From Opitutaceae bacterium (GTDB lineage Bacteria; Verrucomicrobiota; Verrucomicrobiia; Opitutales; Opitutaceae): a DNA stretch of 64,000 nt. The notes under the pieces were generated by a model. It was not told where the DNA came from and ran no database searches. It worked only from the letters and a program-made list of their open reading frames with translations. A program made the position numbers and the translations under genes. Where the stretch lies: positions 186,001 through 250,000 of the forward strand of contig JABTUS010000006.1 of NCBI GenBank assembly GCA_015075305.1, in the 5' to 3' direction. Positions 1-64,000 of the stretch are shown here, one piece after another. Every line of letters starts with the position of its first letter. The stretch's first letter is position 1.

Positions 1-650
1 GCGTTGGTCGATGTCGACCGCGCCGGACGCACTGTTGTGCGCACGACGAGCCGCGTCGGAATCGCCGGCAAACAGGTCGAAACCACGGTCAATGGACTTC
101 CGTCCGTGCGCTCGACTTCAACGGACTGCTCATGTCGACCCAGTATGACGGGCTCATGCGCGCGTTCCGCAGTGATCGATTCGCGCGGCAATGCAACCCG
201 CACGGCCTACTACACTGGCTCCGCCCTGAAGCAGAGTGTCACCGACGCCGCGAATCACGCCATCGCCACCTACGGCTATGACACACTCCGGACGCGTCAT
301 CTGGCAGGCGGATGCGCTGGGTCACCTGACTCGCACGAGTTACTCCCTGCGTGCACAACCCACCGCACCGGGGCGGTGGCACTTATCCTGTCGAGTTTGG
401 CTGACGACGCCCGTTTGGCGATCGCACGAGCCAGAGCACTTTCCGGGGCGGCACGGGCTGGGATGGCGCCACCTGGCCCGGAAGCCCCGGCACAGCCGAC
501 ACCACGACTGGACATGACGACGCGCCCTCCGGCCTCAACACGACCAAGACCGACCCCTCGGCCGCGACGAGCGTTACACCAGAATCTCCGCGGACAGCTC
601 AACACCAGGAGTGGTCCCGGCTGGTGACGATCGGTCCGGCCGCTGGTCAG
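1..650 (+). pseudogene. Decayed upstream RHS/YD repeats, several frameshifts
   Basis: RHS-type repeat peptides can be read here, but only by hopping between frames. Frame 1 gives VDRAGRTVVRTTSRVG at the window start and RGNATRTAYYTGSALKQ near 185-245. Frame 3 gives NGLLMSTQYDGLM near 120-160, frame 2 gives RVIWQADALGHLTRTSYS near 295-345, and frame 3 gives TYPVEFG near 378-398. Frame 1 then stops at 625-627 and RHS sequence resumes in frame 1 from about 650. At least four frame changes in 650 bases mean either real decay or assembly error in a repetitive gene. The gene also runs off the left edge of the window. The downstream core is intact, so this is the broken 5-prime part of the same gene. 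Confidence 0.7.
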
Positions 651-729
651 CGTCAAAACGACCTACACCTACAGTGCCACCACGGGAGAACAGACGGCCA
701 TCGCCTACAACGACGGCCTCACGACGGAT

Positions 730-3417
730 TTGACATACGCCTATTCGCGCACCGGCCTGCCGGACACGATCACCGACCGCACCGGCACGCGGACATTCAC
801 CTATCATCTGCCCTCGTCGACAGTGGTGGCTGAAGCATTGCCGACTGGCTACTTCGGCGGACGAAAGATCCTCTACAAACGCGAGTCGGTGCTCGCCGGT
901 TTGATCGGACGGCCTCTCGGCTACAAACTCGGCGCCGTCGCCCTGCCATCCCAGGACCAGGAGGTGACCTACGGCTACGAAAATCTCGACAGGCTCACAT
1001 CCGTCAGCGTCGGCACGGCGAATGCGAGCGCGTGGAACACCTTCCGCTACACCTATCGAGAAGATTCGGATCTGATCGAGACGCTGACGGTGGACAACAA
1101 TCCCTTTGCCGTGACGCGGACCTATGAGGAGGACCGCGACCTGCTGACGAGCATCGAGTCGAAGTCCGGGAGCACGATCTACACGAAGTTTTCCTACACG
1201 TACGATGCGCGCCGTTTCCGCTCGACGGTATTGAAGGAGGGCACGGCGTATGCCGACTATGGCGACGCCACCAACCGCCAGTTTGCCTACAATGGGCGCG
1301 GGGAATTGACCGCCGGCATCGGCTACCTTGGCACGAATGTGGCGAGCCAGGCCGCGCCGCTGCCGGGTCGCCGCCATGAATACGCCTACGATTCCATCGG
1401 CAACCGACAGTGGTCCAACAGCACCGGCGTCAGCGGGCTGCGCGACGACTACACGGCCAATGCGCTGAACCAGTACGTGGCGCGGGAGAACAACACGCTA
1501 TCACTCTCAGGTACGGCGACCACCGATGCCGTGGTGGCAGTCAAGGGGCGGACGGTGACGGCGGGGAGACAGGGACGGTTCTGGAGCGATGAGGTGACGG
1601 TTTCGAACGTGCTCGGTCCGTGGGCGGGGCCGCTGTCGGTCTACGCCACGAAGTCTGCGGGCGGGAGCAATGTGATGCGCATCGACTCGCGCGCGGCGCA
1701 GTTGCCCGCGGTGGCGCAGAGCTTCAGTTACGACCTCGATGGCAACACGCTCTCGGATGGTATCTGGGACTACCAGTGGGATGCCGAGAACCGCCTTGTC
1801 CGACTGGAAACAAGCATCGCTGCAAGAGGTGCCGGCTTCGCGCATCGCATCCTCAATTTCACGTATGACTACCTCGGACGCCGCGTCCAGAAACAGGTGA
1901 TGGACGGCGTCACGTCGACAGAGCTGTCTTCCCAACGCTTCATCTACAACGGCTGGGACGTGATCGCGGAATATTCCGTGGCGGCGGGCACAACTTTGGA
2001 CAAGCTCCAGCGCACCTATGCGTGGGGCATTGACCTTGCGTCATCGCTGACAAAGGCTGGCGGCGTGGGCGCCCTGCTGCAATTCGCGAACACGCCAACC
2101 GGCCAGACCTACCTGCCGACCTACGACGGCAACGGCAACGTGGCGTCCCTCGTCAACCTCGGCACCGGAGCCCTCGCGGCCGCCTACGAATACACCCCCT
2201 TCGGCGAAATGCTCCGCGACGAGGTGCTGGACAATGCCGTCAGCACGTATGCGTTAAAGTTCTCGACCAAGTGGCGGGATGCGGAGACCGGCTGGTCGTA
2301 TTATGGGCGGAGGTACTATGACGCAAGGATGGGGCGGTTTATTGGAAAGGATCCAATTGGGGAGGAGGGTGGAATCAATCTGTATGGATTCTGTGGCAAC
2401 AACTCGGTTGATCGCTGGGATGCGTTGGGGATGGATACAATGTATCAGGATGGGCAAGGTGGATTCACAGGAGGAAACAAGGTAGTAAGCGACAACAGCT
2501 TCATGAATTTACTGAAGAACTACACCGACCAGGACTATCCCGAAGGGACCGATGTGGGAGCAAGCTTCGGGTACGTAGGCACAAAAGTCATTGGAGGTCG
2601 CAAGACGGCGTTTTTCATGGTGATTTCCAATGGCAATGCGACGTCAACGGTTGTGCGCGTCAGCCGTGAGCAGGTCATGCGGGCGGACCAGTTGAGTTTC
2701 GCGTCCGTTCTCGCAACCGGGATTACTGCAACCAATTCCTCCCCCGTGGAAATCGCCACCGCCGGTGGGTATGATCGCGGTGGCAGTTCTTTGTTCGTCG
2801 GAGGCGACGGCGTCCAGGTGCTCGTGGCCGCAAACGGTACCGGCGGTGACAGTCTCGCATGGGACGTCACGAAAGCCGCTCTCGGCGGTGCTGCTGACTA
2901 CGCCAAGGGACTCCTCTGGACCGGGCCGAAAGGCCTAGTCACCGGGCTCTACAACGCCATAGTTCACCCGATTGATACCGTGACTGGTGTCTATACTTTC
3001 GTGAGGGCAGCGGTAAATGATCCGCTTGGCGTGGGCGAAAACATCGCGGACGCTCTCGGCAACACGCTGTCGAATCCAGAAGGCATTGGCACTGCCGTCT
3101 TCGGAGTTGTCTCTTCGCTTGCGCCAGCTGCGCTCGCAACGAGATCGACCAGTTTCTTTGAGGGCACGAGCTACACCGCGAAGGTATTGAGCCAAATGGA
3201 GGGCGGTGTTGGGGAGTTCCATTCGTTTCCGCGAGCTGTTGAGGCGTTTGAAGATGCGGGGAGTGTGCGGACTTTTTTAGGGGGCGATGGTGTGCAATAC
3301 CAAATGCTGGAAATCCCTGGCTCCTATTCTGGACAAGACGGATTTTTTCAGTTCATCAAGGATGCGGATGGGGCCATCAATCATCGGCTCTTTGTCCCAG
3401 GACCCGGAGGCGGTTAA
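730..3417 (+). CDS. RHS-repeat polymorphic toxin, core plus variable C-terminus
   Basis: This is the intact 3-prime part of an RHS/YD-repeat protein, about 895 residues in frame. YD-type repeats occur throughout (for example YAYDSIGN and FTYDYLGRRVQK). The conserved RHS core end is visible at about residues 525-565, with the motifs YYGRRYYDARMGRFIGKDP and NLYGFCGNN. After it comes a non-repeat variable region of about 330 residues, including a hydrophobic Gly/Ala-rich stretch. The last 75 residues end with GSYSGQDGFFQFIKD and INHRLFVP, which resembles the tail of other RHS toxins. The TTG at 730 is only where the open frame happens to be counted; the same frame encodes RHS repeat back to about 650, so the true start lies in the decayed region or outside the window. 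The cell would export this shell-forming protein and release the toxin tip. The toxin activity cannot be named. An immunity gene follows directly. Confidence 0.85.
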   Translation: MTYAYSRTGLPDTITDRTGTRTFTYHLPSSTVVAEALPTGYFGGRKILYKRESVLAGLIGRPLGYKLGAVALPSQDQEVTYGYENLDRLTSVSVGTANASAWNTFRYTYREDSDLIETLTVDNNPFAVTRTYEEDRDLLTSIESKSGSTIYTKFSYTYDARRFRSTVLKEGTAYADYGDATNRQFAYNGRGELTAGIGYLGTNVASQAAPLPGRRHEYAYDSIGNRQWSNSTGVSGLRDDYTANALNQYVARENNTLSLSGTATTDAVVAVKGRTVTAGRQGRFWSDEVTVSNVLGPWAGPLSVYATKSAGGSNVMRIDSRAAQLPAVAQSFSYDLDGNTLSDGIWDYQWDAENRLVRLETSIAARGAGFAHRILNFTYDYLGRRVQKQVMDGVTSTELSSQRFIYNGWDVIAEYSVAAGTTLDKLQRTYAWGIDLASSLTKAGGVGALLQFANTPTGQTYLPTYDGNGNVASLVNLGTGALAAAYEYTPFGEMLRDEVLDNAVSTYALKFSTKWRDAETGWSYYGRRYYDARMGRFIGKDPIGEEGGINLYGFCGNNSVDRWDALGMDTMYQDGQGGFTGGNKVVSDNSFMNLLKNYTDQDYPEGTDVGASFGYVGTKVIGGRKTAFFMVISNGNATSTVVRVSREQVMRADQLSFASVLATGITATNSSPVEIATAGGYDRGGSSLFVGGDGVQVLVAANGTGGDSLAWDVTKAALGGAADYAKGLLWTGPKGLVTGLYNAIVHPIDTVTGVYTFVRAAVNDPLGVGENIADALGNTLSNPEGIGTAVFGVVSSLAPAALATRSTSFFEGTSYTAKVLSQMEGGVGEFHSFPRAVEAFEDAGSVRTFLGGDGVQYQMLEIPGSYSGQDGFFQFIKDADGAINHRLFVPGPGGG

Positions 3418-3419
3418 TC

Positions 3420-3755
3420 ATGATGCACGCTACAGACTTCTTCGAATTATTGGAAGCGAAGGGCGTTCCTCTCCAGGAGCTCGGAATTCGTGACATCGGA
3501 CTCAGGCTCAAAGATGCGTTGCTCGCCGTTCAAAAACTTCGCGAATCCTCCGTGCCAATCTTGGGAGGCGATGTCTACGTGAAGCGCGGCGACAAGATTC
3601 AGCTTGCTTACGCGAATTGGCATTGCGACCCCATGCTTGGTGAGCCCTACAGTGAATATCTCGCCCGAAGCTGGGCCACGACTGAGACCTACATCAAAGC
3701 TTATCCTCAATCTGAAGATGCTACGGTGCTATTTGCTCTCGTCATCGGAAAATAG
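3420..3755 (+). CDS. Imm40-like immunity protein
   Basis: This 111-residue cytosolic protein starts 2 bases after the RHS stop codon, with GGAGG about 11 bases upstream; a second ATG follows directly, so the start could be 3420 or 3423. The segments PILGGDVYVKRGDKIQLAY and NWHCDP (residues about 46-72) match my recollection of the Imm40 immunity family, whose members carry an ILGGDVY motif followed by a W-x-C-D segment. Position immediately behind a variable RHS toxin tip is the classical site for the cognate immunity gene, so it most likely neutralises the toxin encoded at 3.2-3.4 kb. Unlike the upstream RHS repeats, it shows no sign of decay, which suggests the toxin is, or recently was, active. 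Confidence 0.7.
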   Translation: MMHATDFFELLEAKGVPLQELGIRDIGLRLKDALLAVQKLRESSVPILGGDVYVKRGDKIQLAYANWHCDPMLGEPYSEYLARSWATTETYIKAYPQSEDATVLFALVIGK

Positions 3756-3786
3756 TCATTCCGACAAGGGTGTCCAATGTGGGAGG

Positions 3787-4093
3787 CTAGGAATGTGCGT
3801 AGGAGCGGGCCAGGACAGGCAGGATCTGCGATAGAGGGGCGCTGGAGAACCAGTAGGAGCGAAGCCATCGGATGAGTTTTATACTGCATTGTAGAGGCTG
3901 GAATAGCTTGGTTAGCAGGGCTGAGACGGCGTACCCTTTTTTCCGGGCAGCGGCAGCGTGTTCGGCGAGCCTTTTTTCGCGACGTTGCAGGCCGGCTTCG
4001 TTGCGAATCCGATAGTCGTTTTCCAAGTGCACCTCAAACAGCTCGAGCAAGTTGTGAGCCAGGCAAAGGAACTTCGCCTGGATGGTTTTCGCC
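3787..4093 (-). pseudogene. C-terminal remnant of an IS4-like transposase
   Basis: On the minus strand, reading from the edge of the adjacent IS element, a frame encodes AKTIQAKFLCLAHNLLELFE and then about 85 more residues ending at 3787, including LIRWLRSYW. The pattern (a helix with AHNL, an Arg/Ala-rich stretch, then a RWLR segment) resembles the extreme C-terminus of a transposase group with a DDE catalytic core. No catalytic part is present, because the neighbouring element starts at 4094. It is a different transposase from the intact one next door. This fills the gene-free stretch 3756-4093; nothing else is apparent there. Confidence 0.5.
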
Positions 4094-4109
4094 CACGGCT
4101 GTCCAGTTA
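4094..4109. repeat. Left terminal inverted repeat of the IS4 element
   Basis: The sequence CACGGCTGTCCAGTTA matches the reverse complement of 5386-5401 over all 16 bases. The match does not extend in either direction. It supplies the TAA stop codon of the transposase. Confidence 0.88.
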
Positions 4110-5276
4110 TGACCAGTTGATCTCCAACTGTTTAGGAATATCGAATGATGGATTGCTTGTATTGACTTTCGTAAACAGCTCTTGCAATGGAACTTGCTCA
4201 AGCGATGAGACACTGACGATTTGCAAAATTTCATAGAGCGACACCGAGAGGTTCTTGCGCTGCTTGGCAATGGCGACGAGCAGGTGGGCGCACAGTGCCG
4301 ACCAGATTTGGATGCCGACGCCGTTTGGCGAATTGCTGAAGAATCCCCGCAGGCGCAGGTGTTGTTTGAGCCATCGAAAAAACGTCTCGATGCCCCAGCG
4401 ACGTCGGTAGACCTGAGCAACGACAAATGCCTCGAGCGCGAACCAGTTGCTCAGGAACACCAACGCTTGACCGCTTTGTGGATCGACATAGCTGATGCGC
4501 CGCAAAGGGTCCGGATAGTCCCGCCGGCCTTTGCGCGAATTGAGCCTGATGGTCTGATCGCAGCGCAGGCCCACCGTTTTGTCGACCGGGCGCGACTCGC
4601 CCACGTAATAGCGGATTCCGCTCTTGAGGCGTGTGACGAAGAACGCTCCGGCCGCGTGCAACTGGTGCAAGCGCAGAAAGTCCACGTAGCCGCGATCCAT
4701 CACGTAACCGCTTCCAGGATACACCGGGATGTCGTCCAGCGATGCCACCTCGTGCCGATTCCCCTCGTGGAGACTGGCAAAAATTGGAATGTCGTCGCGC
4801 AGGTCCAACAGCACGTTGAGCTTCACCGACGCTTGCTCCTTCTGCCAGCGCGCCCACGGACACAGCGCCAGGCTCAACTCGATCACGGTTGCGTCCAGAG
4901 CGAACAGGTCCGCTTCCAGCCCCAGTTCGAACGGAGATTCCGCATAGAGGCGTCGCGCCCGACGCATGAGCACTGCTGCGATTTCGGCAAACACACGCCA
5001 GTCTCGGTGTTCGTTGGCGTAGGCCAGATTCGTGCGCGTCACCCGGCCCCGGATGCCCATGTGGTAAGCGCGGGCCGAGCGCGATCCCAGGCACGCCTCG
5101 ATGCCGCGCAAACTTTCCCGATAGGTCAATTGGGCGAAGACCATCGCCGCAAAATGATCGTAGGCACTCAGCGATCGCGATGCCCGGGGCATTGGGAAGC
5201 GCGCAGCCGCGCGCGCCAACTCCATTTGATTCAGGCCCGCGAGAACTTGAGCAAAGACGGTCGGGGGAGGATTCAT
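4107..5276 (-). CDS. IS4-family DDE transposase
   Basis: This 389-residue transposase begins at the ATG at 5276 (MNPPPTVFAQ), which fits the family start better than the upstream ATG at 5312. The family normally opens with a TVF-type motif followed by a DUF4372-like N-terminal domain. Catalytic residues are visible: the first Asp in LFALDATVIEL (about residue 128), the second Asp in YVMDRGYVD (about residue 194), and the Glu in the IS4 signature Y-x2-R-x3-E-x6-K, present intact in YRRRWGIETFFRWLK (about residues 290-304). The gene is uninterrupted, so the element could still be mobile. Its stop codon is formed by the left terminal repeat. Confidence 0.88.
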   Translation of the reverse strand: MNPPPTVFAQVLAGLNQMELARAAARFPMPRASRSLSAYDHFAAMVFAQLTYRESLRGIEACLGSRSARAYHMGIRGRVTRTNLAYANEHRDWRVFAEIAAVLMRRARRLYAESPFELGLEADLFALDATVIELSLALCPWARWQKEQASVKLNVLLDLRDDIPIFASLHEGNRHEVASLDDIPVYPGSGYVMDRGYVDFLRLHQLHAAGAFFVTRLKSGIRYYVGESRPVDKTVGLRCDQTIRLNSRKGRRDYPDPLRRISYVDPQSGQALVFLSNWFALEAFVVAQVYRRRWGIETFFRWLKQHLRLRGFFSNSPNGVGIQIWSALCAHLLVAIAKQRKNLSVSLYEILQIVSVSSLEQVPLQELFTKVNTSNPSFDIPKQLEINWS

Positions 5277-5385
5277 TCCCGGCCCATGATGGCCGGAAAT
5301 CCCAATCCTCAAACCATGTCGGCAACACCTCGATCTTTGCGCTACTCATCAAGCCGGCGTAAGTTACGAATCCGACTCACACGCT

Positions 5386-5401
5386 TAACTGGACAGCCGT
5401 G
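5386..5401. repeat. Right terminal inverted repeat of the IS4 element
   Basis: The sequence TAACTGGACAGCCGTG is the exact reverse complement of 4094-4109. It lies about 110 bases upstream of the transposase start, leaving room for a promoter in the element. Confidence 0.88.
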
Positions 5402-5642
5402 CGAAGCAGGTAACAATTGCGATCCAACGGATGCGATCAATGGACTTCTCGCAACAATCAATCCACATGCGGATTTCGTTCGCTCGGTGATTGAGTCGGG
5501 CGGTAGGGCAGAAATTTTGGTGTGGACAATCTCCTCCGCCGATTTTGGTGAAGTGTTTCCCAGCGACGTGCTATTGAGCTTAGGCAAGTTGGGGATCGGG
5601 TTGTCGTTCGACATTTATTTTGACGACCCGACGAAACCCTGA
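5402..5642 (+). pseudogene. C-terminal fragment of a DUF4279-like protein
   Basis: Immediately outside the IS right end a frame encodes about 79 residues with DPTDAINGLLATINPHAD, then AEILVWTISSADFG, and ending GIGLSFDIYFDDPTKP. The L-x-x-L-G-I-x-L-x-F-D-I-Y ending is typical, as I remember it, of DUF4279 proteins, which often sit beside RHS and other polymorphic toxins and may be immunity proteins. The N-terminal half is missing because the IS abuts it. There is no usable start codon inside the remaining part. Confidence 0.6.
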
Positions 5643-5731
5643 CGTTTGCCCATGCCTCGAAGGAGGAGATTTATTGGGCATCACCTGATGCGACCGCGGA
5701 ATATTTGGACCGGGTGCTTGGAACAGACCGT

Positions 5732-6094
5732 ATGATCGTACTCGGAGTTATTGTCACTGGTTCGCTGTTGGGTGCTTATGCTTATGACCGTCAAGTCCAA
5801 CGGAAGGAACCTCCGTCAAATCAGTCCACTCCCCCTGGTTGGAATGATCAGTGGGAATACAGGCCAAACTCAGACGGCAATTATCGATGGCACGACCCGA
5901 ACGGTGGCGAGTGGCGTCGTCACGATCAGGATAGGTGGCATCCGGCGCCGCATTGGGATTACAATCCGTGGAAGCAATGGAACAGCCCGTGGGAAAACCG
6001 TCACTCCGGTTCATACCGTTTCGATACTGCGGGGCTTTTCTTCCAACACCAGCTTGACGAGGTATACCCAAATGGGTTTACTTATTTGGCGTGA
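5732..6094 (+). CDS. Small membrane protein with Ntox37-like toxin domain
   Basis: The first ATG of the frame is at 5732 and gives 120 residues; a TTG at 5705 would add nine. The N-terminus MIVLGVIVTGSLLGAYAYD is one hydrophobic helix (signal anchor). The rest is rich in Trp and His, with GWNDQWEYR, DPNGGEWRRH, HWDYNPWKQWNSPW. This WDYNPW-WNSPW pattern is what I remember of the C-terminal tip called bacterial toxin 37 in RHS and CdiA-type proteins. The frame is open back to 5624 and encodes ASKEEIYWASPDATAEYLDR without a start codon, suggesting the gene was cut from something longer. The stop overlaps the next GTG start by 4 bases. It may be an orphan toxin module or a relic. Confidence 0.5.
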   Translation: MIVLGVIVTGSLLGAYAYDRQVQRKEPPSNQSTPPGWNDQWEYRPNSDGNYRWHDPNGGEWRRHDQDRWHPAPHWDYNPWKQWNSPWENRHSGSYRFDTAGLFFQHQLDEVYPNGFTYLA

Positions 6095-6309
6095 CTACGA
6101 TTGCCACAAAAATTCCGCTTGAAACCAAGGCCCGGGCGGCTGCGGTGGCCAAACGCCGCCGGATGAGCCTTTCCCTCCTTTTGCGCACAGCCTTGGAGAA
6201 CGAGATTCGTACCGAAAAGCCCCGGACCTGGGGCGAGCGCTTCGGGTCCCTGCGGGGCATGGTCAAGAACACCCCAAGGGACCTTTCCGAAATTGAAGGT
6301 TTCGATTGA
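6091..6309 (+). CDS. vapB: VapB-like antitoxin
   Basis: This 72-residue protein begins with GTG at 6091, overlapping the previous stop by 4 bases. Its N-terminal half, IATKIPLETKARAAAVAKRR followed by MSLSLLLRTALENEI, has the short strand then two helices expected of a ribbon-helix-helix DNA-binding antitoxin. The C-terminal part, ending with RDLSEIEGFD, would wrap around the toxin. It overlaps the PIN-domain gene downstream by 17 bases, the usual antitoxin-first arrangement of VapBC, so it should bind and silence the toxin and repress its own operon. Confidence 0.7.
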   Translation: MTTIATKIPLETKARAAAVAKRRRMSLSLLLRTALENEIRTEKPRTWGERFGSLRGMVKNTPRDLSEIEGFD

Positions 6310-6817
6310 GACGATTCTGGACACGGGGCCACTTGTGGCCTGGCTCTGCCAGGCCGACCAGCATCATGCCTGGTGTTCGAGGATTTTTTCCAAACTCCCG
6401 CTCCCGGTAGTGACCTGCGAATCGGTCATCGCCGAGGCGGCGCATCGGCTCAGAAAGTACGGCTCTGGGGTTGAGAGCTTGTGCCAGCTCCTCGAGTCCG
6501 GAGAGCTCAAGATTGAGACGATCGCCGATTTGCCCGCGGCTGCGTCCTTCATGCGCAAATACGAGACCGATTTTGCGGACGCATCGGTCGTGTGGCTCTC
6601 CGAGCAGCACCCCAGGGCAAAAGTGTTCACGGTGGATTTCAAGGATTTCACGGTCTACCGCCGGTTCAAAAACCAAATGATTCCTTTGGTTGAGGTGGAC
6701 CCCGAAAACTGGACAGGACGGATCGTTGACCGAAACTCGAAAAAGCGATCCACATGTCCAAGAAGAGAAGAATGCACAGTCCGGAGTTCAAGACCCGCGT
6801 TGCGCTTGAAATCCTGA
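6293..6817 (+). CDS. vapC: VapC-like PIN-domain ribonuclease toxin
   Basis: The protein reads from a TTG at 6293, overlapping the antitoxin gene. PIN-domain acidic residues are visible: ILDTGPL near residue 9, VIAEAAHRL near 44-52, FADASVVWL near 96, and TVDFKDF near 113. The fold should end near DPENW (residue about 139). The frame nevertheless runs on to 174 residues with a basic tail (RNSKKRSTCPRREECTVRS) that is read from an inserted IS3 fragment. The extra tail is therefore not native, and the toxin may be stable but altered. PIN proteins of this kind cut RNA, often tRNA. Confidence 0.7.
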   Translation: MKVSIETILDTGPLVAWLCQADQHHAWCSRIFSKLPLPVVTCESVIAEAAHRLRKYGSGVESLCQLLESGELKIETIADLPAAASFMRKYETDFADASVVWLSEQHPRAKVFTVDFKDFTVYRRFKNQMIPLVEVDPENWTGRIVDRNSKKRSTCPRREECTVRSSRPALRLKS

Positions 6818-6941
6818 TGGGCATCGAACCAATGCACGTCATCGCATCAAAATACCAGGTGCACCCTGTGCAGGTGACAGAATGGAAGAAGGAATTGCTG
6901 GCGGGGCTGCCCGAGGTGTTCGAGCGAAAGAACAAAAGGAA
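6754..6941 (+). pseudogene. Truncated IS3-type OrfA (transposase HTH subunit)
   Basis: The frame starts MSKKRRMHSPEFKTRVALE and continues with IASKYQVHPVQVTEWKKELL, the typical helix-turn-helix N-terminus of the IS3-family OrfA. The similarity is lost after FERKNKRK (about residue 62), whereas a complete OrfA is about 90-110 residues. No OrfB follows. The fragment overlaps the 3-prime end of the PIN gene in another frame and gives that gene its foreign tail. Confidence 0.7.
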
Positions 6942-6958
6942 ACCCGTCGCGTTCGGTT

Positions 6959-7126
6959 GCCCCGCTGATCCGACGTCTTGGGTATGACGCGGACCATGTG
7001 AGGAACCTTGGCTTGGGCGATGCAGCAGATGATCGGTTGGCCCCGCGTGATCGTCCCTGGCGCAAGGCGCTGGACGTGATTGCGGATGATTTGAGTAGCA
7101 TCCCGAAACCGGATGTCCTGAACTGA
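6959..7126 (+). pseudogene. DUF5615-like (PIN-like toxin) remnant
   Basis: A frame without a start codon encodes APLIRRLGYDADHVRNLGLG then DAADD and about 30 more residues to a TGA at 7124-7126. The L-x-x-x-G-x-D-x-x-H-V-R-x-L-G-L-G-D-A pattern is how I remember the start of DUF5615/Mut7-C-like toxins, normally followed by a conserved TKDxDF segment that is missing here. It lies directly between the IS3 fragment and mazG, so it is most likely the leftover of a second toxin-antitoxin locus. Confidence 0.4.
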
Positions 7127-7133
7127 CTGCCAC

Positions 7134-7811
7134 ATGAGTGCCATTGACGAACTGCGTCAGACGATCGCCCGCCTGCGGGGGCCTGGCGGCTGTCCCTGGG
7201 ATCAGGAGCAGACCCACGCCTCGCTGGTCCGGTGCCTGATCGATGAAGTGAGTGAATTGATCGAAACGATCGATTGCATGGACCTGCCGCACATGAGGGA
7301 GGAGCTGGGGGACGTCCTGATCCAGGTTGTCTTCCACGCACAACTCGCGGAGGAACGCGGAGCGTTCACCTTGGAGGACGTTGCGCGCGAGGTGAATGAG
7401 AAGCTGATACGCCGGCATCCGCATGTGTTTGGTGACGGTGCGAAGCTTGGCACGGCATCGGATGTGATCGTGAAGTGGGAGGAGATCAAGGCGCGCGAAA
7501 AGGCGGAACGACCGGCCGGCGGCAAGGCTCTCTTCAAGAATCTGCCGCCGCGTCTGCCGGCTTTGATGTTCGCGGAGGCCGTCTGGAAGCAGATCGGGAA
7601 GAAGAAGCTTTCGGCTGAAGGAGTCGTGGATCAGGCTGCGGTCAGGCGGCTCGAATCGGATCTCAGCGAAGAGAGTCTCGGACGCAGGCTCTTCGAACTG
7701 GCGGCGGCCGCGCGTGCACGCGGTCTCGATCCCGAGGGCGCGCTCCGGCTGCATGCGACGCGCGTGATGCGCGACATCGAGGCCAATGCCCACACGCCGG
7801 CACTTGCCTGA
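7134..7811 (+). CDS. mazG: Nucleoside triphosphate pyrophosphohydrolase MazG
   Basis: This 225-residue cytosolic enzyme hydrolyses (d)NTPs to monophosphates and pyrophosphate, cleaning the nucleotide pool. The signature GPGGCPWDQEQTH lies at residues 16-28. The metal-binding pattern E-x2-E then E-x2-D is seen in IDEVSELIE (E38, E41) and REELGD (E57, D60). The second, less conserved MazG-like half contains KWEEIKAREK. It is somewhat shorter than the E. coli protein (263 residues). The xer gene starts inside its last 26 bases, so the two are translationally coupled. Confidence 0.93.
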   Translation: MSAIDELRQTIARLRGPGGCPWDQEQTHASLVRCLIDEVSELIETIDCMDLPHMREELGDVLIQVVFHAQLAEERGAFTLEDVAREVNEKLIRRHPHVFGDGAKLGTASDVIVKWEEIKAREKAERPAGGKALFKNLPPRLPALMFAEAVWKQIGKKKLSAEGVVDQAAVRRLESDLSEESLGRRLFELAAAARARGLDPEGALRLHATRVMRDIEANAHTPALA

Positions 7812-8733
7812 ACCGCCCCCGCAGGATGTGATTGTCCAATGGTGGGCGCCTTTCGAGGCGTTTCTTTCCGGGGAACGCCGCTATTCTCCGTACACCCGCC
7901 GGAACTACCGTCAGGCCTTTGAGGATTTTTATCGCTGGGCGAAGTCAACGGCGCTCTGGGAGCGGGGTGTGGGTGCGCTTACGCCGAGGGATGCCAGGGA
8001 TTTTGTCATCGAAGGACAGCGCCGGTTCAATCGTCGGACACTTCACAATCATGTTTCGGGACTTCGTGCGTGGCTGAACTACTGGCGCCGGCAGGGAGTT
8101 CTGGCGAACAATCCCTTTGCAGGCGTTCCGCTTCCCAGGCTGGAGAAGCGACTGCCGCAGTTTCTGACAGAGGACCAGATGGTGCGATTGCTGAAGGGAC
8201 CGCAATTGCTCCTGGAAAACGAGTCGATCGATGCTTTTACCGCCCGGAGGGACAGGCTCGTCATGGAATTGCTCTACGGTGCGGGGCTGCGCGTCAGCGA
8301 GGCGGCGGCGCTCAATTACGGGGAGATCAACCTGCGCGAGGGTGTGGCGCGAGTCAGGGGAAAGGGCGGAAAGGAGCGCTTGTGCCCGATGGGGGAAATC
8401 GCCCTGGATGTCTTGAACCAGTGGCGGACCGAACATGCAGGTCGAACTGGCAATGGTGATCCAATCCTGGTCAATCAGCGCCACGAACGCCTCACGGTTC
8501 GCGCCATTCAGATTCTCTTGAAGAGATACCTTTCGCTGGCGGACCTGCCGCTGGATCTGACGCCACACAAGCTGCGTCACAGCTATGCCACGCATCTCCT
8601 GAACGCCGGGGCCGACCTGAGGCTTGTGCAGGAACTGCTCGGCCACGCGCGTCTGGATACAACCCAGATCTACACGCACGTCACGGCGGCGCGATTGAAG
8701 GCGGTGTACGCCAAGGCGCATCCCCGCGCGTAG
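7786..8733 (+). CDS. Xer-type tyrosine recombinase (XerC/XerD)
   Basis: This 315-residue recombinase has an N-terminal SAM-like core-binding domain (about residues 18-110) and a catalytic domain. All expected residues are present: R169 (GAGLRVSEA), K193 (GKGGKER), H261 and R264 (PHKLRHSYATHLL), H287 (LLGHARLDT) and the nucleophile Y296 (TQIYTHV). Length and spacing fit XerC/XerD proteins that resolve chromosome dimers rather than phage integrases. Which of the two it is cannot be decided from one sequence. It overlaps mazG by 26 bases, and its TAG stop forms one arm of a hairpin shared with the convergent gene. Confidence 0.9.
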   Translation: MPTRRHLPEPPPQDVIVQWWAPFEAFLSGERRYSPYTRRNYRQAFEDFYRWAKSTALWERGVGALTPRDARDFVIEGQRRFNRRTLHNHVSGLRAWLNYWRRQGVLANNPFAGVPLPRLEKRLPQFLTEDQMVRLLKGPQLLLENESIDAFTARRDRLVMELLYGAGLRVSEAAALNYGEINLREGVARVRGKGGKERLCPMGEIALDVLNQWRTEHAGRTGNGDPILVNQRHERLTVRAIQILLKRYLSLADLPLDLTPHKLRHSYATHLLNAGADLRLVQELLGHARLDTTQIYTHVTAARLKAVYAKAHPRA

Positions 8734-8749
8734 CAGCGCATCGCTGCTA
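8731..8749. terminator. Shared hairpin at two convergent stops
   Basis: TAGCAGCG (8731-8738), loop CAT, CGCTGCTA (8742-8749) is a perfect 8-bp stem with a 3-base loop. The left arm begins with the TAG stop of the xer gene. The right arm ends with the reverse complement of the TAG stop of the minus-strand gene. There is no T-run, so termination strength is uncertain. Confidence 0.5.
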
Positions 8750-11050
8750 CCAGGTCAGTCGGCGTGCGGAGCTGTTTCCCGCGCTGTCGTAGATGACGAC
8801 CTCCACATTGGTGGAGGGTGCGAGGCGGGACAGCGGGGTTTCCAGGATGAAGGTTTCCTCCCGACCGTCGCGAATGCCATCCGCAGGCTGTTCAACGGTT
8901 TCGACAAGGCCGTTGTTGAAGCGGAATTCAACGCCCTCGAGCAGGGAGAGATTGTCCCGCCCCTGGACAGTCACCACCAGGTTGTCATCCTTTCGTGTCG
9001 CGACTGCGCGGACGAATTCAGGCGGGGTGCGGTCAATGACGAGATCATCCGTCTCGAAGGTGGTGGTGAGCCGTTCGGCGGGCGGCCGCGGCGACTCCTC
9101 GCTGACCACCAGCCGGGTGAAGTAGGTGCCATCCGGCAGATGGGATGTGTCGAACTGTGCGTAGGACGCATCGATTTGCACCGCGACATCAGTCCAGCGC
9201 GCGTCGCCGTCTTTCCGCAGTGAAAAGGTGGCGGCGAGTTTGTCGCCGTCGGGATCGTTCAAGGTCCAGTAGGCGATCTGCATGCCAGGGCTCGGGACGA
9301 CGGCGGAAGATAGGAGGGAATTCCGCCGTTTCTCCTCGGGCGCGTCCTTTCCCCGGCTGATGATCTGGCCGAGCGTGATGGATGCCTGGGGGGCTGGTTC
9401 AGGTGCGGGCAGAAGCGCGAAATTCGCGGCAAAGAGCCGGAAGTCGGTGAGCGTGGGGCGGCGGTTCTGCGGGAGAAAATACAGCGCCGCCTTGTCGATC
9501 TCCATCGAGGAGGGAGTCTCCGCAGGCAGTTTCAGCCTGAGCTGTACGTATCGTCCGCGAACTGCTGATGAAGCCTGCCAGCCTCCATCGTTCTCCGGGA
9601 GCTTCTCCCACGGTCCCCATCCCTCGATTTCGTCGCTGCCGAAATTCGCGCGGAGGGAGAGATTGACGGCCGCATCTGAAACGTCGCGGAGTCGGTTGAA
9701 GCGCAGCGCGCCGAGGCGCGCCGGGATTCCGACATCGAGCCGCTTGGTTTCCAATTCACGCGACCCCGCCGCCTCGAAATCGATCAATGCCAGTCCCGGG
9801 GCATTGTTGCGCACCGCCAGGAGGCGGTGTGAATCGATGGCGGCCAGTCCGCTTATCTGGGAGGAGATGCTTCCCGGAAAGGTCAGCGAGCGCCGTTGCC
9901 GGAGGTCGTAGCCGGCAAAATCCCCGTGCTCACCGCCCGCAACGAGCAGGGTTTCTTCGCGGAGACCCAGCTGGTAGATCGCAACGCCGCTCCGCGACAG
10001 GATGGTTTCGGGAAAACCACCGCCTCGGGGGATCCAAACGACCGAGCTGCGTCCCGTGAAGCGCTCCTGCGGCGAATCCGGTGAGGAGGGAGGTCCTGAT
10101 GCCGTCTCCTTCTCCGTCGCGGACACCGGCGAAGGCGGCGGACGATTGATTCGGGACGGCGCGTTGCCCGAACCTGAAAACACGAGGGCGGCGTAAATGT
10201 CCCCGCCGGATGCGACCAGGATGTCCGAAACCTCGGCATCGCGATTTTCAAGCAGGATGCGCGGCGGGCCGCCGTCATGGGAAAATGAATACAAATTTCC
10301 CCTGGGAGCCGATCCTGCTAGAATGTCGCCGTTCTCGAGCAGGGCGAGCTTGCGGAGGTTTCGGTCCCTGACCGCGCCGAGGAGCGTGACGCCTCGTTCC
10401 GCAAGGATCCTTTCGTCCGTGATTTTTTCCGTCGTGACGCCCCCCGAAGCGAACTTTCGCAGATTGATGCGGTAGATCCGTCCCGGATTTCCGGTGGCGG
10501 CGACAACAGTGCCGGAATCCTGCAGCTTCAGGTCGAAGATCGAGTCGACCGGAAGCGAGATGCCGGCCGTGACCCTGCCATCCCTGACGAGTTGAACGGT
10601 GCCCCGGGGTGAGGTTCCCGCAAGGAGGCCGCCGTCCGGCAGCCGCAGCACGGCGAACACATTGCTGTCGTTGAGCCGCACAAGCTCCCGACTCGAGTAG
10701 AGGGGGTTCTCCGGATTGAACGTGATTTCGAGCACCCTGCCTTCCGGTCCCGTGCCCAGCCACCACCGGCCTTTGCCTGCGGAAGTCAGCGCCCACAGTA
10801 GATCAGCGAGAGGCGGCCCGGTGAGATCCGTGAACTGCGGTCCGGCTACGATCCGGCCGTCAGAGCGTGTGGCCAGACCCTTGAGCGACCGGCTGGTTGT
10901 GTCGCGGTAGAAGTCGATTTCCATCTGTTTCGACAGCGGATCGGCCGGAAGGCGTGTCGAAACGATCAGCAGCGGTGCAAGCAGCGCCGCAAGCGCAAGG
11001 CGGGATCGGTTGCGAATGCGCGCCGTTTGGCGAAAGAAGGTGTGGGACAT
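8747..11050 (-). CDS. Secreted beta-propeller-like protein with C-terminal Ig-like part
   Basis: This 767-residue protein has an N-terminal signal segment (LALAALLAPLLIVSTRLPA, residues about 17-35) after a basic start, so it is exported. Several degenerate repeats of the form LAGTSPRG, VAATGNPGRIYRINL, ILAGSAPRGNLYSFS and DIYAALVFSGSG lie between residues about 80 and 300, suggesting WD/NHL-like propeller blades. The C-terminal third contains DLVIDRTPPEFVRAVATRKD and ends with VEVVIYDSAGNSSARRLTW, a bacterial Ig/FnIII-like layout. I recognise no catalytic motif. It is last in a tight minus-strand run nadE-hemL-S55 peptidase-this gene (22 bases after the peptidase), which suggests a joint role with the peptidase at the cell envelope. 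Confidence 0.75.
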   Translation of the reverse strand: MSHTFFRQTARIRNRSRLALAALLAPLLIVSTRLPADPLSKQMEIDFYRDTTSRSLKGLATRSDGRIVAGPQFTDLTGPPLADLLWALTSAGKGRWWLGTGPEGRVLEITFNPENPLYSSRELVRLNDSNVFAVLRLPDGGLLAGTSPRGTVQLVRDGRVTAGISLPVDSIFDLKLQDSGTVVAATGNPGRIYRINLRKFASGGVTTEKITDERILAERGVTLLGAVRDRNLRKLALLENGDILAGSAPRGNLYSFSHDGGPPRILLENRDAEVSDILVASGGDIYAALVFSGSGNAPSRINRPPPSPVSATEKETASGPPSSPDSPQERFTGRSSVVWIPRGGGFPETILSRSGVAIYQLGLREETLLVAGGEHGDFAGYDLRQRRSLTFPGSISSQISGLAAIDSHRLLAVRNNAPGLALIDFEAAGSRELETKRLDVGIPARLGALRFNRLRDVSDAAVNLSLRANFGSDEIEGWGPWEKLPENDGGWQASSAVRGRYVQLRLKLPAETPSSMEIDKAALYFLPQNRRPTLTDFRLFAANFALLPAPEPAPQASITLGQIISRGKDAPEEKRRNSLLSSAVVPSPGMQIAYWTLNDPDGDKLAATFSLRKDGDARWTDVAVQIDASYAQFDTSHLPDGTYFTRLVVSEESPRPPAERLTTTFETDDLVIDRTPPEFVRAVATRKDDNLVVTVQGRDNLSLLEGVEFRFNNGLVETVEQPADGIRDGREETFILETPLSRLAPSTNVEVVIYDSAGNSSARRLTW

Positions 11051-11072
11051 GCGTCAAGGTAAGGTGGACGGG

Positions 11073-12929
11073 CTACTCGGAGACCGAGAACGGCCGCCGG
11101 ATGCTGGCGTTGATCAAGCGGTCGGAAAAGACGTGGCTTTCCCAAAGGGAGACCTCGAGATCCTGGTGCGCGAATCGGGAGTTCGAACCGCCCCGGGTGA
11201 TGCGCTCGATGGATCCGGGAGGATCGAGCAGCCTGGCATTCTGATCGAGCAGGGCGTCCGCCCGCTCAAGAATGGCGACATACAGGCCGTCCGGCCTGCG
11301 TGTATTCTTAAGTGCAGCCAGATACTCTGAAAAGGTGCGCAGATCCGTGGTGATCGCGGTGCCGGCCTTGCCTGTCGCCTTGTCCAGTTCCCGGCCGTTC
11401 ATGACGACAAGCTCCAGGTTCCTGCCGATCCATCCGCGCGGGATTTCACAGGATACCCTTTCAGTGAGTGCCGCTCCCTGATGGTCGCGGCCTGAGAACT
11501 GGAATGTAACGGTGCCATCGGCTCTTGCGCGCGTGGCCGACGGCTGAAACTGGTCTAGGTAGGCCCAGGGGCGGTTCGCCAGGGGCTCGATGTCCACGGC
11601 GACGGATTCCGGAAACACCTTTTCGAACGGATTCTGGAGTGTCGCGTTGAGCGACTGCAGGAATTCCGCAAGCCCGGCTGTGAATCCCTGGGGGCCTGCA
11701 TAAAGCATGCTGGTTTCGAGCGGCTTTTCGCCGGGAAACGAGACGCGGGTGGAGACCTTGAAGCCCTCGACGAAACCGGCGTCATTGGAGCTGACCACCG
11801 CCTGGGTTACGCCAGCCGCGACGACGAGCGGTGCAAGCTGGGGATGCCGCACGCTTGAGAAGCGCAGCGTGCGGTTCGGAGTGACCACTTCTATGGGAAT
11901 CATCGCCGGTCCTGGACCGAGTTCTCCGGCAACCCCGGACAGGCGGTCCTGAAGCAGCGTGCCTATCACGGGACCGACATTGGATACCTTCATCGAATTC
12001 AGGTTCGAAGGAAGAATCGTGACGATATCGGCCGAGCACATCGCCAGCGCCACGTCTCCAATTCCGAGCATGGGATGTCCAAAGGCTGTGACCCGGCTGC
12101 CTTCAACGCGTGAAACCGTGCCCGTGCCAGCGATCGTGATGTCCCCGACAGCCAGCGCGACTGCCACGGATTCGCCGGCTGTGAGGGTCCGGTCGGCGTT
12201 CGCGGGCGAGCCGGAAGCCGGCGGTGAACCTTGGGGCGTGGATCCGCCTATCGACGTCGTTGCCAGCCCAATCGCTTGAAATCGAGGAGCGAGCAGTTCC
12301 GCCACCTGGGGAGAAAGTCCGGTGAACGAAAAGACCGGATTCAGCGGTTGAAACGGCTCATCATCAGTCGATCTCTGCCGGATTGCTGAAGCCTTCCCGC
12401 CGACAGGGGACGGGGTGAGCGGGACGATGCCAACTTTGTCCGCAACCTCGGTGAGATCACCGACGGGCGTGAATCCGGCATAGCGCACGGTTTCGAAGCG
12501 CTGCACCTGATAGCTGAGGGCGCCTGCCAGGCGGCCGTGGATGTAGAGCGGACTGCCGCTCATGCCGGCGACCGCACCCATGCTCTGCACGCGAGGATCG
12601 GTGAGCTGGCATAGAATCAGCGCCTTGCCCGGGCCGAGCGCATTCCGGATGATTCCGGTGACCTCCACGGAAAATGGCTCGGGCGTGTTGCCGCGGAATA
12701 CCGTCCAGACCTGGCCCTCCATGCCGGGCTTCAGATCGTCGATTGGCATTGATGGTGCATCGACTGGCTGGGCCGACGAAAAGGGCCTCGCGTCCTGATC
12801 AGCATGGCATACGGACGAAACACCCGGCCAAGCGAGGCATGCGAACGCGACTGCGCCCGAGGTGAATGCATGCTTCGCCCATGATCCGAAGGGAGTCTGG
12901 ATGAACGGCACTCTCAGGCGTGGAAACAT
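11073..12929 (-). CDS. SpoIVB-type (S55) serine peptidase domain protein
   Basis: The preferred start is the ATG at 12929, two bases after the hemL stop; the open frame extends to 13058 but would overlap hemL by 127 bases. This gives 619 residues with an N-terminal signal segment (AFTSGAVAFACLAW). The diagnostic S55 motif GMSGSP, holding the serine nucleophile, is at about residue 125 in VAGMSGSPLYIHGRLAGAL. It follows a block with LKPGMEGQVWTVFRG. A region with TVSRVEGSRVTAFGHPMLGIG comes later; AFGHPM is also typical of these proteins. The family was named for the Bacillus sporulation signalling protease, but this organism shows no sign of sporulation, so an envelope proteolysis role is more likely. 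Confidence 0.8.
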   Translation of the reverse strand: MFPRLRVPFIQTPFGSWAKHAFTSGAVAFACLAWPGVSSVCHADQDARPFSSAQPVDAPSMPIDDLKPGMEGQVWTVFRGNTPEPFSVEVTGIIRNALGPGKALILCQLTDPRVQSMGAVAGMSGSPLYIHGRLAGALSYQVQRFETVRYAGFTPVGDLTEVADKVGIVPLTPSPVGGKASAIRQRSTDDEPFQPLNPVFSFTGLSPQVAELLAPRFQAIGLATTSIGGSTPQGSPPASGSPANADRTLTAGESVAVALAVGDITIAGTGTVSRVEGSRVTAFGHPMLGIGDVALAMCSADIVTILPSNLNSMKVSNVGPVIGTLLQDRLSGVAGELGPGPAMIPIEVVTPNRTLRFSSVRHPQLAPLVVAAGVTQAVVSSNDAGFVEGFKVSTRVSFPGEKPLETSMLYAGPQGFTAGLAEFLQSLNATLQNPFEKVFPESVAVDIEPLANRPWAYLDQFQPSATRARADGTVTFQFSGRDHQGAALTERVSCEIPRGWIGRNLELVVMNGRELDKATGKAGTAITTDLRTFSEYLAALKNTRRPDGLYVAILERADALLDQNARLLDPPGSIERITRGGSNSRFAHQDLEVSLWESHVFSDRLINASIRRPFSVSE

Positions 12930-12931
12930 GT

Positions 12932-14215
12932 TCAAAGTGAAAGAATGGCTTCGCTTAGAATCTCGCAGGCGCGGTCGATGACCCTGCCGTCGTGGGCTGT
13001 GCTGATGAAACAGGCTTCGAATGCACTGGGAGGAAGATACACCCCTTTTGACAGACAAGCGTGGAAAAACTTCCCAAAAAGTTTGGCATCCGTTTGCAAG
13101 GCGGTGGCGTAGTCGCGGACAGGGGTTGCGCTCAGGTAGAGACTGAACATCGATCCAGTCTGGGGGGCGGTTGCGGGCAGTCCTTTGGAGCGGGTGGCTG
13201 CGAGGAGTGTGTCTCGAATCTGACGCCCCATGCGATCCAGACGAGCGTAGGGATCCTCCTCCTGCAGCATCTTGAGCGCTGCGATGCCCGCCGCCATGGC
13301 CAGCGGATTTCCGCTCAGTGTGCCCGCCTGATAGACGGGTCCGATGGGGGCGAGTTGGTTCATGATCTCCGCCCGACCACCGAATGCGCCGACCGGGAGT
13401 CCGCCGCCGATGATTTTTCCGAGCGTGGTGAGGTCCGGCTTGATGCGTTCGATTTCCTGGACGCCGCCCTTGGCCAGACGGAAACCCGTCATCACCTCGT
13501 CAAAAATCAGCACGCTGCCGTGCCGCGTGCACTCGTCGCGCAGAAATGCAAGGTAACCGGGCTCCGGCAGAATGAGACCCACGTTCGCCGGGTAGGGCTC
13601 AAGTATTATGCATGCGATCTGTCCGGGATTCGCGCGGAATGCGGACGTGACCGCAGCGCGGTCGTTGAAGGGCAGCACGATCGTTTCCTGAGCGAAGACG
13701 GCGGGCACTCCCGCGCTGTCGGGGTTCCCATGGGTCAGGGCGCCCGAACCGGCCTTGATCAGCAGCGAGTCGGAGTGCCCATGATAACAGCCGGAAAACT
13801 TGATGATCTTGTCGCGGCGCGTGAATCCACGGGCGAGGCGGATGGCGGACATGGTTGCCTCGGTGCCGCTGTTGCACATGCGCACCTTTTCAATCGATGG
13901 AACCATGGAAACGATCAGCTCGGCCATCTCCACCTCGTACGGATTTGGAGTTCCGAATGACGTGCCATGGTCCAGAGCCTCGGCGATGGCGGCCTTGATC
14001 CGCGGATGATTGTGCCCGTGGATTGCCGGACCCCACGTGCAGACAAAATCGATGAGTTCCCGGTTGTCCGCGGTCGTGAGGGTGGCGCCCGCTGCAGACT
14101 TCACGAAGAATGGCGCGCCGCCCACGGAGCGAAACGCCCGCACGGGCGAGTTTACGCCTCCGGGGATGAGCTGCTGCGCACGGGCAAAGAGCTGGTCTGA
14201 CGTCATCGATGTCAT
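12932..14215 (-). CDS. hemL: Glutamate-1-semialdehyde 2,1-aminomutase
   Basis: This 427-residue PLP enzyme converts glutamate-1-semialdehyde to 5-aminolevulinate in the C5 route to haem and other tetrapyrroles. The PLP-binding lysine is K267 in [18 protein letters not shown]. Other family motifs are [11 protein letters not shown] (18-28), [16 protein letters not shown] (114-129) and FDEVMTGFR (238-246). Length matches the family. It begins 7 bases after nadE and ends 2 bases before the S55 peptidase start, so the genes are almost certainly co-transcribed. Confidence 0.95.
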
Positions 14216-14222
14216 CGTTTGT

Positions 14223-15908
14223 TCAATTCACGTATTTCTGGACAATGGGTATGCGCCGGCCGACTCCAAAAGCGAGCGGCGTGATCTTGAGGCCCGGGGC
14301 GGCCTGCTTTCGCTTGTATTCGTTGCGGTCGACTTTGCGTGCAATGTCATTGACCACCGCCTCGGAGAACCCCTGGGCGACCAGATCGCGGCGTGAGAGG
14401 CCCTCCTCGACATAGCCCCGCAGGATTGCGTCGAGGACGTCGTAGGGAGGAAGGCTGTCCTGGTCCGTCTGCCCGGGGCGGAGTTCGGCGCTGGGCGGCT
14501 TTTCGATGGAGCTGAGCGGAATGACTTCACGATCGCGATTGATCCAACGGGCCAGCGCATAGACCTGCGTCTTGAACACATCGCTGATCACCGCGAGGCC
14601 GCCGCACATGTCGCCGTAGAGCGTGCAGTAGCCGACCGCCATTTCGCTCTTGTTGCCCGTTGTGAGCAGCAGCGAGCAGAACTTGTTGGAGAGCGCCATC
14701 ATGATGACGCCTCGAATGCGCGCCTGAATGTTCTCCTCGGTCACGTCGCGCGGGCGCCCGCTGAAGACCGGCTGCAGCGCTTCCTCACAGGCGTCGACTG
14801 CTTCGGCGATCGCGATCGTCTCGAACCGGATGCTCAGATTTTCCGCGAGGATGCGTGCGTCGTCGCGCGAGTGCTGCGACGAGATCGCCGACGGCAGCGA
14901 TACCCCGATGACGTTCTCCGGGCCGAACGCGGCGGCTGCAATGACCGCGACGACCGCTGAATCAATGCCTCCGGAAAGAGCGATGAGCGCCCTCTTGAAA
15001 CCACTCTTGCACGCGTAATCCCGCAAACCCAGGACGAGCGCATCATGGATGTCCGCGAGTGGATCCTGGGCGAAGGAGGGGGCGATGTGGATGGGGCCGA
15101 CGGTTGGCGAGGGAGCGGAAACGGCCGTTCGCTGATCAGATTCAAGCGGAACGGTCGCAACGAGGATCTGTTCCTGAAAGGCTGGAAGGCCGGCGATGAT
15201 CTTGCCCTGCGCATCGGCGACCAGACTGCGACCATCAAACACAAGCTCATCGTTTCCTCCGATGGCGTTCACGTAAACAACCGGACAATTCAAGGCCAGG
15301 GCGGCGTCCGTCACGAGAGCCTGCCGTACGTTGTCCTTTGCGAAATGCCAGGGGCTGGCGGAAAGATTGACCATCAAATCAATCCGCTCACTCGCGAGCC
15401 ATTTGATGGGATCGAAGCGATAGAGATGCCGTGGGGAAAAGCGCGGATCGGTCCAGATGTCCTCGCAGAGTGTAATCCCGATGCGCGCCCCGTGATGTGA
15501 TGCGATCCAAGGGGTGGGCGCGGGTTCGAAGTAACGATCCTCGTCAAAGACATCGTAGGTCGGAAGCAGGCATTTCCGGCCGTAACCCGCGACCTTGCCG
15601 TTGGCGCAAAATGCCGCAGCGTTGTAAAAGCGCCGCCCTTGCGCGGAGGAATTGGGCTGGACGGTGCCGATCAGTGCCGGAACATCACCGATCTGTGCCG
15701 CAATTTCCTCCAGGCACTTTTCAATATCGGAAACGAACCGTCGTTTGAGGAGAAGGTCCCTGGGTGGGTAACCGCAGACCGCCATTTCGGGAAACACCAC
15801 CAAGTCGGCGCCCTCGGAAACCGAAACTCGGTAGGCATCAAGGATGCGTTTCCGGTTCCCGTCGAGATCACCGATGGTTGTGTTGAGCTGTGCAAGGCCT
15901 ATGCGCAT
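14223..15908 (-). CDS. nadE: Glutamine-dependent NAD synthetase
   Basis: This 561-residue two-domain enzyme makes NAD from deamido-NAD, ATP and glutamine. The N-terminal nitrilase-type glutaminase domain (residues about 1-260) contains [24 protein letters not shown] and [10 protein letters not shown]. The C-terminal synthetase domain has the PP-loop motif [15 protein letters not shown] and [17 protein letters not shown]. The start ATG at 15908 ([18 protein letters not shown]) fits the family. It is the first gene of the minus-strand run that continues with hemL and is divergent from the TolC-like gene, so its promoter should lie in 15909-16006. Confidence 0.95.
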
Positions 15909-16006
15909 GGTGGCTTGATTTATGGATCGGTAACGACAACTGGCCGCTTACATAAAGGCGATTCGCTGGAGTGACAACTCCCGAGGCTTGCGCAGGTGGT
16001 GGAGAA

Positions 16007-17332
16007 ATGAAAGACTGCCCGCGCATGATGTTGACCCGGATGCCGTTGCTGACAGCACTCCTGTTTGCCTCTGGCTTGCAAGCGCAGGAACCGACGCCTC
16101 TTTCCCTGGACGAAGCCCTGGCAAGCGTGGACCGGGTCAATGTGAACGTCCTGCTCAGCCGCGAATCGGTCGGCCTGGCCATGGAGGCTGCAAATCAGCA
16201 GCGCGTAGGGCTCCTGCCAAATGTATCACTCAGCGCGCAGCAGCGGAGGACAAAATCATCGTCGATTTCCGAGACGTCTAAATCGGAGGGAACGCCCGCG
16301 GACCGGTTTGATGGCCGGCTGTCCGGCTCCTACATGCTTTACAGTCCGCAGCAGATGGCCTTTCGGCGTGCGGCGCTGGTGGGCGTGAAGGTCGCGGAAC
16401 TGGATCTTGAGACAACGCTCCAGAGCGTGATGGCCTCGGTGGCGCAGACGTTTTTTGCGCACTTGCGGAACGTGAAGCGCATTTCGGTGCTCGATGCGAA
16501 CGCCCAGCGCGCAAGGGAGTTGGTTACGCTTGCGCGGAATCGCGCCGAGGCTGGCGCCGCCCTTCAGATCGACATCACGCGTGCCGAAGCCCAGCTCGCG
16601 ATAGCGGAACAGGCGCGCATCCAGCAGGACACTGTGGTGTATCAAAGCGAGCTCCTGCTCAAGCGGTTGCTGGATCTTGATCCTGCGGCGTCACTCAGGC
16701 TGGAGGACTTTGAAGTCCGGAGAACGGAGCAGCCGCGGTTTGTCGATGGGTTCGAGCAGACGCTCTTCGAGAAGCGCGTCGAATACCTGCGCCTGAAACA
16801 GGCGCTGCAGCAGAACCAGGAGCTGTTTCGAGCGTCCAAGCTCGATCGCTATGGCACGCTCTCACTGAGCGGCGAATGGAATCTGGCCAACACCCGTGTC
16901 TACGAGGATGATCCGCAGCAGGGCTGGGCTGCGGGCGTTGCGATGTCGATACCGGTGTTTGACGGCTTTCGAAGCCGCACCAACCAGCGCATCGCTCTCT
17001 CTCAGATCCGCTCTCAGGAATTCCGCCTCAGGCAGCTCGAGCTCCTGATATCGAGCGAGGTGCGCCTGGCGGTGCAGGATGCCCGCTCGCGCCTTGCACA
17101 GGTCGGCGTTGCCGAGAAAAGCCTCCGCCTGGCGCGGGAGGAACTGGACCTTGCGGAAAAAAGATTTCGCGAAGGGGTTGCCGACAACCGCGAATTGATC
17201 GACGCGCAGAACCGCCTCGGGCAGGCGGGGGACAATCTCAACGAGGCGATCTACCTCTACAACTTGAGCCGTGTGGAGTTGGCGCGCACGCAGGGGGATG
17301 TGAAGGGCATCCTCTCCGAGCGGCAGAAGTGA
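16007..17332 (+). CDS. TolC-family outer-membrane efflux protein
   Basis: The ATG at 16007 is preferred because a GGTGGTGGAG stretch lies just upstream; the frame is open from a GTG at 15971. The product (441 residues) has a signal peptide (LTRMPLLTALLFASGLQAQ) and then LSLDEALASVDRVNVNVLL, the usual TolC/OEP opening. Two OEP repeats follow. Each contains long heptad-like coiled-coil helices (ANAQRARELVTLARNRAE; AEKSLRLAREELDLAEKRF), as in the trimeric outer-membrane channel. The ending LYNLSRVELARTQGDVKGIL is typical. The inner-membrane partners are not in this window, so the substrate is unknown. Confidence 0.88.
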   Translation: MKDCPRMMLTRMPLLTALLFASGLQAQEPTPLSLDEALASVDRVNVNVLLSRESVGLAMEAANQQRVGLLPNVSLSAQQRRTKSSSISETSKSEGTPADRFDGRLSGSYMLYSPQQMAFRRAALVGVKVAELDLETTLQSVMASVAQTFFAHLRNVKRISVLDANAQRARELVTLARNRAEAGAALQIDITRAEAQLAIAEQARIQQDTVVYQSELLLKRLLDLDPAASLRLEDFEVRRTEQPRFVDGFEQTLFEKRVEYLRLKQALQQNQELFRASKLDRYGTLSLSGEWNLANTRVYEDDPQQGWAAGVAMSIPVFDGFRSRTNQRIALSQIRSQEFRLRQLELLISSEVRLAVQDARSRLAQVGVAEKSLRLAREELDLAEKRFREGVADNRELIDAQNRLGQAGDNLNEAIYLYNLSRVELARTQGDVKGILSERQK

Positions 17333-17360
17333 GGCGGCTCTGCGAGACCTCACGATTTCC

Positions 17361-17951
<591 letters not shown>

Positions 17952-18024
17952 CCCCTTGAAGGGACTGGGCTCGCTTTCCCGGATGCATTGTTGTGTTTCG
18001 CCCCAGAACCGACGCGCGTTTCCC

Positions 18025-18310
18025 ATGAAGATCAAGATCCGCACCGGAATCCGCCTGATCGACTTTGCCCTGCCGTTGGCGGTTGCCGCTCGTGCGCAGT
18101 CAAGTGGTTATTGCAAGCCGGCCCTGGAGCACAAGGGCTCCTGGTCGCTCATCATGGTGCCCGACATGCAGCCCGCGACCAACATCGAGCTGGTACTCTG
18201 CGGACACATTTCCGGAGAGGGTTACTGTCAGGATCTCAACGTCGCCGGCAAGCCCGTCCGTCAGGTGCGTCTTTGACGCGCAGAGCGAGTTTGAAATGAA
18301 GTTCCAGTGA
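18025..18310 (+). pseudogene. Metallophosphoesterase remnant with internal deletion
   Basis: A start MKIKIRTGIRLIDFALPLAV with a signal-like segment leads to GSWSLIMVPDMQ, which looks like the first metal-binding block of a calcineurin-like phosphoesterase, and then directly to NIELVLCGHISGEGYCQDLN, which looks like the last block (with GH). The roughly 150-250 residues expected in between are missing. The frame then stops, and the continuation FDAQSEFEMKFQ is readable only in another frame, ending at 18310. Internal deletion plus frameshift make this a pseudogene. Confidence 0.55.
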
Positions 18311-18397
18311 CTGCGCGACCTGCGGTCGGCACGGCGTGCGTTTTCGGCACGGGAATTGGTTTTGCAGCAATGGTGCCCTGAAACGATTTCCAGGAGC

Positions 18398-18428
18398 AGG
18401 GGCGTCCCCGGAGATGGGGGACGCCCTT
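18398..18428. terminator. GC-rich hairpin without T-run
   Basis: The arm GGGCGTCCCC (18400-18409) pairs with GGGGACGCCC (18417-18426) around a 7-base loop, and two more pairs extend the base. It lies between the phosphoesterase remnant and the next gene. It has no T-tract, so it could be a terminator or a leader structure. Confidence 0.35.
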
Positions 18429-18465
18429 GACACCGGCACAAGGCGGACATTCTCATTTCATTAAG

Positions 18466-19725
18466 ATGCTGAATAAGTATGCAATCCGCGGGCAGGCTGT
18501 CCGTGACCGGATCATTGCCATCACGATGGCGTGGGTGTGGCTGACCTTTCCCACCATCCTGGGAGCCTGGACCCGGGCGTCGCACGGGATGCTGGCGGCG
18601 AGCGCGGCGAAGGAGGCGAAGGCCTTCGAGGCTTATGCGTCCATGCACGGATTGATCCCCCATGTGGTGCAGGCGGTGCAGGATGCGGACAATGAATCCG
18701 AAAAGGTTTTCACCGCGGATCTGGCGAAATCGTTTGCTGGCGTCCGCATGATCACGGGGGATGACCCGACGAAAGTGCAGCACACCTCGCCGGTGCTCGC
18801 CTACCATCTGCCGGATGACACGCGCCTGCACAATGCGCTCGAGTGCCTCAAGATCGCCCACGGGCTCAGGCTGGTCGCCGCCACAGAAGCGGAGCACCGG
18901 GCGGCGATGCGGATTTTTGGCGACGGTCTGCACCTGGTGCAGGATTACTTTGCCCACCTCAATGCGCCGGGTCGGGGCAGTACGGGGTTTTCCCACGGAG
19001 TTGGCAACCTGATAGACACCGACGGGGATGGTACCCCGGACACGCCTGCGGGCCGGGTGGTCGACAACGTGACCTGGGACTGCCACTCCGATCGTGGCAA
19101 CGACCTCGTCCCGGTGCATCTCAGGGTGATCAACTACTTTTACTCCCCCTTCTGGCACAAGTATCCGGCCAAGGAGCAAACCTGGCGCTACCAGGCTGCG
19201 CTCAATGCCGGGATTGAATACATGGAATGCTACCTGGCTGAGGACGGCCCGGTTCGATTCAGGAGGGTTCTGTCAGACGGCTATGTCGAGCGTGGCGGAG
19301 TGCGGACTTGGTTGGATTTGATCACGCATATTGCCGTGGACAACAGGGAGCCCGCCTGCCAGCTGGCAGGCGAATGGCAGAACGTCACGAGGCCGGGCTG
19401 CTTCATGAGCGATTGCGCGCTGGCCACTGTGAAGAGTGCAGCGACGTCGGCAACCTGGGCGATCGCCGTCCCGCTCGACGGTCACTACGATATTTATCTG
19501 CGCTGGCCTCAGGACTCTCATCTTGCCCGGCGGGCCGATGTGGTGGTTGTGCATGGCGGGAAATCTCACGCGCAGTCCGTGAATCAGCGGATCAACGCGA
19601 ACCGCTGGAACGGCCTGGGTCGATTCGACCTGATCAAGGGCGAAAGAATAACGGTCTCTCTGGCCGCCCGCGTGGGCGACATCATTGCCGCTGATGCCGT
19701 CATGCTGGTTCGCGCGGCTGAATGA
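18466..19725 (+). CDS. Secreted phospholipase C-like protein with golvesin-type domain
   Basis: The ATG at 18466 gives 419 residues; the frame is open from a TTG at 18427. After a hydrophobic export segment (ITMAWVWLTFPTILGAW), the first 270 residues contain His/Asp-rich motifs WTRASHGML, VQHTSPVLAYH, GLHLVQDYFAHLNAPG and VTWDCHSDRGND. These resemble the zinc-binding residues of the phospholipase C/P1 nuclease-like fold, where HxxQDxFAH is characteristic. The C-terminal 130 residues run from VDNREPACQLAGEW, with GHYDIYLRWPQDSH, and end in IIAADAVMLVRAAE. They look like the golvesin C-terminal beta-sandwich, which usually binds carbohydrate or the cell surface. The pairing suggests a secreted lipase or hydrolase tethered to a surface. 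Confidence 0.65.
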   Translation: MLNKYAIRGQAVRDRIIAITMAWVWLTFPTILGAWTRASHGMLAASAAKEAKAFEAYASMHGLIPHVVQAVQDADNESEKVFTADLAKSFAGVRMITGDDPTKVQHTSPVLAYHLPDDTRLHNALECLKIAHGLRLVAATEAEHRAAMRIFGDGLHLVQDYFAHLNAPGRGSTGFSHGVGNLIDTDGDGTPDTPAGRVVDNVTWDCHSDRGNDLVPVHLRVINYFYSPFWHKYPAKEQTWRYQAALNAGIEYMECYLAEDGPVRFRRVLSDGYVERGGVRTWLDLITHIAVDNREPACQLAGEWQNVTRPGCFMSDCALATVKSAATSATWAIAVPLDGHYDIYLRWPQDSHLARRADVVVVHGGKSHAQSVNQRINANRWNGLGRFDLIKGERITVSLAARVGDIIAADAVMLVRAAE

Positions 19726-19803
19726 GTTTCCCCTGCCTTGAGGCGGGCTTCATGACAATGACGCGCGCACCGGGAGCGCCGGCGGAATTCCGAGGGATCC
19801 GGA

Positions 19804-20259
19804 CTAATCCTTGCGCTCCGTGTCGATCCAGAGCGTGACCGGGCCGTCGTTCACCAGGGACACGTCCATGTGCGCGCCGAATTCTCCGCGAGCCACCGGC
19901 CGGCCGGCGGCCCCGGAGAGTTGTTCGATGAACCTATCGTAGAGCCTCCGGCCGAGATCCGGCGATGCGGCGTTGTTGAACGAAGGTCGCGTGCCCTTGC
20001 GGGTGCTGGCGAAGAGCGTGAACTGACTGACCACCAGCAGGCCGCCATCCACGTCGACGACGGACAGGTTCATCTGGCCGGCCGGATCGGAAAAAACCCG
20101 CAGCGATGCGATCTTTCGGGCGAGCCAGTCGCCATCGGCCTCCGTGTCCCGCGGCCCGACGCCCAGAAGGATGAGGAGTCCGGTGCCGGGGATTTCCCCA
20201 ACCGTGCGTCCGTCGACGCACACACGGGCGGAGGAGACGCGCTGCACGACGGCTCGCAT
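19804..20259 (-). CDS. dtd: D-aminoacyl-tRNA deacylase
   Basis: This 151-residue enzyme removes D-amino acids (and glycine from tRNA-Ala) from mischarged tRNA. The start [13 protein letters not shown] and the active-site motifs SQFTL (78-82) and NDGPVT (137-142, the cross-subunit Gly-cis-Pro) are intact. Length is exactly that of the family. It lies 12 bases downstream of thrC, at the end of the serA-plsY-hom-lysC-thrC run, probably as a co-transcribed passenger. Confidence 0.95.
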
Positions 20260-20271
20260 GGACGCAGGCTC

Positions 20272-21633
20272 CTAGACGGCGTGCCGGTCAATGAGTTCCC
20301 GGACCTTGCCCGCGTCGGCCTGCAGCAGGGTCCTGACAAGGGGACGCGACTTCAGCTCCTCCAGGCTCGGATGCGTGGGCTCGATACCGATTGCGGCGCG
20401 GATCGTCTCCGGAAACTTCGCCGGGCTCGCGGTCGAAAGAACGACACTGGGGCGGTCCGCGGCGAGGTCCTTGAAGCCGCAGGCGGTGTGCGGATCGACG
20501 ATGTAGTTGAACTTTCGATACACGTCGGACACAATTCCCGCAATCTCCGCATCGGTGCAGCGGGAGGCTGTGAACGTGTCGCGGTCAAAGTTGTCGAAGC
20601 GGTGGCGCCCCGTGTTCTTGAATTCCCGCATGATTTCGCGAACACGGGCGGGATCGCGGCCGACCTGGAAATAGAGGAAGCGCTCGAAATTCGACGATAC
20701 CTGGATGTCCATCGACGGGGCGAGGCTCGGGCGGACATCGGTGACGTGATAATCCCCGGTGGTGAAGAGCTGGTAGAGGATGTCGTTTTGATTCGTGGCC
20801 ACCCGGAATCCGCGAAGCGGCACGCCCATCTTTTGAAGCATCCAGCCTGCGAGCACGTTCCCGAAATTACCCGTTGGCACGACAAACTCTGCCTCCGCCT
20901 GCGCTCGGGCCGGCAGCCGGAGCCAGGCGTAAAGATAGTAAACACATTGGGCGAGTATGCGGGCCAGGTTGATCGAATTGACCGCCGAGAGCCGGTGGCG
21001 CATCCGAAACTCCTGGTCCCCCAGCAGCTCCTTGACGATGGACTGGGCGTCGTCGAAGGTCCCCTTGATCGCGATTGCGTGAACATTTGCCGCGCCGGTG
21101 CAGGCCATCTGGCGCTCCTGAAGCGGTGAGGTGCGGCCCTCGGGGTAGAGAATGAATATGGCGGTGCCGGGTTTTCCGAGCAGGCCGTGAATCGCCGCGG
21201 AACCGGTGTCGCCCGAGGTTGCTCCGAGGACATTGATGCTCTGGCCGCGGTCACGGCACTGCTGCTCGTAGAGGTTTCCCAGCAACTGCAGCGCGAAATC
21301 CTTGAATGCGAGGGTGGGGCCGTGAAACAGCTCGAGGACGAACAGGTTTTCGTTCAGGCGCACAAGCGGGGCAATGTCCGCGTGTGAAAATCCGGAGTAG
21401 CTGCGCCCGACGAGAGAGCGGAGTGTCGCCTCGGGAATGTCCGTGGCGAAATGCCGGAGGAACTCGAAGCAGAGCGATGCGTAGTCGAGTCGCGCCCATT
21501 CCTTCAGGTTTTCAGCCGTGAATTGCGGCAGCGTTTCGGGAAGAAAGAGACCGCCATCGGGGGCGAGCCCCGTGGCCACGGCATCGCTGAAGCCCAGGCG
21601 AGGAGTCTGTCCGCGTGTCGATAGGTAGCGCAT
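20272..21633 (-). CDS. thrC: Threonine synthase
   Basis: The ATG at 21633 (MRYLSTRGQTPRLGFSDAVA) is the start expected for the family; the upstream ATG at 21771 would add 46 low-complexity residues overlapping lysC. The product of 453 residues converts O-phosphohomoserine to threonine. The PLP lysine is K111 in HGPTLAFKDFALQLLGN. Other motifs are TSGDTGSAAIHGL and VPTGNFGNVLAGWM. This is the fungal-type/E. coli-type class of threonine synthase (N-terminal YLSTRG). It follows lysC and hom on the same strand, giving the aspartate-to-threonine path in one cluster. Confidence 0.95.
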   Translation of the reverse strand: MRYLSTRGQTPRLGFSDAVATGLAPDGGLFLPETLPQFTAENLKEWARLDYASLCFEFLRHFATDIPEATLRSLVGRSYSGFSHADIAPLVRLNENLFVLELFHGPTLAFKDFALQLLGNLYEQQCRDRGQSINVLGATSGDTGSAAIHGLLGKPGTAIFILYPEGRTSPLQERQMACTGAANVHAIAIKGTFDDAQSIVKELLGDQEFRMRHRLSAVNSINLARILAQCVYYLYAWLRLPARAQAEAEFVVPTGNFGNVLAGWMLQKMGVPLRGFRVATNQNDILYQLFTTGDYHVTDVRPSLAPSMDIQVSSNFERFLYFQVGRDPARVREIMREFKNTGRHRFDNFDRDTFTASRCTDAEIAGIVSDVYRKFNYIVDPHTACGFKDLAADRPSVVLSTASPAKFPETIRAAIGIEPTHPSLEELKSRPLVRTLLQADAGKVRELIDRHAV

Positions 21634-21703
21634 CCCAGATGTCCGCAGGTCGTTATGGTGCGATGGCGATCGTACGGCGCTCGACCGGCGGATGTGGATC
21701 GGC

Positions 21704-22921
21704 TTACGCCTTGTCGAGTCCGAAGGCGGTGTGGGCGACCCGGGCCGCGTCGTCGGCGCGGGACTGATCAATGACCACCGAGATCTTGATCTCGGAGGTG
21801 CTGATCAGCTCGATGTTGATGCCCGCGTCGGCCAGCGACTGAAACAGCGTCGCGGCGACGCCGCTGTGCGTTCGCATGCCCACGCCGACAACGGAGAGCT
21901 TGGCGATGTTGTCGAGAATGGTGACCGTTCCGCCCCCGATCGAAGCGAGAATGGGCTCGAGCGCCCTCTGCGCCTTCTGGGTGTCGGTCCGCGGAACCGT
22001 GAACGTGAGATTGGCCACTCCCTGGCGGCCGATGTTCTGGACGATCATGTCGACCAGGACGGATGCGTCCGACAGCGCGCGGAAAACGCGCGCAGCGGAT
22101 CCCGGCTTGTCCAGGATGTTGCTGACGACGACCTTGGCCTGGTCCTTGTCGACGGCGACGCCGCGGACAACGACACGTTCCATATAAGCGACTTCTTCTT
22201 TCACGATGGTACCCGGGTTGTGGTTAAAGGAGGATCGAACTTCGAAAACGACGCCGTATTTTTTTGCGAACTCGACGCTGCGCGACTGCATGACCTTGCT
22301 GCCGCTGGAGGCGAGCTCGAGCATCTCGTCGTAGGAGATCTCGTCGAGCTTGCGCGCAGTCTTCACGACCCGAGGATCGGCGGTGTAGACGCCGTCGACA
22401 TCGGTGTAGATCTCGCACTTGTCGGCCTTCAACGCGGCCGCCAGGGCGATTGCGGTCAGATCCGAACCCCCGCGACCCAGGGTGGTGACCTGACCGTCAT
22501 CGTTGATGCCCTGGAAGCCGGCGACGATGACGACGCGTCCCGCCTTGAGATCCTTTTCGACAGACTGCGGGTTGATGGTCCGGATCTTGGCCTTGGTGTG
22601 CACCTTGTCCGTGAAGATGCCGGCCTGCGCGCCCGTGTAGCTCACGGCATCAACGCCCACGCCGTGCAGCGCGATGGCCGTCAGCGCGATCGTCTCCTGC
22701 TCGCCGACCGCGAGCAGTTGGTCGAGCTCGCGATCCGCTGGCACGGGCGTCAGCGCCTTGGCGCGGGCGATAAGTTCATTGGTGACTCCGGCGCGGGCGG
22801 AGACCACGACGACGAGTTGGTTGCCTTCGTCGCGCGAAGCCTTGACGCGTTCGGCGACCTTCTTGATGCGTTCGACGTCACCGACGGAGGTGCCGCCATA
22901 CTTTTGTACAATGCGAGCCAT
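21704..22921 (-). CDS. lysC: Aspartate kinase
   Basis: This 405-residue monofunctional aspartokinase catalyses the first step from aspartate to lysine, threonine and methionine. KYGGTSVGD at residues 7-15 is the phosphate-binding start. GRGGSDLTAIALAAAL (about 150) and TDVDGVYTADPRVV (about 174) are family blocks. Two ACT domains occupy the C-terminal 140 residues, so feedback inhibition by lysine and/or threonine is expected. It lies about 40 bases after hom, on the minus strand. Confidence 0.95.
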   Translation of the reverse strand: MARIVQKYGGTSVGDVERIKKVAERVKASRDEGNQLVVVVSARAGVTNELIARAKALTPVPADRELDQLLAVGEQETIALTAIALHGVGVDAVSYTGAQAGIFTDKVHTKAKIRTINPQSVEKDLKAGRVVIVAGFQGINDDGQVTTLGRGGSDLTAIALAAALKADKCEIYTDVDGVYTADPRVVKTARKLDEISYDEMLELASSGSKVMQSRSVEFAKKYGVVFEVRSSFNHNPGTIVKEEVAYMERVVVRGVAVDKDQAKVVVSNILDKPGSAARVFRALSDASVLVDMIVQNIGRQGVANLTFTVPRTDTQKAQRALEPILASIGGGTVTILDNIAKLSVVGVGMRTHSGVAATLFQSLADAGINIELISTSEIKISVVIDQSRADDAARVAHTAFGLDKA

Positions 22922-22959
22922 GGATGAAACGTTGGGCCGTGAAAATCGATGGGCGGAGG

Positions 22960-24297
22960 TTATTCGGAAAAATCGCCGATTCGCAGGAGCAGGGGCTTTT
23001 CCAGGACACTCTTCAGGCGGGCGATGGCGGCGAGCGTTGAACGCATGGCCTTCTCGTTGCTCTCATGCGTGGTGAGGATCAGCGATGCCGCTCCCGGGCG
23101 GTCAGCGGTGGTCTGGATGACGCTCTCGATGCTGACGGCATGTTTTGCCATCACGGTGGCTATCTGTGCGAGCACGCCGGGGCGGTCGCGCACCGTTGTG
23201 CGCAGGTAGTAGCGTCCGCCGATGTGATCGAGCGGGGAGATTTTCACCGGCGGATGAGCGGGGCGGTCGAGTTCGGACGCCGCGGTCCGGACTTCCTGAT
23301 GACCCGGCTTTCGGCCGGTGTTCAGCAGCGAGACCGCGTCCGCAATGTCACTGATGACGGAACTCGCGGTGGCGTCCTGCCCGGCGCCGCGCCCGATGTA
23401 GGTGGTGGTGCCGACGACGTCCCCGACCACGGCGATTCCATTGAAGACGCCGTTGACATTCGCCAGCACGCGCTCGCGCGGAACAAGGGTGGGGTGCACG
23501 CGGACGAACAACTCGTTGTTCTCAAAGTCGCGGCTGATGATGCCGAGGAGCTTGATGCCGTAGCCAAGGGTGGCGGCGTGCTTCAGGTCCGCCTGGGTGA
23601 TGTGCGTGATGCCTTCGACGATCATCTGGGGCGTCTTCACCCAGGTGCCGTGGGCGAGATACGCGAGGATGGATGCCTTGTGCGCGGTGTCCCAGCCCTC
23701 GACGTCGAGGGACTCATCGGCCTCCGCGTAGCCCAGGCGCTTCGCATCCGCAAGGATCTCGGGGTAGCCGGCCCCCTCGGTGGCCATGCGGGTGAGGATG
23801 TAGTTGCAGGTGCCGTTGAGGATTCCGCAGATCAGAGAGAAGCGGTTGGCGACGAGGCCCTCCCGGATGGCCTTGATGATGGGAATGCCGCCTGCGACCG
23901 ACGCCTCAAAGAAGAAATGCCCGCCACCCTTTCTGGCTGCCGCAAAAATCGCCGCGCCGTGTTCGCAGAGAAGCGCCTTGTTGGCTGAAACCACGACCTT
24001 GCCGAGTTTCAGCGCGGCAAGGGTGATCTGGCGGGCCAGGGTGGTGCCGCCGATGAGTTCGCAGACAATGTCGATCGTCGGATCCGTCGCGATTTCCATC
24101 GGATCCGTCACGAGCCTCCCTGATGGTACGTTGACGCTGCGCGACTTTTTCAGATCGCGCACGGAGGCCTTGGCAAGCTCAAGGCGGACCCCGAGTCGCG
24201 CCTCTAGCGCGGAGCGGTTTGCCGAGAGGTGCTTCCAGACACCCTGGCCGACGGTGCCCAGTCCGCAGATGCCTATGCGAATAGTACGGGATGACAT
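22960..24297 (-). CDS. hom: Homoserine dehydrogenase
   Basis: This 445-residue enzyme reduces aspartate semialdehyde to homoserine. The NAD(P)-binding motif IGICGLGTVGQGVW is at residues 7-20. The catalytic region holds AGGIPIIKAIREGL, NGTCNYILTRM and EADESLDVEGWDTAHK. A C-terminal ACT domain (about residues 355-435) provides allosteric control by threonine. It is followed by lysC and thrC in the same direction. Confidence 0.95.
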   Translation of the reverse strand: MSSRTIRIGICGLGTVGQGVWKHLSANRSALEARLGVRLELAKASVRDLKKSRSVNVPSGRLVTDPMEIATDPTIDIVCELIGGTTLARQITLAALKLGKVVVSANKALLCEHGAAIFAAARKGGGHFFFEASVAGGIPIIKAIREGLVANRFSLICGILNGTCNYILTRMATEGAGYPEILADAKRLGYAEADESLDVEGWDTAHKASILAYLAHGTWVKTPQMIVEGITHITQADLKHAATLGYGIKLLGIISRDFENNELFVRVHPTLVPRERVLANVNGVFNGIAVVGDVVGTTTYIGRGAGQDATASSVISDIADAVSLLNTGRKPGHQEVRTAASELDRPAHPPVKISPLDHIGGRYYLRTTVRDRPGVLAQIATVMAKHAVSIESVIQTTADRPGAASLILTTHESNEKAMRSTLAAIARLKSVLEKPLLLRIGDFSE

Positions 24298-24335
24298 GAA
24301 AGGTTGTTGGTGGGAGTGGTCGGTGTGGATGCGGT

Positions 24336-24977
24336 TCAGCGGCTGGCGTCGCCGGAAGGCTTGCGCGAAAACCTCGATTCAGTGCCCTTGCAGAGTCGCA
24401 CGACGTTCGAGCGGTGCCGGATGATGACAAAGGCTGCGACGGCGAGCGTCAGGGCGAGCACAAGAGCGGGCTCGTGCAGCGCAAGGGCGGCCACGGGAAG
24501 CGTGATGGCCGCGAGCATGGATGCCAGGGAGACGTAGCGCGTGGTGTAGAAGGTCGCCGCCCACACCGCCGCGCCGATCAGGAGGCCAACAGGAAAGAGG
24601 ACGGCGAACCCGCCGACGGAGGTGGCGACACCCTTGCCGCCGCGCATGCGCGTCAGGAAGGAGAAGCTGTGTCCGATGAGCGCGCCCGCGAGCCCCGCAA
24701 CCGCGGACTCAAGCGCGTACGGAGCAAACAGCGCGATCCCCAGCGCACGCCCTGCCGCCAGCGGCCAGCCCGCCGCCGCGGCGCCCTTGAGGGCGTCGAG
24801 AAGAAAGACGAGGTTTCCGGCTCTCCTGCCAAGAACCCGGCGCACATTGGTGGCGCCGGGGTTCTTGCTGCCGTGCTGAAAGATGTCGATTCCGTGCGAC
24901 CGCGCCACCCAGTAGCCGAAGGCAAGGGAGCCCAGGCCATATCCGACAATACCTGCGATGAGCAGCGGCAGCAGCAT
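24336..24977 (-). CDS. plsY: Glycerol-3-phosphate acyltransferase PlsY
   Basis: This 213-residue multi-helix membrane protein transfers the acyl group from acyl-phosphate to glycerol-3-phosphate, the first step of phospholipid synthesis. Conserved loops are present: SKNPGATNVRR (37-47), GHSFSFLTRMRGGKGVATS (about 103-121) and the N-terminal GYGLGSLAFGYWVAR. It sits between serA and hom, unrelated by pathway but tightly packed (22 bases after serA). Confidence 0.93.
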   Translation of the reverse strand: MLLPLLIAGIVGYGLGSLAFGYWVARSHGIDIFQHGSKNPGATNVRRVLGRRAGNLVFLLDALKGAAAAGWPLAAGRALGIALFAPYALESAVAGLAGALIGHSFSFLTRMRGGKGVATSVGGFAVLFPVGLLIGAAVWAATFYTTRYVSLASMLAAITLPVAALALHEPALVLALTLAVAAFVIIRHRSNVVRLCKGTESRFSRKPSGDASR

Positions 24978-24999
24978 GTATCAGTGTGTGGAGGAGAGT

Positions 25000-26589
25000 C
25001 TAGAGCTCCACGTACTTCGCCAGCGCGATGTTGGCGTTGCCCTTCAATTCCCTGCGGACCGCCTCGCTGGGCTCGCTGTCGAGATTGATCACGATCAGCG
25101 CGTTCTGCTTTGGAGCCTGGCGACTGAGAGACATGTTCGCGATATTGACGCCATCCTTGCCCAGGAGCGAACCAATGTAGCCGATCATGCCGGGCTGGTC
25201 CTTGTTTTCGATCATCAGCAGCTTGCCAGAGGCCTCCACCTCGACCTCACGGCCGTTGATGGCGACGATGCGGGGTTTGGCCGCCTTTGTGAACAAGGTG
25301 CCGGTCACGGAGCGGATGGTGCCGTCCGCGGCGACAGCCTCGACGCCGAGCAATTCAGTGTAGTCGATGTTCTCCGTGGATCTCAGCACATCGCACCGGA
25401 TGCCCAGGCGCTCGAGCACCACGGGCGCATTGACGAAATTGACGTTGCTGCCGCTGATGCGGCGAAGGTAGCCGCGTTCGATCGCGCGCGTGATGGAGTT
25501 TGTGTCGAGATCCAGAACCCGGCCCCAGTAGGTGATGCGCAGGGTGGAGACCTGTGCGGGTGCGATCTGCTGCACCAGGGTGCCGAGTTTTGCGCCGAGG
25601 TCGAGGTACGGGCCGAGCACCTTGACGGCTGCGGCGTCGATGGACGGCATGTTGACGGCGTTGCGGATGATTCCGCCGCGCAGCACGTCGGCAATCTGCT
25701 CCGCGACCTCGATGCCGACGCTTTCCTGCGCCTCGGCGGTGGATGCTCCGAGATGCGGTGTCAGCACAACGTTGGGCATTTGGCGGAGTTCGCTGTCCTT
25801 GGCGAGGGGCTCGTCCTCAAAAACGTCCAGGCCCGCAGCAGCGACCTTGCCGGACTTGAGCGCTGCGATCAGCGCGCTTTCCTTGATGATGCCACCGCGG
25901 GCGCAATTGAAGATCCGCAGGCCCTTCTTCGCCTTTTCAAAGGCGGCCTCGTCGATCATGTAGTGCGTGTCGTCGGTCAGCGGCATGTGCACGGTGATGT
26001 AGTCCGACTGGGCCAGCAGTTCATCGAGAGTCGCCGGCTCCACCTGCATGGCCTTGGCGCGGCTGGGTGCCAGGTAGGGGTCGTAGGCGAGGACGCGCAT
26101 GCCGAAGCCCTGGGCACGCTTGGCAACCTCACCTCCGATGCGGCCGAGCCCAACGATGCCGAGCGTCTTCTTGAAAAGTTCAATGCCGCTGAAGCTCTTG
26201 CGATCCCATTGCCCGGCCTTCATGGACGCCGCCGCCTGGGGAACCGGACGGGCGCCGCAGAGGAGGTGGGTGAAAGTGAGTTCAGCCGTCGCGACCGTGT
26301 TCCCTGAGGGCGTGTTCATGACGATCACACCGCGCTCGGTGGCGGCCTCGACATCGACATTGTCGACGCCAACCCCGGCGCGCCCGACGACCTTGAGCAG
26401 CGGTGCGGCGGCGAGAACCGCCGCGGTGATCTTGGTCTCCGAACGCACGGCGATGGCATGGACATCCTTCACCAATTCCAGGATCTTTTCCGGAGAGGAT
26501 CCGTACGCCTCAATCACTTCGAAGCCCTGCTGCTGGCGCAGGAAGGCGACTCCCTTGGGTGATATCTTGTCGGCGACGAGGATTTTCAT
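25000..26589 (-). CDS. serA: D-3-phosphoglycerate dehydrogenase
   Basis: The ATG at 26589 (MKILVADKISPKGVAFL) is the family start; the frame is open to 26784 with unrelated residues. The product of 529 residues oxidises 3-phosphoglycerate, committing it to serine. It is the long form: catalytic/NAD domain (GIVGLGRIGGEVAKRAQGFG; RAGVGVDNVD; the His in LTPHLGAST), an intervening ASB domain with PSIDAAAVKVLGPYLDLG, and a C-terminal ACT domain ending at YVEL. It is the first gene of the minus-strand amino-acid run; its promoter should lie in 26590-26786, shared with the divergent HD-hydrolase gene. Confidence 0.95.
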   Translation of the reverse strand: MKILVADKISPKGVAFLRQQQGFEVIEAYGSSPEKILELVKDVHAIAVRSETKITAAVLAAAPLLKVVGRAGVGVDNVDVEAATERGVIVMNTPSGNTVATAELTFTHLLCGARPVPQAAASMKAGQWDRKSFSGIELFKKTLGIVGLGRIGGEVAKRAQGFGMRVLAYDPYLAPSRAKAMQVEPATLDELLAQSDYITVHMPLTDDTHYMIDEAAFEKAKKGLRIFNCARGGIIKESALIAALKSGKVAAAGLDVFEDEPLAKDSELRQMPNVVLTPHLGASTAEAQESVGIEVAEQIADVLRGGIIRNAVNMPSIDAAAVKVLGPYLDLGAKLGTLVQQIAPAQVSTLRITYWGRVLDLDTNSITRAIERGYLRRISGSNVNFVNAPVVLERLGIRCDVLRSTENIDYTELLGVEAVAADGTIRSVTGTLFTKAAKPRIVAINGREVEVEASGKLLMIENKDQPGMIGYIGSLLGKDGVNIANMSLSRQAPKQNALIVINLDSEPSEAVRRELKGNANIALAKYVEL

Positions 26590-26786
26590 ACAGGCAAAAG
26601 CCCCCAAACGAAGCCTGTCATGACCGTCGCTAGCAAGGAAAAGGTTCAGGTGGGCGCACTTATTGCGACTTGCTGGACAAATCCCGTAAAAAGCAGCGCT
26701 TCGGCTATGATATTCGTCCGCGACGGATTTGGTCCTGGCTTCGGTGATGCAATCGCGCTCGCGGTCTGCGAACGATTGAGACAAGC

Positions 26787-27386
26787 GTGGGCATGGAAGA
26801 ATCCAGGCTCTCCCGACAGGTTCAGTTCATTGTCGAAGTTGACAAGCTGAAGGAAATTTTTCGGCAGACATTGGTGATTGGGAGCCGGCGCGCGGAAAAC
26901 GACGCCGAGCATTCGTGGCACCTTTGTCTGATAGCGGTGATCCTTGCGGAACACGCGGCGGATCGTTCCTTGGACATTCTCAAGGTTCTGAAGATGCTGA
27001 TCATCCATGACCTGGTGGAAATCGATGCCGGCGACACCTTTGCGTACGACACCGCCCGCATGGCGGATCAGCACGAGAGGGAGGCCCGGGCCGCGGACAG
27101 GATCTTTGGGCTGCTTCCCGAGGACCAGCGGGACGAAATGCGATCGCTGTGGGAAGAGTTTGAGGAAAAGGCGACGGCCGAGTCAAAATTCGCGACAGCA
27201 GTCGATCGCTTCCAGCCCATGCTGCTCAATGTGCGCACGCAAGGGGCCGCGTGGAATCGCCATGGCGTCACCCGTGATCGCGTGCTCGCGCGCAACGCCC
27301 AGATCAAGCAGGGCGCTCCGGCGATCTGGGAGTATTCGGCGGCGATGATCGAGGATGCGGTGAACCGCGGCGAGCTTGCGCGGTAA
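26787..27386 (+). CDS. HD-domain hydrolase, YfbR/5'-deoxynucleotidase-like
   Basis: The protein starts at GTG 26787 or ATG 26793, giving 197-199 residues. HD-domain metal ligands are visible: the His in ENDAEHSWHL, the HD pair in MLIIHDLVEIDAGDTFAYD and a distal Asp in ATAVDRFQPML. The layout (VDKLKEIFRQT, R-x-E-N-D-A-E-H-S-W-H) is that of the YfbR/HDDC2-type nucleotidases that dephosphorylate deoxynucleoside monophosphates. It is divergent from serA. Confidence 0.85.
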   Translation: MGMEESRLSRQVQFIVEVDKLKEIFRQTLVIGSRRAENDAEHSWHLCLIAVILAEHAADRSLDILKVLKMLIIHDLVEIDAGDTFAYDTARMADQHEREARAADRIFGLLPEDQRDEMRSLWEEFEEKATAESKFATAVDRFQPMLLNVRTQGAAWNRHGVTRDRVLARNAQIKQGAPAIWEYSAAMIEDAVNRGELAR

Positions 27387-27621
27387 CGCTGGTCCCTGTG
27401 GGCTGTCTTGGATTCAGTTTCAGATTCGACTCAGGCGAAACTTCAGTGGCAATCGGATCCTCGTCACATTTTGACAGCAGGCTTGTGCCGAGGGAGAGGT
27501 GGAGTTAGACGTATGGGTGTTGTACCTCCGCGGCGGAAATTTTCCGTGCGCGTTTTTGTCCGCACAAGAATAGCTGCGCGGATGCCGTGATTGTTAGGCG
27601 CCGCGCGAAAATGCTGTCGCC

Positions 27622-29523
27622 ATGAATTCCCCAATTGCTGGTGCGATGCCCGCTTTGATTTTCGCGGGTCTTGTCGCCCACGCATGCCTGCTGCCGCTTT
27701 GGTCAGCTCCCGCTCCGTCCACCGTCGTGCAATCGCAGCACGGCCTGCACACTATCACCTACAACTCCATTCAGGGCGTCGTGCGCGTGCACCTGCCCGA
27801 CGATCTCGCTGCCGGGGACACCATTTCCGGCACCGTTGAAATTGAGCCCTCGGGTCGAAACGAGACCGAGCGAGTGTCCAACACGGGGGTGCTGCGCGGC
27901 ACCGTCATCGACGTTGGTGGACAGCCCGTCCGCGCCGGAACACCCGTGTTCTCCGTGAGCGTGCCGGCATCCGTATGGGAGAGATTTCCGGTGGCGTTTG
28001 GATCAGGCCGTGGGCGGGGGACGGCCAGCGTGCCGGTCAGGCATCCGGGTGCTGTCGCGTTGCCAACCGCGGATTTTTCCTGGCCGCAGACCGTGACCGC
28101 CGGCTCATCATTCAGAATTCCGGGCGCATTCGATGGAAACCTCGCGAACACTGAGGTTTTGCTTGGCAGCCAGCCGATCGAGGTGCTCGCCGAGTCGCCG
28201 CGCCGGGCGATCGGCCGCGCGCCGCTGGATCTCCCACCAGGCGAAAGCCAACTGACGGTGAGCGACCGCGGACGGCTGCGCCAGGGGCCCGTGCGTGTGG
28301 TGCAGGTTCAGTTGTCGGCGCCCAAGCTTGAATTGCTGAGCGGCGAAACGACGCCGCTCACGGTGGTGGTCGCAGGGCTGCGCGGGCTGCAGCACCCCGT
28401 GCCGTTTGAACTGACCACCGTCGGCACAGTAAACACGGCCGGCGGAAACTCGCAGCGTTACGACATACAGCCGGACGATCCAGACTTGGGATCGAACGGG
28501 GAGTATCGTATCCAGCGAACAGTGACAGGAACTGCCGCGGGCGGATTTAACATCAAGGCCGAGGTCGTGTGGGCCAATCCTGCGCCTCACTGGCTGGGGG
28601 GACAGGTCCTGCATGTCGAGGGGAACCCGGGTGGACAGGCGGGTCGCTGGCGCGTACCCGTCACGAGACCGCCGGACAGCCGGCCCTTTGGGATTTACTT
28701 CGGAGGTGACAAACCACCCGCCCTGAAGTTCTGCAACTGGATCGAAGTGGGAGAGTCGGAGGAGAAGGACGGAGTGGACTTTGTGACAGAACACAAGCGC
28801 ACCAGAAATCCCTCCGCGCCGCCGCCAGCGACGGGCCCCGTCGCTCCGCCAACGCTGCCCCCGCGCGCGCCTGCCCCGCCGGCGGGAGACAGGCCCGTCG
28901 TCGACGAACCGCCGCCATGCAAGGAGGGGGAAGAGCGCGAACTCAGCGCGGAGAAGAAGTCATTCACGCTGCTCGACGGCAAGCAGGAGCTCATGCTGCA
29001 GGTTTACACGGACAAGGACGCCGTCGCCGCCGCGGCCGGAGATTTCGCCGACTATCTCGACACGCTCGCCAAGGCGGGCAAACTGGGGAAACGCGTCCTG
29101 CCGAAGGGCGACGGACCCGGCGGTGCGGTCGTCGGTGCTCTCCTGCGCTACCTTGGCCAGGGCTCGGCAACAATCGAGGAAGTCCTCAAAGGAAAGCTGC
29201 GGCTTGCCGGCGCGTCCAAGTTCACCGCCTCGATGAATGCCGGCTTGCGCGACATCGATGCAACCTGCGCAACCATTGAGAAATGCGTGCGAGGCGTGCG
29301 CGTGAAAGAAAAACGCTACACGGAAACGGAGAAAAAGCGGCGAGAGGTTTTCACCTGGGAGGCCAACAAGGGTGATGATTCCTGGGAGAAAATCTCCGAC
29401 TCATCGGGACGGATCGACGCCAAGAAGGCCGCCGACTGGGCGAACGAACAGTTTGCCGGGAAAGCCCAGGAGCTGAAGGACGCCGCCGACGCGCGGCAGA
29501 AATTCATGGGAAGCTGCAAGTGA
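27622..29523 (+). CDS. Orphan secreted multidomain protein
   Basis: This 633-residue protein has an N-terminal signal segment (IFAGLVAHACLLPLWSAPA). It contains beta-rich segments with a carboxypeptidase-regulatory-like feel (DTISGTVEIEPSGRN, GTVIDVGGQPVRAGT, residues 55-110), and a segment typical of IPT/Ig-like domains (TVTAGSSFRIPG...ANTEVLLGSQPIEVL). A Pro-rich linker (SAPPPATGPVAPPTLPPRAP, about 390-425) is followed by a charged alpha-helical tail (AKKAADWANEQFAGKAQEL). Three Cys pairs occur in the tail region. I do not recognise the family. It is preceded by a 235-base gap in which I see no gene, and it converges on the alpha-galactosidase gene. Confidence 0.6.
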   Translation: MNSPIAGAMPALIFAGLVAHACLLPLWSAPAPSTVVQSQHGLHTITYNSIQGVVRVHLPDDLAAGDTISGTVEIEPSGRNETERVSNTGVLRGTVIDVGGQPVRAGTPVFSVSVPASVWERFPVAFGSGRGRGTASVPVRHPGAVALPTADFSWPQTVTAGSSFRIPGAFDGNLANTEVLLGSQPIEVLAESPRRAIGRAPLDLPPGESQLTVSDRGRLRQGPVRVVQVQLSAPKLELLSGETTPLTVVVAGLRGLQHPVPFELTTVGTVNTAGGNSQRYDIQPDDPDLGSNGEYRIQRTVTGTAAGGFNIKAEVVWANPAPHWLGGQVLHVEGNPGGQAGRWRVPVTRPPDSRPFGIYFGGDKPPALKFCNWIEVGESEEKDGVDFVTEHKRTRNPSAPPPATGPVAPPTLPPRAPAPPAGDRPVVDEPPPCKEGEERELSAEKKSFTLLDGKQELMLQVYTDKDAVAAAAGDFADYLDTLAKAGKLGKRVLPKGDGPGGAVVGALLRYLGQGSATIEEVLKGKLRLAGASKFTASMNAGLRDIDATCATIEKCVRGVRVKEKRYTETEKKRREVFTWEANKGDDSWEKISDSSGRIDAKKAADWANEQFAGKAQELKDAADARQKFMGSCK

Positions 29524-29587
29524 GCTTCCTCGAGCCCGCCGGTGAGGCGCAGCCCCAATGCTTTTCAAGGCATCCCGCCGTGATCCT

Positions 29588-29619
29588 GAAGTGAGCGCCG
29601 CGCGCAGCGTGCTCACTTC
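29588..29619. terminator. Bidirectional hairpin between convergent genes
   Basis: GAAGTGAGC (29588-29596) and GCTCACTTC (29611-29619) form a perfect 9-bp stem around a GC-rich 14-base loop. The right arm contains the reverse complement of the TGA stop of the alpha-galactosidase gene. The upstream plus-strand gene stops 65 bases earlier. It would serve both genes, though no T-run is present. Confidence 0.5.
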
Positions 29620-30854
29620 GATCCGCGGGAGACAATCAGCAGATGGCTGCCGTGGGGCGGGGTGGAGAGACTGATTCTGCCGTCGGAAATCTTGAGGTCC
29701 TTGTTTGAGAATACGTCGCGCACGATCCAGGTCCCCTTTGGTCCGCCATCGGTGCGCGTGAAGGAGATTTGTCTCGTTTCCTTCGCATCGCGATTCACCA
29801 GCAGGACCGCGAGGCGGCCATGTTTGAGGTGCTTGAGCCAGACCTCGGTCCCGTTGGTCTGCCGGATGCGGCGACCCTGTTCAGTGGAATCCTGATCGAT
29901 GGCGATGGCTTCGCGATTCAGAAGAAGATTCCTTTCAGCATCGATCATGTGGCGGGGATCGCTTCCAATCATGAGGGGCGCCGACATGATGCACCAGAGC
30001 GCGAAATGGGTCTGCTGCTCGTCGGGGCTCAGCCCTTGTTCACCGGTCACGAGCATGTCAGGGTCATTCCAGTAGCCATGGCCGGCGTGGGCTGCGACTG
30101 CGTTGTTGAGCTCCACAACATTCATGACGCTGTGGAATTTCCCGGAGCGATTGTCCGTGAGTCCGTCATCGAAGACTGCACCGCCGGTGACGCGCGCCTC
30201 GATGTCGTAGGTGGTGCGCGCCATGTGGCAGGTCTGCGGATACCAGTCGCGAAAGCGGTAGGCGCTGATGCTGAAAACCATGTCGCGCCCGCAATGCTCG
30301 ATGAGACCGCTCCACTTCGTGTAGACCGCCTTGACGACATCCTCCGTCCAGCCGTTGTCCTCGGATCGACCGGATGCCTTGTTTCTGCAGCGGTCGATTT
30401 TCAGGAAATCGAGGCCCCAGTCGACGAACTGTTTCATCTGCACCTCCTCATGTCCCAGGCCGCCAACCGGATCGCCGCCGCAGTCGTGGGTTCCGGGCAC
30501 TGTATGAAGGCCGAATTTCAATCCGCGGGAGTGGGCATAGTCCGCAAGAGCCTTCATGCCTCCGGGAAAGCGTTCCGGGTGCGAACGCAGGCCTCCGTCG
30601 GGAGCGAGCTGGGTGTCGCGCCAGCCGCCGTCGACAACGACAAACGTGTAGCCGGCATCGCGCAGGCCGGAGGAGACCATGGCATCCACCGTCTCGCGCA
30701 CGACCTGTTCATTGATGCTTTTCTTTCCGAACCAGTTCCAGCTGTTCCAGCCCATCGGTGGCGAAGCGGCGAGTTCGGGGCGTGGCCTCGCGGAGGCGGG
30801 CAGTGCAATACTGAGAATGAGTGCGAGAAGGACGGTTGGATGGTGAGGTTTCAT
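29613..30854 (-). CDS. Alpha-galactosidase-like glycoside hydrolase (GH27)
   Basis: The ATG at 30854 starts a good signal peptide (PTVLLALILSIALPASA); the frame extends to 31070 but overlaps the upstream gene. The exported enzyme has 413 residues. GH27 landmarks are SPPMGWNSWNWFG (31-43), VVDGGWRDTQL (74-84), FGLHTVPGTHDCGGDP (114-129), the nucleophile D154 in FLKIDRC and the WNDPDML block (262-268). The acid/base residue is probably D217 in TTYDIEA. The C-terminal beta-domain (GRLAVLLVNRDAKETRQISF) completes the fold. It probably releases alpha-galactose from plant or algal polysaccharide. It follows the PIG-L gene by 49 bases. Confidence 0.9.
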   Translation of the reverse strand: MKPHHPTVLLALILSIALPASARPRPELAASPPMGWNSWNWFGKKSINEQVVRETVDAMVSSGLRDAGYTFVVVDGGWRDTQLAPDGGLRSHPERFPGGMKALADYAHSRGLKFGLHTVPGTHDCGGDPVGGLGHEEVQMKQFVDWGLDFLKIDRCRNKASGRSEDNGWTEDVVKAVYTKWSGLIEHCGRDMVFSISAYRFRDWYPQTCHMARTTYDIEARVTGGAVFDDGLTDNRSGKFHSVMNVVELNNAVAAHAGHGYWNDPDMLVTGEQGLSPDEQQTHFALWCIMSAPLMIGSDPRHMIDAERNLLLNREAIAIDQDSTEQGRRIRQTNGTEVWLKHLKHGRLAVLLVNRDAKETRQISFTRTDGGPKGTWIVRDVFSNKDLKISDGRISLSTPPHGSHLLIVSRGSK

Positions 30855-30903
30855 GAGTGAAGGGGGTTGGAATGCTGGATGGCGCTGGCAATCGCCGGCA
30901 AAC

Positions 30904-31785
30904 TCAGTCGTGGTTCCAGCGATGAAGCCGTTCCTCCAGCGCAGCACGCTGGCCCGGGAGGTGATGGAAGGGTGGCAGGTCTTTTTCGAGCTGCTCCAGC
31001 GTTGGAATTCTGCCCCATGCTGTAACGCGAAAAACCTCCCTGGCATGGCCGCCTGGGAAGCCAAGTTCACGATTCTGGCGGTTGAAGCGCTCGCGCAGCG
31101 TCGGCAGCCAGTCGGCCATCGTGGCGGGCGGACTCATGCGGTGGCGGCCGACCCAGGGCAGCCACTCGCGAATCTGCGACTGGTGGCACCAGCTCATCTC
31201 CGCGACTTGCTGAAAAGCCGCCTCCACATCGACGGCGAAATCGAACGAGTTCGCGCCGGACATGTATCCGTCGTAGACGGTCAGGATGACTGGCACCTTG
31301 CAGGACGTTGAGAGGGTCTCATCGCAGGGATACTCAGGTGTGAACGCGTGAGGCACATTGGTCATGTAGGCGACGCGGCGCACCGCCTCAGCGATCGTTT
31401 CATGATCATTGTGGATGCCCGCCAGAATGTCGCCGGCGAGCGGGGGGCAGAAAATATAGTCGGGCTTGAAATCCCTGATTGTTTTCCAAAGTGCGGCGAG
31501 AAGGGGGATGCTGACCTGCAGGCAGGCCTCGCGCGGAACGGATCCGTCCGGAAGCCGGAGCAGATCGAATTCGAACTGGCCGATGCGCGCGGAGGCCTGC
31601 TGCTCCTTGACACGCAGCTTTGCGGTTTCCTCGCGTGTGCGGAAATGGTGGCCTGCGGCGCCATCGGTGCAGACAACGACACGCGCACGAAGGTCGGTAC
31701 CGAGCCTGCGCCGCCACAATTCGAAGGTGCCGGCGGCCGTGAATTCGTAGTCGTCGCAGTGGGCGTGAAGGAAGAGCACGTTCAT
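30904..31785 (-). CDS. PIG-L/LmbE-family deacetylase
   Basis: The ATG at 31785 (MNVLFLHAHCDDYEFTAAG) gives 293 residues and puts the zinc motif at the N-terminus as usual; the frame is open to 31908. The motif A-H-x-D-D-x-E (residues 8-14) supplies the ligands and the catalytic Asp. A second motif, GIHNDHETIAEAVRR, carries the distal His. The family removes N-acetyl groups from sugar amides. Lying between a dGTPase and an alpha-galactosidase, it may act on a glycan processed by the latter, but that is inference. Confidence 0.85.
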   Translation of the reverse strand: MNVLFLHAHCDDYEFTAAGTFELWRRRLGTDLRARVVVCTDGAAGHHFRTREETAKLRVKEQQASARIGQFEFDLLRLPDGSVPREACLQVSIPLLAALWKTIRDFKPDYIFCPPLAGDILAGIHNDHETIAEAVRRVAYMTNVPHAFTPEYPCDETLSTSCKVPVILTVYDGYMSGANSFDFAVDVEAAFQQVAEMSWCHQSQIREWLPWVGRHRMSPPATMADWLPTLRERFNRQNRELGFPGGHAREVFRVTAWGRIPTLEQLEKDLPPFHHLPGQRAALEERLHRWNHD

Positions 31786-31811
31786 GGGTGGGCGGGAATC
31801 AATCAGGCGGA

Positions 31812-33080
31812 TCAGCTCAGGTCGCGGATGCTGCCGAATTCCGCGTCGAAGAGTCTGCGATAGGTTCGCACAATCATGCCGTCGGTCAGGCCCGCGAGCC
31901 AGTCGCAAATCTGCCGGGCTTTGGCGGCCTCATCGGGTGCGGCCTCAATCAGCCTGCCAGTCTGAGGAGGGAGGATTCGAATCGTGCGCGATTTTCGATC
32001 GACGTAGTTTGTCCAGGCGGAATTCCAGAGATCGAACAACACGCGCCGCGCCTTGTGTTCCATCTGCTGGAGCTGCGGACTTTCGAAAATGATGTCGTTG
32101 GCCATGCGCTTGTAGAAGGCGGCCTCCTGAAGTGCGCCATCCGAGACCACGAGTTCGAAACGGTGGCGATTGGTCTGGGCCGACAGGAAGCACGATTTTT
32201 GCCGGAGCCGGCATCCCGTGATGAACTGGCCGATTTTCTGGGAGAAGGTGAGTTCGAGTCTGTCGGACCGGATGGCTGCGAGCAGGGCGTCGATCCAAAC
32301 CTGTTCCGCCGCGCCGATGCCAATCTCCGAGGCCCAGCGCTCGATTCGTTCGGTGGTGAGGAATCCCGCTTTCACGCCATCCACGATGTCATTCAACGAA
32401 TAGGCGGCGTCGTCCGCCCAGTCCATGATCTGGCACTCCACGCTTTTGAAGCCGTTCAGCGCATCCCCCTGCTGAAGCTCGGTCGGGATCGGGTTGCCTG
32501 CGAAGACGAAGGCGCGCACGGATTCCTGCGAGTCATAGAGAAAATGCCGCTGGGGAGGGGAGGGGAACTCGCTGAAGAGTTTCTTGTACTTGAGGACGCC
32601 GTCCAGCAGCGCGCGCGTGGGCTGCATGCCGTGGACGCCTGTGCTGTCCTGGTACAGCGTTTCAGTCAGCAGATGAAGCGTCTGGGCATTGCCTTCAAAT
32701 CCCCCCCACGGGGTCATGAGCTCCTGAAGCGTGCGCTCTCCCGAATGACCGAATGGCGGATGCCCCAGGTCGTGCGCGAGACACACGGCTTCGACGAGGT
32801 CCGCGTCGATAAACATCTCATCGCCGAGCGGATCGCCGCGGGTCCGAAGGTAGTTGCAAATCGAGCGTCCGATCTGCGCGACCTCCATGGAATGCGTGAG
32901 CCGGGTCCGGTAGAAATCGTATTCGCCGGAGAGAAAGACCTGGGTCTTTGACTGGAGCTTGCGGAACGCATGCGCATGGATGATGCGGTCGCGGTCGATC
33001 TGAAACAGCGTGCGGTAGTCCGCCTTCCTGCCGGACTCCCAGGTTTCGGTATCGAACGCGGAATAAAATTGGTTGCGCAT
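31812..33080 (-). CDS. dgt: Deoxyguanosinetriphosphate triphosphohydrolase-like
   Basis: The ATG at 33080 (MRNQFYSAFDTETWESGR) gives 422 residues; the upstream frame to 33182 is non-conserved. HD-type dNTPase motifs are all present: RDRIIHAHAFRKLQSKTQVF, RLTHSMEVAQIGRSI, CLAHDLGHPPFGHSGE and EGNAQTLHLLTE. The enzyme hydrolyses dNTPs to deoxynucleosides and triphosphate, which affects the nucleotide pool and can restrict phages. It is the last core gene before the island; 26 bases separate it from the PIG-L gene. Confidence 0.9.
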   Translation of the reverse strand: MRNQFYSAFDTETWESGRKADYRTLFQIDRDRIIHAHAFRKLQSKTQVFLSGEYDFYRTRLTHSMEVAQIGRSICNYLRTRGDPLGDEMFIDADLVEAVCLAHDLGHPPFGHSGERTLQELMTPWGGFEGNAQTLHLLTETLYQDSTGVHGMQPTRALLDGVLKYKKLFSEFPSPPQRHFLYDSQESVRAFVFAGNPIPTELQQGDALNGFKSVECQIMDWADDAAYSLNDIVDGVKAGFLTTERIERWASEIGIGAAEQVWIDALLAAIRSDRLELTFSQKIGQFITGCRLRQKSCFLSAQTNRHRFELVVSDGALQEAAFYKRMANDIIFESPQLQQMEHKARRVLFDLWNSAWTNYVDRKSRTIRILPPQTGRLIEAAPDEAAKARQICDWLAGLTDGMIVRTYRRLFDAEFGSIRDLS

Positions 33081-33318
33081 GAATGACGGATGACGGCGGG
33101 CTTCCCGATCCGATCCGGAAATGCGCCGATTCGCAATATCGCTGAGAATGTGCCCGGAGGCTTGGGGGGCCGCCAATGGCAATGCATCGCCGGTTCATTT
33201 CGAACCGTGCGTCTCCGCCGCCGCCATGCTGCAAGGGACGACGCGAACAGCCAATTGCCAATCGTTGTTTGATAATGAGGAATGCGAAAGGTGAAGTTTG
33301 ACCCCTTTGGCTTGGGGA

Positions 33319-33417
33319 TTGGATTCTCGAGAATATTTTGAATAGGATGAACACCTCCATCGCCAGATCCATAGCCTCACGCCAGACCTCAAGTTCACGA
33401 TGCGAAGTAATCTTCAT
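33319..33417 (-). pseudogene. Four-helix-bundle (S23/IVS-type) protein fragment
   Basis: From the ATG at 33417 the minus strand encodes MKITSHRELEVWREAMDLAM and then EVFILFK. This is the very recognisable start of the four-helix-bundle protein family often found in 23S rRNA intervening sequences and at mobile regions. After about 30 residues the similarity ends, while a full protein is about 120 residues. It marks the left edge of the island. The stretch 33183-33849 holds only this and the next fragment. Confidence 0.55.
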
Positions 33418-33473
33418 GGGTGTTCCCTGTCCCCCCTGTTCCCTATTCGCCAATTCCCTTCTTCACTTATCCG

Positions 33474-33662
33474 TCAGCCGGTATTTTGCAGGCGGCTGTT
33501 GAGCTTTTCGGGCATGGTGAATTCGATGAGGCCAAGGCTTCTCAGGCGCTTGATCTGCTTATGCAGTTCACCGGGCACGTTTTTGTGCCCGAGAGGTGCT
33601 GCAAGAGCCGCTTTGCTGGCGGGCTGATAGCGCAAGTCGAGGAGTATCTTGGCCGCCAGCGC
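33474..33662 (-). pseudogene. Winged-helix C-terminal fragment
   Basis: The minus strand encodes LGHKNVPGELHKQIKRLRSL then GLIEFTMPEKLNSRLQ and a stop. The pattern G-L-I-E-x-T-x-P-x-K-x-x-S-R-L-Q is typical of the C-terminal winged helix of Fic-family or AlbA_2-type ATP-binding proteins, normally followed by RYRLT, which is missing. The frame upstream to 33794 is not recognisable. It is a gene relic at the island edge. Confidence 0.35.
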
Positions 33663-33849
33663 CGACTCTAGCCGCGACTCGGGCCGCGACGCAGCGCTTG
33701 GGGTGTTGCAGGGGTAGAACAGGCAGACCGTCTGCGGGGAGACGAACTGATGAATCGATGGCAAGCATTTAGCTCCAAGTCGCAGATCTGACACCTGACG
33801 ACGGCCGAGTGCTTGCCGGGGTTCCCGGAGATGCGCGGAGAATTAAGGA

Positions 33850-34626
33850 TCAAGCGGTGATGTTACTCATGTTCGCAAAGCGTGTTCGGTGGTAGTCAAG
33901 AAACGGCAGGTGCTTGTCCCGAATCCAGCGCAGACGGATATGGGGACCCAGGCCAAGGGTAGTCCGGGTGCTCAGATCGATTTTCGGGGCGAAAACGGCT
34001 TCGCCGACCTCGTTGAAGCTCATGAGGTGCCGGTCAAACAGGGCGTCAAGGTGGGCGCAGAGCAGGAACCCGTTGAACACGTTCAGCCGTTCGGCATCGG
34101 TCGCACACTCGGCCCAAGGCCTGGCGTGGCTGGCTCGTAGAACCTCGGGGATGGCTATGCCGGTTACCGCACAGGCTCCGCCCCAGTAATCCATCAGGCT
34201 CTCGCGATATATATTCTGGCCAACCCGCTGCCGCACCATCCGTTCAACTTCGGTCGCTGAAGTTGGTCCTGCAGCGGCCAACTCCTCGGCAACGGCTTTG
34301 GCATAGCGGTGAAAAGGTTCGTCCGGAAGCGTGCGGGCAATTAATGCTGCTTGGTGCAGCAGCTGACCGAGCCGGCCTTCCGAAACTGCACGAAATCCCC
34401 CGTTGGATTGGCCTGCTGCCGGTGTGAGCCGGACCAGCTCGTCTGTCAGGATGCCGGAAGAAAGGGCGACCTCCCACCCGGTGCCGCCACTGACTGCCGT
34501 TACCCGTGCTCTCGTTCCATGGAGGGCGGAAGCCAGAATCACCTGTTCAGGACTCTCCTCGACCACAACTTCCCAGCCGTGGTCATAGCCGGCTTTGCGG
34601 ATGAGGCTGCGTTCGAGGGAGTTCAT
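33850..34626 (-). CDS. HNH endonuclease-like protein
   Basis: This 258-residue protein has an N-terminal region of about 120 residues of unknown function. The HNH domain at about residues 130-210 reads RQRVGQNIYRESLMDYWGG, CAVTGI, VLRASHARPWAEC, and RLNVFNGFLLCAHLDALFDR. The His of SHARPW and the N...H of LNVFNG/CAHLDALFD are the metal-finger residues. Proteins of this layout are often next to restriction or defence genes. It ends the minus-strand island run, 10 bases after the metallopeptidase-like gene, and is probably in the same transcript. Confidence 0.75.
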   Translation of the reverse strand: MNSLERSLIRKAGYDHGWEVVVEESPEQVILASALHGTRARVTAVSGGTGWEVALSSGILTDELVRLTPAAGQSNGGFRAVSEGRLGQLLHQAALIARTLPDEPFHRYAKAVAEELAAAGPTSATEVERMVRQRVGQNIYRESLMDYWGGACAVTGIAIPEVLRASHARPWAECATDAERLNVFNGFLLCAHLDALFDRHLMSFNEVGEAVFAPKIDLSTRTTLGLGPHIRLRWIRDKHLPFLDYHRTRFANMSNITA

Positions 34627-34636
34627 TACCGGGTGA

Positions 34637-35611
34637 TTAGACGTCTGCGGGATGCAGTTCGTGATGGGCCTCGATCAACCTGCGGTTGAAATTGGTGAGC
34701 GACAACTCTCTCCAGCGCCGCACCTCAAGCATGGCCCGACGGACCGCCTCGGGGGAATATTCCCTGACCCATTTTTCATGGGTCCGATATTCCTCCGGTT
34801 GTCTGGGCAGCATGGTTTCGTATGCCTTGAAGGCTTCGGGGAACCGTTTTTCCAGACGCCGTAACACTCGGTCGGTGTAATACTGGGCCAATCCTTCCAC
34901 CACGCCTGCATCCGTGCGGGCAAAGACCGGAGCGGCCCAACGCCTGGATTCGATGTCCGCGCCCAGTTGGGTGTAAGCATGGGCGAGCTCATGTGTGAGC
35001 ACGACGATGGTCAGGTCTTCAACCTCGCAGCCAAGCCATTGGGCGGCGAGGCCAATCACGCCCCAGTAGAGCTTGATGGAGGCGCGGTTTACGTGGTGGT
35101 CTTCAACCCAATAATCCCCCGTATCAAACTCATACAAACCCAGAAAGTCACCCCTGATGGCGAGCAGCTTGTCCAACGGATCGTTTTGGTGCAGCAGCGT
35201 AAGCAATTTGTCACTCCAAGCTTCCACCGCAACCAGAGTGGATGATTCCACGTCCACCCAGCGTTCCCCTTGATGGATGTGCAACAAATCGTCGCGCAGC
35301 TTGCGCAGTCCGGCCGTGCCGGATTTTGCTTGTTCCAAAGTCGCCCGGTAGCGGCTCAGCAGCAGGATCAGTTCAAAGTCATCAGGAAACTGTACCGCCT
35401 GCAAAATCGCCGGATATCCTGGGCTGACTTCGACGGGCACCTGTGCCCCGGGGCGGTTATTTGCCGCATCTTCAGGGGTGCGCATGTGCAGCCGACATTC
35501 TGTGCGGAGGGCTTCCTGGATTACCGACCTTGTTTGATCGCGCACCCGCTTGACCCGACTCTCAACTGTGGGGGGGATGCGTCCGATCAGATCATTGAGG
35601 TAGATGGCCAT
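34637..35611 (-). CDS. HELAH metallopeptidase-like protein of the island
   Basis: This 324-residue protein carries VVLTHELAHAYTQLGAD at about residues 203-219, a gluzincin-type zinc motif (H-E-x-x-H), and about 28 residues later VEGLAQYYTD, where the Glu can be the third ligand. There is no signal peptide, so it should act in the cytosol. Helical, charged regions flank the motif. The family is not recognised beyond the zinc motif. It lies between the 185-aa gene (36 bases) and the HNH gene (10 bases). A cytosolic protease beside a nuclease and a reverse transcriptase suggests effector activation by cleavage, which is inference. Confidence 0.65.
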   Translation of the reverse strand: MAIYLNDLIGRIPPTVESRVKRVRDQTRSVIQEALRTECRLHMRTPEDAANNRPGAQVPVEVSPGYPAILQAVQFPDDFELILLLSRYRATLEQAKSGTAGLRKLRDDLLHIHQGERWVDVESSTLVAVEAWSDKLLTLLHQNDPLDKLLAIRGDFLGLYEFDTGDYWVEDHHVNRASIKLYWGVIGLAAQWLGCEVEDLTIVVLTHELAHAYTQLGADIESRRWAAPVFARTDAGVVEGLAQYYTDRVLRRLEKRFPEAFKAYETMLPRQPEEYRTHEKWVREYSPEAVRRAMLEVRRWRELSLTNFNRRLIEAHHELHPADV

Positions 35612-35647
35612 GGGGCATGTGGGGACGTGCTCGGAGCAGTAGGCTGA

Positions 35648-36205
35648 TTACAGGCGGAATATGCCGTTGTCGGCCAGAATTTCCTCAGTGGCCAAGTGCT
35701 CAATGGCCTGAAGTCTGCGGGTAAGGTATTGCCTGGCTCCGGCCAGGGTGAGCTTGGTCCCGGCGGTCTGGTAAACGGTTATCGCCGGCTCGGTGTAGCT
35801 TTCACCCTGCGGATTGCGGCAGGTGACTTCCTGGCGCACTGTGAACAATGGGATCCTGCCATCAACGGGTGCGGTGAAGCTCAAGCTTGGCACCTGCGCC
35901 TCCGATTCGGTGCCGGCGCTACGCACGAGCCCCTCGACCATATACCACTCAAAGACCTGCCATGGTTCGCTGACTCCATCGCTCGCCAGTGTATCGGGGG
36001 CCAAGTCCTGACAGACTGCATGTGAGGCAGCGATCGCCGTCAGATAGCGCGGATGGGTCTGACGCTCACGGACACCGGGAATCATGTCCACGGCGAGCTG
36101 CTCGCCGATGGGGGTGAGACTGAGGGGATCGAGGCTCGTGTTCCCGGCGCCTTCCGGGTCGTGCAGAATTAGAAGTGGCAGGCCATTGGTTGAGGACTCA
36201 CTCAC
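35648..36205 (-). CDS. Hypothetical protein of the island tail
   Basis: This 185-residue protein starts with GTG at 36205. The N-terminal third has DPLSLTPIGEQLAVDMIPGV then RERQTHPRYLTAIAASHAV. It resembles the beginning of longer island proteins I remember with a P-G-x-x-x-R-x-x-x-x-R-Y-x-x-x-x-x-x pattern, but those are several hundred residues, so this copy may be shortened. The rest has a beta-rich middle (RIPLFTVRQEVTCRNPQGE) and a helical end (GARQYLTRRLQAIEHLATEE). No catalytic motif is visible. It follows the reverse transcriptase by 23 bases and precedes the metallopeptidase-like gene. Confidence 0.55.
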   Translation of the reverse strand: MSESSTNGLPLLILHDPEGAGNTSLDPLSLTPIGEQLAVDMIPGVRERQTHPRYLTAIAASHAVCQDLAPDTLASDGVSEPWQVFEWYMVEGLVRSAGTESEAQVPSLSFTAPVDGRIPLFTVRQEVTCRNPQGESYTEPAITVYQTAGTKLTLAGARQYLTRRLQAIEHLATEEILADNGIFRL

Positions 36206-36228
36206 AACGTGCTATTCGACAGCGAAGG

Positions 36229-37230
36229 TCACTTTTTTATCTCAGCCTTGAGTTTGGTGACGTGATGACGAACCTGGCGCTTAATTTCGCGGGCATTCAT
36301 AGCTCTCGCGGCACGGTAAGCATATGTGATGAAGTTTTCGTTTTGCCGGTCGTGACCGTGGGGCTTTTGATGAAAGCGTCGGCGAATGAGGTAAGAGTAG
36401 CGAAGGAAGAGTTGGCGGGTTTTGAGGCCGGTCGGTTTCTTGCCTTTCTCAGCAGGTAGCTCAGGCTGCGCTGGGAATGTTGCACGGGTGGTCTTTTGGG
36501 GATTGATTGAGAGCTTATGTTTGGCGATTTCGGCCATGGCTAAAGTTTCGATGCTCGCGGCATCCGCAGGTGGAACGACGACCATGATGTCGTCGCAATA
36601 TCGGCGGTAGAAGCCACCAGCCGCTGACACCGCATTGTGCATTACTGCGTCAAATTCCAGCATGTAAATGTTCGACAGCAAGGCACTGATCGGCGCGCCT
36701 TGCGGTATCCCCCGGCGATTGGCTTGTTCTGGGTTCGTCCAAACCAAGCCACCGCCTCGAATCTTTTCGCGGAAAGCTTGCGGATCGCAAACACGATTGC
36801 GATGCGAACCCCGCGGCTTGGGATTATGGGGACTAATGCCGACCGCACGGAGGGCCAACGTTCGATCCACCCATCGAAACGCTGCAAGGCTCTTAAAAAC
36901 GTTGAAATGATCCTCGGGCAAGCGGTTCGTTCCGAGGGTAGTCTGCCAGCGCAGCTTGATGAGATTGTGGTCGAGACGGTCGAAAAATTTCTCGATATCC
37001 AAGCCAATGGCCACGCAAGGGCGATGGGCGCGGATAAACTCGAACGCCTCGTTGGCAAATGAGATGTTATTGCGGCCATTCCCACCGGCACGCCGAAACG
37101 CAATGATGCAGTCGCCAATACCACGGCTTGCCAGCTCTGTTTCGAACTTCTCCGCAAGTAGCTGTCCATAGTGACCGTAGATGGCGGCATCCAGATGTGC
37201 CGCCAATTTGATCGGGCGTTTCTTGTCCTT
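36229..37230 (-). pseudogene. drt2: Drt2-like antiviral reverse transcriptase, main part (split by IS)
   Basis: This is the C-terminal 333 residues of a group II-like, stand-alone reverse transcriptase. RT motifs are clear: GLDIEKFFDRLDH (catalytic D, residue 141 of the rebuilt protein), the RRGIPQGAPISALLSNIYM block, and the active-site YCDD (274-277) in RRYCDDIMVVV. The segments KKRPIKLAAHLDAAIYGHY, NISFANEAFEFI and LPEDHFNVFKSL match my memory of the Drt2 (UG2) defence RT family. It ends with a basic helix. The frame is cut at 37230 by an ISL3-type element, and an in-frame TGA lies just inside the element. The rest of the gene is at 38550-38738. Without excision it lacks the conserved N-terminal region and is probably inactive. 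Confidence 0.75.
37223..37230. repeat. Target-site duplication, left copy
   Basis: TTGTCCTT directly outside the left end of the ISL3 element, identical to 38542-38549. Confidence 0.9.
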
Positions 37231-37253
37231 GGTTCTTCACGTTTGGTTGTGGG
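37231..37253. repeat. Left terminal inverted repeat of the ISL3 element
   Basis: It pairs with 38519-38541: the outer six bases (GGTTCT/AGAACC), an inner CACG/CGTG and the innermost GTGGG region match, about 16 of 23 positions. Confidence 0.75.
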
Positions 37254-37281
37254 AAAGGGTCTGGGCGGTTAATGTGTGAGG

Positions 37282-38625
37282 ATGGAAGAAACCGTCAACG
37301 AGCATTACCGCCAGCTGCTGAAACTCGAGAAGCCTTGGAGGGTGACGAACGTGGAAAAGGATCTGGAACGGGAGCGGGTCACGATCTGCGTGGCGTGGCC
37401 GGAGCGGACACCGGTGGCATGCCCCGAGTGCGGGAAGCCGTGCCCGGTGTACGACCGGTTGCCGGAGAGGACGTGGCGGCACCTGAGTGTGATGCAATAC
37501 CTTCTGGAACTGCGGTGCGGGGTACCGCGGTGCGCCTGCCCGGAGCACGGGGTGAAGACGGTGACGGTGCCGTGGGCAGAGCCGGGCTCGCGCTTCACGT
37601 TCCACTTTGAAGCCTTTGCGGTGGCAGTGATCGCGGCCTGTCGGTCGCTGACGCAGGCCGCAGATTTGCTGCGACTGCATTGGGACAGCGTCCAACGGCT
37701 GATCGAGCGGGCCGTGGAGCGGGGCCTGGCTCGACGGAGCACGGAGGGACTCCGTCGAGTCGGCCTCGATGAGAAGAGTTTTCTGCGAGGCCAAAGTTAC
37801 GTTTCGCTGATGACCGACCTCGGCCAGTCGCGGGTGCTGGACGTGGTGCTTGGACGGGACACCGAGCAGGCGATTGCCCTGTGGAAGTGCCTGCCGGAAG
37901 CGCAGCGGTTGAAAGTGGAGGCCGCCGCCATGGACATGGGGGCGAACTTTGCGGCTGCCACCCGGATCGCCGCTCCGCAGGCTGCGATCGTCCATGACCG
38001 TTTCCATGTCTCCAAGCACCTCAACGAGGCGGTCGACCAGACCCGCCGGCAGGAGGCGGCCAAGCTGGCCGAGAACGGCGACGAGACTCTCAAGCAGACT
38101 CGGTATCTTTGGCTGCATGGCACCGTGCCGGAGAAGCATCAGGCCAGCTTCGCCGAGCTGCTGGAAATGAACCTGAAGACCTCCCGGGCCTGGTTGTACA
38201 AGGAGCAGATGGTGGAGTTCTGGAGCCAGTCGGACGCGGCCAGCGGCGAACGCTTCTTCTCCCAGTGGTACCGCACCGTCATGCGCAGCCGTTTGCCGAA
38301 GGTGATGGCCGTGGCCCGCACCCTCAAAAGCCATCTGGTGAATCTTCTGACGTACTTCCAGCACCCGATCACCAATGCCCTCACCGAGGGCTTCAACTCC
38401 AAGATCCAAGCCATCAAGGCCGATGCCCGCGGCTTCCGCCGCTTCGAAAACTACCGCGCCCGCATCCTCTTTTTCTGCGGCAAGCTCGACCTCGCGCCCC
38501 TTCTTCCCTCAGGCGCTACCCACACGATTCCGTGGAGAACCTTGTCCTTGCGGACAAACTTCGGTGTCGCTCCTTTCTCTTTCTGCATCTTTGGCGTTGC
38601 TATGGTGAAACCAAGGAACGGGTAG
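37282..38625 (+). CDS. ISL3-family transposase
   Basis: The frame is 449 residues from a GTG at 37276 or 447 from the ATG at 37282. The N-terminal zinc ribbon (CPECGKPCPVYDRLPERTW; CACPEHG) and the ISL3 core are present: VGLDEKSFLRGQSYVSLMTD, AAAMDMGANF, IVHDRFHVSKHLNEAVDQTR, and the C-terminal NALTEGFNSKIQAIK with RFRRFENYRARILFFCGKL-like helices. The last 28 residues are read through the right terminal repeat and into the interrupted reverse transcriptase gene on its antisense strand. The stop codon at 38623-38625 is therefore supplied by the target, not by the element. Confidence 0.9.
   Translation: MEETVNEHYRQLLKLEKPWRVTNVEKDLERERVTICVAWPERTPVACPECGKPCPVYDRLPERTWRHLSVMQYLLELRCGVPRCACPEHGVKTVTVPWAEPGSRFTFHFEAFAVAVIAACRSLTQAADLLRLHWDSVQRLIERAVERGLARRSTEGLRRVGLDEKSFLRGQSYVSLMTDLGQSRVLDVVLGRDTEQAIALWKCLPEAQRLKVEAAAMDMGANFAAATRIAAPQAAIVHDRFHVSKHLNEAVDQTRRQEAAKLAENGDETLKQTRYLWLHGTVPEKHQASFAELLEMNLKTSRAWLYKEQMVEFWSQSDAASGERFFSQWYRTVMRSRLPKVMAVARTLKSHLVNLLTYFQHPITNALTEGFNSKIQAIKADARGFRRFENYRARILFFCGKLDLAPLLPSGATHTIPWRTLSLRTNFGVAPFSFCIFGVAMVKPRNG
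38519..38541. repeat. Right terminal inverted repeat of the ISL3 element
   Basis: It is the imperfect reverse complement of 37231-37253 and is translated as part of the transposase frame. Confidence 0.75.
38542..38549. repeat. Target-site duplication, right copy
   Basis: TTGTCCTT directly outside the right end of the ISL3 element, identical to 37223-37230. On the minus strand it encodes the residues KD of the reverse transcriptase segment FVRKDKKRP. Confidence 0.9.
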
Positions 38626-38738
38626 AACGCATGCCGTGCAACACGTGTGGGGTCAGTAGCCAGTGCCTCGGCGACTCTCGCCGAGGGAGGCGGATCGAAG
38701 TGGAGGTATGTTCTCGGTTTATGGGTGTAGGCCGGCAC
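38550..38738 (-). pseudogene. drt2: Drt2-like reverse transcriptase, N-terminal part
   Basis: The minus strand encodes HKPRTYLHFDPP, then ARVAEALATDPTRVARHAF, YPFLGF and KFVR up to the ISL3 target duplication. The order Y-x-H-F-D, then D-P-x-x-V-x-x-H-x-F-Y-P-F is what I remember for the Drt2 N-terminus, and the next residues (KDKKRPIKLAAHLD) are found beyond the element. Joining 38738-38550 to 37230-36229 gives 1191 bases, exactly 397 codons including the stop, with the seam on a codon boundary. The start is assumed to be GTG at 38738; another GTG at 38777 is possible. No strong ribosome-binding site is visible. Confidence 0.72.
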
Positions 38739-39080
38739 GCTGATGTTGGGGAAATTCTCAACTGGGGAGGGTTTCACCGGTTTAGGGTGAAATGGGATCT
38801 TGGTAGCAGCAGTCCGTCGTCCCACTCCCCACCTCGAAGGTCGGTCAAGCCGACCATGACCGGGTTTCCCCGGCGCTGCGGTTGTTATGATGGTGTATTC
38901 CATCCTTAGAACTATGAACATCAGACTAAATATCCGATGCTCCATCGAAGCTAAGCAGCCCGGCGAAATGCACGGAATGCGTGACTTCGCTGTTCACTCC
39001 CTCGGGTCTGTTTCGCCCCGAGGCGTTACCCGCCGGAGCGGGAAATTCAAAGAACCGGATCTTGCTCCCGCTAAAGTAAA
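38739..39080 (-). ncRNA. Candidate DRT2 template RNA upstream of the RT
   Basis: This 342-base gap precedes the RT gene, where DRT2 systems carry the structured RNA their RT copies. At least seven perfect hairpins are visible (plus-strand coordinates): CCCGC/GCGGG 39029-39042; CCTCGGG/CCCGAGG 39000-39023; GCGAA with inner CACG/CGTG and TTCGC 38963-38990; CGATG/CATCG 38935-38947; GGTCGG/CCGACC 38839-38855; CCGGG-GAAA-CCCGG in RNA sense at 38860-38873; TTTCACC/GGTGAAA 38772-38792. No independent gene fits. The frame in phase with the RT has no stop for 85 codons upstream of 38738, back to a TGA at 38994-38996, which would suit a DRT2 template that encodes an endless frame. RNA ends are not determined. 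Confidence 0.6.
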
Positions 39081-40001
39081 CTATGCTCTAGACTTATCTC
39101 TCAGATCGACCAATTCAAATTTCGTCCGCGCAGGACCCGAAGGAGGGGTAATGGCGGTCCGGTTGAGAGTTGCCTCGCACGGACTGTTTGTCAGCAAATT
39201 CATTTCAGCTACCTGCTCTTCTGTTAGTTGCTCACCCAGCTCGCCACTGATGGAAATATCGTCGTCTGTTTTGAAATCGAAGCGCCATGTATCAAGGGTG
39301 GCTCCACGGAATATCCCGGAACAATTTACTTGTTTGGTCTCAGTATGAGTGGTGGTTGCCCGGGTTTTGGCTTGTAACAGGCGTTCGGCACTTAACTCGC
39401 AACGTAAGTCGCCACTTTCAATGCGTAGTGATGCCCCCGACTTACTCGCAACTTCCAAGAAATCGCGAAGGCGGGGCAGAACTCTCGGTGAAACATGGTC
39501 CAGCGCATTGGCAAAGTCCTCATCAGACTTACCGGCGGATTCCACGATTTGGGTAAGCCTGGCCAGCGTCGTGGAGAGTTGTTGGGCCTGCACCCAGTCC
39601 TCCACGTTTGGCTGGGATAGCTCAAGCCCGAAGGATCCGCGGGGAAGGGCTGTGAGGAACAATCGAGCCTCATCTTCATTTTTCCGCGGTCCACGGCGCC
39701 CCACCGTTCCATGCCGTAGGGTGGAAAACTCTGACTTCACCATTTCCTGAAAGGGTTTGATAATATCGGCGACGAGTGAGGCATCGATACCTTGGCTCCC
39801 AAGCACTGAATCACCTCCTGCAAAAAACAGGACGGTGCGAGGTGAAGGAAGTCCCGCCGGCGCCGCTTTAAGTTCATCTTCCAGGCTGGCTTTACGCAGT
39901 TGCCAGGCGCGCGCCATAAAGGAACCCTCGCCGTGGAGTTTGGCAAGGTGGTCGGCCTCAATGACCTGACGGCTGATGAACTCTCGGGTAGTGCGGCTCA
40001 T
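39081..40001 (-). CDS. Partner protein of the DUF6932-like gene
   Basis: This 306-residue cytosolic protein overlaps the DUF6932-like gene by 4 bases (start inside its stop), so the two are translationally coupled. The N-terminus is helical and charged (FISRQVIEADHLAKLHGEG). The middle has GTVGRRGPRKNEDEARLFLT and GSFGLELSQPN, and the end is a beta-rich region (CSGIFRGATLDTWRFDFKT; DDDISISGELGEQLTEEQV) that looks like a small RNA- or DNA-binding barrel. I do not recognise the family but remember it as a frequent neighbour of DUF6932 genes. It is followed by the structured RNA region and the RT. Confidence 0.65.
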   Translation of the reverse strand: MSRTTREFISRQVIEADHLAKLHGEGSFMARAWQLRKASLEDELKAAPAGLPSPRTVLFFAGGDSVLGSQGIDASLVADIIKPFQEMVKSEFSTLRHGTVGRRGPRKNEDEARLFLTALPRGSFGLELSQPNVEDWVQAQQLSTTLARLTQIVESAGKSDEDFANALDHVSPRVLPRLRDFLEVASKSGASLRIESGDLRCELSAERLLQAKTRATTTHTETKQVNCSGIFRGATLDTWRFDFKTDDDISISGELGEQLTEEQVAEMNLLTNSPCEATLNRTAITPPSGPARTKFELVDLRDKSRA

Positions 40002-40555
40002 GAGAAATTCGCATTCAAGTCCTGACGAGCTTGGTCATCATCTGCCGGGGAGCCGAGAGGAATCTTTAGCATGCCTTTCCAGACTCCATCGCGCCGATGG
40101 GTGAAAAGCTGGATCCAGTAACGGGTATTTTCCACCGCTCCCCACGGAGACTCGTCCGCCCAGAGTGGAAAGTGATCCAAGTGGTAGGTGCGTTTGCTTT
40201 CGGCAGGGTCAATGAAGGCCGGGAAGGCGCCTGCCAATTGGTTAAGGAAAGCGGAGTCGTAACCCCAGAAGACGGTGAGCACATCGAGATCTTGAGGGTT
40301 CCGGTTTTCCAGTTTTTCGATGTCTTCGAGAAAACTACCGTCGAGCCACTGGTAACCTATTGTCAGGCCGCGCAGTTGGAGTTTGTGCCGAAAATCCAGG
40401 AAACCGCGCAGGATGGAGGCACGTGCGGCTGAAGTTGCATAGCGGGCTACCAAATCGATGGATGTGCATTCGTAGGGAGACAAATCCGCCCGCGAGATGG
40501 CATTGCCGAGATGGGGCGGCAATACGTTGTTGGTGTCGAAAGCAGGAATAGGCAT
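39998..40555 (-). CDS. DUF6932-like (nucleotidyltransferase-fold) protein
   Basis: This 185-residue protein begins PIPAFDTNNVLPPHLGNA, a start I associate with DUF6932. The core has LQLRGLTIGYQWLDGSFLED then NPQDLDVLTVFWGYD, where the G-S-F-x-E-D plus D-x-D-V arrangement is like the G-S/D-x-D motif of minimal nucleotidyltransferases. If active it could transfer a nucleotide to a target, and with the coupled 306-aa partner may form a toxin-antitoxin-like or signalling pair. It follows the methyltransferase by 39 bases. The function is inferred from fold features only. Confidence 0.6.
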   Translation of the reverse strand: MPIPAFDTNNVLPPHLGNAISRADLSPYECTSIDLVARYATSAARASILRGFLDFRHKLQLRGLTIGYQWLDGSFLEDIEKLENRNPQDLDVLTVFWGYDSAFLNQLAGAFPAFIDPAESKRTYHLDHFPLWADESPWGAVENTRYWIQLFTHRRDGVWKGMLKIPLGSPADDDQARQDLNANFS

Positions 40556-40594
40556 CGTGTTGGAATTTAGCGACGTGATTGCGGCTGGGCTGTG

Positions 40595-43500
40595 TTATGC
40601 CAGTGCGTCCCAGGCTTCGAGGACGAGGCGTTGGGTGCGGTATTCGCCGTGGGCTTTGAGGTCGTTGGCTTTGAGGCCGCGGAAGGTTTCGGTGGGGTAG
40701 TCGGGGCCGTGGGTGTCGGCGGGGTCGAGGATGTAGCGCAGTTCGTCACGGGTGAGGCCGTAGAGCCGGGCGTAGTAGGCGTCGAGTTCGGCGCGGACTT
40801 GAGCGCGGCGGACGGGATCGTAGGCAAAGGGCGGACCGTGGTGACCGAGATCGGCGGCCCAGGGGGCGAGATCATGAGAGGTGTAGGTCAGTTCCAGCAC
40901 CCGGGGGACGATAAAGGTCAGATCGGCTTCGGTGTAGGCGTCGGGAGTGAGGATGGGGAATTGTTTAAAATAATGATAGGTAAGCGAGGTTCCGCCTACT
41001 TTTTGTCTAGCGACGTAGTCTAGGCAAAGTGCATCGAGATTCCCAAGTAATACTGCGGCGAGTTTAGCGCTTGTTCCCGCGGGGAAATGGAGGAGAGGCA
41101 TTTTATGTCCAACCGCCGCCCTCGGCACGACGCTGGCGATGACGGTGCGTTCGTCGGTTGCTCGACAGATGTCGCGCCAGCCCATGAGCCAGCGGGGGCT
41201 GCGGCCGTCAAGGATGGTGCGGGCGGCGACGGTGAGGGGCTGTTCGGTGCGCAGGACGGCGAGTTCATCGTCGGTGAGTGCGGGCCAGCCGCGGGCTTCG
41301 GCGAGGGCTTTGTCCTTGAGCCAGTCTTCTTGACGCGCGGGCAGGGCCTCGAAGCGCGGTCCACCGGCGGCGATAACACGCTGACGGGGTGACGCGGTGA
41401 AGAAGCCGGCGAGGGCGTCGTCTTCGTGGGCGGCCTCGATCCATGTGGCCAAGGCGGCGAGGAGGGCATCCTCATCCTGCGCATCGTAGGCTTGGGTGAC
41501 ACAGCGGGGGGCGCGGGCGATGCGGGCGAGCACGTGGTGCTCCGCCACCCAGTAGCGCGGCTGGATGGTAAAGTCCGGGTTGGCCTTCTGCGTTTCGCTC
41601 ACATCGTCCGTGACGGGTTCGCCCTTGCCTGCATCCCAGCGGTAGGTGGCCCAACGATGGTCGAACTGATGCACCATCTTCGCCTCGTAAAGCGGCAGCG
41701 CTCCCGATTCCGGTTGGTCGAGGAAGAGACCCGAGTCGTTGGCCATATGGAACATTGCCGAGAACGAAATCCCCCACGGATTCTGCTCCGGTGCGTCGCC
41801 CCTGGCTTCCTCGATGAGCACCGGCACGCGGCGGTAGATTTTCTTGGTCAACTCGGCGTCCGCTTGGGAGCGGAAGACCGGGCAGGTGCGGGTGTTGGGG
41901 TTGATGAGTCGAAAATCGTCGCGGGTGAGCGTGAAGCGGCGGTGCTCGTCAGCGAGCTGCTCGGTCTGAGTCAGGTAAAATGCAAAATGCGCGGCCTCGG
42001 CAGTACCCAGGGTGAGGAGGCAAAACTTCATTCGACTATCGACAGCGGGAAAGACCTTCTCGCGGTTTTCAAAATCATAGAGGCTGGCAAGCTTCCCGTT
42101 TTCGGCGAGGTGGGCGAAGAAAGCCTTGGTGGAATCGTCGGTGGCGATGCCGGTGGGCACGATGAAGCCTGCGCGGCCTGACTGGTGAGTGAGCTGAGTG
42201 ATGGTCTCGGCAAACAGGGCATAGGTGTTGACGTCGCCTACACCCGTGAGCGGGTAGCGACCGCCGTCCTTGCCATCCACGTGAGCGAAGAGGCTGATGG
42301 CCTCGGCCAAACGCCGGGCGAAGACGAATTCGCGATAAAGGCTCAGCTCCGCGGGTGCGCCTCCGTGGGGAATGGGAGTCTGGTGGAGATGATTAACCAG
42401 GCTGCCCTCGGCGAGCCACTGGATGCGCTGACCGCGCTCGGCCTTGTTCTTGGCTTCGGCGATGAGGGGTTCGCGGCTGGCAAAGAACTCCTCTTCCTGG
42501 AGCTTGATGCGCTCCCACGGCGGATTGCCGAGCACGCAATCGAAGCGGCCCCGCGCGAATACGCGGATGAAGGCGAGCGGCCAGTGGAGAACCCGGCCTT
42601 CGCGACAAAGCGCGCGGGAGGCGTCGAGAACCGCTGAAGGGACAGCGGAGCCCTGACGGGGGAAAAGCAGATCGGCCAACGTGCGGGTGGTTGGGCAGCG
42701 GGCTGCATCGTCCTCGGTGGCCTTGGGGGTGAGAAAAGCGGCAATGAGCAGATCGGCGGCTTGGGCGAGCGGGCTTTCCCGGGCGATGGCGAGAAACGCC
42801 TCGTAAGCGCTCGCCTTGGCCTCGACCTCGGTCGGCGTGGTTTCCGGCCGGGCCTCCAGTTGATCCAATTCGGCCAGCAGGTCGGCGGTGCCGGCCTCGG
42901 AGAACAGATCGGTGTCCTTCTGGCGCTGCTCGTAGGTTTTGAGGGCCGCACGGTTTTCGGCGGCAAGCGTTTTGATGACGGCCTTGTTGTCGCCCGTGAG
43001 CGCCTTGAACGCATCGGCGGGAACGCCACGCCGGAGTTGGGCAAAGTCGGTGAGGCCGAGCAGGGCGTCACCGCACACCAGGTGGGAATCGAGGAACGAG
43101 AGCGGCTGACCGGGCTCGTAACCTTCGAGCCAGAGGGCGGTGCGGGCCAGCTCCAGCGCCATGGGGTTGCGATCCACGCCATGGATGCAGCGGGCGATGA
43201 CTTCGCGCAGGGCATGGCGGTAGTCGGCGGGCGTGACCGCGCCGTCGATGGCGCGAACTTCCGCGAGTTTCTCCGCCAGGCGACGGGCGGCCGCGAGGAG
43301 GAAGTGCCCGGAGCCGCAGGCCGGGTCGATGACTGAAATGGAAAGCAAGGCGCCGGCGGGATCGGAAGGCGCGGCGGCCAGCTTTTGCGCGATGACGGGA
43401 TCGAGGGCGCTGTCGAGCAACTCCTGCACGAGGCTGTCGGGCGTGTAGTAGCTGCCGGAGGTCTTGCGGGCGTTGCCGTCGGTCGAGCCGGCCTCGGTGA

Positions 43501-44893
43501 GCCCGACAAAGCCGAATCGACGGGCGGGCAAATCGACGGTGGGCACGAGTTCGAGCAGGCTTTCGTAAACAGAACCGAGTTCCTCGGGACCCATGTTGCG
43601 GTAGTCGATGGCGGCGAGGGAGCCGCCGAGTTTTGACCAGCGCAGTTCGCGCATGGCGGCGAGCAGGGCGCGGTTTTCCAGTTTGGCAGCGTCGAGATCG
43701 GGGCACTGTTTGGGCGAAAACAGACCGCCAAGGGCGGGCAGCGCAAGGCGGGGCTCGCCCTGGGTGAGGCTGCGGAAGACGACTTGAACGGAAGTCCAAA
43801 GATCGTGGTGACGGTCGAAGCCGGCCCGACGGAGGGCGCGGTCGCGCAGCCGGCGGAAAGCGTAGCCCTGCGCATAGGTGTCGCGGGCCTGCCGGGCCTC
43901 GGGACGGTCGTCGCGCACGTGGAGCAGGCCGCGCTCCTCGACGGTGAAGAGAAAGAGACAGCGGTAAACGAGGCGAAGGAGCTGTTGGAAATAGGCGTCC
44001 TTGCTCAATTCGCCCGATTGAAGGCGCTGCCGCAGAGGCTCATTGGCGGTATGGGCGAGAAAGCCGGTGCCGAGGGCGAGGAGCGCCTCAGTGACGCCGG
44101 TGCGCAGGCCGTCGCGCACGCGCTCGCCCTGGGCCTCGCCCTCGCGCTTCCAGGCCTGCCAGACGCTGTCGTCTTCCGCGACGTCGGCGGTGCCGGCCCG
44201 GCTCGCATGGAAAAGCCGCCAGACGGCGGCGAAGTCGGAATAGCGTTTATCCGTAAGGATGAGGTCGAGGTCGGCTTCGAGGAAGGCCGGCCGCGTGAGC
44301 GTATCGGCATCACGCACCAGGCGGAGCTGACGGCCGTTCGTGATGACGGCCCAGGTGCAGGTGGTGGAGGCGTTGAGAAATTGCTGCGCCAGCTGATAGG
44401 CCGAAACTTTGCGCCGACCGGAGCCGTGAATGGCGAAGCGTTCGTCGGTCGTGTCGAGATCGAGCGTGTGAGGGGCAACAATGACTGGCACCTGCCCACC
44501 GCAGGCGACGGCCGTGACGGGATAAGCGCGATCGGCGAGTTCCACCGGAGTCGCGCTGATGGTGAGATCGGCGTAGCCCAGCGCATCGCGCAGCAGCGCG
44601 GTGACAAAACCGAGCGTGGCGCGGCTGGCATCCACATCCTGACGGGCGCGCGCTTGCTGGAAGTTCTTGTGCAGGGCGGACGCGATGCGGAACGCGCGGC
44701 CCTGTTCATCGACGAGTGAGAGCCCCTTGGGCAGGCGGTAGTCGGCCGCCTTCTGGGCGGTGTGCTCACCGCGGGCGGCTTTTTCGAGCACTGCCGGCAC
44801 AAAGAGCCCGCCCTCCAGGCGGAGGGTATCGAAGATGAAGGAATCGGAGGAGCGGCGGGCCACGGGTTGCTTGCTATGGGCGAGACAGTCCAC
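40595..44893 (-). CDS. Large Eco57I/DrmMI-type N6-adenine DNA methyltransferase
   Basis: This 1432-residue protein has a long N-terminal part, an SAM-binding motif DPACGSGHFLLAAARRLAE at about residue 528 preceded by GSYYTPDSLVQELLD, and the catalytic motif IV NPPWERIKL at about residue 788, as in gamma-class N6-adenine methylases of the Eco57I/type IIG kind. DRNPMALELARTALWLEG is the motif II region. A specificity-like C-terminal region contains GGTSLTYHYFKQFPILTP, as in type IIG enzymes. No PD-(D/E)XK nuclease motif was identified by eye at the N-terminus. With the helicase genes upstream it should mark host DNA as self. It overlaps the GIY-YIG-like gene by 20 bases. Confidence 0.82.
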   Translation of the reverse strand: MDCLAHSKQPVARRSSDSFIFDTLRLEGGLFVPAVLEKAARGEHTAQKAADYRLPKGLSLVDEQGRAFRIASALHKNFQQARARQDVDASRATLGFVTALLRDALGYADLTISATPVELADRAYPVTAVACGGQVPVIVAPHTLDLDTTDERFAIHGSGRRKVSAYQLAQQFLNASTTCTWAVITNGRQLRLVRDADTLTRPAFLEADLDLILTDKRYSDFAAVWRLFHASRAGTADVAEDDSVWQAWKREGEAQGERVRDGLRTGVTEALLALGTGFLAHTANEPLRQRLQSGELSKDAYFQQLLRLVYRCLFLFTVEERGLLHVRDDRPEARQARDTYAQGYAFRRLRDRALRRAGFDRHHDLWTSVQVVFRSLTQGEPRLALPALGGLFSPKQCPDLDAAKLENRALLAAMRELRWSKLGGSLAAIDYRNMGPEELGSVYESLLELVPTVDLPARRFGFVGLTEAGSTDGNARKTSGSYYTPDSLVQELLDSALDPVIAQKLAAAPSDPAGALLSISVIDPACGSGHFLLAAARRLAEKLAEVRAIDGAVTPADYRHALREVIARCIHGVDRNPMALELARTALWLEGYEPGQPLSFLDSHLVCGDALLGLTDFAQLRRGVPADAFKALTGDNKAVIKTLAAENRAALKTYEQRQKDTDLFSEAGTADLLAELDQLEARPETTPTEVEAKASAYEAFLAIARESPLAQAADLLIAAFLTPKATEDDAARCPTTRTLADLLFPRQGSAVPSAVLDASRALCREGRVLHWPLAFIRVFARGRFDCVLGNPPWERIKLQEEEFFASREPLIAEAKNKAERGQRIQWLAEGSLVNHLHQTPIPHGGAPAELSLYREFVFARRLAEAISLFAHVDGKDGGRYPLTGVGDVNTYALFAETITQLTHQSGRAGFIVPTGIATDDSTKAFFAHLAENGKLASLYDFENREKVFPAVDSRMKFCLLTLGTAEAAHFAFYLTQTEQLADEHRRFTLTRDDFRLINPNTRTCPVFRSQADAELTKKIYRRVPVLIEEARGDAPEQNPWGISFSAMFHMANDSGLFLDQPESGALPLYEAKMVHQFDHRWATYRWDAGKGEPVTDDVSETQKANPDFTIQPRYWVAEHHVLARIARAPRCVTQAYDAQDEDALLAALATWIEAAHEDDALAGFFTASPRQRVIAAGGPRFEALPARQEDWLKDKALAEARGWPALTDDELAVLRTEQPLTVAARTILDGRSPRWLMGWRDICRATDERTVIASVVPRAAVGHKMPLLHFPAGTSAKLAAVLLGNLDALCLDYVARQKVGGTSLTYHYFKQFPILTPDAYTEADLTFIVPRVLELTYTSHDLAPWAADLGHHGPPFAYDPVRRAQVRAELDAYYARLYGLTRDELRYILDPADTHGPDYPTETFRGLKANDLKAHGEYRTQRLVLEAWDALA

Positions 44894-45380
44894 GATGCGC
44901 TTTTAATCGCGTGAAGTAAGCCATGATTGCATCCGCAGATTTCTCGTGCCGTGGCGCAGGTTTCGAGAAATGGATTTCGGTTCGGTATACGGGCCAGGCA
45001 CCGGCCTGTCGGATGCGGAAAACAACTTCCGCCTCGATGCACTCGGCGTCTTCGCTGGACCATGGATTTTCAGGAGGCCCCATGAAGACGTGCAGGAAGG
45101 ACTCGGTCATGCGTTGTTTGCAACGATAACCGGCGAAGCCTTTGGCGCGATTGTGAGGTGTGCAACGGAATGCCTGGCCCACCCGCGAGCCGATGCTCTG
45201 GGACGCTTTGTCCACATAGAAAGGCCACTTGGCATCGGCGAAAATGTAAACCTTACCCGAACCTTTTGCGCTCAGGGGATTGATGAAGCCGTTGGTTTTC
45301 ACCCAATTTTCACCGTCTCTCCTCCAGCGTGCAGTGATGGCAGTCCGGGTGAAGTTAAGATAGCAGGTTTCGTGAACCAT
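44874..45380 (-). CDS. GIY-YIG-like protein
   Basis: This 168-residue protein has the order KVYIFADAKWPFYVDKAS (43-60), R66 in SRVGQAFR and a late acidic residue in ECIEAEVVFRIRQ (113-125), then VYRTEIHFSKP. The pattern matches a GIY-YIG nuclease layout (V-Y-I-x then Y-V-G-K, an Arg, a Glu), but the usual Gly of Y-V-G is Asp here (YVDKAS), which may weaken activity. It lies between the SNF2 helicase (14 bases) and the methyltransferase (20-base overlap), so it belongs to this module. Confidence 0.6.
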   Translation of the reverse strand: MVHETCYLNFTRTAITARWRRDGENWVKTNGFINPLSAKGSGKVYIFADAKWPFYVDKASQSIGSRVGQAFRCTPHNRAKGFAGYRCKQRMTESFLHVFMGPPENPWSSEDAECIEAEVVFRIRQAGAWPVYRTEIHFSKPAPRHEKSADAIMAYFTRLKAHRGLSRP

Positions 45381-45394
45381 GAGCGAACTGAGCT

Positions 45395-48199
45395 TCAGAG
45401 ACTGTCGGGCAGCAGCACATAGACCCCAATGACGTCCACCGGCAGTGAAGGGGTGACGGCGTAGCGGCCTTGGTCGTCGGCGGCTGCGCGCACGCGGCGA
45501 TGATCCTGCAACAGCGCGTCGGCCCGGATATTGGCGAGGTTTTCGAGCCGGTTGGTGCTGGCCCGAAGCAGATCGAGTGCGTGGTTGATTTCACGCTGGG
45601 CCGCCTCGGCGCTGAGATTGCCGCTGGGCTTGACCTCCAGCAGACGGATCGCGCCGGCATCATCGATCCAACGGGGCAGGGCACGTCCTTCGAGCCCAAT
45701 GGCCACGGTTTCCTCCGCCATGAGCGTGCGCGTTTTCCCACGTTTCTGGCTGGATAATTGGTGACGGAGGCGAAGCAGGAACAGGGTGGTGACAATCTTC
45801 ACATCCGCCGTGACGGTCGCCGCACAGCGCGCGGCCAAGGGGGAATCGCTTTGGAGGGCCTCTTCCAGCAAATAATCGGCCAAAACGGATACCAGCGGGT
45901 GGGTGCGATGGATGAACAGGGCGCGCGGGTCGGGCGGATAGTGAAAATCAACCAGCAAATCGCGGTTGATTTCCTCCTGGGCGAGACGCTCCCGCAAAGC
46001 GGCCGGCAGATGCCTGGGCAGGAAGCGCCAGGCCTGACGCGCAGGTTCGAGCGGGGCATCGAGCCGGGCGCAGGCCGTCTGGACGAAACGGGCAATGGCG
46101 TTCTCGTCGCCGATCAAGTCGAGCTGACGCCGCCATTCGGGCAGGACCTCCTCGGGCTTGATGCGGCGCTGGGCGAACACTGTGCGGTTGGCCTTGGCCT
46201 TCTCGCGCGCATCCTCCCATGCGGTCGTGAGAGGCTTGAGATCCTCGCCGAGCAAGTTCTCAAAGCCGAAATCAAGCTGAAGCTCATGACGGTTGGCGCG
46301 GCTACGCTTGAGCAGAGCGGCCTTGATCATCGCTTGGTTTATGCGCTCGGCGTCCTGCGGGAGGGGCACAAGCACGCCAAGGTCCTGGCGAATGGCCTCG
46401 GCCTTGCGGAGGATGACGTTGAGGATGAAGCCGTCCACGGGGTTGTCCTGGCCGTAAAGCATGGTGCAGCGAACCTCCGTGGCTTTTTGGCCAAAACGAT
46501 CCACCCGGCCCTCGCGCTGTTCGTGGCGGGTGGGATTCCAGGCAAGGTCGTAGTGCACCACGGCCGTGTAGCCGTGCTGGAGGTTTACGCCTTCGGAGAG
46601 GCAGTCGGTCGCCACGAGGATGGGTTGCTCGGCTTCGGCCAAGGCGACGACGCGCAACTCGCGTTCTTCGGGGGTCAGTTCACCGGTGACGGCATCCACG
46701 GTTGCGGTCTTGAAGTGGTCGCGCAGGTGCGCCGCCACATAGTGCGCGGTAGCAAGGTAGCGGCAAAACACGACCGGGCGGGCACCCACGGCCAGCAACT
46801 CCCCGAGGTGTTCACAGAGGGCCTTGAGCTTGGGGTCTCCCTTCTGGCCGGCCAAGGAACGCGCCTTGGCAATGAGAGATGTGAGCTGTGCGGTCTCGGC
46901 GATGGCTCCGGCCGGCTCCAGGTCGTTGGAGGAGAGATCGGTTTCATCCCCATCCTGAAGACGGGCTTCGTCGGCCAGAGCCGCCATTTCCTCCAAGGTG
47001 CCGGTGAGACGGGTGGTGAGGGCGCGCTCGGCCGCCGCAGGGGAGGAGCCGACACAACGCAAGAGGGCCAGCGTGGCATACCAGATCATGTGACGACCGG
47101 CTCCACCGGCAGCCTCTGTTTGCTCGGCGAGGCCCACGCAATAGTCCTGCACCGCATCAAAAAACTCGCCCCAAGCACCCGACAGCCGATAGGTGACTTC
47201 GGCCGTGAGTCGGCGGGGAAAGACGCTGACATCATGCCATTCCTCGACGTCCTTGCGCCGCCGCTGCACAAAATGAAGGGCCAGATCCTCGCGCAGTTTC
47301 TGTCGGGTGGCACCATCAGCATCGGCCAGACGGGAAAATTCCGGGCGAAGCAGCGACAGAAGATTGTGGAATGCGCCGTCGTCGCCGGAGTGCGGCGTGG
47401 CCGTGAGCAGGATCAGATGACGTTCGACGTCGCCGGCAAGCTGCTGCAGCAGCTCAAAGCGCAATTGGCGCACCTGACCGCCGGTGGAGCAACTGTGCGC
47501 CTCGTCCACGATGATGCATTCCGGGGCAATCGAAAGAAAATGGGCGCGGTGGCGGTCGCTCTTGATGTAATCGAGACTGACCACCACGACCGGATGGTGT
47601 TCGAACAGGGAGACACCTGGCGGGAGATTCCTTTCCAGCCGGGATACACTGGCGGAGGTCAGGGCGACGGCGTGCAGATGGAAGTGACGCGCGAGTTCAC
47701 TGCACCACTGGTCAACCAGGTGTGGCGGGCAGAGCACGGCGAAACGGGCGATTTCGCTTCGGTCGTGCAGTTCCCGCACAATCAGGCCGGCTTCGATGGT
47801 CTTGCCGATGCCGACATCGTCCGCGATGAGGAGCCGCACAGTGGGCTGGCGCAAGGCCATGAGCAATGGCACGAGTTGGTAGGCCCGGGGTTCGACGGCA
47901 ATATTGGCGAATGACCGAAAGGGCCCGGCTCCGGCGCGCAACTTGAGCTGGAGGGCGTCACGCAACAGGAGCGCGGCAGTGTGGTTGCCTTGATGCTTCG
48001 GGTCAGGCTCGGGAAAAGTGGCGGCAGTCGGGAGGGTGGGCTCCAACTCGGGCACCAGCGTGGTGATATCCTCTTCGGACCCACCGAGGGGCCGGAGCCG
48101 AAGCAAAGATTCGGAAGAGCCGGGTTGAACCACCCACTCGCGATCGCGAGCCCGCACCAAGGCGCCAGGGTTAAAGGTAGAAACGGCAGCGGAACTCAT
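45395..48199 (-). CDS. SNF2-type helicase, DrmD-like
   Basis: This 934-residue DNA-dependent ATPase has Walker A in [20 protein letters not shown] (about residue 128), the DEAH box in [14 protein letters not shown] (about 231), [19 protein letters not shown] and motif VI in [14 protein letters not shown] (about 565). The N-terminus [17 protein letters not shown] and [20 protein letters not shown] are recognisable from the helicase of DISARM-like modules (DrmD). It overlaps the upstream 1764-aa helicase gene by 4 bases (ATGA), so the two are made together. The C-terminal third may contact partner proteins. Confidence 0.85.
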
Positions 48200-51100
48200 G
48201 TGGAGGGAGACGGCGGACCGAACAGGATCGGATATTTGGAGAATGTTTCAGGCCAAGCCGCAGGATCCGAAGGAAAGACCACGATCGCGTAGGCCTGGTC
48301 TGCGGCGTAAGCCTGAAGGTCAGGCGATGGTGAGGTGAGAAAAACCAAGGTGCGTGCCGACCGATAGAGCGCATCCACGGAGCCGAGTCCATTGGACAGA
48401 GCAAAACGCACAGCCTCAGGCTGACGATGGCCGAGCTGGTTTAGGGTGGCCAGCCAACCGTCCAATGAATCAGCAGTCGTGGCACCGGGTGTATCGGCCG
48501 CAGAGGTCCTGGTTGGCCGCACCGTGGCCTGGGCCATCTGGACCAGCAGTTCCAAGACGGCCGGATCACTGCGATTGATGTGCTCGTGGTCCGGCTGATT
48601 GTAATAGGAGAGCAGGCACTGATAGCAGCCGGCCTCGCAAATACGTTCGCCGGTGGGCCGGCGGCGCTCGACCGCGGCGAGGCTGCCCGCAGTGAGCGAA
48701 CCCGAAACCTGGCTCAGATCGAAATGGAGGATTTCGAGCGCCTGTCGGGCCACCACCGCCACTTGCTCGGTGCTCTGGGCCAAACGGCTGAGCACGCCAG
48801 CCCCGCCTTCGGCCGCCTCGTAGAAGAGGATGGATTTGCGGTGCTTGGCATCGGGCAAGGGCTCCACGACCAATTCGGATTCCTCGATCTGAAAAGTCTG
48901 AGTAATGCCGCGCTTGAGGGCGGCTTGAAGCGTCGCCATGGCGGAGTCGGTTAGCATTTTTGCCGGCGTAAGAATGAGGATATTGCGGTGATCCTCGACA
49001 AAAGGCACGATGCGCTGCGTGGGCTCTTTGTTGTCCTTCTCCTCGGGCGTTTCGTCCGGGTCGGTGGCTTCGTCAGGGTTATCCTGTTTGCTCCAGCGCC
49101 CGTTGATTGGGTTGATGATGAAGCCGAGCTGCTTTTTGTCTTTGCGCCGCCGCCAACCCTTGTTGATCCGCCAAATGCGGGCGGCTGGAGAGTAGGCGAG
49201 CCGGGCAATCACCCCGGTGGCATCGGGCGCGATCACCTCAGAATCGTGTCGCTCCACAAAGCCGCCCGGGCCGGGCATGAAGCGGTAGGTGGTCTGTAAT
49301 TCGTAGCCCTGGCGCTGCCGCTCTTCTTCATTCACGGAAATGCGCTCCTGGGCGACGGTTTCCACGTTCTCGATGCGATAGAGGGTGTTGATACGCCCCT
49401 CGTCGCCGAGCGGGGTATGGCAATGCTCGCAGACATCGGCCAGCGGCTCGGGCCTGGCTTCATCCCCCAGATGGCCGTAGCCGCACGCGGTGCAAACACG
49501 CGCACTGATGGTCGGAAGCTGCGAGTCCGATGAGATGGAGTCGGAGCCGCTGATGTTGAGCTTGGCCCGATCCACCCGAAACATGCGCCCGTCGTGGTAG
49601 ATGAGGCTGCGCGGCCCAAACTCTGACAGCGCAAGAAAACGCGGACGACTGACCATGCTGCCCTGATCATCCTTGCCATTGCGCTTGCGGCCCGTGGCGG
49701 GCACCCACGCCATGAGCGGAAGCCGGGGGAAATTATACCCGGGAAGAAAACCCTGACTGGCGAGGTAACGGAAAGTATAGAAATCGTTGTTCAGGCTGTT
49801 GCCGGTCTTCAGCAGCAGGGTGAACTGGTTCTTGGCATCCATGTAGCGCCGGTTGGCATTCTCACGATCCTTGGCGCTGGTGGAGGGGCTGCGGATAATT
49901 TTGTCGGCCGCGGCCATCTGGTTTTGGACCCCATCATAAAGCGTGCGCCAACGGTCAAAGGCGGTGGCAAATTCCTTGGCGCTCGCGGCAATCACCTGCT
50001 CGGCAAAGTGGGGTCCATACCAGGGGGCCCGTTCAGGTGTCAGCTCGCTCTCAATCTGGTTCAGGACTCGCTTGGCCTGCTCCAGCGCCCGGGTGCCGGC
50101 AGCGGGATCAACGAGCTGGGACTGCAAAACCGGACGAATCGGTTTCGCCGGCTGTTCAAGATCCAGCAAGGGAGCGATGCTCGTCTCCAATTCGTATTCA
50201 ACCTGCGCAAGCCAAACGGCATGAAGATGGCTCTCAACGAGATTGCGGTTGGCGAGTTCCAGCGTGGGCGCCCGGACAATGCCATGCACCATGTCGGTGG
50301 AATGGGCAAAGAACCACTGGTCGTGCGGACTCATCGCGGCGCAATAGGTGACAACCAGAGCCGCCTGCCCGGCCCGGCCCGCGCGTCCGCTGCGCTGGGC
50401 ATAGTTCGCCGGCGTGGGCGGGATATTGCGCAGATAAACGGTGCTCAGCGAAGAGATATCCACCCCGAGTTCCATCGTCGGTGAACAGAAAAGCACCGGC
50501 AAGGGTGGCAGCGGACCTTTGTTTTCAGCGCTGTCCTGCCAATCCTTGAGGTCGCGTGCGTTGCGGCGGAACCGCTGTTCGAGCGCCTTGCGTTTCTCTG
50601 CATCCACTTGGGCCGTGTGCTCGTTGGCCACAAAGTCGAACAAGGGGTGCTCGGGGTGGGTGAGCACTTCAGTGATGGTCAGGTAGAGCTGACGGAAGAA
50701 CTGATTGGCTGGAGTGCCTTCATTTGGAGGATCCAAGGTGAGGGTCCAGCGGAGGGCGGAGGACTTGAGCGTCCAACCCACCAGCTTTTGATTGTCGAGG
50801 CTCTGACTTTGGACGTAGCCGTGCGTCTCGGCAGCCCTCAGAAAAGCCCGGCAGAGATCGACCCATTCTGGGTTCTTCAGTTGGGCGGCTTGTTCCGCAC
50901 ACGCTGACGACTTCCAAAAGGGTGCGAATTTCAATTGCCGCACGAGACGTGAACCCGGACCGCCACCGATCAGGTCGAAGCGTTTGCGCCCCTTGGTGTC
51001 GGGACGTTTATCGAGCAGAAAATAACAGGTGGTGGCCAGCCGCTCATCATTGCCGAACGACCAGCGCTCGGTGAGATAGTTGTAGATTTTGTTCCTGATG

Positions 51101-53490
51101 TTCTCGTGCTCCTGACCGTCGAGGTAACGGGACTCGATGCAAAGGTTCTTGGTCAATTCGTCGAAAATGACGCAAGCAACCTCGGCCCGCTCGAAGGGTG
51201 TGAGCCGGGCGAGCAGGGGGTGTTCCTTGAAGGAGGCCTCGTGCGCACAAAATTCGTCGAGTCCTTCATAGCCGAGCTTGAGCAAGTTAAGCTGTGAGAG
51301 GTTGGGGTTGTTATACCGCCAGCCCTTCCGAAGATCACGAATCAGGCGATAGCCGATAACAAAGCGGAGCGCCTTCTGGGCTTCTTTTAAGGCCAGACCG
51401 AGCAGGCCCGGATCGCGTAGATACTCGGCGAGCACGCCCGGATCTTTTCCGCCAAACCCCAGGGCGGAGAAAACTGCATCCGCGAGATTTTCGTCGGTAA
51501 GGGAACCGCCATTCTGCTTCAGGCCGCCCAGCAGGCCGGAGCGAAGGAGCAAAAGAAAGATGAAGTCGTTGAAATGGCCGGCTTGAAGCGCGGCATCCTG
51601 CCGATTGTCGGAGAAGCCGAGCAACTTTCGATAATCGGGCAAGGCCGGTTTGCCGGCATGCGTCGCGTAGAGCTGGCGCAGGATGGTGAGGGTCAGAATC
51701 GTGGTCGCCGAGGAGCGGCCTTCACCGGACAGACTGGGCAGTCGATTGATATCACGACCATATGCTTCGTGCACCACGCCGCAGTTCAGGCAGAACCGAA
51801 ACTTGCCGGGGACGAACCAATACTCCGTGCCGCTGCCCTTTACGCCCTGCGGATCGACACGAACTGCGATGGGCGCAGATTTTCTGTAGGTATGTTTGAG
51901 AGCCGGTTTATCTTTGGTGGTGTCGAGCCAAGAATCAGGAAGTTGGGCGACTTCACCCTGGAACTCCTGATGCTTGTAGCGGGGCACCAGAAAGCCCGGG
52001 CGAACTTCAGTGCCGTCATCAATGCCCGTGTCGTCGATTTCACGCGGTGAGAAATGGGGCGAATTGCCTGCATCATGCCATACCGGGTGGTATTCCTGAC
52101 CGCAATCGCGGCAGAAGTGGGTCGCGAAAAGAAAAACCTTCTGTTCGTGCCGATTCGGGGCGAACCGCTGCGAGTCGAGGGCCACGACCCTCTGACCCTG
52201 AGGTTCAAGGGTGCAGAGAACTTTGCCGGCTCCGCTGATGAATTGGTGGAGTTTGAAAGCAAACAGAGCCGCCCCGGAAGCGGACTTGACCTCTTGTGCT
52301 GCCACCAGAAAGCGGGCGAGCGCCTCCTTGGCGGTCTTTGCATCGGTCCCGGCGTCATGGGCAAGCAAGTCGGCGGCTTGACTGAGAGATAGCGGTTTGG
52401 CGCGCTCCGGGCGGCCGTTCCCGGGCAAGGTCAGTCCGAGGGTGAGTTCAACCCACACCGCCAACGGATCATTGGCGAAGGCCTCGCGGTTGGGCCAACC
52501 ATACTCCGTGGGCTTGATGCTCGAAGCCAATGCGGGGCGGATCGCTTGAAGGCTGAGGTGGGGGTTGGTGACCCGTTCCAGTGTTTCCCCAATCACGTTT
52601 TCTGGTGGGACAGCTTGCCCGAAGAGCTTCGTGGCCACCTCTGCCACGACTTTCTTCCGGTCTGCGTTCGTGCCGGTGCTCGACATGGTCGCGGAGGTGC
52701 CGATGCAGACAAGGTTTCCAGCATTGAGCCGTTCCCGTAGTCGCCGCACCAGCAAGGCGACATCAGCCCCTTGCCGACCCCGATAGGTGTGGAGTTCATC
52801 CAAGACGAGGTAGCTCAGGCCCGCGCAATGCTCCACCACCTGGCGATCCACTGACTCATAACGCGTGAGGATGAGCTCAAGCATCATGAAGTTGGTGAGT
52901 AAAATGTCGGGAGGGTTTTCTGCGATGTGTTTGCGGATGGATTGCTCCTCCTGCCCGGTGTAACGCTCGACCGTTACTGAGCCCGGGGCCACCCCGGTGT
53001 TGTCCAGAAACTTCCGCACCTCCTCCAACTGGCTGTTGGCGAGTGCGTTCATCGGGTAGATGATGACCGCCCGGGTGCGTGGGGTCGGATCGGAGGCCTT
53101 ATCGCGCAGGATGCGGTCGAAGATAGGCACGAAAAACGCGAGAGACTTACCGGAGCCGGTCCCCGTGGTTACCACATAGCTCTGGTGGCTCTTGGCTTTG
53201 GACAGCGCTTCCAGCTGGTGCTGGAAGAGTCGCAGCGGGTTGTCGGGTTCCAACCGAAATATTGTCGCACAATCAGGGTGCAGGGAACCCTCTGCCACCA
53301 ATTCATCGATGTTCTTTGCCTGCTGGTAGTTGGGATTGATCTGAATCAGTGGCTCCGGCCAGAAACGTCCCTTGGCATATTCCTGCTCAACGGCGGCAGC
53401 AATGTCCTCGGCACCGATTCGCGTGAAACTGCGGGAAAAGGAGGCGTATTCGGCGATAAGTTGATCTCGGAATTCAAAGACGTTTTGCAT
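48196..53490 (-). CDS. Giant DEAD/DEAH helicase with C-terminal DUF1998
   Basis: This 1764-residue protein has Walker A in [19 protein letters not shown] (about residue 112), a DELH-type motif II in [20 protein letters not shown] (about 229), helicase motifs [13 protein letters not shown] and [17 protein letters not shown] (about 1033), and the DUF1998 Cys cluster [20 protein letters not shown] (about 1621). The N-terminus opens [19 protein letters not shown]. Classical DISARM splits these roles between DrmA and DrmB; here helicase and DUF1998 are fused, and the signature I remember for DrmA is absent. It is the first gene of the minus-strand island run, so its upstream region (53491-53586) should hold the promoter. 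Confidence 0.85.
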
Positions 53491-53586
53491 GCGGGGGCGT
53501 CGGATCCCGGGGTACTTCCCGGCCTAGTTCCTTTGAAGTATTACGTCCTAACCCGCAACTCGTTAAAACCTCAATTTGCAATGCGA

Positions 53587-54153
53587 TCACTTGACGAAGC
53601 ACGCATACCCGACGGGGGTAATACAGGCTGACGCAGGGGTGCAGGGCTCCTCACTGCACGGAGGTAAGTGGTTGAGGTAAGAGACGAAGGGCAGAAGTGA
53701 GACGACGTTGATTGCGCAGGATGAAGGCGGGGCCGCAAAGATTGGGGTGAACCCGACGCCACCAGATCGGGACGAGGCCGCGTAGCAGCGCGAGATTGGC
53801 GGCGGTGTGGCCGGTGCGAGCGCGGGTTCGCGGGCCCAGCCGATGCGCACGGCGTCAACCAGCGCGAGGAGCGCGTAGAGCGCCGGAGCCGCCCAAGCAG
53901 TTGGCAGCCCCTGGGTGACCTCCTTTGGGCGGGCAGGGAAAGCATAGGGCACTCCGTGCAGCAAAAAATTGCGCTGGGGTTCACGACGAACTTCCTTGGT
54001 CCCGGAGCCGATCAGGCTGGCATCCCCCAAACGCCGGACGGCCGCATGGACTTCCGACGTGCTCATACCCAGTTCTCGTCCTAAATCGGCATACCTTCGT
54101 CCGGCTGTGAGCGAACTGAAGGTGCTTCCCGGCAGACCGACAACAATGTCCAT
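53587..54153 (-). pseudogene. Winged-helix regulator remnant at the island edge
   Basis: From the ATG at 54153 the minus strand reads RRYADLGRELGMSTSEVHAA, NFLLHGVPYAFPARP and VTQGLPTAWAAPAL. This resembles a helix-turn-helix family I remember in which the block with AFPA-x-x-G-x-x-T-x-G-x-P-T-A is followed by about 40-60 more residues before the conserved LLALVDALR segment. Here TAWAAPAL is joined directly to YALLALVDAVRIGWAREP, so an internal segment is deleted. After about residue 120 the frame turns into Pro/Ser-rich sequence. In another frame at 53650-53800 HTAANLALLRGL and RNQRRLTSALRL can be read, perhaps a transposase tail. Between 53491 and 54391 no intact gene is seen. Confidence 0.5.
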
Positions 54154-54391
54154 GGAATAGCGGCATAGTGCGCACAATCGCTCACATGGCCAAACGCGCG
54201 CCCGCGGAAATTGGACATGCATGGGGCGTGGGCGTGCCAATTTGATCTTCGATGAATATTCTATGTCGGAGAGGTTCTCGTTCGCCGCGTATTGCATTGC
54301 GCCGGTGCGGCGCCAATTTCATTGCTTCCTCTCGCACGGCCAAACCGTCGTGTTCCCGTTTGTCCCTGCGTAATCTCGATCCACAAAACCC

Positions 54392-57300
54392 ATGATTCAC
54401 TGGATTCGCGCCCTGTTTGCATGCTCGTGCAGCGTGCTTGTGCTCAGCGCCGCTGAAAAGTCGCTGGTCTTTGCGCCGGCCAAGAACCCTCAGTCGGCCA
54501 AGCATGTCGTTCTTCTCTCAGGCGACGAGGAGTATCGCAGCGAGGAGGCGCTTCCGATGCTGGCAAAGATCCTGAGTCAGCGCCATGGGTTCAGGACAAC
54601 GGTGCTTTTTGCGCTCGATCCGGACGGAACCATCAACCCGAACAACACGCGGTCCCTGCCGGGAGCCGAGGCGCTGGACACGGCGGACGTCATCATCATG
54701 TCGCTCCGCTTCCGCGACTGGCCGGAGGAGCAGATGAAGCACTTTGTCGACGCCTACCGCCGGGGTGTGCCGATCGTCGCGCTGCGCACGTCCACCCACG
54801 CCTTCAAGATCCCGAACGGGCCCTATGCCTCGTTCACTGACTTCGGAAAACGGGTCCTGGGCGAGCAGTGGGTGTCGCACTGGGGAAAACACAAGGTGCA
54901 GGCGACGCGAACGACGGTTGAGCCATCGGCGAAGGCGCTGCCGATTCTGCGCGGCGTCGGGGAAATCTTCTGCACGACGGATGTCTATGAGGCGTATCCG
55001 CCCCCGGATGCCCAGATCCTCCTCCGCGGCCTCGTGCTGGAAGGCATGAACCCCAGCGACCCGCCCGCCGGCACGATCAAGAAACGCTTCTCCGACAAGC
55101 AGGAGCAGCCGGCCAATTCGCCCGCGATGCCCGTGGCCTGGACGCGCGTGTACAGGAACGAGGCTGGAAATGAAAACCGCATCCTGACCACCACGATGGG
55201 TGCGGCCACCGATTTCGAGAACGAGAGCCTTCGCCGCCTGGTTGTCAACGGGGTCTATTGGGGGCTCGGGCGGACGATTCCCGCGAAGGCCGACGTGCGG
55301 CCTGTCGATCCGTACGCGCCCGCGATGTATGGGTTCAATGGATACCGCGTCGGCCTGACTCCGGATGACCATGAGCTCGGAAGGACGCTGCGCGCCGGTG
55401 CGCCGCGCCCGCCCGCCACCGGCGCGACGGCGGCGCCCGCGATTCCCGCGAGGGTCGGGCTGCCCCTGAGCCTCTCGCCGGGCGAAAGAATCGCATTCAT
55501 CGGCAACGCGCTTGCTGACCGGATGCAGCACCAGGGCTCGCTTGAAACACTGATCCAGGCGAAGTATCCGCAGTACAACCTCGTGGTGCGGAACCTCGGG
55601 TTCTCGGGCGACGAGGTGGCGACAAGGGCGCGTTCCAAGGACTTCGGCACGCCTGACGAATGGCTGACGCGGGTGGGGGCGAACGTGGTGTTTGCGTTCT
55701 TCGGTTTCAATGAGTCCTTTCACGGCGAGGGCGGCCTGCAGCAATTCAAGGAGGATCTGGCGCGGTTCCTCCAGGAGACTCACACGAAGAACTACAGCGG
55801 CGCAGGTGCTCCGCGCATCGTGCTCTTTTCACCCATTGCCGCTGAATCGCTGCCGGATCCGAATCTGGCGGTTCCCGAATCGACGAACCGCAATCTCGCG
55901 CTCTACGCGGCCGCGATGGCGGAGGTCGCGCGGGATCGCGCCGGGGTGACGTTTGTCGATCTCTTCACACCCTCGAAGGCGCTCTACGCCGAGGCGGCGA
56001 AGGCAGGCCGGCAGCTCACTTTCAACGGCGTGCATCTCAACGCCGACGGTGACGCCGCGCTTGCACCGGTGATTTTCAAGGCGCTCACCGGTGAGGCTGC
56101 GCCACGGGGTGACTTTTCCCGCCTGAAGGAGGCGATCAACCAGAAGAACGAAATGTGGCACAGCCGTTATCGCACGGTCGACGGCTACAACATCTACGGC
56201 GGGCGATCGACATTGAGCTACGTCTCCGGCAAGGACGGCCCGAAGATCAGCAATTTCCAGGTGATGCAGGAGGAGATGGCGCAGCGCGATGTGCTCACCG
56301 CCAACCGCGACAAACGCGTCTGGTCCGTCGCCAAGGGAGGCAATGAACCCGTCGACGACTCCAATCTCCCTCCCGTGGTCCCTGTCGCGACCAATTTCCC
56401 GGGGAAGAATCCCGATGGATCGCACGTGTTCCTGAGCGGAGAGGAGGCGATCCAGCGCATGACGGTGTCGCCGGGGCTGAAGGTGAATCTCTTCGCCAGC
56501 GAGAAGGAGTTTCCGGAACTGGCCAAGCCCGTGCAGATGGCCTGGGACACCCGCGGACGCCTCTGGGTTTCCGTCTGGCCGAACTATCCCGAGCGCACGC
56601 CCACGTCTGAAAAAGGCGACAGCCTGCTCATCTTCGAGGACACGGACGGCGATGGCAGAGCTGACAAGTGCACGCACTTCATGGACAACCTGAACTGTCC
56701 GACCGGGTTTCAATTCTTCAAGGACGGGGTGCTCCTGATGCAGGCGCCGGACCTCTGGTACGTGCGCGACACGGATGGCGATGGCCGGGCCGACTGGAAG
56801 GAACGCTTTGTGATGGGGCTCGATTCAGCGGATTCCCATCACACGGCCAATTCGCTGGCCTATGAGCCGGGCGGGGCGATCTACCTGAGCGACGGCGTTT
56901 TTCTGCGGAGCCAGATCGAGACCCGCAATGGCGTGCTCCGCAACATTGACGGCGCGGTCTATCGTTATGAGCCGCTCACGCAGAAGATCGAGACCTACGC
57001 CTCCTACAATTTCATGAATCCCCACGGCAGGACCTTCGATCGCTGGGGCAATGACCTGATCGTCGACGCCACCGGCAACGAGACGTTCTTCGGCGCGGCG
57101 TTCAGCGGGAAGATCGACTACCCGGCCAAGCACCCCAAAATGAAGCAGTTTTGGGAGCGTCCGGCGCGTCCTTCCGCAGCGAGTGCGATCATCACAACCC
57201 GCCAGTTTCCTGAGGAATTCTGGGGGAATTTCATCAATGGAAATGTGATCGGCTTCCAGGGATTCTATCGCGTCAAGGTGGTGGAGGATGGTTCCGGCCT

Positions 57301-58897
57301 TCACGGCGAGCGTCTGCCTGACCTGCTCTCATCCTCGGATCCGAATTTTCGTCCGGTCGGCATCAGTGTCGGACCCGACGGAGCCCTCTACATCCTCGAC
57401 TGGCACAATCCGATCATCGGGCACATGCAGCATCACCTGCGCGATCCGAATCGCGATCCGATTCACGGACGCATCTACCGGATCCTGCACGAAGGACGTC
57501 CGTTGGTCAGGCAGCCGAAGATCTACGGCCAGCCGATCGGGGCGCTACTGGAGCTTCTGAAGGCGCCGGAGAACCATGTGCGTGAACTTGCGAAGATCGA
57601 ACTTGGCAGGCGCGATGCCGCCGAAGTGATGGCCGCGGCAGACAAGTGGATGCGAAACCTCGATCCGAAAGATTCCGATTATGCGCACCAGTTGACCGAG
57701 GTGCTCTGGCTTCATCAATGGCACAATGTGGTGGACGCCCCCCTGCTGCGGAATCTCCTGAGGTATCCGGAGCCGAACGTGCGCGCCGCGGCGACGCGCG
57801 TGCTCTGCTACTGGCGCGACCGCATTCCGGATGCGGTGCAGCTTCTGAAGATCCAGGCGGCGGATGAAAACCCGCGCGTGCGACTCCATGCGATCCGGGC
57901 GGCGAGCTTCATTTCGTCGCCGGAGGCGGTGGATGCCGCGCTCGCGGCGATCAGCCGGCCTTTCGACTACTATCTCGACTATGTCATGGGAGAAACGCTC
58001 AAGCAGCTGCGTCCGCATTGGATGGCGCGGCTCGAGGACGTCGCCTCTCTCGAAAAGGAGAATCCGGTGAAGATCGAGTTTCTGCTGCGCACGGTTCCCG
58101 TGCCCGATCTTCTCAAGTTGAAACGCAATGACGCGGTGCGGGAGCAACTGGTCAAACGTTCCGGAGTCGGCGAGGCCGCGCGCGCGGAGGCGCTCGGTGA
58201 GCTCATTGAATCCAGGCGTGCTCCGGGTGCGGAGCTGCTGCTTGGATACCTCAGGCAGACGGGCGAGATTGATCGCCGCGCCATCGGGCGCCTGCTGGCG
58301 AACCGACCGCCGGCGGAACTCAAGGCGGTGCGCGATCGTTTGGTGGCGATGGCGGAAAACGACACCAGCGATGTGCGACCCTTCGGCTGGGCGGCGCTGG
58401 TGGCGGCGGACGGTTCATTCGACGGGGCATGGGCGGAGGCTTCGCGCGCACCCGCTTCGCTGCTTGCGCTTGTCACCGGCATTCCGTCGCTTGCCGATGT
58501 GGATCTGCGGTCCGGGGCGATCACCCGCCTGCTGCCGCTGCTGGCTCCATTGGCAGAAGTCTCGAGGGAGCCATCGGTGCTGCAGGCGGCGGCGATTCGT
58601 TCGGCGGTAAGCTGCCGAAGGGAGGGCGGCGCTGTTTTTGACGCGCTGGCGACATTGGTTTCGTTGAAGCAGAATGTTCCCGCAGCCGTCAATGGGCTGC
58701 GCAATCTTCCGCGCAGCACCTGGAAATCAACAGCGACGCAGGGGCTCGGTGATGCACTGGTGTCCTGGTGCGAAGGCTACACCGCCGCTGAGGACGACGT
58801 CGGAATTTCTGGATATCGCTCAGACCACGCGGGAGGTTCTCGACCGGAGTTCCGCCGGATCGGGCGGCTCCCCTGCGCGAGCGCCTGCTCCGCCTGA
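54392..58897 (+). CDS. Giant secreted ThuA-SGNH-dehydrogenase-HEAT protein
   Basis: This 1501-residue exported protein (signal WIRALFACSCSVLVLSAAE) combines several modules. A ThuA-like domain occupies about residues 35-300 (VVLLSGDEEYRSEEALPML). An SGNH-like domain follows at about 365-575 (RIAFIGNALADRMQHQG, LGFSGDEVATRA, FFGFNESFHGEGG); the usual GDS serine is replaced by Asn-Ala, so it may be non-catalytic. A PVC-type membrane-bound dehydrogenase-like beta-propeller lies at about 680-1050, with two DTDGDGRAD calcium-type loops. HEAT-like repeats lie at about 1080-1300. No CxxCH haem motif is present. The last residues after about 1460 are out of frame: the natural continuation is a cupredoxin read in two other frames, so two frameshifts truncate the protein. 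A role in polysaccharide or sugar oxidation at the envelope is likely. Confidence 0.75.
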   Translation: MIHWIRALFACSCSVLVLSAAEKSLVFAPAKNPQSAKHVVLLSGDEEYRSEEALPMLAKILSQRHGFRTTVLFALDPDGTINPNNTRSLPGAEALDTADVIIMSLRFRDWPEEQMKHFVDAYRRGVPIVALRTSTHAFKIPNGPYASFTDFGKRVLGEQWVSHWGKHKVQATRTTVEPSAKALPILRGVGEIFCTTDVYEAYPPPDAQILLRGLVLEGMNPSDPPAGTIKKRFSDKQEQPANSPAMPVAWTRVYRNEAGNENRILTTTMGAATDFENESLRRLVVNGVYWGLGRTIPAKADVRPVDPYAPAMYGFNGYRVGLTPDDHELGRTLRAGAPRPPATGATAAPAIPARVGLPLSLSPGERIAFIGNALADRMQHQGSLETLIQAKYPQYNLVVRNLGFSGDEVATRARSKDFGTPDEWLTRVGANVVFAFFGFNESFHGEGGLQQFKEDLARFLQETHTKNYSGAGAPRIVLFSPIAAESLPDPNLAVPESTNRNLALYAAAMAEVARDRAGVTFVDLFTPSKALYAEAAKAGRQLTFNGVHLNADGDAALAPVIFKALTGEAAPRGDFSRLKEAINQKNEMWHSRYRTVDGYNIYGGRSTLSYVSGKDGPKISNFQVMQEEMAQRDVLTANRDKRVWSVAKGGNEPVDDSNLPPVVPVATNFPGKNPDGSHVFLSGEEAIQRMTVSPGLKVNLFASEKEFPELAKPVQMAWDTRGRLWVSVWPNYPERTPTSEKGDSLLIFEDTDGDGRADKCTHFMDNLNCPTGFQFFKDGVLLMQAPDLWYVRDTDGDGRADWKERFVMGLDSADSHHTANSLAYEPGGAIYLSDGVFLRSQIETRNGVLRNIDGAVYRYEPLTQKIETYASYNFMNPHGRTFDRWGNDLIVDATGNETFFGAAFSGKIDYPAKHPKMKQFWERPARPSAASAIITTRQFPEEFWGNFINGNVIGFQGFYRVKVVEDGSGLHGERLPDLLSSSDPNFRPVGISVGPDGALYILDWHNPIIGHMQHHLRDPNRDPIHGRIYRILHEGRPLVRQPKIYGQPIGALLELLKAPENHVRELAKIELGRRDAAEVMAAADKWMRNLDPKDSDYAHQLTEVLWLHQWHNVVDAPLLRNLLRYPEPNVRAAATRVLCYWRDRIPDAVQLLKIQAADENPRVRLHAIRAASFISSPEAVDAALAAISRPFDYYLDYVMGETLKQLRPHWMARLEDVASLEKENPVKIEFLLRTVPVPDLLKLKRNDAVREQLVKRSGVGEAARAEALGELIESRRAPGAELLLGYLRQTGEIDRRAIGRLLANRPPAELKAVRDRLVAMAENDTSDVRPFGWAALVAADGSFDGAWAEASRAPASLLALVTGIPSLADVDLRSGAITRLLPLLAPLAEVSREPSVLQAAAIRSAVSCRREGGAVFDALATLVSLKQNVPAAVNGLRNLPRSTWKSTATQGLGDALVSWCEGYTAAEDDVGISGYRSDHAGGSRPEFRRIGRLPCASACSA

Positions 58898-59364
58898 GTG
58901 TTCCCGTGTTCACCGTGCGCACGGTGCATGAGGAGATGCGTTATGACACCCTTCGGCTGGTCGTCGAGGCGGGCAAGCCGTTCAAACTCACGCTGGAGAA
59001 CGGCGACTCGATGCTGCACAACCTCGTCATCGTCAAACCCGGGGCGCGTGAGCGGGTCTCCAATGCCGCGGTGCTGATGAATCCAGATCAGCGCGATGCG
59101 CAGGGCCGGGCCTATGTTCCAGCGTCATCTGACATCATTGCAGCCACCCGTCTGCTGGATGCCGGGGAGTCGGAAACGATCACCGTGACCGCACCCCTGG
59201 AGGAGGGCGTCTATGAATATGTCTGTACTTTCCCCGGACACTGGATGCTGATGTGGGGACAGTTGATTGTAACCCGGCAGCTCAACGGCCCGCTCCCTCC
59301 CGCAGTGGCGCCGGTGCCCGTGGGTGCAGCGACAGAACACAAACATCGTTCCCATCAAGACTGA
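58855..59364 (+). pseudogene. Cupredoxin tail cut off from the ThuA protein
   Basis: This frame reads AAPLRERLLRLSVPVFTVRT before the first in-frame GTG at 58912, then an azurin/plastocyanin-like domain. Type 1 copper ligands are visible: the His of NGDSMLHNLVIV and the C-T-F-P-G-H-W-x-L-M cluster near residue 108. The 5-prime continuation REVL of SEFLDIAQTTREVL is in a third frame at about 58791-58850. The order matches a dehydrogenase-HEAT-cupredoxin fusion, so this is the detached C-terminus of the giant protein. If 58912 is used as a start, it could still make a soluble but unexported cupredoxin of about 151 residues. Confidence 0.7.
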
Positions 59365-59388
59365 TCGAACCCTGAACTGAAGTTTCCC

Positions 59389-60108
59389 ATGCGACTCCTG
59401 ACCCTTGTTCTCACCGGCACCGCGCTCACACTCTCCGCCTGTGCGAAGACCTCCCCTTCCTTTGAACCGCTCTTCAATGGCAGGGATCTTCAGGGATGGG
59501 AGGGGAACTCCGGTCTCTGGACGGTGCAGGACGGAGTCATCGATGGACGCACGCGCGCCGAGGCTCCCCTGGAGAAGAATACGTTTCTCATCTGGAAAGG
59601 CGGGGAGGTGAAGAATTTCGAACTGCGTGCGATGTTTCGCTTCATCGACAACAATGAGCAGCGCACCGCCAATTCGGGCATCCAGTATCGCAGCAAGGTC
59701 CTCGATGCGAAGGACTGGGTTGTGGGCGGCTATCAGGGAGACATGGATGCGGCGGGCCGCTATGTGGGCATGCTCTACGAGGAGCGGGGGCGCGGCATCC
59801 TCGCGACACCTGGGCAGCGCGTGAGACTGCTGCCGGGAGAGGGGAACAAGCCGAAGATCGAAGTCGTTGGGGCCAGTGCACCGGCAGCGGCGGTTGCGGC
59901 CGCATTCAATCGCGACGGATGGAATGAACTGATCATTGTGGCGAACGGAAATCACCTGCGCCACATTCTGAACGGAGTTGTCACGGCCGATGTGATCGAC
60001 GAGGACCCTGCGAAGGCCTCCTCGGCCGGCATCCTTGCGCTGCAGATCCACAAGGGACCGCCGATGCACGTTCAGTTCAAGGACATCCTGCTTCGCCGGC
60101 TGCCTTGA
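59389..60108 (+). CDS. DUF1080 lipoprotein (3-keto-glucoside hydrolase-like)
   Basis: This 239-residue protein has a lipobox in LTGTALTLSACAK (Cys18), so it should be anchored in a membrane. The DUF1080/LamG-like jelly roll shows EPLFNGRDLQGWEG (residues about 26-39), GGEVKNFELRAMFRF, ANSGIQYRSKV and, at the end, GILALQIHKGPPMHVQFKDI. These landmarks match the 3-keto-disaccharide hydrolase family, which removes 3-keto sugars made by an oxidoreductase. That fits the upstream dehydrogenase-like giant, 25 bases away from the cupredoxin stop, and the GHMP kinase downstream. Confidence 0.85.
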   Translation: MRLLTLVLTGTALTLSACAKTSPSFEPLFNGRDLQGWEGNSGLWTVQDGVIDGRTRAEAPLEKNTFLIWKGGEVKNFELRAMFRFIDNNEQRTANSGIQYRSKVLDAKDWVVGGYQGDMDAAGRYVGMLYEERGRGILATPGQRVRLLPGEGNKPKIEVVGASAPAAAVAAAFNRDGWNELIIVANGNHLRHILNGVVTADVIDEDPAKASSAGILALQIHKGPPMHVQFKDILLRRLP

Positions 60109-60334
60109 GTGGACGCGCGGCGTTGCGACGGCGGGCTTCTGGACGTTGCAGGGGTTTTGCGGGATGAGCGGCTTCGGCTAAACATCCGGGTGTTTTGTGC
60201 CGATGGCCTGGGGGATGTCCCTCGCCGCGCTTGCCTCACACTCAAAGCGGGTAGCTCCTGATGCGTCTGAAGACCGTTCTGCGATCTCGCTTCGCAGGAG
60301 CGGGGCGCAGGCGCCTTCCGGCGCCCGGGACAGC

Positions 60335-61321
60335 ATGGTCATAGCCCGCGCGCCGGTGCGGGTGAGTTTTCTTGGTGGAGGCACTGACTTCCCGGATCAT
60401 TTCAGGCAACATGGCGGCGCCGTCCTTGTCACTGCGGTCAATCGTTATGCGCATGTGACCGTCCAGCCGTTTCTCGAGGAGTATTTCGATCACAGGATAC
60501 GCCTGTGCTACCGGCGCAATGAGGCGGTCAATTCGACTGACGAAATCCAGCATCCGGCGATCCGAGCGGCGCTCGAAAAACTCGGCCTGTCGTCGGGGAT
60601 TGAGATGCATGTCATGGCGGACCTCCCGGCGCGGACCGGGCTGGGTTCGTCGTCCACCTTTGTCGTGGCCATGCTTCAGGCGCTGCATGCGTACTGCGGA
60701 CGCTTTCGCTCGACGCGTGATTTGGCGGACGAGGCGATCGAGATCGAGCGGGAGATACTCCGTGAGGCCGGTGGATGGCAGGATCAGATCGCCGCAGCGT
60801 TTGGCGGCCTGAACCTGGTCCAGTTCAACCCCAGCGGAAGCTATCAGGTTCAGCCGATTCCCCTGACGCAGGAGCGCATCCAGGATCTCGAGCGGCACAT
60901 GCTTCTCGTGTACACGGAAATCCAGCGGGACAGTTTTTCGGTTTTTGGGCAGGAGGCAAAGGCTTCTCCGGAGGACCGGGTCCGCACGTTCTGCAGGCTG
61001 TCACAGCTTGCGCACCTCGGCGTGGACTGTCTTGCGTCGGACCGGCCGATCACCGAATTTGGCGAGCTGCTGCACGCCGGATGGGAGCTCAAGAAGGAGG
61101 CCGGAGCGGTCACGCTGCCGGAAATCGACGCCTGGTATGCGGCGGGACTCAAGGCTGGTGCGACGGGAGGCAAGCTGCTTGGAGCCGGCAAGGGCGGATT
61201 CATTCTGTTCATCGCCGAGCCCAGACACCATGAGGCGATAGGCAGGGCGCTGGGCGGCCGACCGACGGTCAGTGTTCGCGTGAACGCGCCCGGTTCACAG
61301 ATCATCTTCTCCCAACGCTGA
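60335..61321 (+). CDS. GHMP-family sugar kinase (heptose/galactose-type)
   Basis: The ATG at 60335 (MVIARAPVRVSFLGGGTDFP) is the family start; the frame is open from 60197. The product has 328 residues. GHMP motif 1 is APVRVSFLGGGTDFPDHF. Motif 2 is ARTGLGSSSTFVVAMLQAL. Motif 3 is GGKLLGAGKGGFILFIAEP. The layout with G-G-G-T-D at the N-terminus is that of D-glycero-D-manno-heptose 7-phosphate kinase (HddA) and relatives. It likely phosphorylates a sugar for glycan synthesis. The next gene is a glycosyltransferase about 70 bases on, which supports that role. Confidence 0.82.
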   Translation: MVIARAPVRVSFLGGGTDFPDHFRQHGGAVLVTAVNRYAHVTVQPFLEEYFDHRIRLCYRRNEAVNSTDEIQHPAIRAALEKLGLSSGIEMHVMADLPARTGLGSSSTFVVAMLQALHAYCGRFRSTRDLADEAIEIEREILREAGGWQDQIAAAFGGLNLVQFNPSGSYQVQPIPLTQERIQDLERHMLLVYTEIQRDSFSVFGQEAKASPEDRVRTFCRLSQLAHLGVDCLASDRPITEFGELLHAGWELKKEAGAVTLPEIDAWYAAGLKAGATGGKLLGAGKGGFILFIAEPRHHEAIGRALGGRPTVSVRVNAPGSQIIFSQR

Positions 61322-61401
61322 GTGCGCTCCCTTGATCCCAGTTTTCGAGCGGGGCGAGGCGAAGGCATGGCGACCATCGCGGCTGGCGTGTGAGCGGCAT
61401 C

Positions 61402-62625
61402 ATGCGTGTTCATCTGATCGATCCCCAATTGTCCGGAGAAGGCGGACACTATGCGAACCACGATGCGCAGCTGATCAGGGAGTTGAAACGCCGCGGCGTC
61501 GAGGTTGATCTGTACGGACGAAAAGGTGCGACGATTTCCGTCGAGGGAATTTCGCCGCGCCCGGTGTTCACGCACGACATCTTTCAGGAGTTCGCCAGGG
61601 ATCCGGCGGTCTGGGCCATGGAGAATTTCCATGCGTGCAACGATGCGTTTCTTGCCGACCTCCAGACCATTCCTGTGGATCAAATCGCTGCAGGGGATCT
61701 CGTCTATTTTCCCAATCTGCTCCAAAACCAACTGCACGCCATTGCGCGCTGGCTCACCGCCCTGCCCGTCGATCGCCGCCCGGCTGTGGCGGTGATGCTG
61801 CGGTACCTCAATCATGCGATGGACTACGTGCAGAAGCGTGCGAACAAGGAGCTGATTGCACTCTACTACAGGTATGCCGTGCGTGCGCTGAGAGAGGCGC
61901 AGCCACGTTCGCTGATCTGTGCGGACACGCGCGAACTTGCGGCCGCCTATCATCAGATCACCGGAATTCAGGTCCTCGAACTGCCCAATCCGATGGACGT
62001 CGCACCCCTCATGGCCAGGAACCAAGCGGGAGGCCCGAATGAAGGCGGGAGACCTGTGATTGTCTACCAAGGGCACACCAGTCCGTTGCGCGGGTTTCAT
62101 TTCCTGCCGGACATCATCGATCGATGCTCCCGGCTTTCTCCACGCCCGCGATTCGTCATTCAGGTTCAGAACCGTCCGGCTGCTCTATCGAGCGGGCTGG
62201 GACCGTCGCTGGCGCGTCTGGACAAGCTTGCGGCCGAAGCGGGGACCAGTGTGCGGCTGGTCGAAGGGGCGCTGTCCGCTGATGACTACTTTGCGCTGCT
62301 GGGTGAGGCGGACATCTTGCTGCTGCCCTATGCGCCGACTTTCTACGGCCATGGTTCCTCCGGCGTTTTCACGGAAGCCGCATCCGCCGGCAAGGTGATC
62401 GTGGTTTCCCCGCAAACCGTGCCTGCGCGTCAGGGGGCGGAGTACGGCCTCGGCGTTGTGCCGGCGGCAAAGTGGGAGCCATCCGCCATGGCTGAGGCCG
62501 TGGGAAATGCCCTGAGGGACTTGGAGCAATTGCGTGACAGGGCCGCCACGGGTGCACCGCGCTTCCGGACGGAGCAGTGTGCCGAGGCGCTTTGGGACAA
62601 GGTGCTGAACGCAATGCCGAGGTAG
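61402..62625 (+). CDS. GT-B glycosyltransferase
   Basis: The ATG at 61402 (MRVHLIDPQLSGEGGHYANH) is used; a GTG at 61390 would add four residues. The product is about 407 residues. The C-terminal Rossmann half contains IVYQGHTSPLRGFHFLPDII and VEGALSADDYFALLGEADIL then LLPYAPTFYGHGSSGVFTEA, which is the sugar-nucleotide binding region of GT4-like enzymes with the conserved Glu in TEA. The N-terminal half is less conserved. It probably builds a surface polysaccharide together with the upstream sugar kinase. Confidence 0.82.
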   Translation: MRVHLIDPQLSGEGGHYANHDAQLIRELKRRGVEVDLYGRKGATISVEGISPRPVFTHDIFQEFARDPAVWAMENFHACNDAFLADLQTIPVDQIAAGDLVYFPNLLQNQLHAIARWLTALPVDRRPAVAVMLRYLNHAMDYVQKRANKELIALYYRYAVRALREAQPRSLICADTRELAAAYHQITGIQVLELPNPMDVAPLMARNQAGGPNEGGRPVIVYQGHTSPLRGFHFLPDIIDRCSRLSPRPRFVIQVQNRPAALSSGLGPSLARLDKLAAEAGTSVRLVEGALSADDYFALLGEADILLLPYAPTFYGHGSSGVFTEAASAGKVIVVSPQTVPARQGAEYGLGVVPAAKWEPSAMAEAVGNALRDLEQLRDRAATGAPRFRTEQCAEALWDKVLNAMPR

Positions 62626-62633
62626 TGGGGGAA

Positions 62634-62649
62634 CTCCGCTGCCGCGGAG
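62634..62649. terminator. Hairpin after the glycosyltransferase
   Basis: CTCCGC (62634-62639), loop TGCC, GCGGAG (62644-62649) forms a perfect 6-bp stem 9 bases after the glycosyltransferase stop. There is no T-run. It sits between convergent genes. Confidence 0.35.
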
Positions 62650-62679
62650 GGGAGAGACACCGGCGAACCCGGCCGATCC

Positions 62680-63618
62680 TCAGGCGGCGAATCTCGTCAG
62701 TCGCTTCCTGTTCTTGATGGAGCTTCCTGGTTTTTCGTCAAATGCCTCGATGAAACGGCGGGCGAGCAGTGACTCCCTGCCGGGGCGCCAGACGGCGCAG
62801 ATCGCGACCTCGATATCGGGACCGGTTTCCTTCAGGGGCCGAACAACGAGATTGTCGATCCGGGTGAGACCGCTTCGCCCCGCGAGGAGTGATACGCCCT
62901 GGCCGCCGGCAATCATTGCGAGGAGAGACTCAAAACCCCTCACATCAACAAGCTTGTGAGCCTTCAATCCACGTCCCTCCATCAGGCCGCGAATGAAGGT
63001 GCGATGCAGGGAAAGCCTGCCTCCGCTGATGCAGAGCACCCGCTCCGACGCCAGTTCCGCCAGCGGCACCGAGCTCCTGGAGGCGAGCCGATGGTCCGCT
63101 CCCAGAACCGCGCACAGCGGGGTGGAGAAGACGAGCGCCCACTTGAGCGAGGGCGGCAGTTGATGAAGCGCGTTGGCAGTGATGAATCCGATGTCGAGCT
63201 CCTTGCTCGAGAGCGCAGCCATCTGGGAGGCGACGTCCATGTCGATGAGCTCGACTTCAACGTCCGGGTGCCGCGTGCAGAATACCGCCAGGCTGGCCGC
63301 GAGATGGTTGGCCGCAATGGGCCCGATGTTGCCGATGGTGAGACGTCCGCGATTTCCCTGGGCGGCGTCGCGCGCCCGCTGCGCCGCCTTCTCCGACTGC
63401 TGCAGGATCGCGCGCGCATCCTCGAGAAAAACCGCGCCGGCCTTGGTGAGGGACACCCTGGTGGTGTCACGATCCAGAAGCCGGACGCCGAGTTCGGTTT
63501 CGAGGTCGCGAACCTGCTTGCTCAGCGCGGGGGTGGAGAGATTGAGGTCCTCCGCGGCCGCGCGGAAGCTGAGGGCCCTGGCGACCGCTGCGAAATAGCG
63601 AAGATGACGAAGCTCCAT
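62680..63618 (-). CDS. LysR-type transcriptional regulator
   Basis: This 312-residue regulator starts MELRHLRYFAAVARALSFRA, followed by AAEDLNLSTPALSKQVRDLE, the winged helix-turn-helix (residues about 1-60). A coiled linker and the periplasmic-binding-like effector domain follow (RGRLTIGNIGPIAANHLAAS; DIGFITANALHQLPP). Its ligand is unknown. It is divergent from the MarR-like gene, with a dyad operator in the short gap, so it probably controls itself and that gene. Confidence 0.92.
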   Translation of the reverse strand: MELRHLRYFAAVARALSFRAAAEDLNLSTPALSKQVRDLETELGVRLLDRDTTRVSLTKAGAVFLEDARAILQQSEKAAQRARDAAQGNRGRLTIGNIGPIAANHLAASLAVFCTRHPDVEVELIDMDVASQMAALSSKELDIGFITANALHQLPPSLKWALVFSTPLCAVLGADHRLASRSSVPLAELASERVLCISGGRLSLHRTFIRGLMEGRGLKAHKLVDVRGFESLLAMIAGGQGVSLLAGRSGLTRIDNLVVRPLKETGPDIEVAICAVWRPGRESLLARRFIEAFDEKPGSSIKNRKRLTRFAA

Positions 63619-63630
63619 GACGTGGGATGC

Positions 63631-63649
63631 TGTTAACTGATGGTTAACA
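63631..63649. promoter_or_regulatory. Dyad operator between LysR and MarR-like genes
   Basis: TGTTAAC (63631-63637), spacer TGATG, GTTAACA (63643-63649) is a perfect 7-bp inverted repeat 13 bases upstream of the LysR start and containing a T-N11-A core. It lies in the 94-base gap between the two divergent genes, where LysR proteins usually bind. Confidence 0.55.
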
Positions 63650-63712
63650 CCGGGGAAACTTCAAAGTCATTCCGTCGATTCACGTCCTGTGTTATGCTCC
63701 CGGCAATCGACC

Positions 63713-64000
63713 GTGAGAACTGCGAGCCATGATTCCATTCCAAAGACGCTCCAGTACCTTGCGTCAACAGCCGGAGAGGACTGCCGGCTGCGATTGCAGG
63801 CGTCGCTTCAGATCATGGATGCAGGAGACCAGCTCCTGCGCGTCCTGCGCCGGCGGCTTGCACAGGAGGGCCTGACGGGCGAGGGGTTTCAGGTTCTGGC
63901 ATCGCTCGCGGACCTTCCTGAAGTTGCGCCGCTGTCCGATCTGATGGCCATTGTGGACATGCCGAGGGCGTTCCTGAGCGAGACGGTGACGAGGCTTGAG
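63713..64000 (+). CDS. MarR-like regulator, N-terminal part (runs off the window)
   Basis: From the GTG at 63713 a frame stays open to the right edge and encodes 96 residues, including LQASLQIMDAGDQLLRVLRR and GEGFQVLASLADLPEVAPLS, then DMPRAFLSETVTRLE. The arrangement resembles the dimer helix and winged helix of MarR-type regulators (F-x-V-L-x-x-L-A ... V-T-R-L-E). An ATG at 63729 in another frame stops early, so the GTG frame is preferred. It is divergent from the LysR gene. Confidence 0.6.
   Translation, partial: MRTASHDSIPKTLQYLASTAGEDCRLRLQASLQIMDAGDQLLRVLRRRLAQEGLTGEGFQVLASLADLPEVAPLSDLMAIVDMPRAFLSETVTRLE

Follow-up and report, generated by a model that had tools for sequence, protein, structure and literature searches.

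A divergent DRT2-type RNA gene beside an interrupted reverse transcriptase gene in an Opitutaceae bacterium

Within the window (the whole 64-kb stretch of Opitutaceae DNA analysed here), a gap of 342 nt (38739-39080) separates the stop codon of an upstream gene (39081) from the GTG start (38738-38736) of a reverse transcriptase (RT) gene on the minus strand. Is this gap the template RNA of a DRT2 system, as a reading of the sequence alone had proposed, and could the system still work? The strong structure ascribed to the gap is borne out: on the RT strand it folds at -128.2 kcal/mol, against -109.9 +/- 5.9 kcal/mol for dinucleotide shuffles, better than all 100 of them (z -3.1), with nine hairpin loops in the centroid fold, and both the hairpin CCGGG-GAAA-CCCGG and the double stem at 38963-38990 that had been singled out are present. 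A second folding run gave z -2.8 for the RT strand and -3.7 for the opposite strand (0/60 shuffles as good for either); because both strands beat their shuffles, fold energy cannot choose between them. The 54 nt preceding the 5′ handle described below fold ordinarily (z -0.6).

RT relatives were drawn from contigs of genomes (the best 80 of at least 528), 15 viral-contig loci, 29 plasmid records (six fetched) and whole genomes. The closest among these are L018 (49%; OX638348.1, an Opitutaceae MAG), L114 (same family as the window), L019, L020 and L021 (records assigned to Verrucomicrobia or Opitutales) and L022 (recorded as Microbacteriaceae, with a sequence resembling the others). All six have the RNA design and endless antisense frame of the window, and their RT ORFs, as read, carry no IS, unlike that of the window. 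The thumb segment is found in five of the six, L022 ending at a contig edge before it; in L021 a short stretch following the FFD motif is missing. Alignment A1 at E 1e-40 matched 3/372 genomes of the order and 2/387 of the phylum, the window's own genome being included in both counts, and the C-terminal half of the RT at E 1e-30 matched only the window's own among 384 genomes of the class. Phage records yielded three weak matches (31-37%), and in viral contigs scanned with the RT N-terminus six stretches fitted a pattern, none of them a relative. In L116 an RT-like ORF of 468 aa contains the catalytic motif, and the RNA model R1 introduced below has no match there.

The reading frame in register with the RT, offered originally as a sign of a template, is indeed open for 85 codons upstream of the GTG, but 71/1000 shuffles of the gap equal this length and the same frame is open for just 3-7 codons in 4/4 relatives; the opening is therefore attributed to chance. 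Nor is it evidence for a template, since the endless frame described below runs on the opposite strand. These 85 codons would also suit a long structured 5′ leader, with the RT perhaps starting upstream in the open frame, a reading made very improbable by the short frames of the relatives, by RT homology that starts at the GTG (residue 1 aligns with residues 4-7 of the L018, L019 and L114 frames) and by the covariation of the gap structure.

That structure can be assigned by comparison. The features of the RNA are:

38752-39024, minus strand: DRT2-type ncRNA gene, predicted extent (~273 nt), from the R1 match (3′ scaffold) and the covarying 5′ handle
39000-39023, minus strand: 5′ handle hairpin, stem CCTCGGG / CCCGAGG, loop GCGAAACAGA
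38752-38888, minus strand: 3′ scaffold domain, two hairpins and a branched stem (R1 70.0 bits, E 8e-15)
38875-38879, minus strand: pseudoknot arm 1, GCAGC
38806-38810, minus strand: pseudoknot arm 2, GCTGC

Both ends of the RNA were inferred from the Klebsiella RNA, in which the template occupies positions 29-148 of 280 nt (PMC12039810). Covariance model R1 describes the 3′ scaffold and was built from L018, L019, L020 and L022, with the window held out. In the 64-kb window the runner-up to 38752-38888 scores 5.9 bits. Over the window and 79 loci, a subset of those fetched, R1 had eight matches with E no higher than 1, namely its four source loci, the window, L114 (85.0 bits, likewise held out) and, weakly, L074 and L021 (18.6 bits, E 0.068 for the latter). 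The copy in the window is the sole match in the whole genome, and 3/252 genomes of the family are positive, each with the match adjoining a DRT2 RT (the window's genome, that of L114, and G1079, whose match coordinates are those of the L018 record).

In the alignment of the eight matches, which is biased towards the R1 structure, 27/34 scaffold pairs (pseudoknot included) have changes on both sides, against a shuffle mean of 12.6 (0/500 shuffles reach 27), and 92.4% of alignment cells pair, against 33-59% when slid. Helix 3 is the weakest (71.9% paired). The pseudoknot GCAGC/GCTGC, absent from the model, is 97.1% paired, with two pairs doubly changed (GCAGU/ACUGC in L022, GCGGC/GCCGC in L074), one mismatch in L018 and a gap in L021. 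In the 5′ handle 95.2% of cells are paired and 6/7 pairs are changed on both sides among six sequences. Comparative folding across homologous loci, which had been suggested as a check, thus finds covarying stems in handle, pseudoknot and scaffold alike; the window carries a structured upstream RNA with both a handle and a pseudoknotted 3′ scaffold, and the proposal of a DRT2-type RNA beside a DRT2 RT is upheld by the held-out match together with this covariation. Immediately 5′ of the handle lies another hairpin (CCCGC/GCGGG, 39029-39042), with TCTGC/GCAGA at the same place in L018; it may add a further 5′ stem to the Opitutaceae RNA.

The published-model search proposed for the gap went the other way. 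Rfam found nothing over the whole window, the gathering threshold of RT-12 (RF03016) not being reached, and within 38600-39200 no family, RT-12 included, gave a match with E of 1 or below. This would fit a structure arising by chance or belonging to something unrelated, such as a terminator of the upstream gene or another RNA class; such an origin is hardly credible given the held-out R1 match at E 8e-15, the DRT2 RT adjoining it and the covariation. The relatives' short frames, the covariation and the held-out match are the grounds for rejecting the gap as RT leader or terminator.

RT-12 matches 17/27 DRT2 loci tested (3/7 and 14/20) and is unmatched in L029 and in all nine verrucomicrobial-type loci given (L018-L022, L024-L026 and L114). 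Its RNA occupies the same position relative to the RT as that of the window, and it was this position at the loci here that led us to assign RT-12 to DRT2; the name did not occur in any of the papers listed by a literature search. In L074 and L062, both matched by RT-12 at 74.6 bits and weakly by R1 (19.9 bits, E 0.034, and 11.6 bits, E 0.43, respectively), the coordinates of the two matches agree within 1 nt, suggesting that R1 and RT-12 represent one and the same domain. Three further verrucomicrobial DRT2 loci, L024-L026, have partly conserved upstream DNA with neither an R1 nor an RT-12 match and with no Neo candidate in the scan described below; this DNA is perhaps another RNA type.

The RNA in the window is DRT2-type, from a divergent verrucomicrobial branch of a known system. 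The earlier idea of a new Verrucomicrobiota-like lineage therefore stands as to the divergence and the verrucomicrobial affinity, but the design is shared by six relatives. For divergent DRT2 clades, Tang et al. (PMC11100668) describe a predicted RNA and a Neo that is harder to annotate. DRT2 in Verrucomicrobiota was not met among the papers listed by a search of main texts, and published tables may hold such loci; the passages of PMC11124354 on DRTs and on Verrucomicrobiota place no DRT2 within the phylum.

Within the RNA, the template and the gene it would create were assigned as follows:

38991-38993, minus strand: ACA-1, template 5′ end, placed by comparison with relatives
38883-38885, minus strand: ACA-2, immediately 3′ of the template, placed by comparison with relatives
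38886-38993, minus strand: inferred template, 108 nt (36 codons)
38914-38916, plus strand: predicted Neo start codon, repeat unit MNIRLNIRCSIEAKQPGEMHGMRDFAVMMVYSILRT
38981-38986, plus strand: -35-like GTGACT, which reaches the -10 only through concatenation
38896-38901, plus strand: -10-like TATTCC, weak, 17 nt from the -35 across the repeat junction

From the start of ACA-2 to the pseudoknot arm the distance is 6 nt. With a period of 108, the reverse complement of the concatemer has one stop-free frame among three, so the template is, as anticipated, a multiple of three and free of stops; the frame itself is found on the other strand, not on the one proposed by the sequence-only reading. The new encoded peptide foreseen there corresponds to the repeat unit predicted from the 108-nt template. 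In the six relatives the templates are 111, 111, 123, 126, 126 and 129 nt, each with one stop-free frame, and repeats beyond ACA are ACGGA, CTT, ACCA, ATTTG and only AC. The repeats of the window, L114 and L022 were placed first by alignment and junction spacing. Periods of L018-L021 came from a scan demanding a multiple of three, so their divisibility by three is not independent evidence. The Neo frame of the window would be open by chance in 0.11 of shuffled templates (any frame, 0.25), and 151 repeat-and-period combinations within the 600 nt examined in the window also give an open frame; an open frame plus a repeat is by itself not telling, and the assignment of the jump sites is based on how the window compares with its relatives.

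The junction promoter of the window, GTGACT-17-TATTCC, agrees with the sigma-70-type consensus at 7/12 positions and is weak; corresponding values in the relatives are 9-10/12 at 17 nt (L019-L022), 10 at 19 nt (L114) and 9 at 16 nt (L018). Five of the six relatives have TTGACT as their -35; L021 has TTTACT and the window GTGACT. A Neo scan combining junction promoter, repeat and endless frame was given 95 loci, of which eight without an anchor were dropped; the sample was 87 loci plus the window, with L105 and L108-L112 left out. Scores of at least 9 were reached by 63/88 upstream stretches, against 10/704 shuffles. The window and L018 were without a match in this automatic promoter-plus-Neo scan.

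The Neo unit begins MN in the window and five relatives, and MS at the corresponding ATG in L020. That of the window has a hydropathy near zero and is positively charged; it and the L114 unit have the lowest hydrophobicity and the strongest positive charge among 33 compared (the seven here and 26 hand-picked from those scoring at least 10 in the Neo scan). These properties could be the result of decay in the window; L114 keeps a full-length RT ORF.

The enzyme that would copy this template is represented by the following features:

38542-38738, minus strand: DRT2 RT N-terminal part, from the GTG start to the IS (PADLOC Drt2 5.7e-13, 38520-38945)
36229-37222, minus strand: DRT2 RT C-terminal part with YCDD (PADLOC Drt2 3.4e-101)
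37231-38541, plus strand: ISL3-family insertion sequence, 1311 bp, interrupting the RT gene
37223-37230: 8-bp target-site duplication, copy 1
38542-38549: 8-bp target-site duplication, copy 2
37276-38625, plus strand: ISL3-family transposase ORF, extending beyond the IS end in this copy

Drt2 is the top PADLOC family for both halves and also the top NCBIfam family, the halves scoring 334 and 44 bits, each under the whole-protein cut-off of 390. The N-terminal part is 67% identical to L018 over 55 aa, and the top PDB match of the C-terminal half is 9c0i, taken to be the Klebsiella pneumoniae DRT2 protein (425 aa, named Drt2). The RT beside the gap is thus DRT2-type, as first proposed; its interruption by an ISL3 element and the loss of thumb residues had been missed.

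The IS encodes an ISL3 transposase (DDE_Tnp_ISL3, 2e-71) and has inverted ends GGTTCTYCACG and an 8-bp target duplication, a length typical of ISL3. Nine more matches to it occur elsewhere in the genome; eight are 92-98% identical, and the ninth, a short fragment, is 86% identical. The L005 copy is likewise flanked by an 8-bp duplication; the same IS was not found in plasmid records. In the interrupting copy the transposase ORF has 422 codons inside the IS, then continues through the inverted end and into RT sequence, for a total of 449 aa. Copies such as L005 differ by one base in the inverted end, and the L009 copy has the same base as the interrupting copy.

The C-terminal part also lacks ~50 thumb residues, with a junction near 36447 whose exact point depends on the alignment (51 residues missing relative to L018 and L114, 49 to L019, 58 to L020). 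In the phmmer alignment, residues 242 and 259 of the window RT pair with residues 306 and 373 of 9c0i, and residues 307-372 of the latter face just 16 window residues. R336, R342 and R346 of 9c0i fall in a segment starting LQYLGF that is absent from the window RT; triple alanine mutation of these residues in Klebsiella DRT2 abolished reverse transcription (PMC12596737).

Judged from its sequence, the RT is disabled twice, by the IS insertion and independently by the thumb deletion, both known from one assembly. Because the gene is split and the protein is short of ~50 thumb residues, the system is most likely inactive, and we infer that this DRT2 copy is dead and that RT function was lost recently. 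Activity might persist if the IS were excised, or if the separate RT pieces cooperated, and the thumb deletion were tolerated: the RNA, the template frame and the catalytic YCDD are intact, and by arithmetic on their lengths the frames flanking the IS are mutually in phase. Excision would not, however, restore the thumb stretch, which is kept in 7/7 aligned relatives and holds the positions that are jointly essential in Klebsiella DRT2 (PMC12596737), and no second DRT2 RT was found in the genome, where two other matches to the C-terminal half reach 33-35% over ~90 residues. Continued activity is accordingly improbable.

The broken RT sets the window apart from the DRT2 system of Klebsiella pneumoniae as described in PMC12039810, PMC11100668 and PMC12596737. 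The two have in common a UG2-type RT with YCDD, an upstream RNA of ~270-280 nt with a 5′ handle, a template between two ACA motifs, a 5-bp pseudoknot (155-159 with 250-254 in the Klebsiella RNA; PMC12596737), a stop-free frame antisense to the RNA, as reported for Neo in PMC12039810, a repeat divisible by three, and -35-like and -10-like elements joined at the junction. The distance from ACA-2 to the pseudoknot is six nt in both, the Klebsiella ACA-2 being put at 149 because the template ends at 148. In the window, in contrast, the repeat is 108 nt rather than 120, the -35 is GTGACT and the -10 weak, the Neo unit is near zero in hydropathy and positively charged, and the RT is IS-split and ~50 thumb residues short.

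Upstream of the RNA and on the same strand lies a defence cluster (40595-53490) encoding a DruE-like helicase (1764 aa), a DpdE/DrmD-like helicase (934 aa) and a DrmMI / type IIG-like methyltransferase (1432 aa). Closer to the RNA, 39998-40555 encodes a DUF6932 protein and 39081-40001 a product weakly matching AbiEi; downstream of the RT (33850-36205) are an HNH_2 nuclease and two proteins of 185 and 324 aa, neither with a PADLOC, Pfam or NCBIfam match. Three of the relatives likewise adjoin defence genes: in L114 (28-4105) a type I specificity subunit precedes the RNA and a DUF3644 (PDC-S19) protein follows the RT, L019 (663-5834) has restriction-enzyme-like and AAA/OLD-like proteins nearby, and L020 (4179-5837) an HmaB-like methylase.

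From the homology, structure, open frame, IS insertion and thumb deletion computed here, it is very probable that the gap is an ncRNA gene belonging to a DRT2 phage-defence system, that its RT is split and thumb-deleted, and that the system is most likely inactive, leaving the template RNA orphaned. In intact members, by analogy with Klebsiella DRT2, the pseudoknotted 3′ scaffold and 5′ handle would anchor the RNA on the RT, which would copy the template between the two short repeats over and over; the resulting tandem DNA would restore a promoter at every junction, and the concatemer would encode an endless toxic protein, Neo, halting infected cells. In the window the RNA and the Neo frame look sound and the RT appears lost, which would leave a stranded template. 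A claim to a working new system in this genome is to be dropped and shifted to the intact relatives.

A broader combination, in which a verrucomicrobial branch of its own has a scaffold outside Rfam, template jumping that tolerates non-ACA repeats and, in the window and L114, a short, positively charged Neo that may stop cells by a route unlike that of the hydrophobic Neo of most other loci, is put forward tentatively and is on balance doubtful as a whole. If it were true, the window would be a natural RT knock-out with its toxin template left readable. DRT2 defence by a gene made from RNA, with a readable Neo frame, is extended here to a branch not recognised by the public RNA model, and the relatives with a full-length RT, L018 and L114, are test cases for variation in jumping and in Neo chemistry. 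The window suggests a route by which such systems may die: loss of the enzyme leaves behind a toxin template that can still be read but is harmless on its own.
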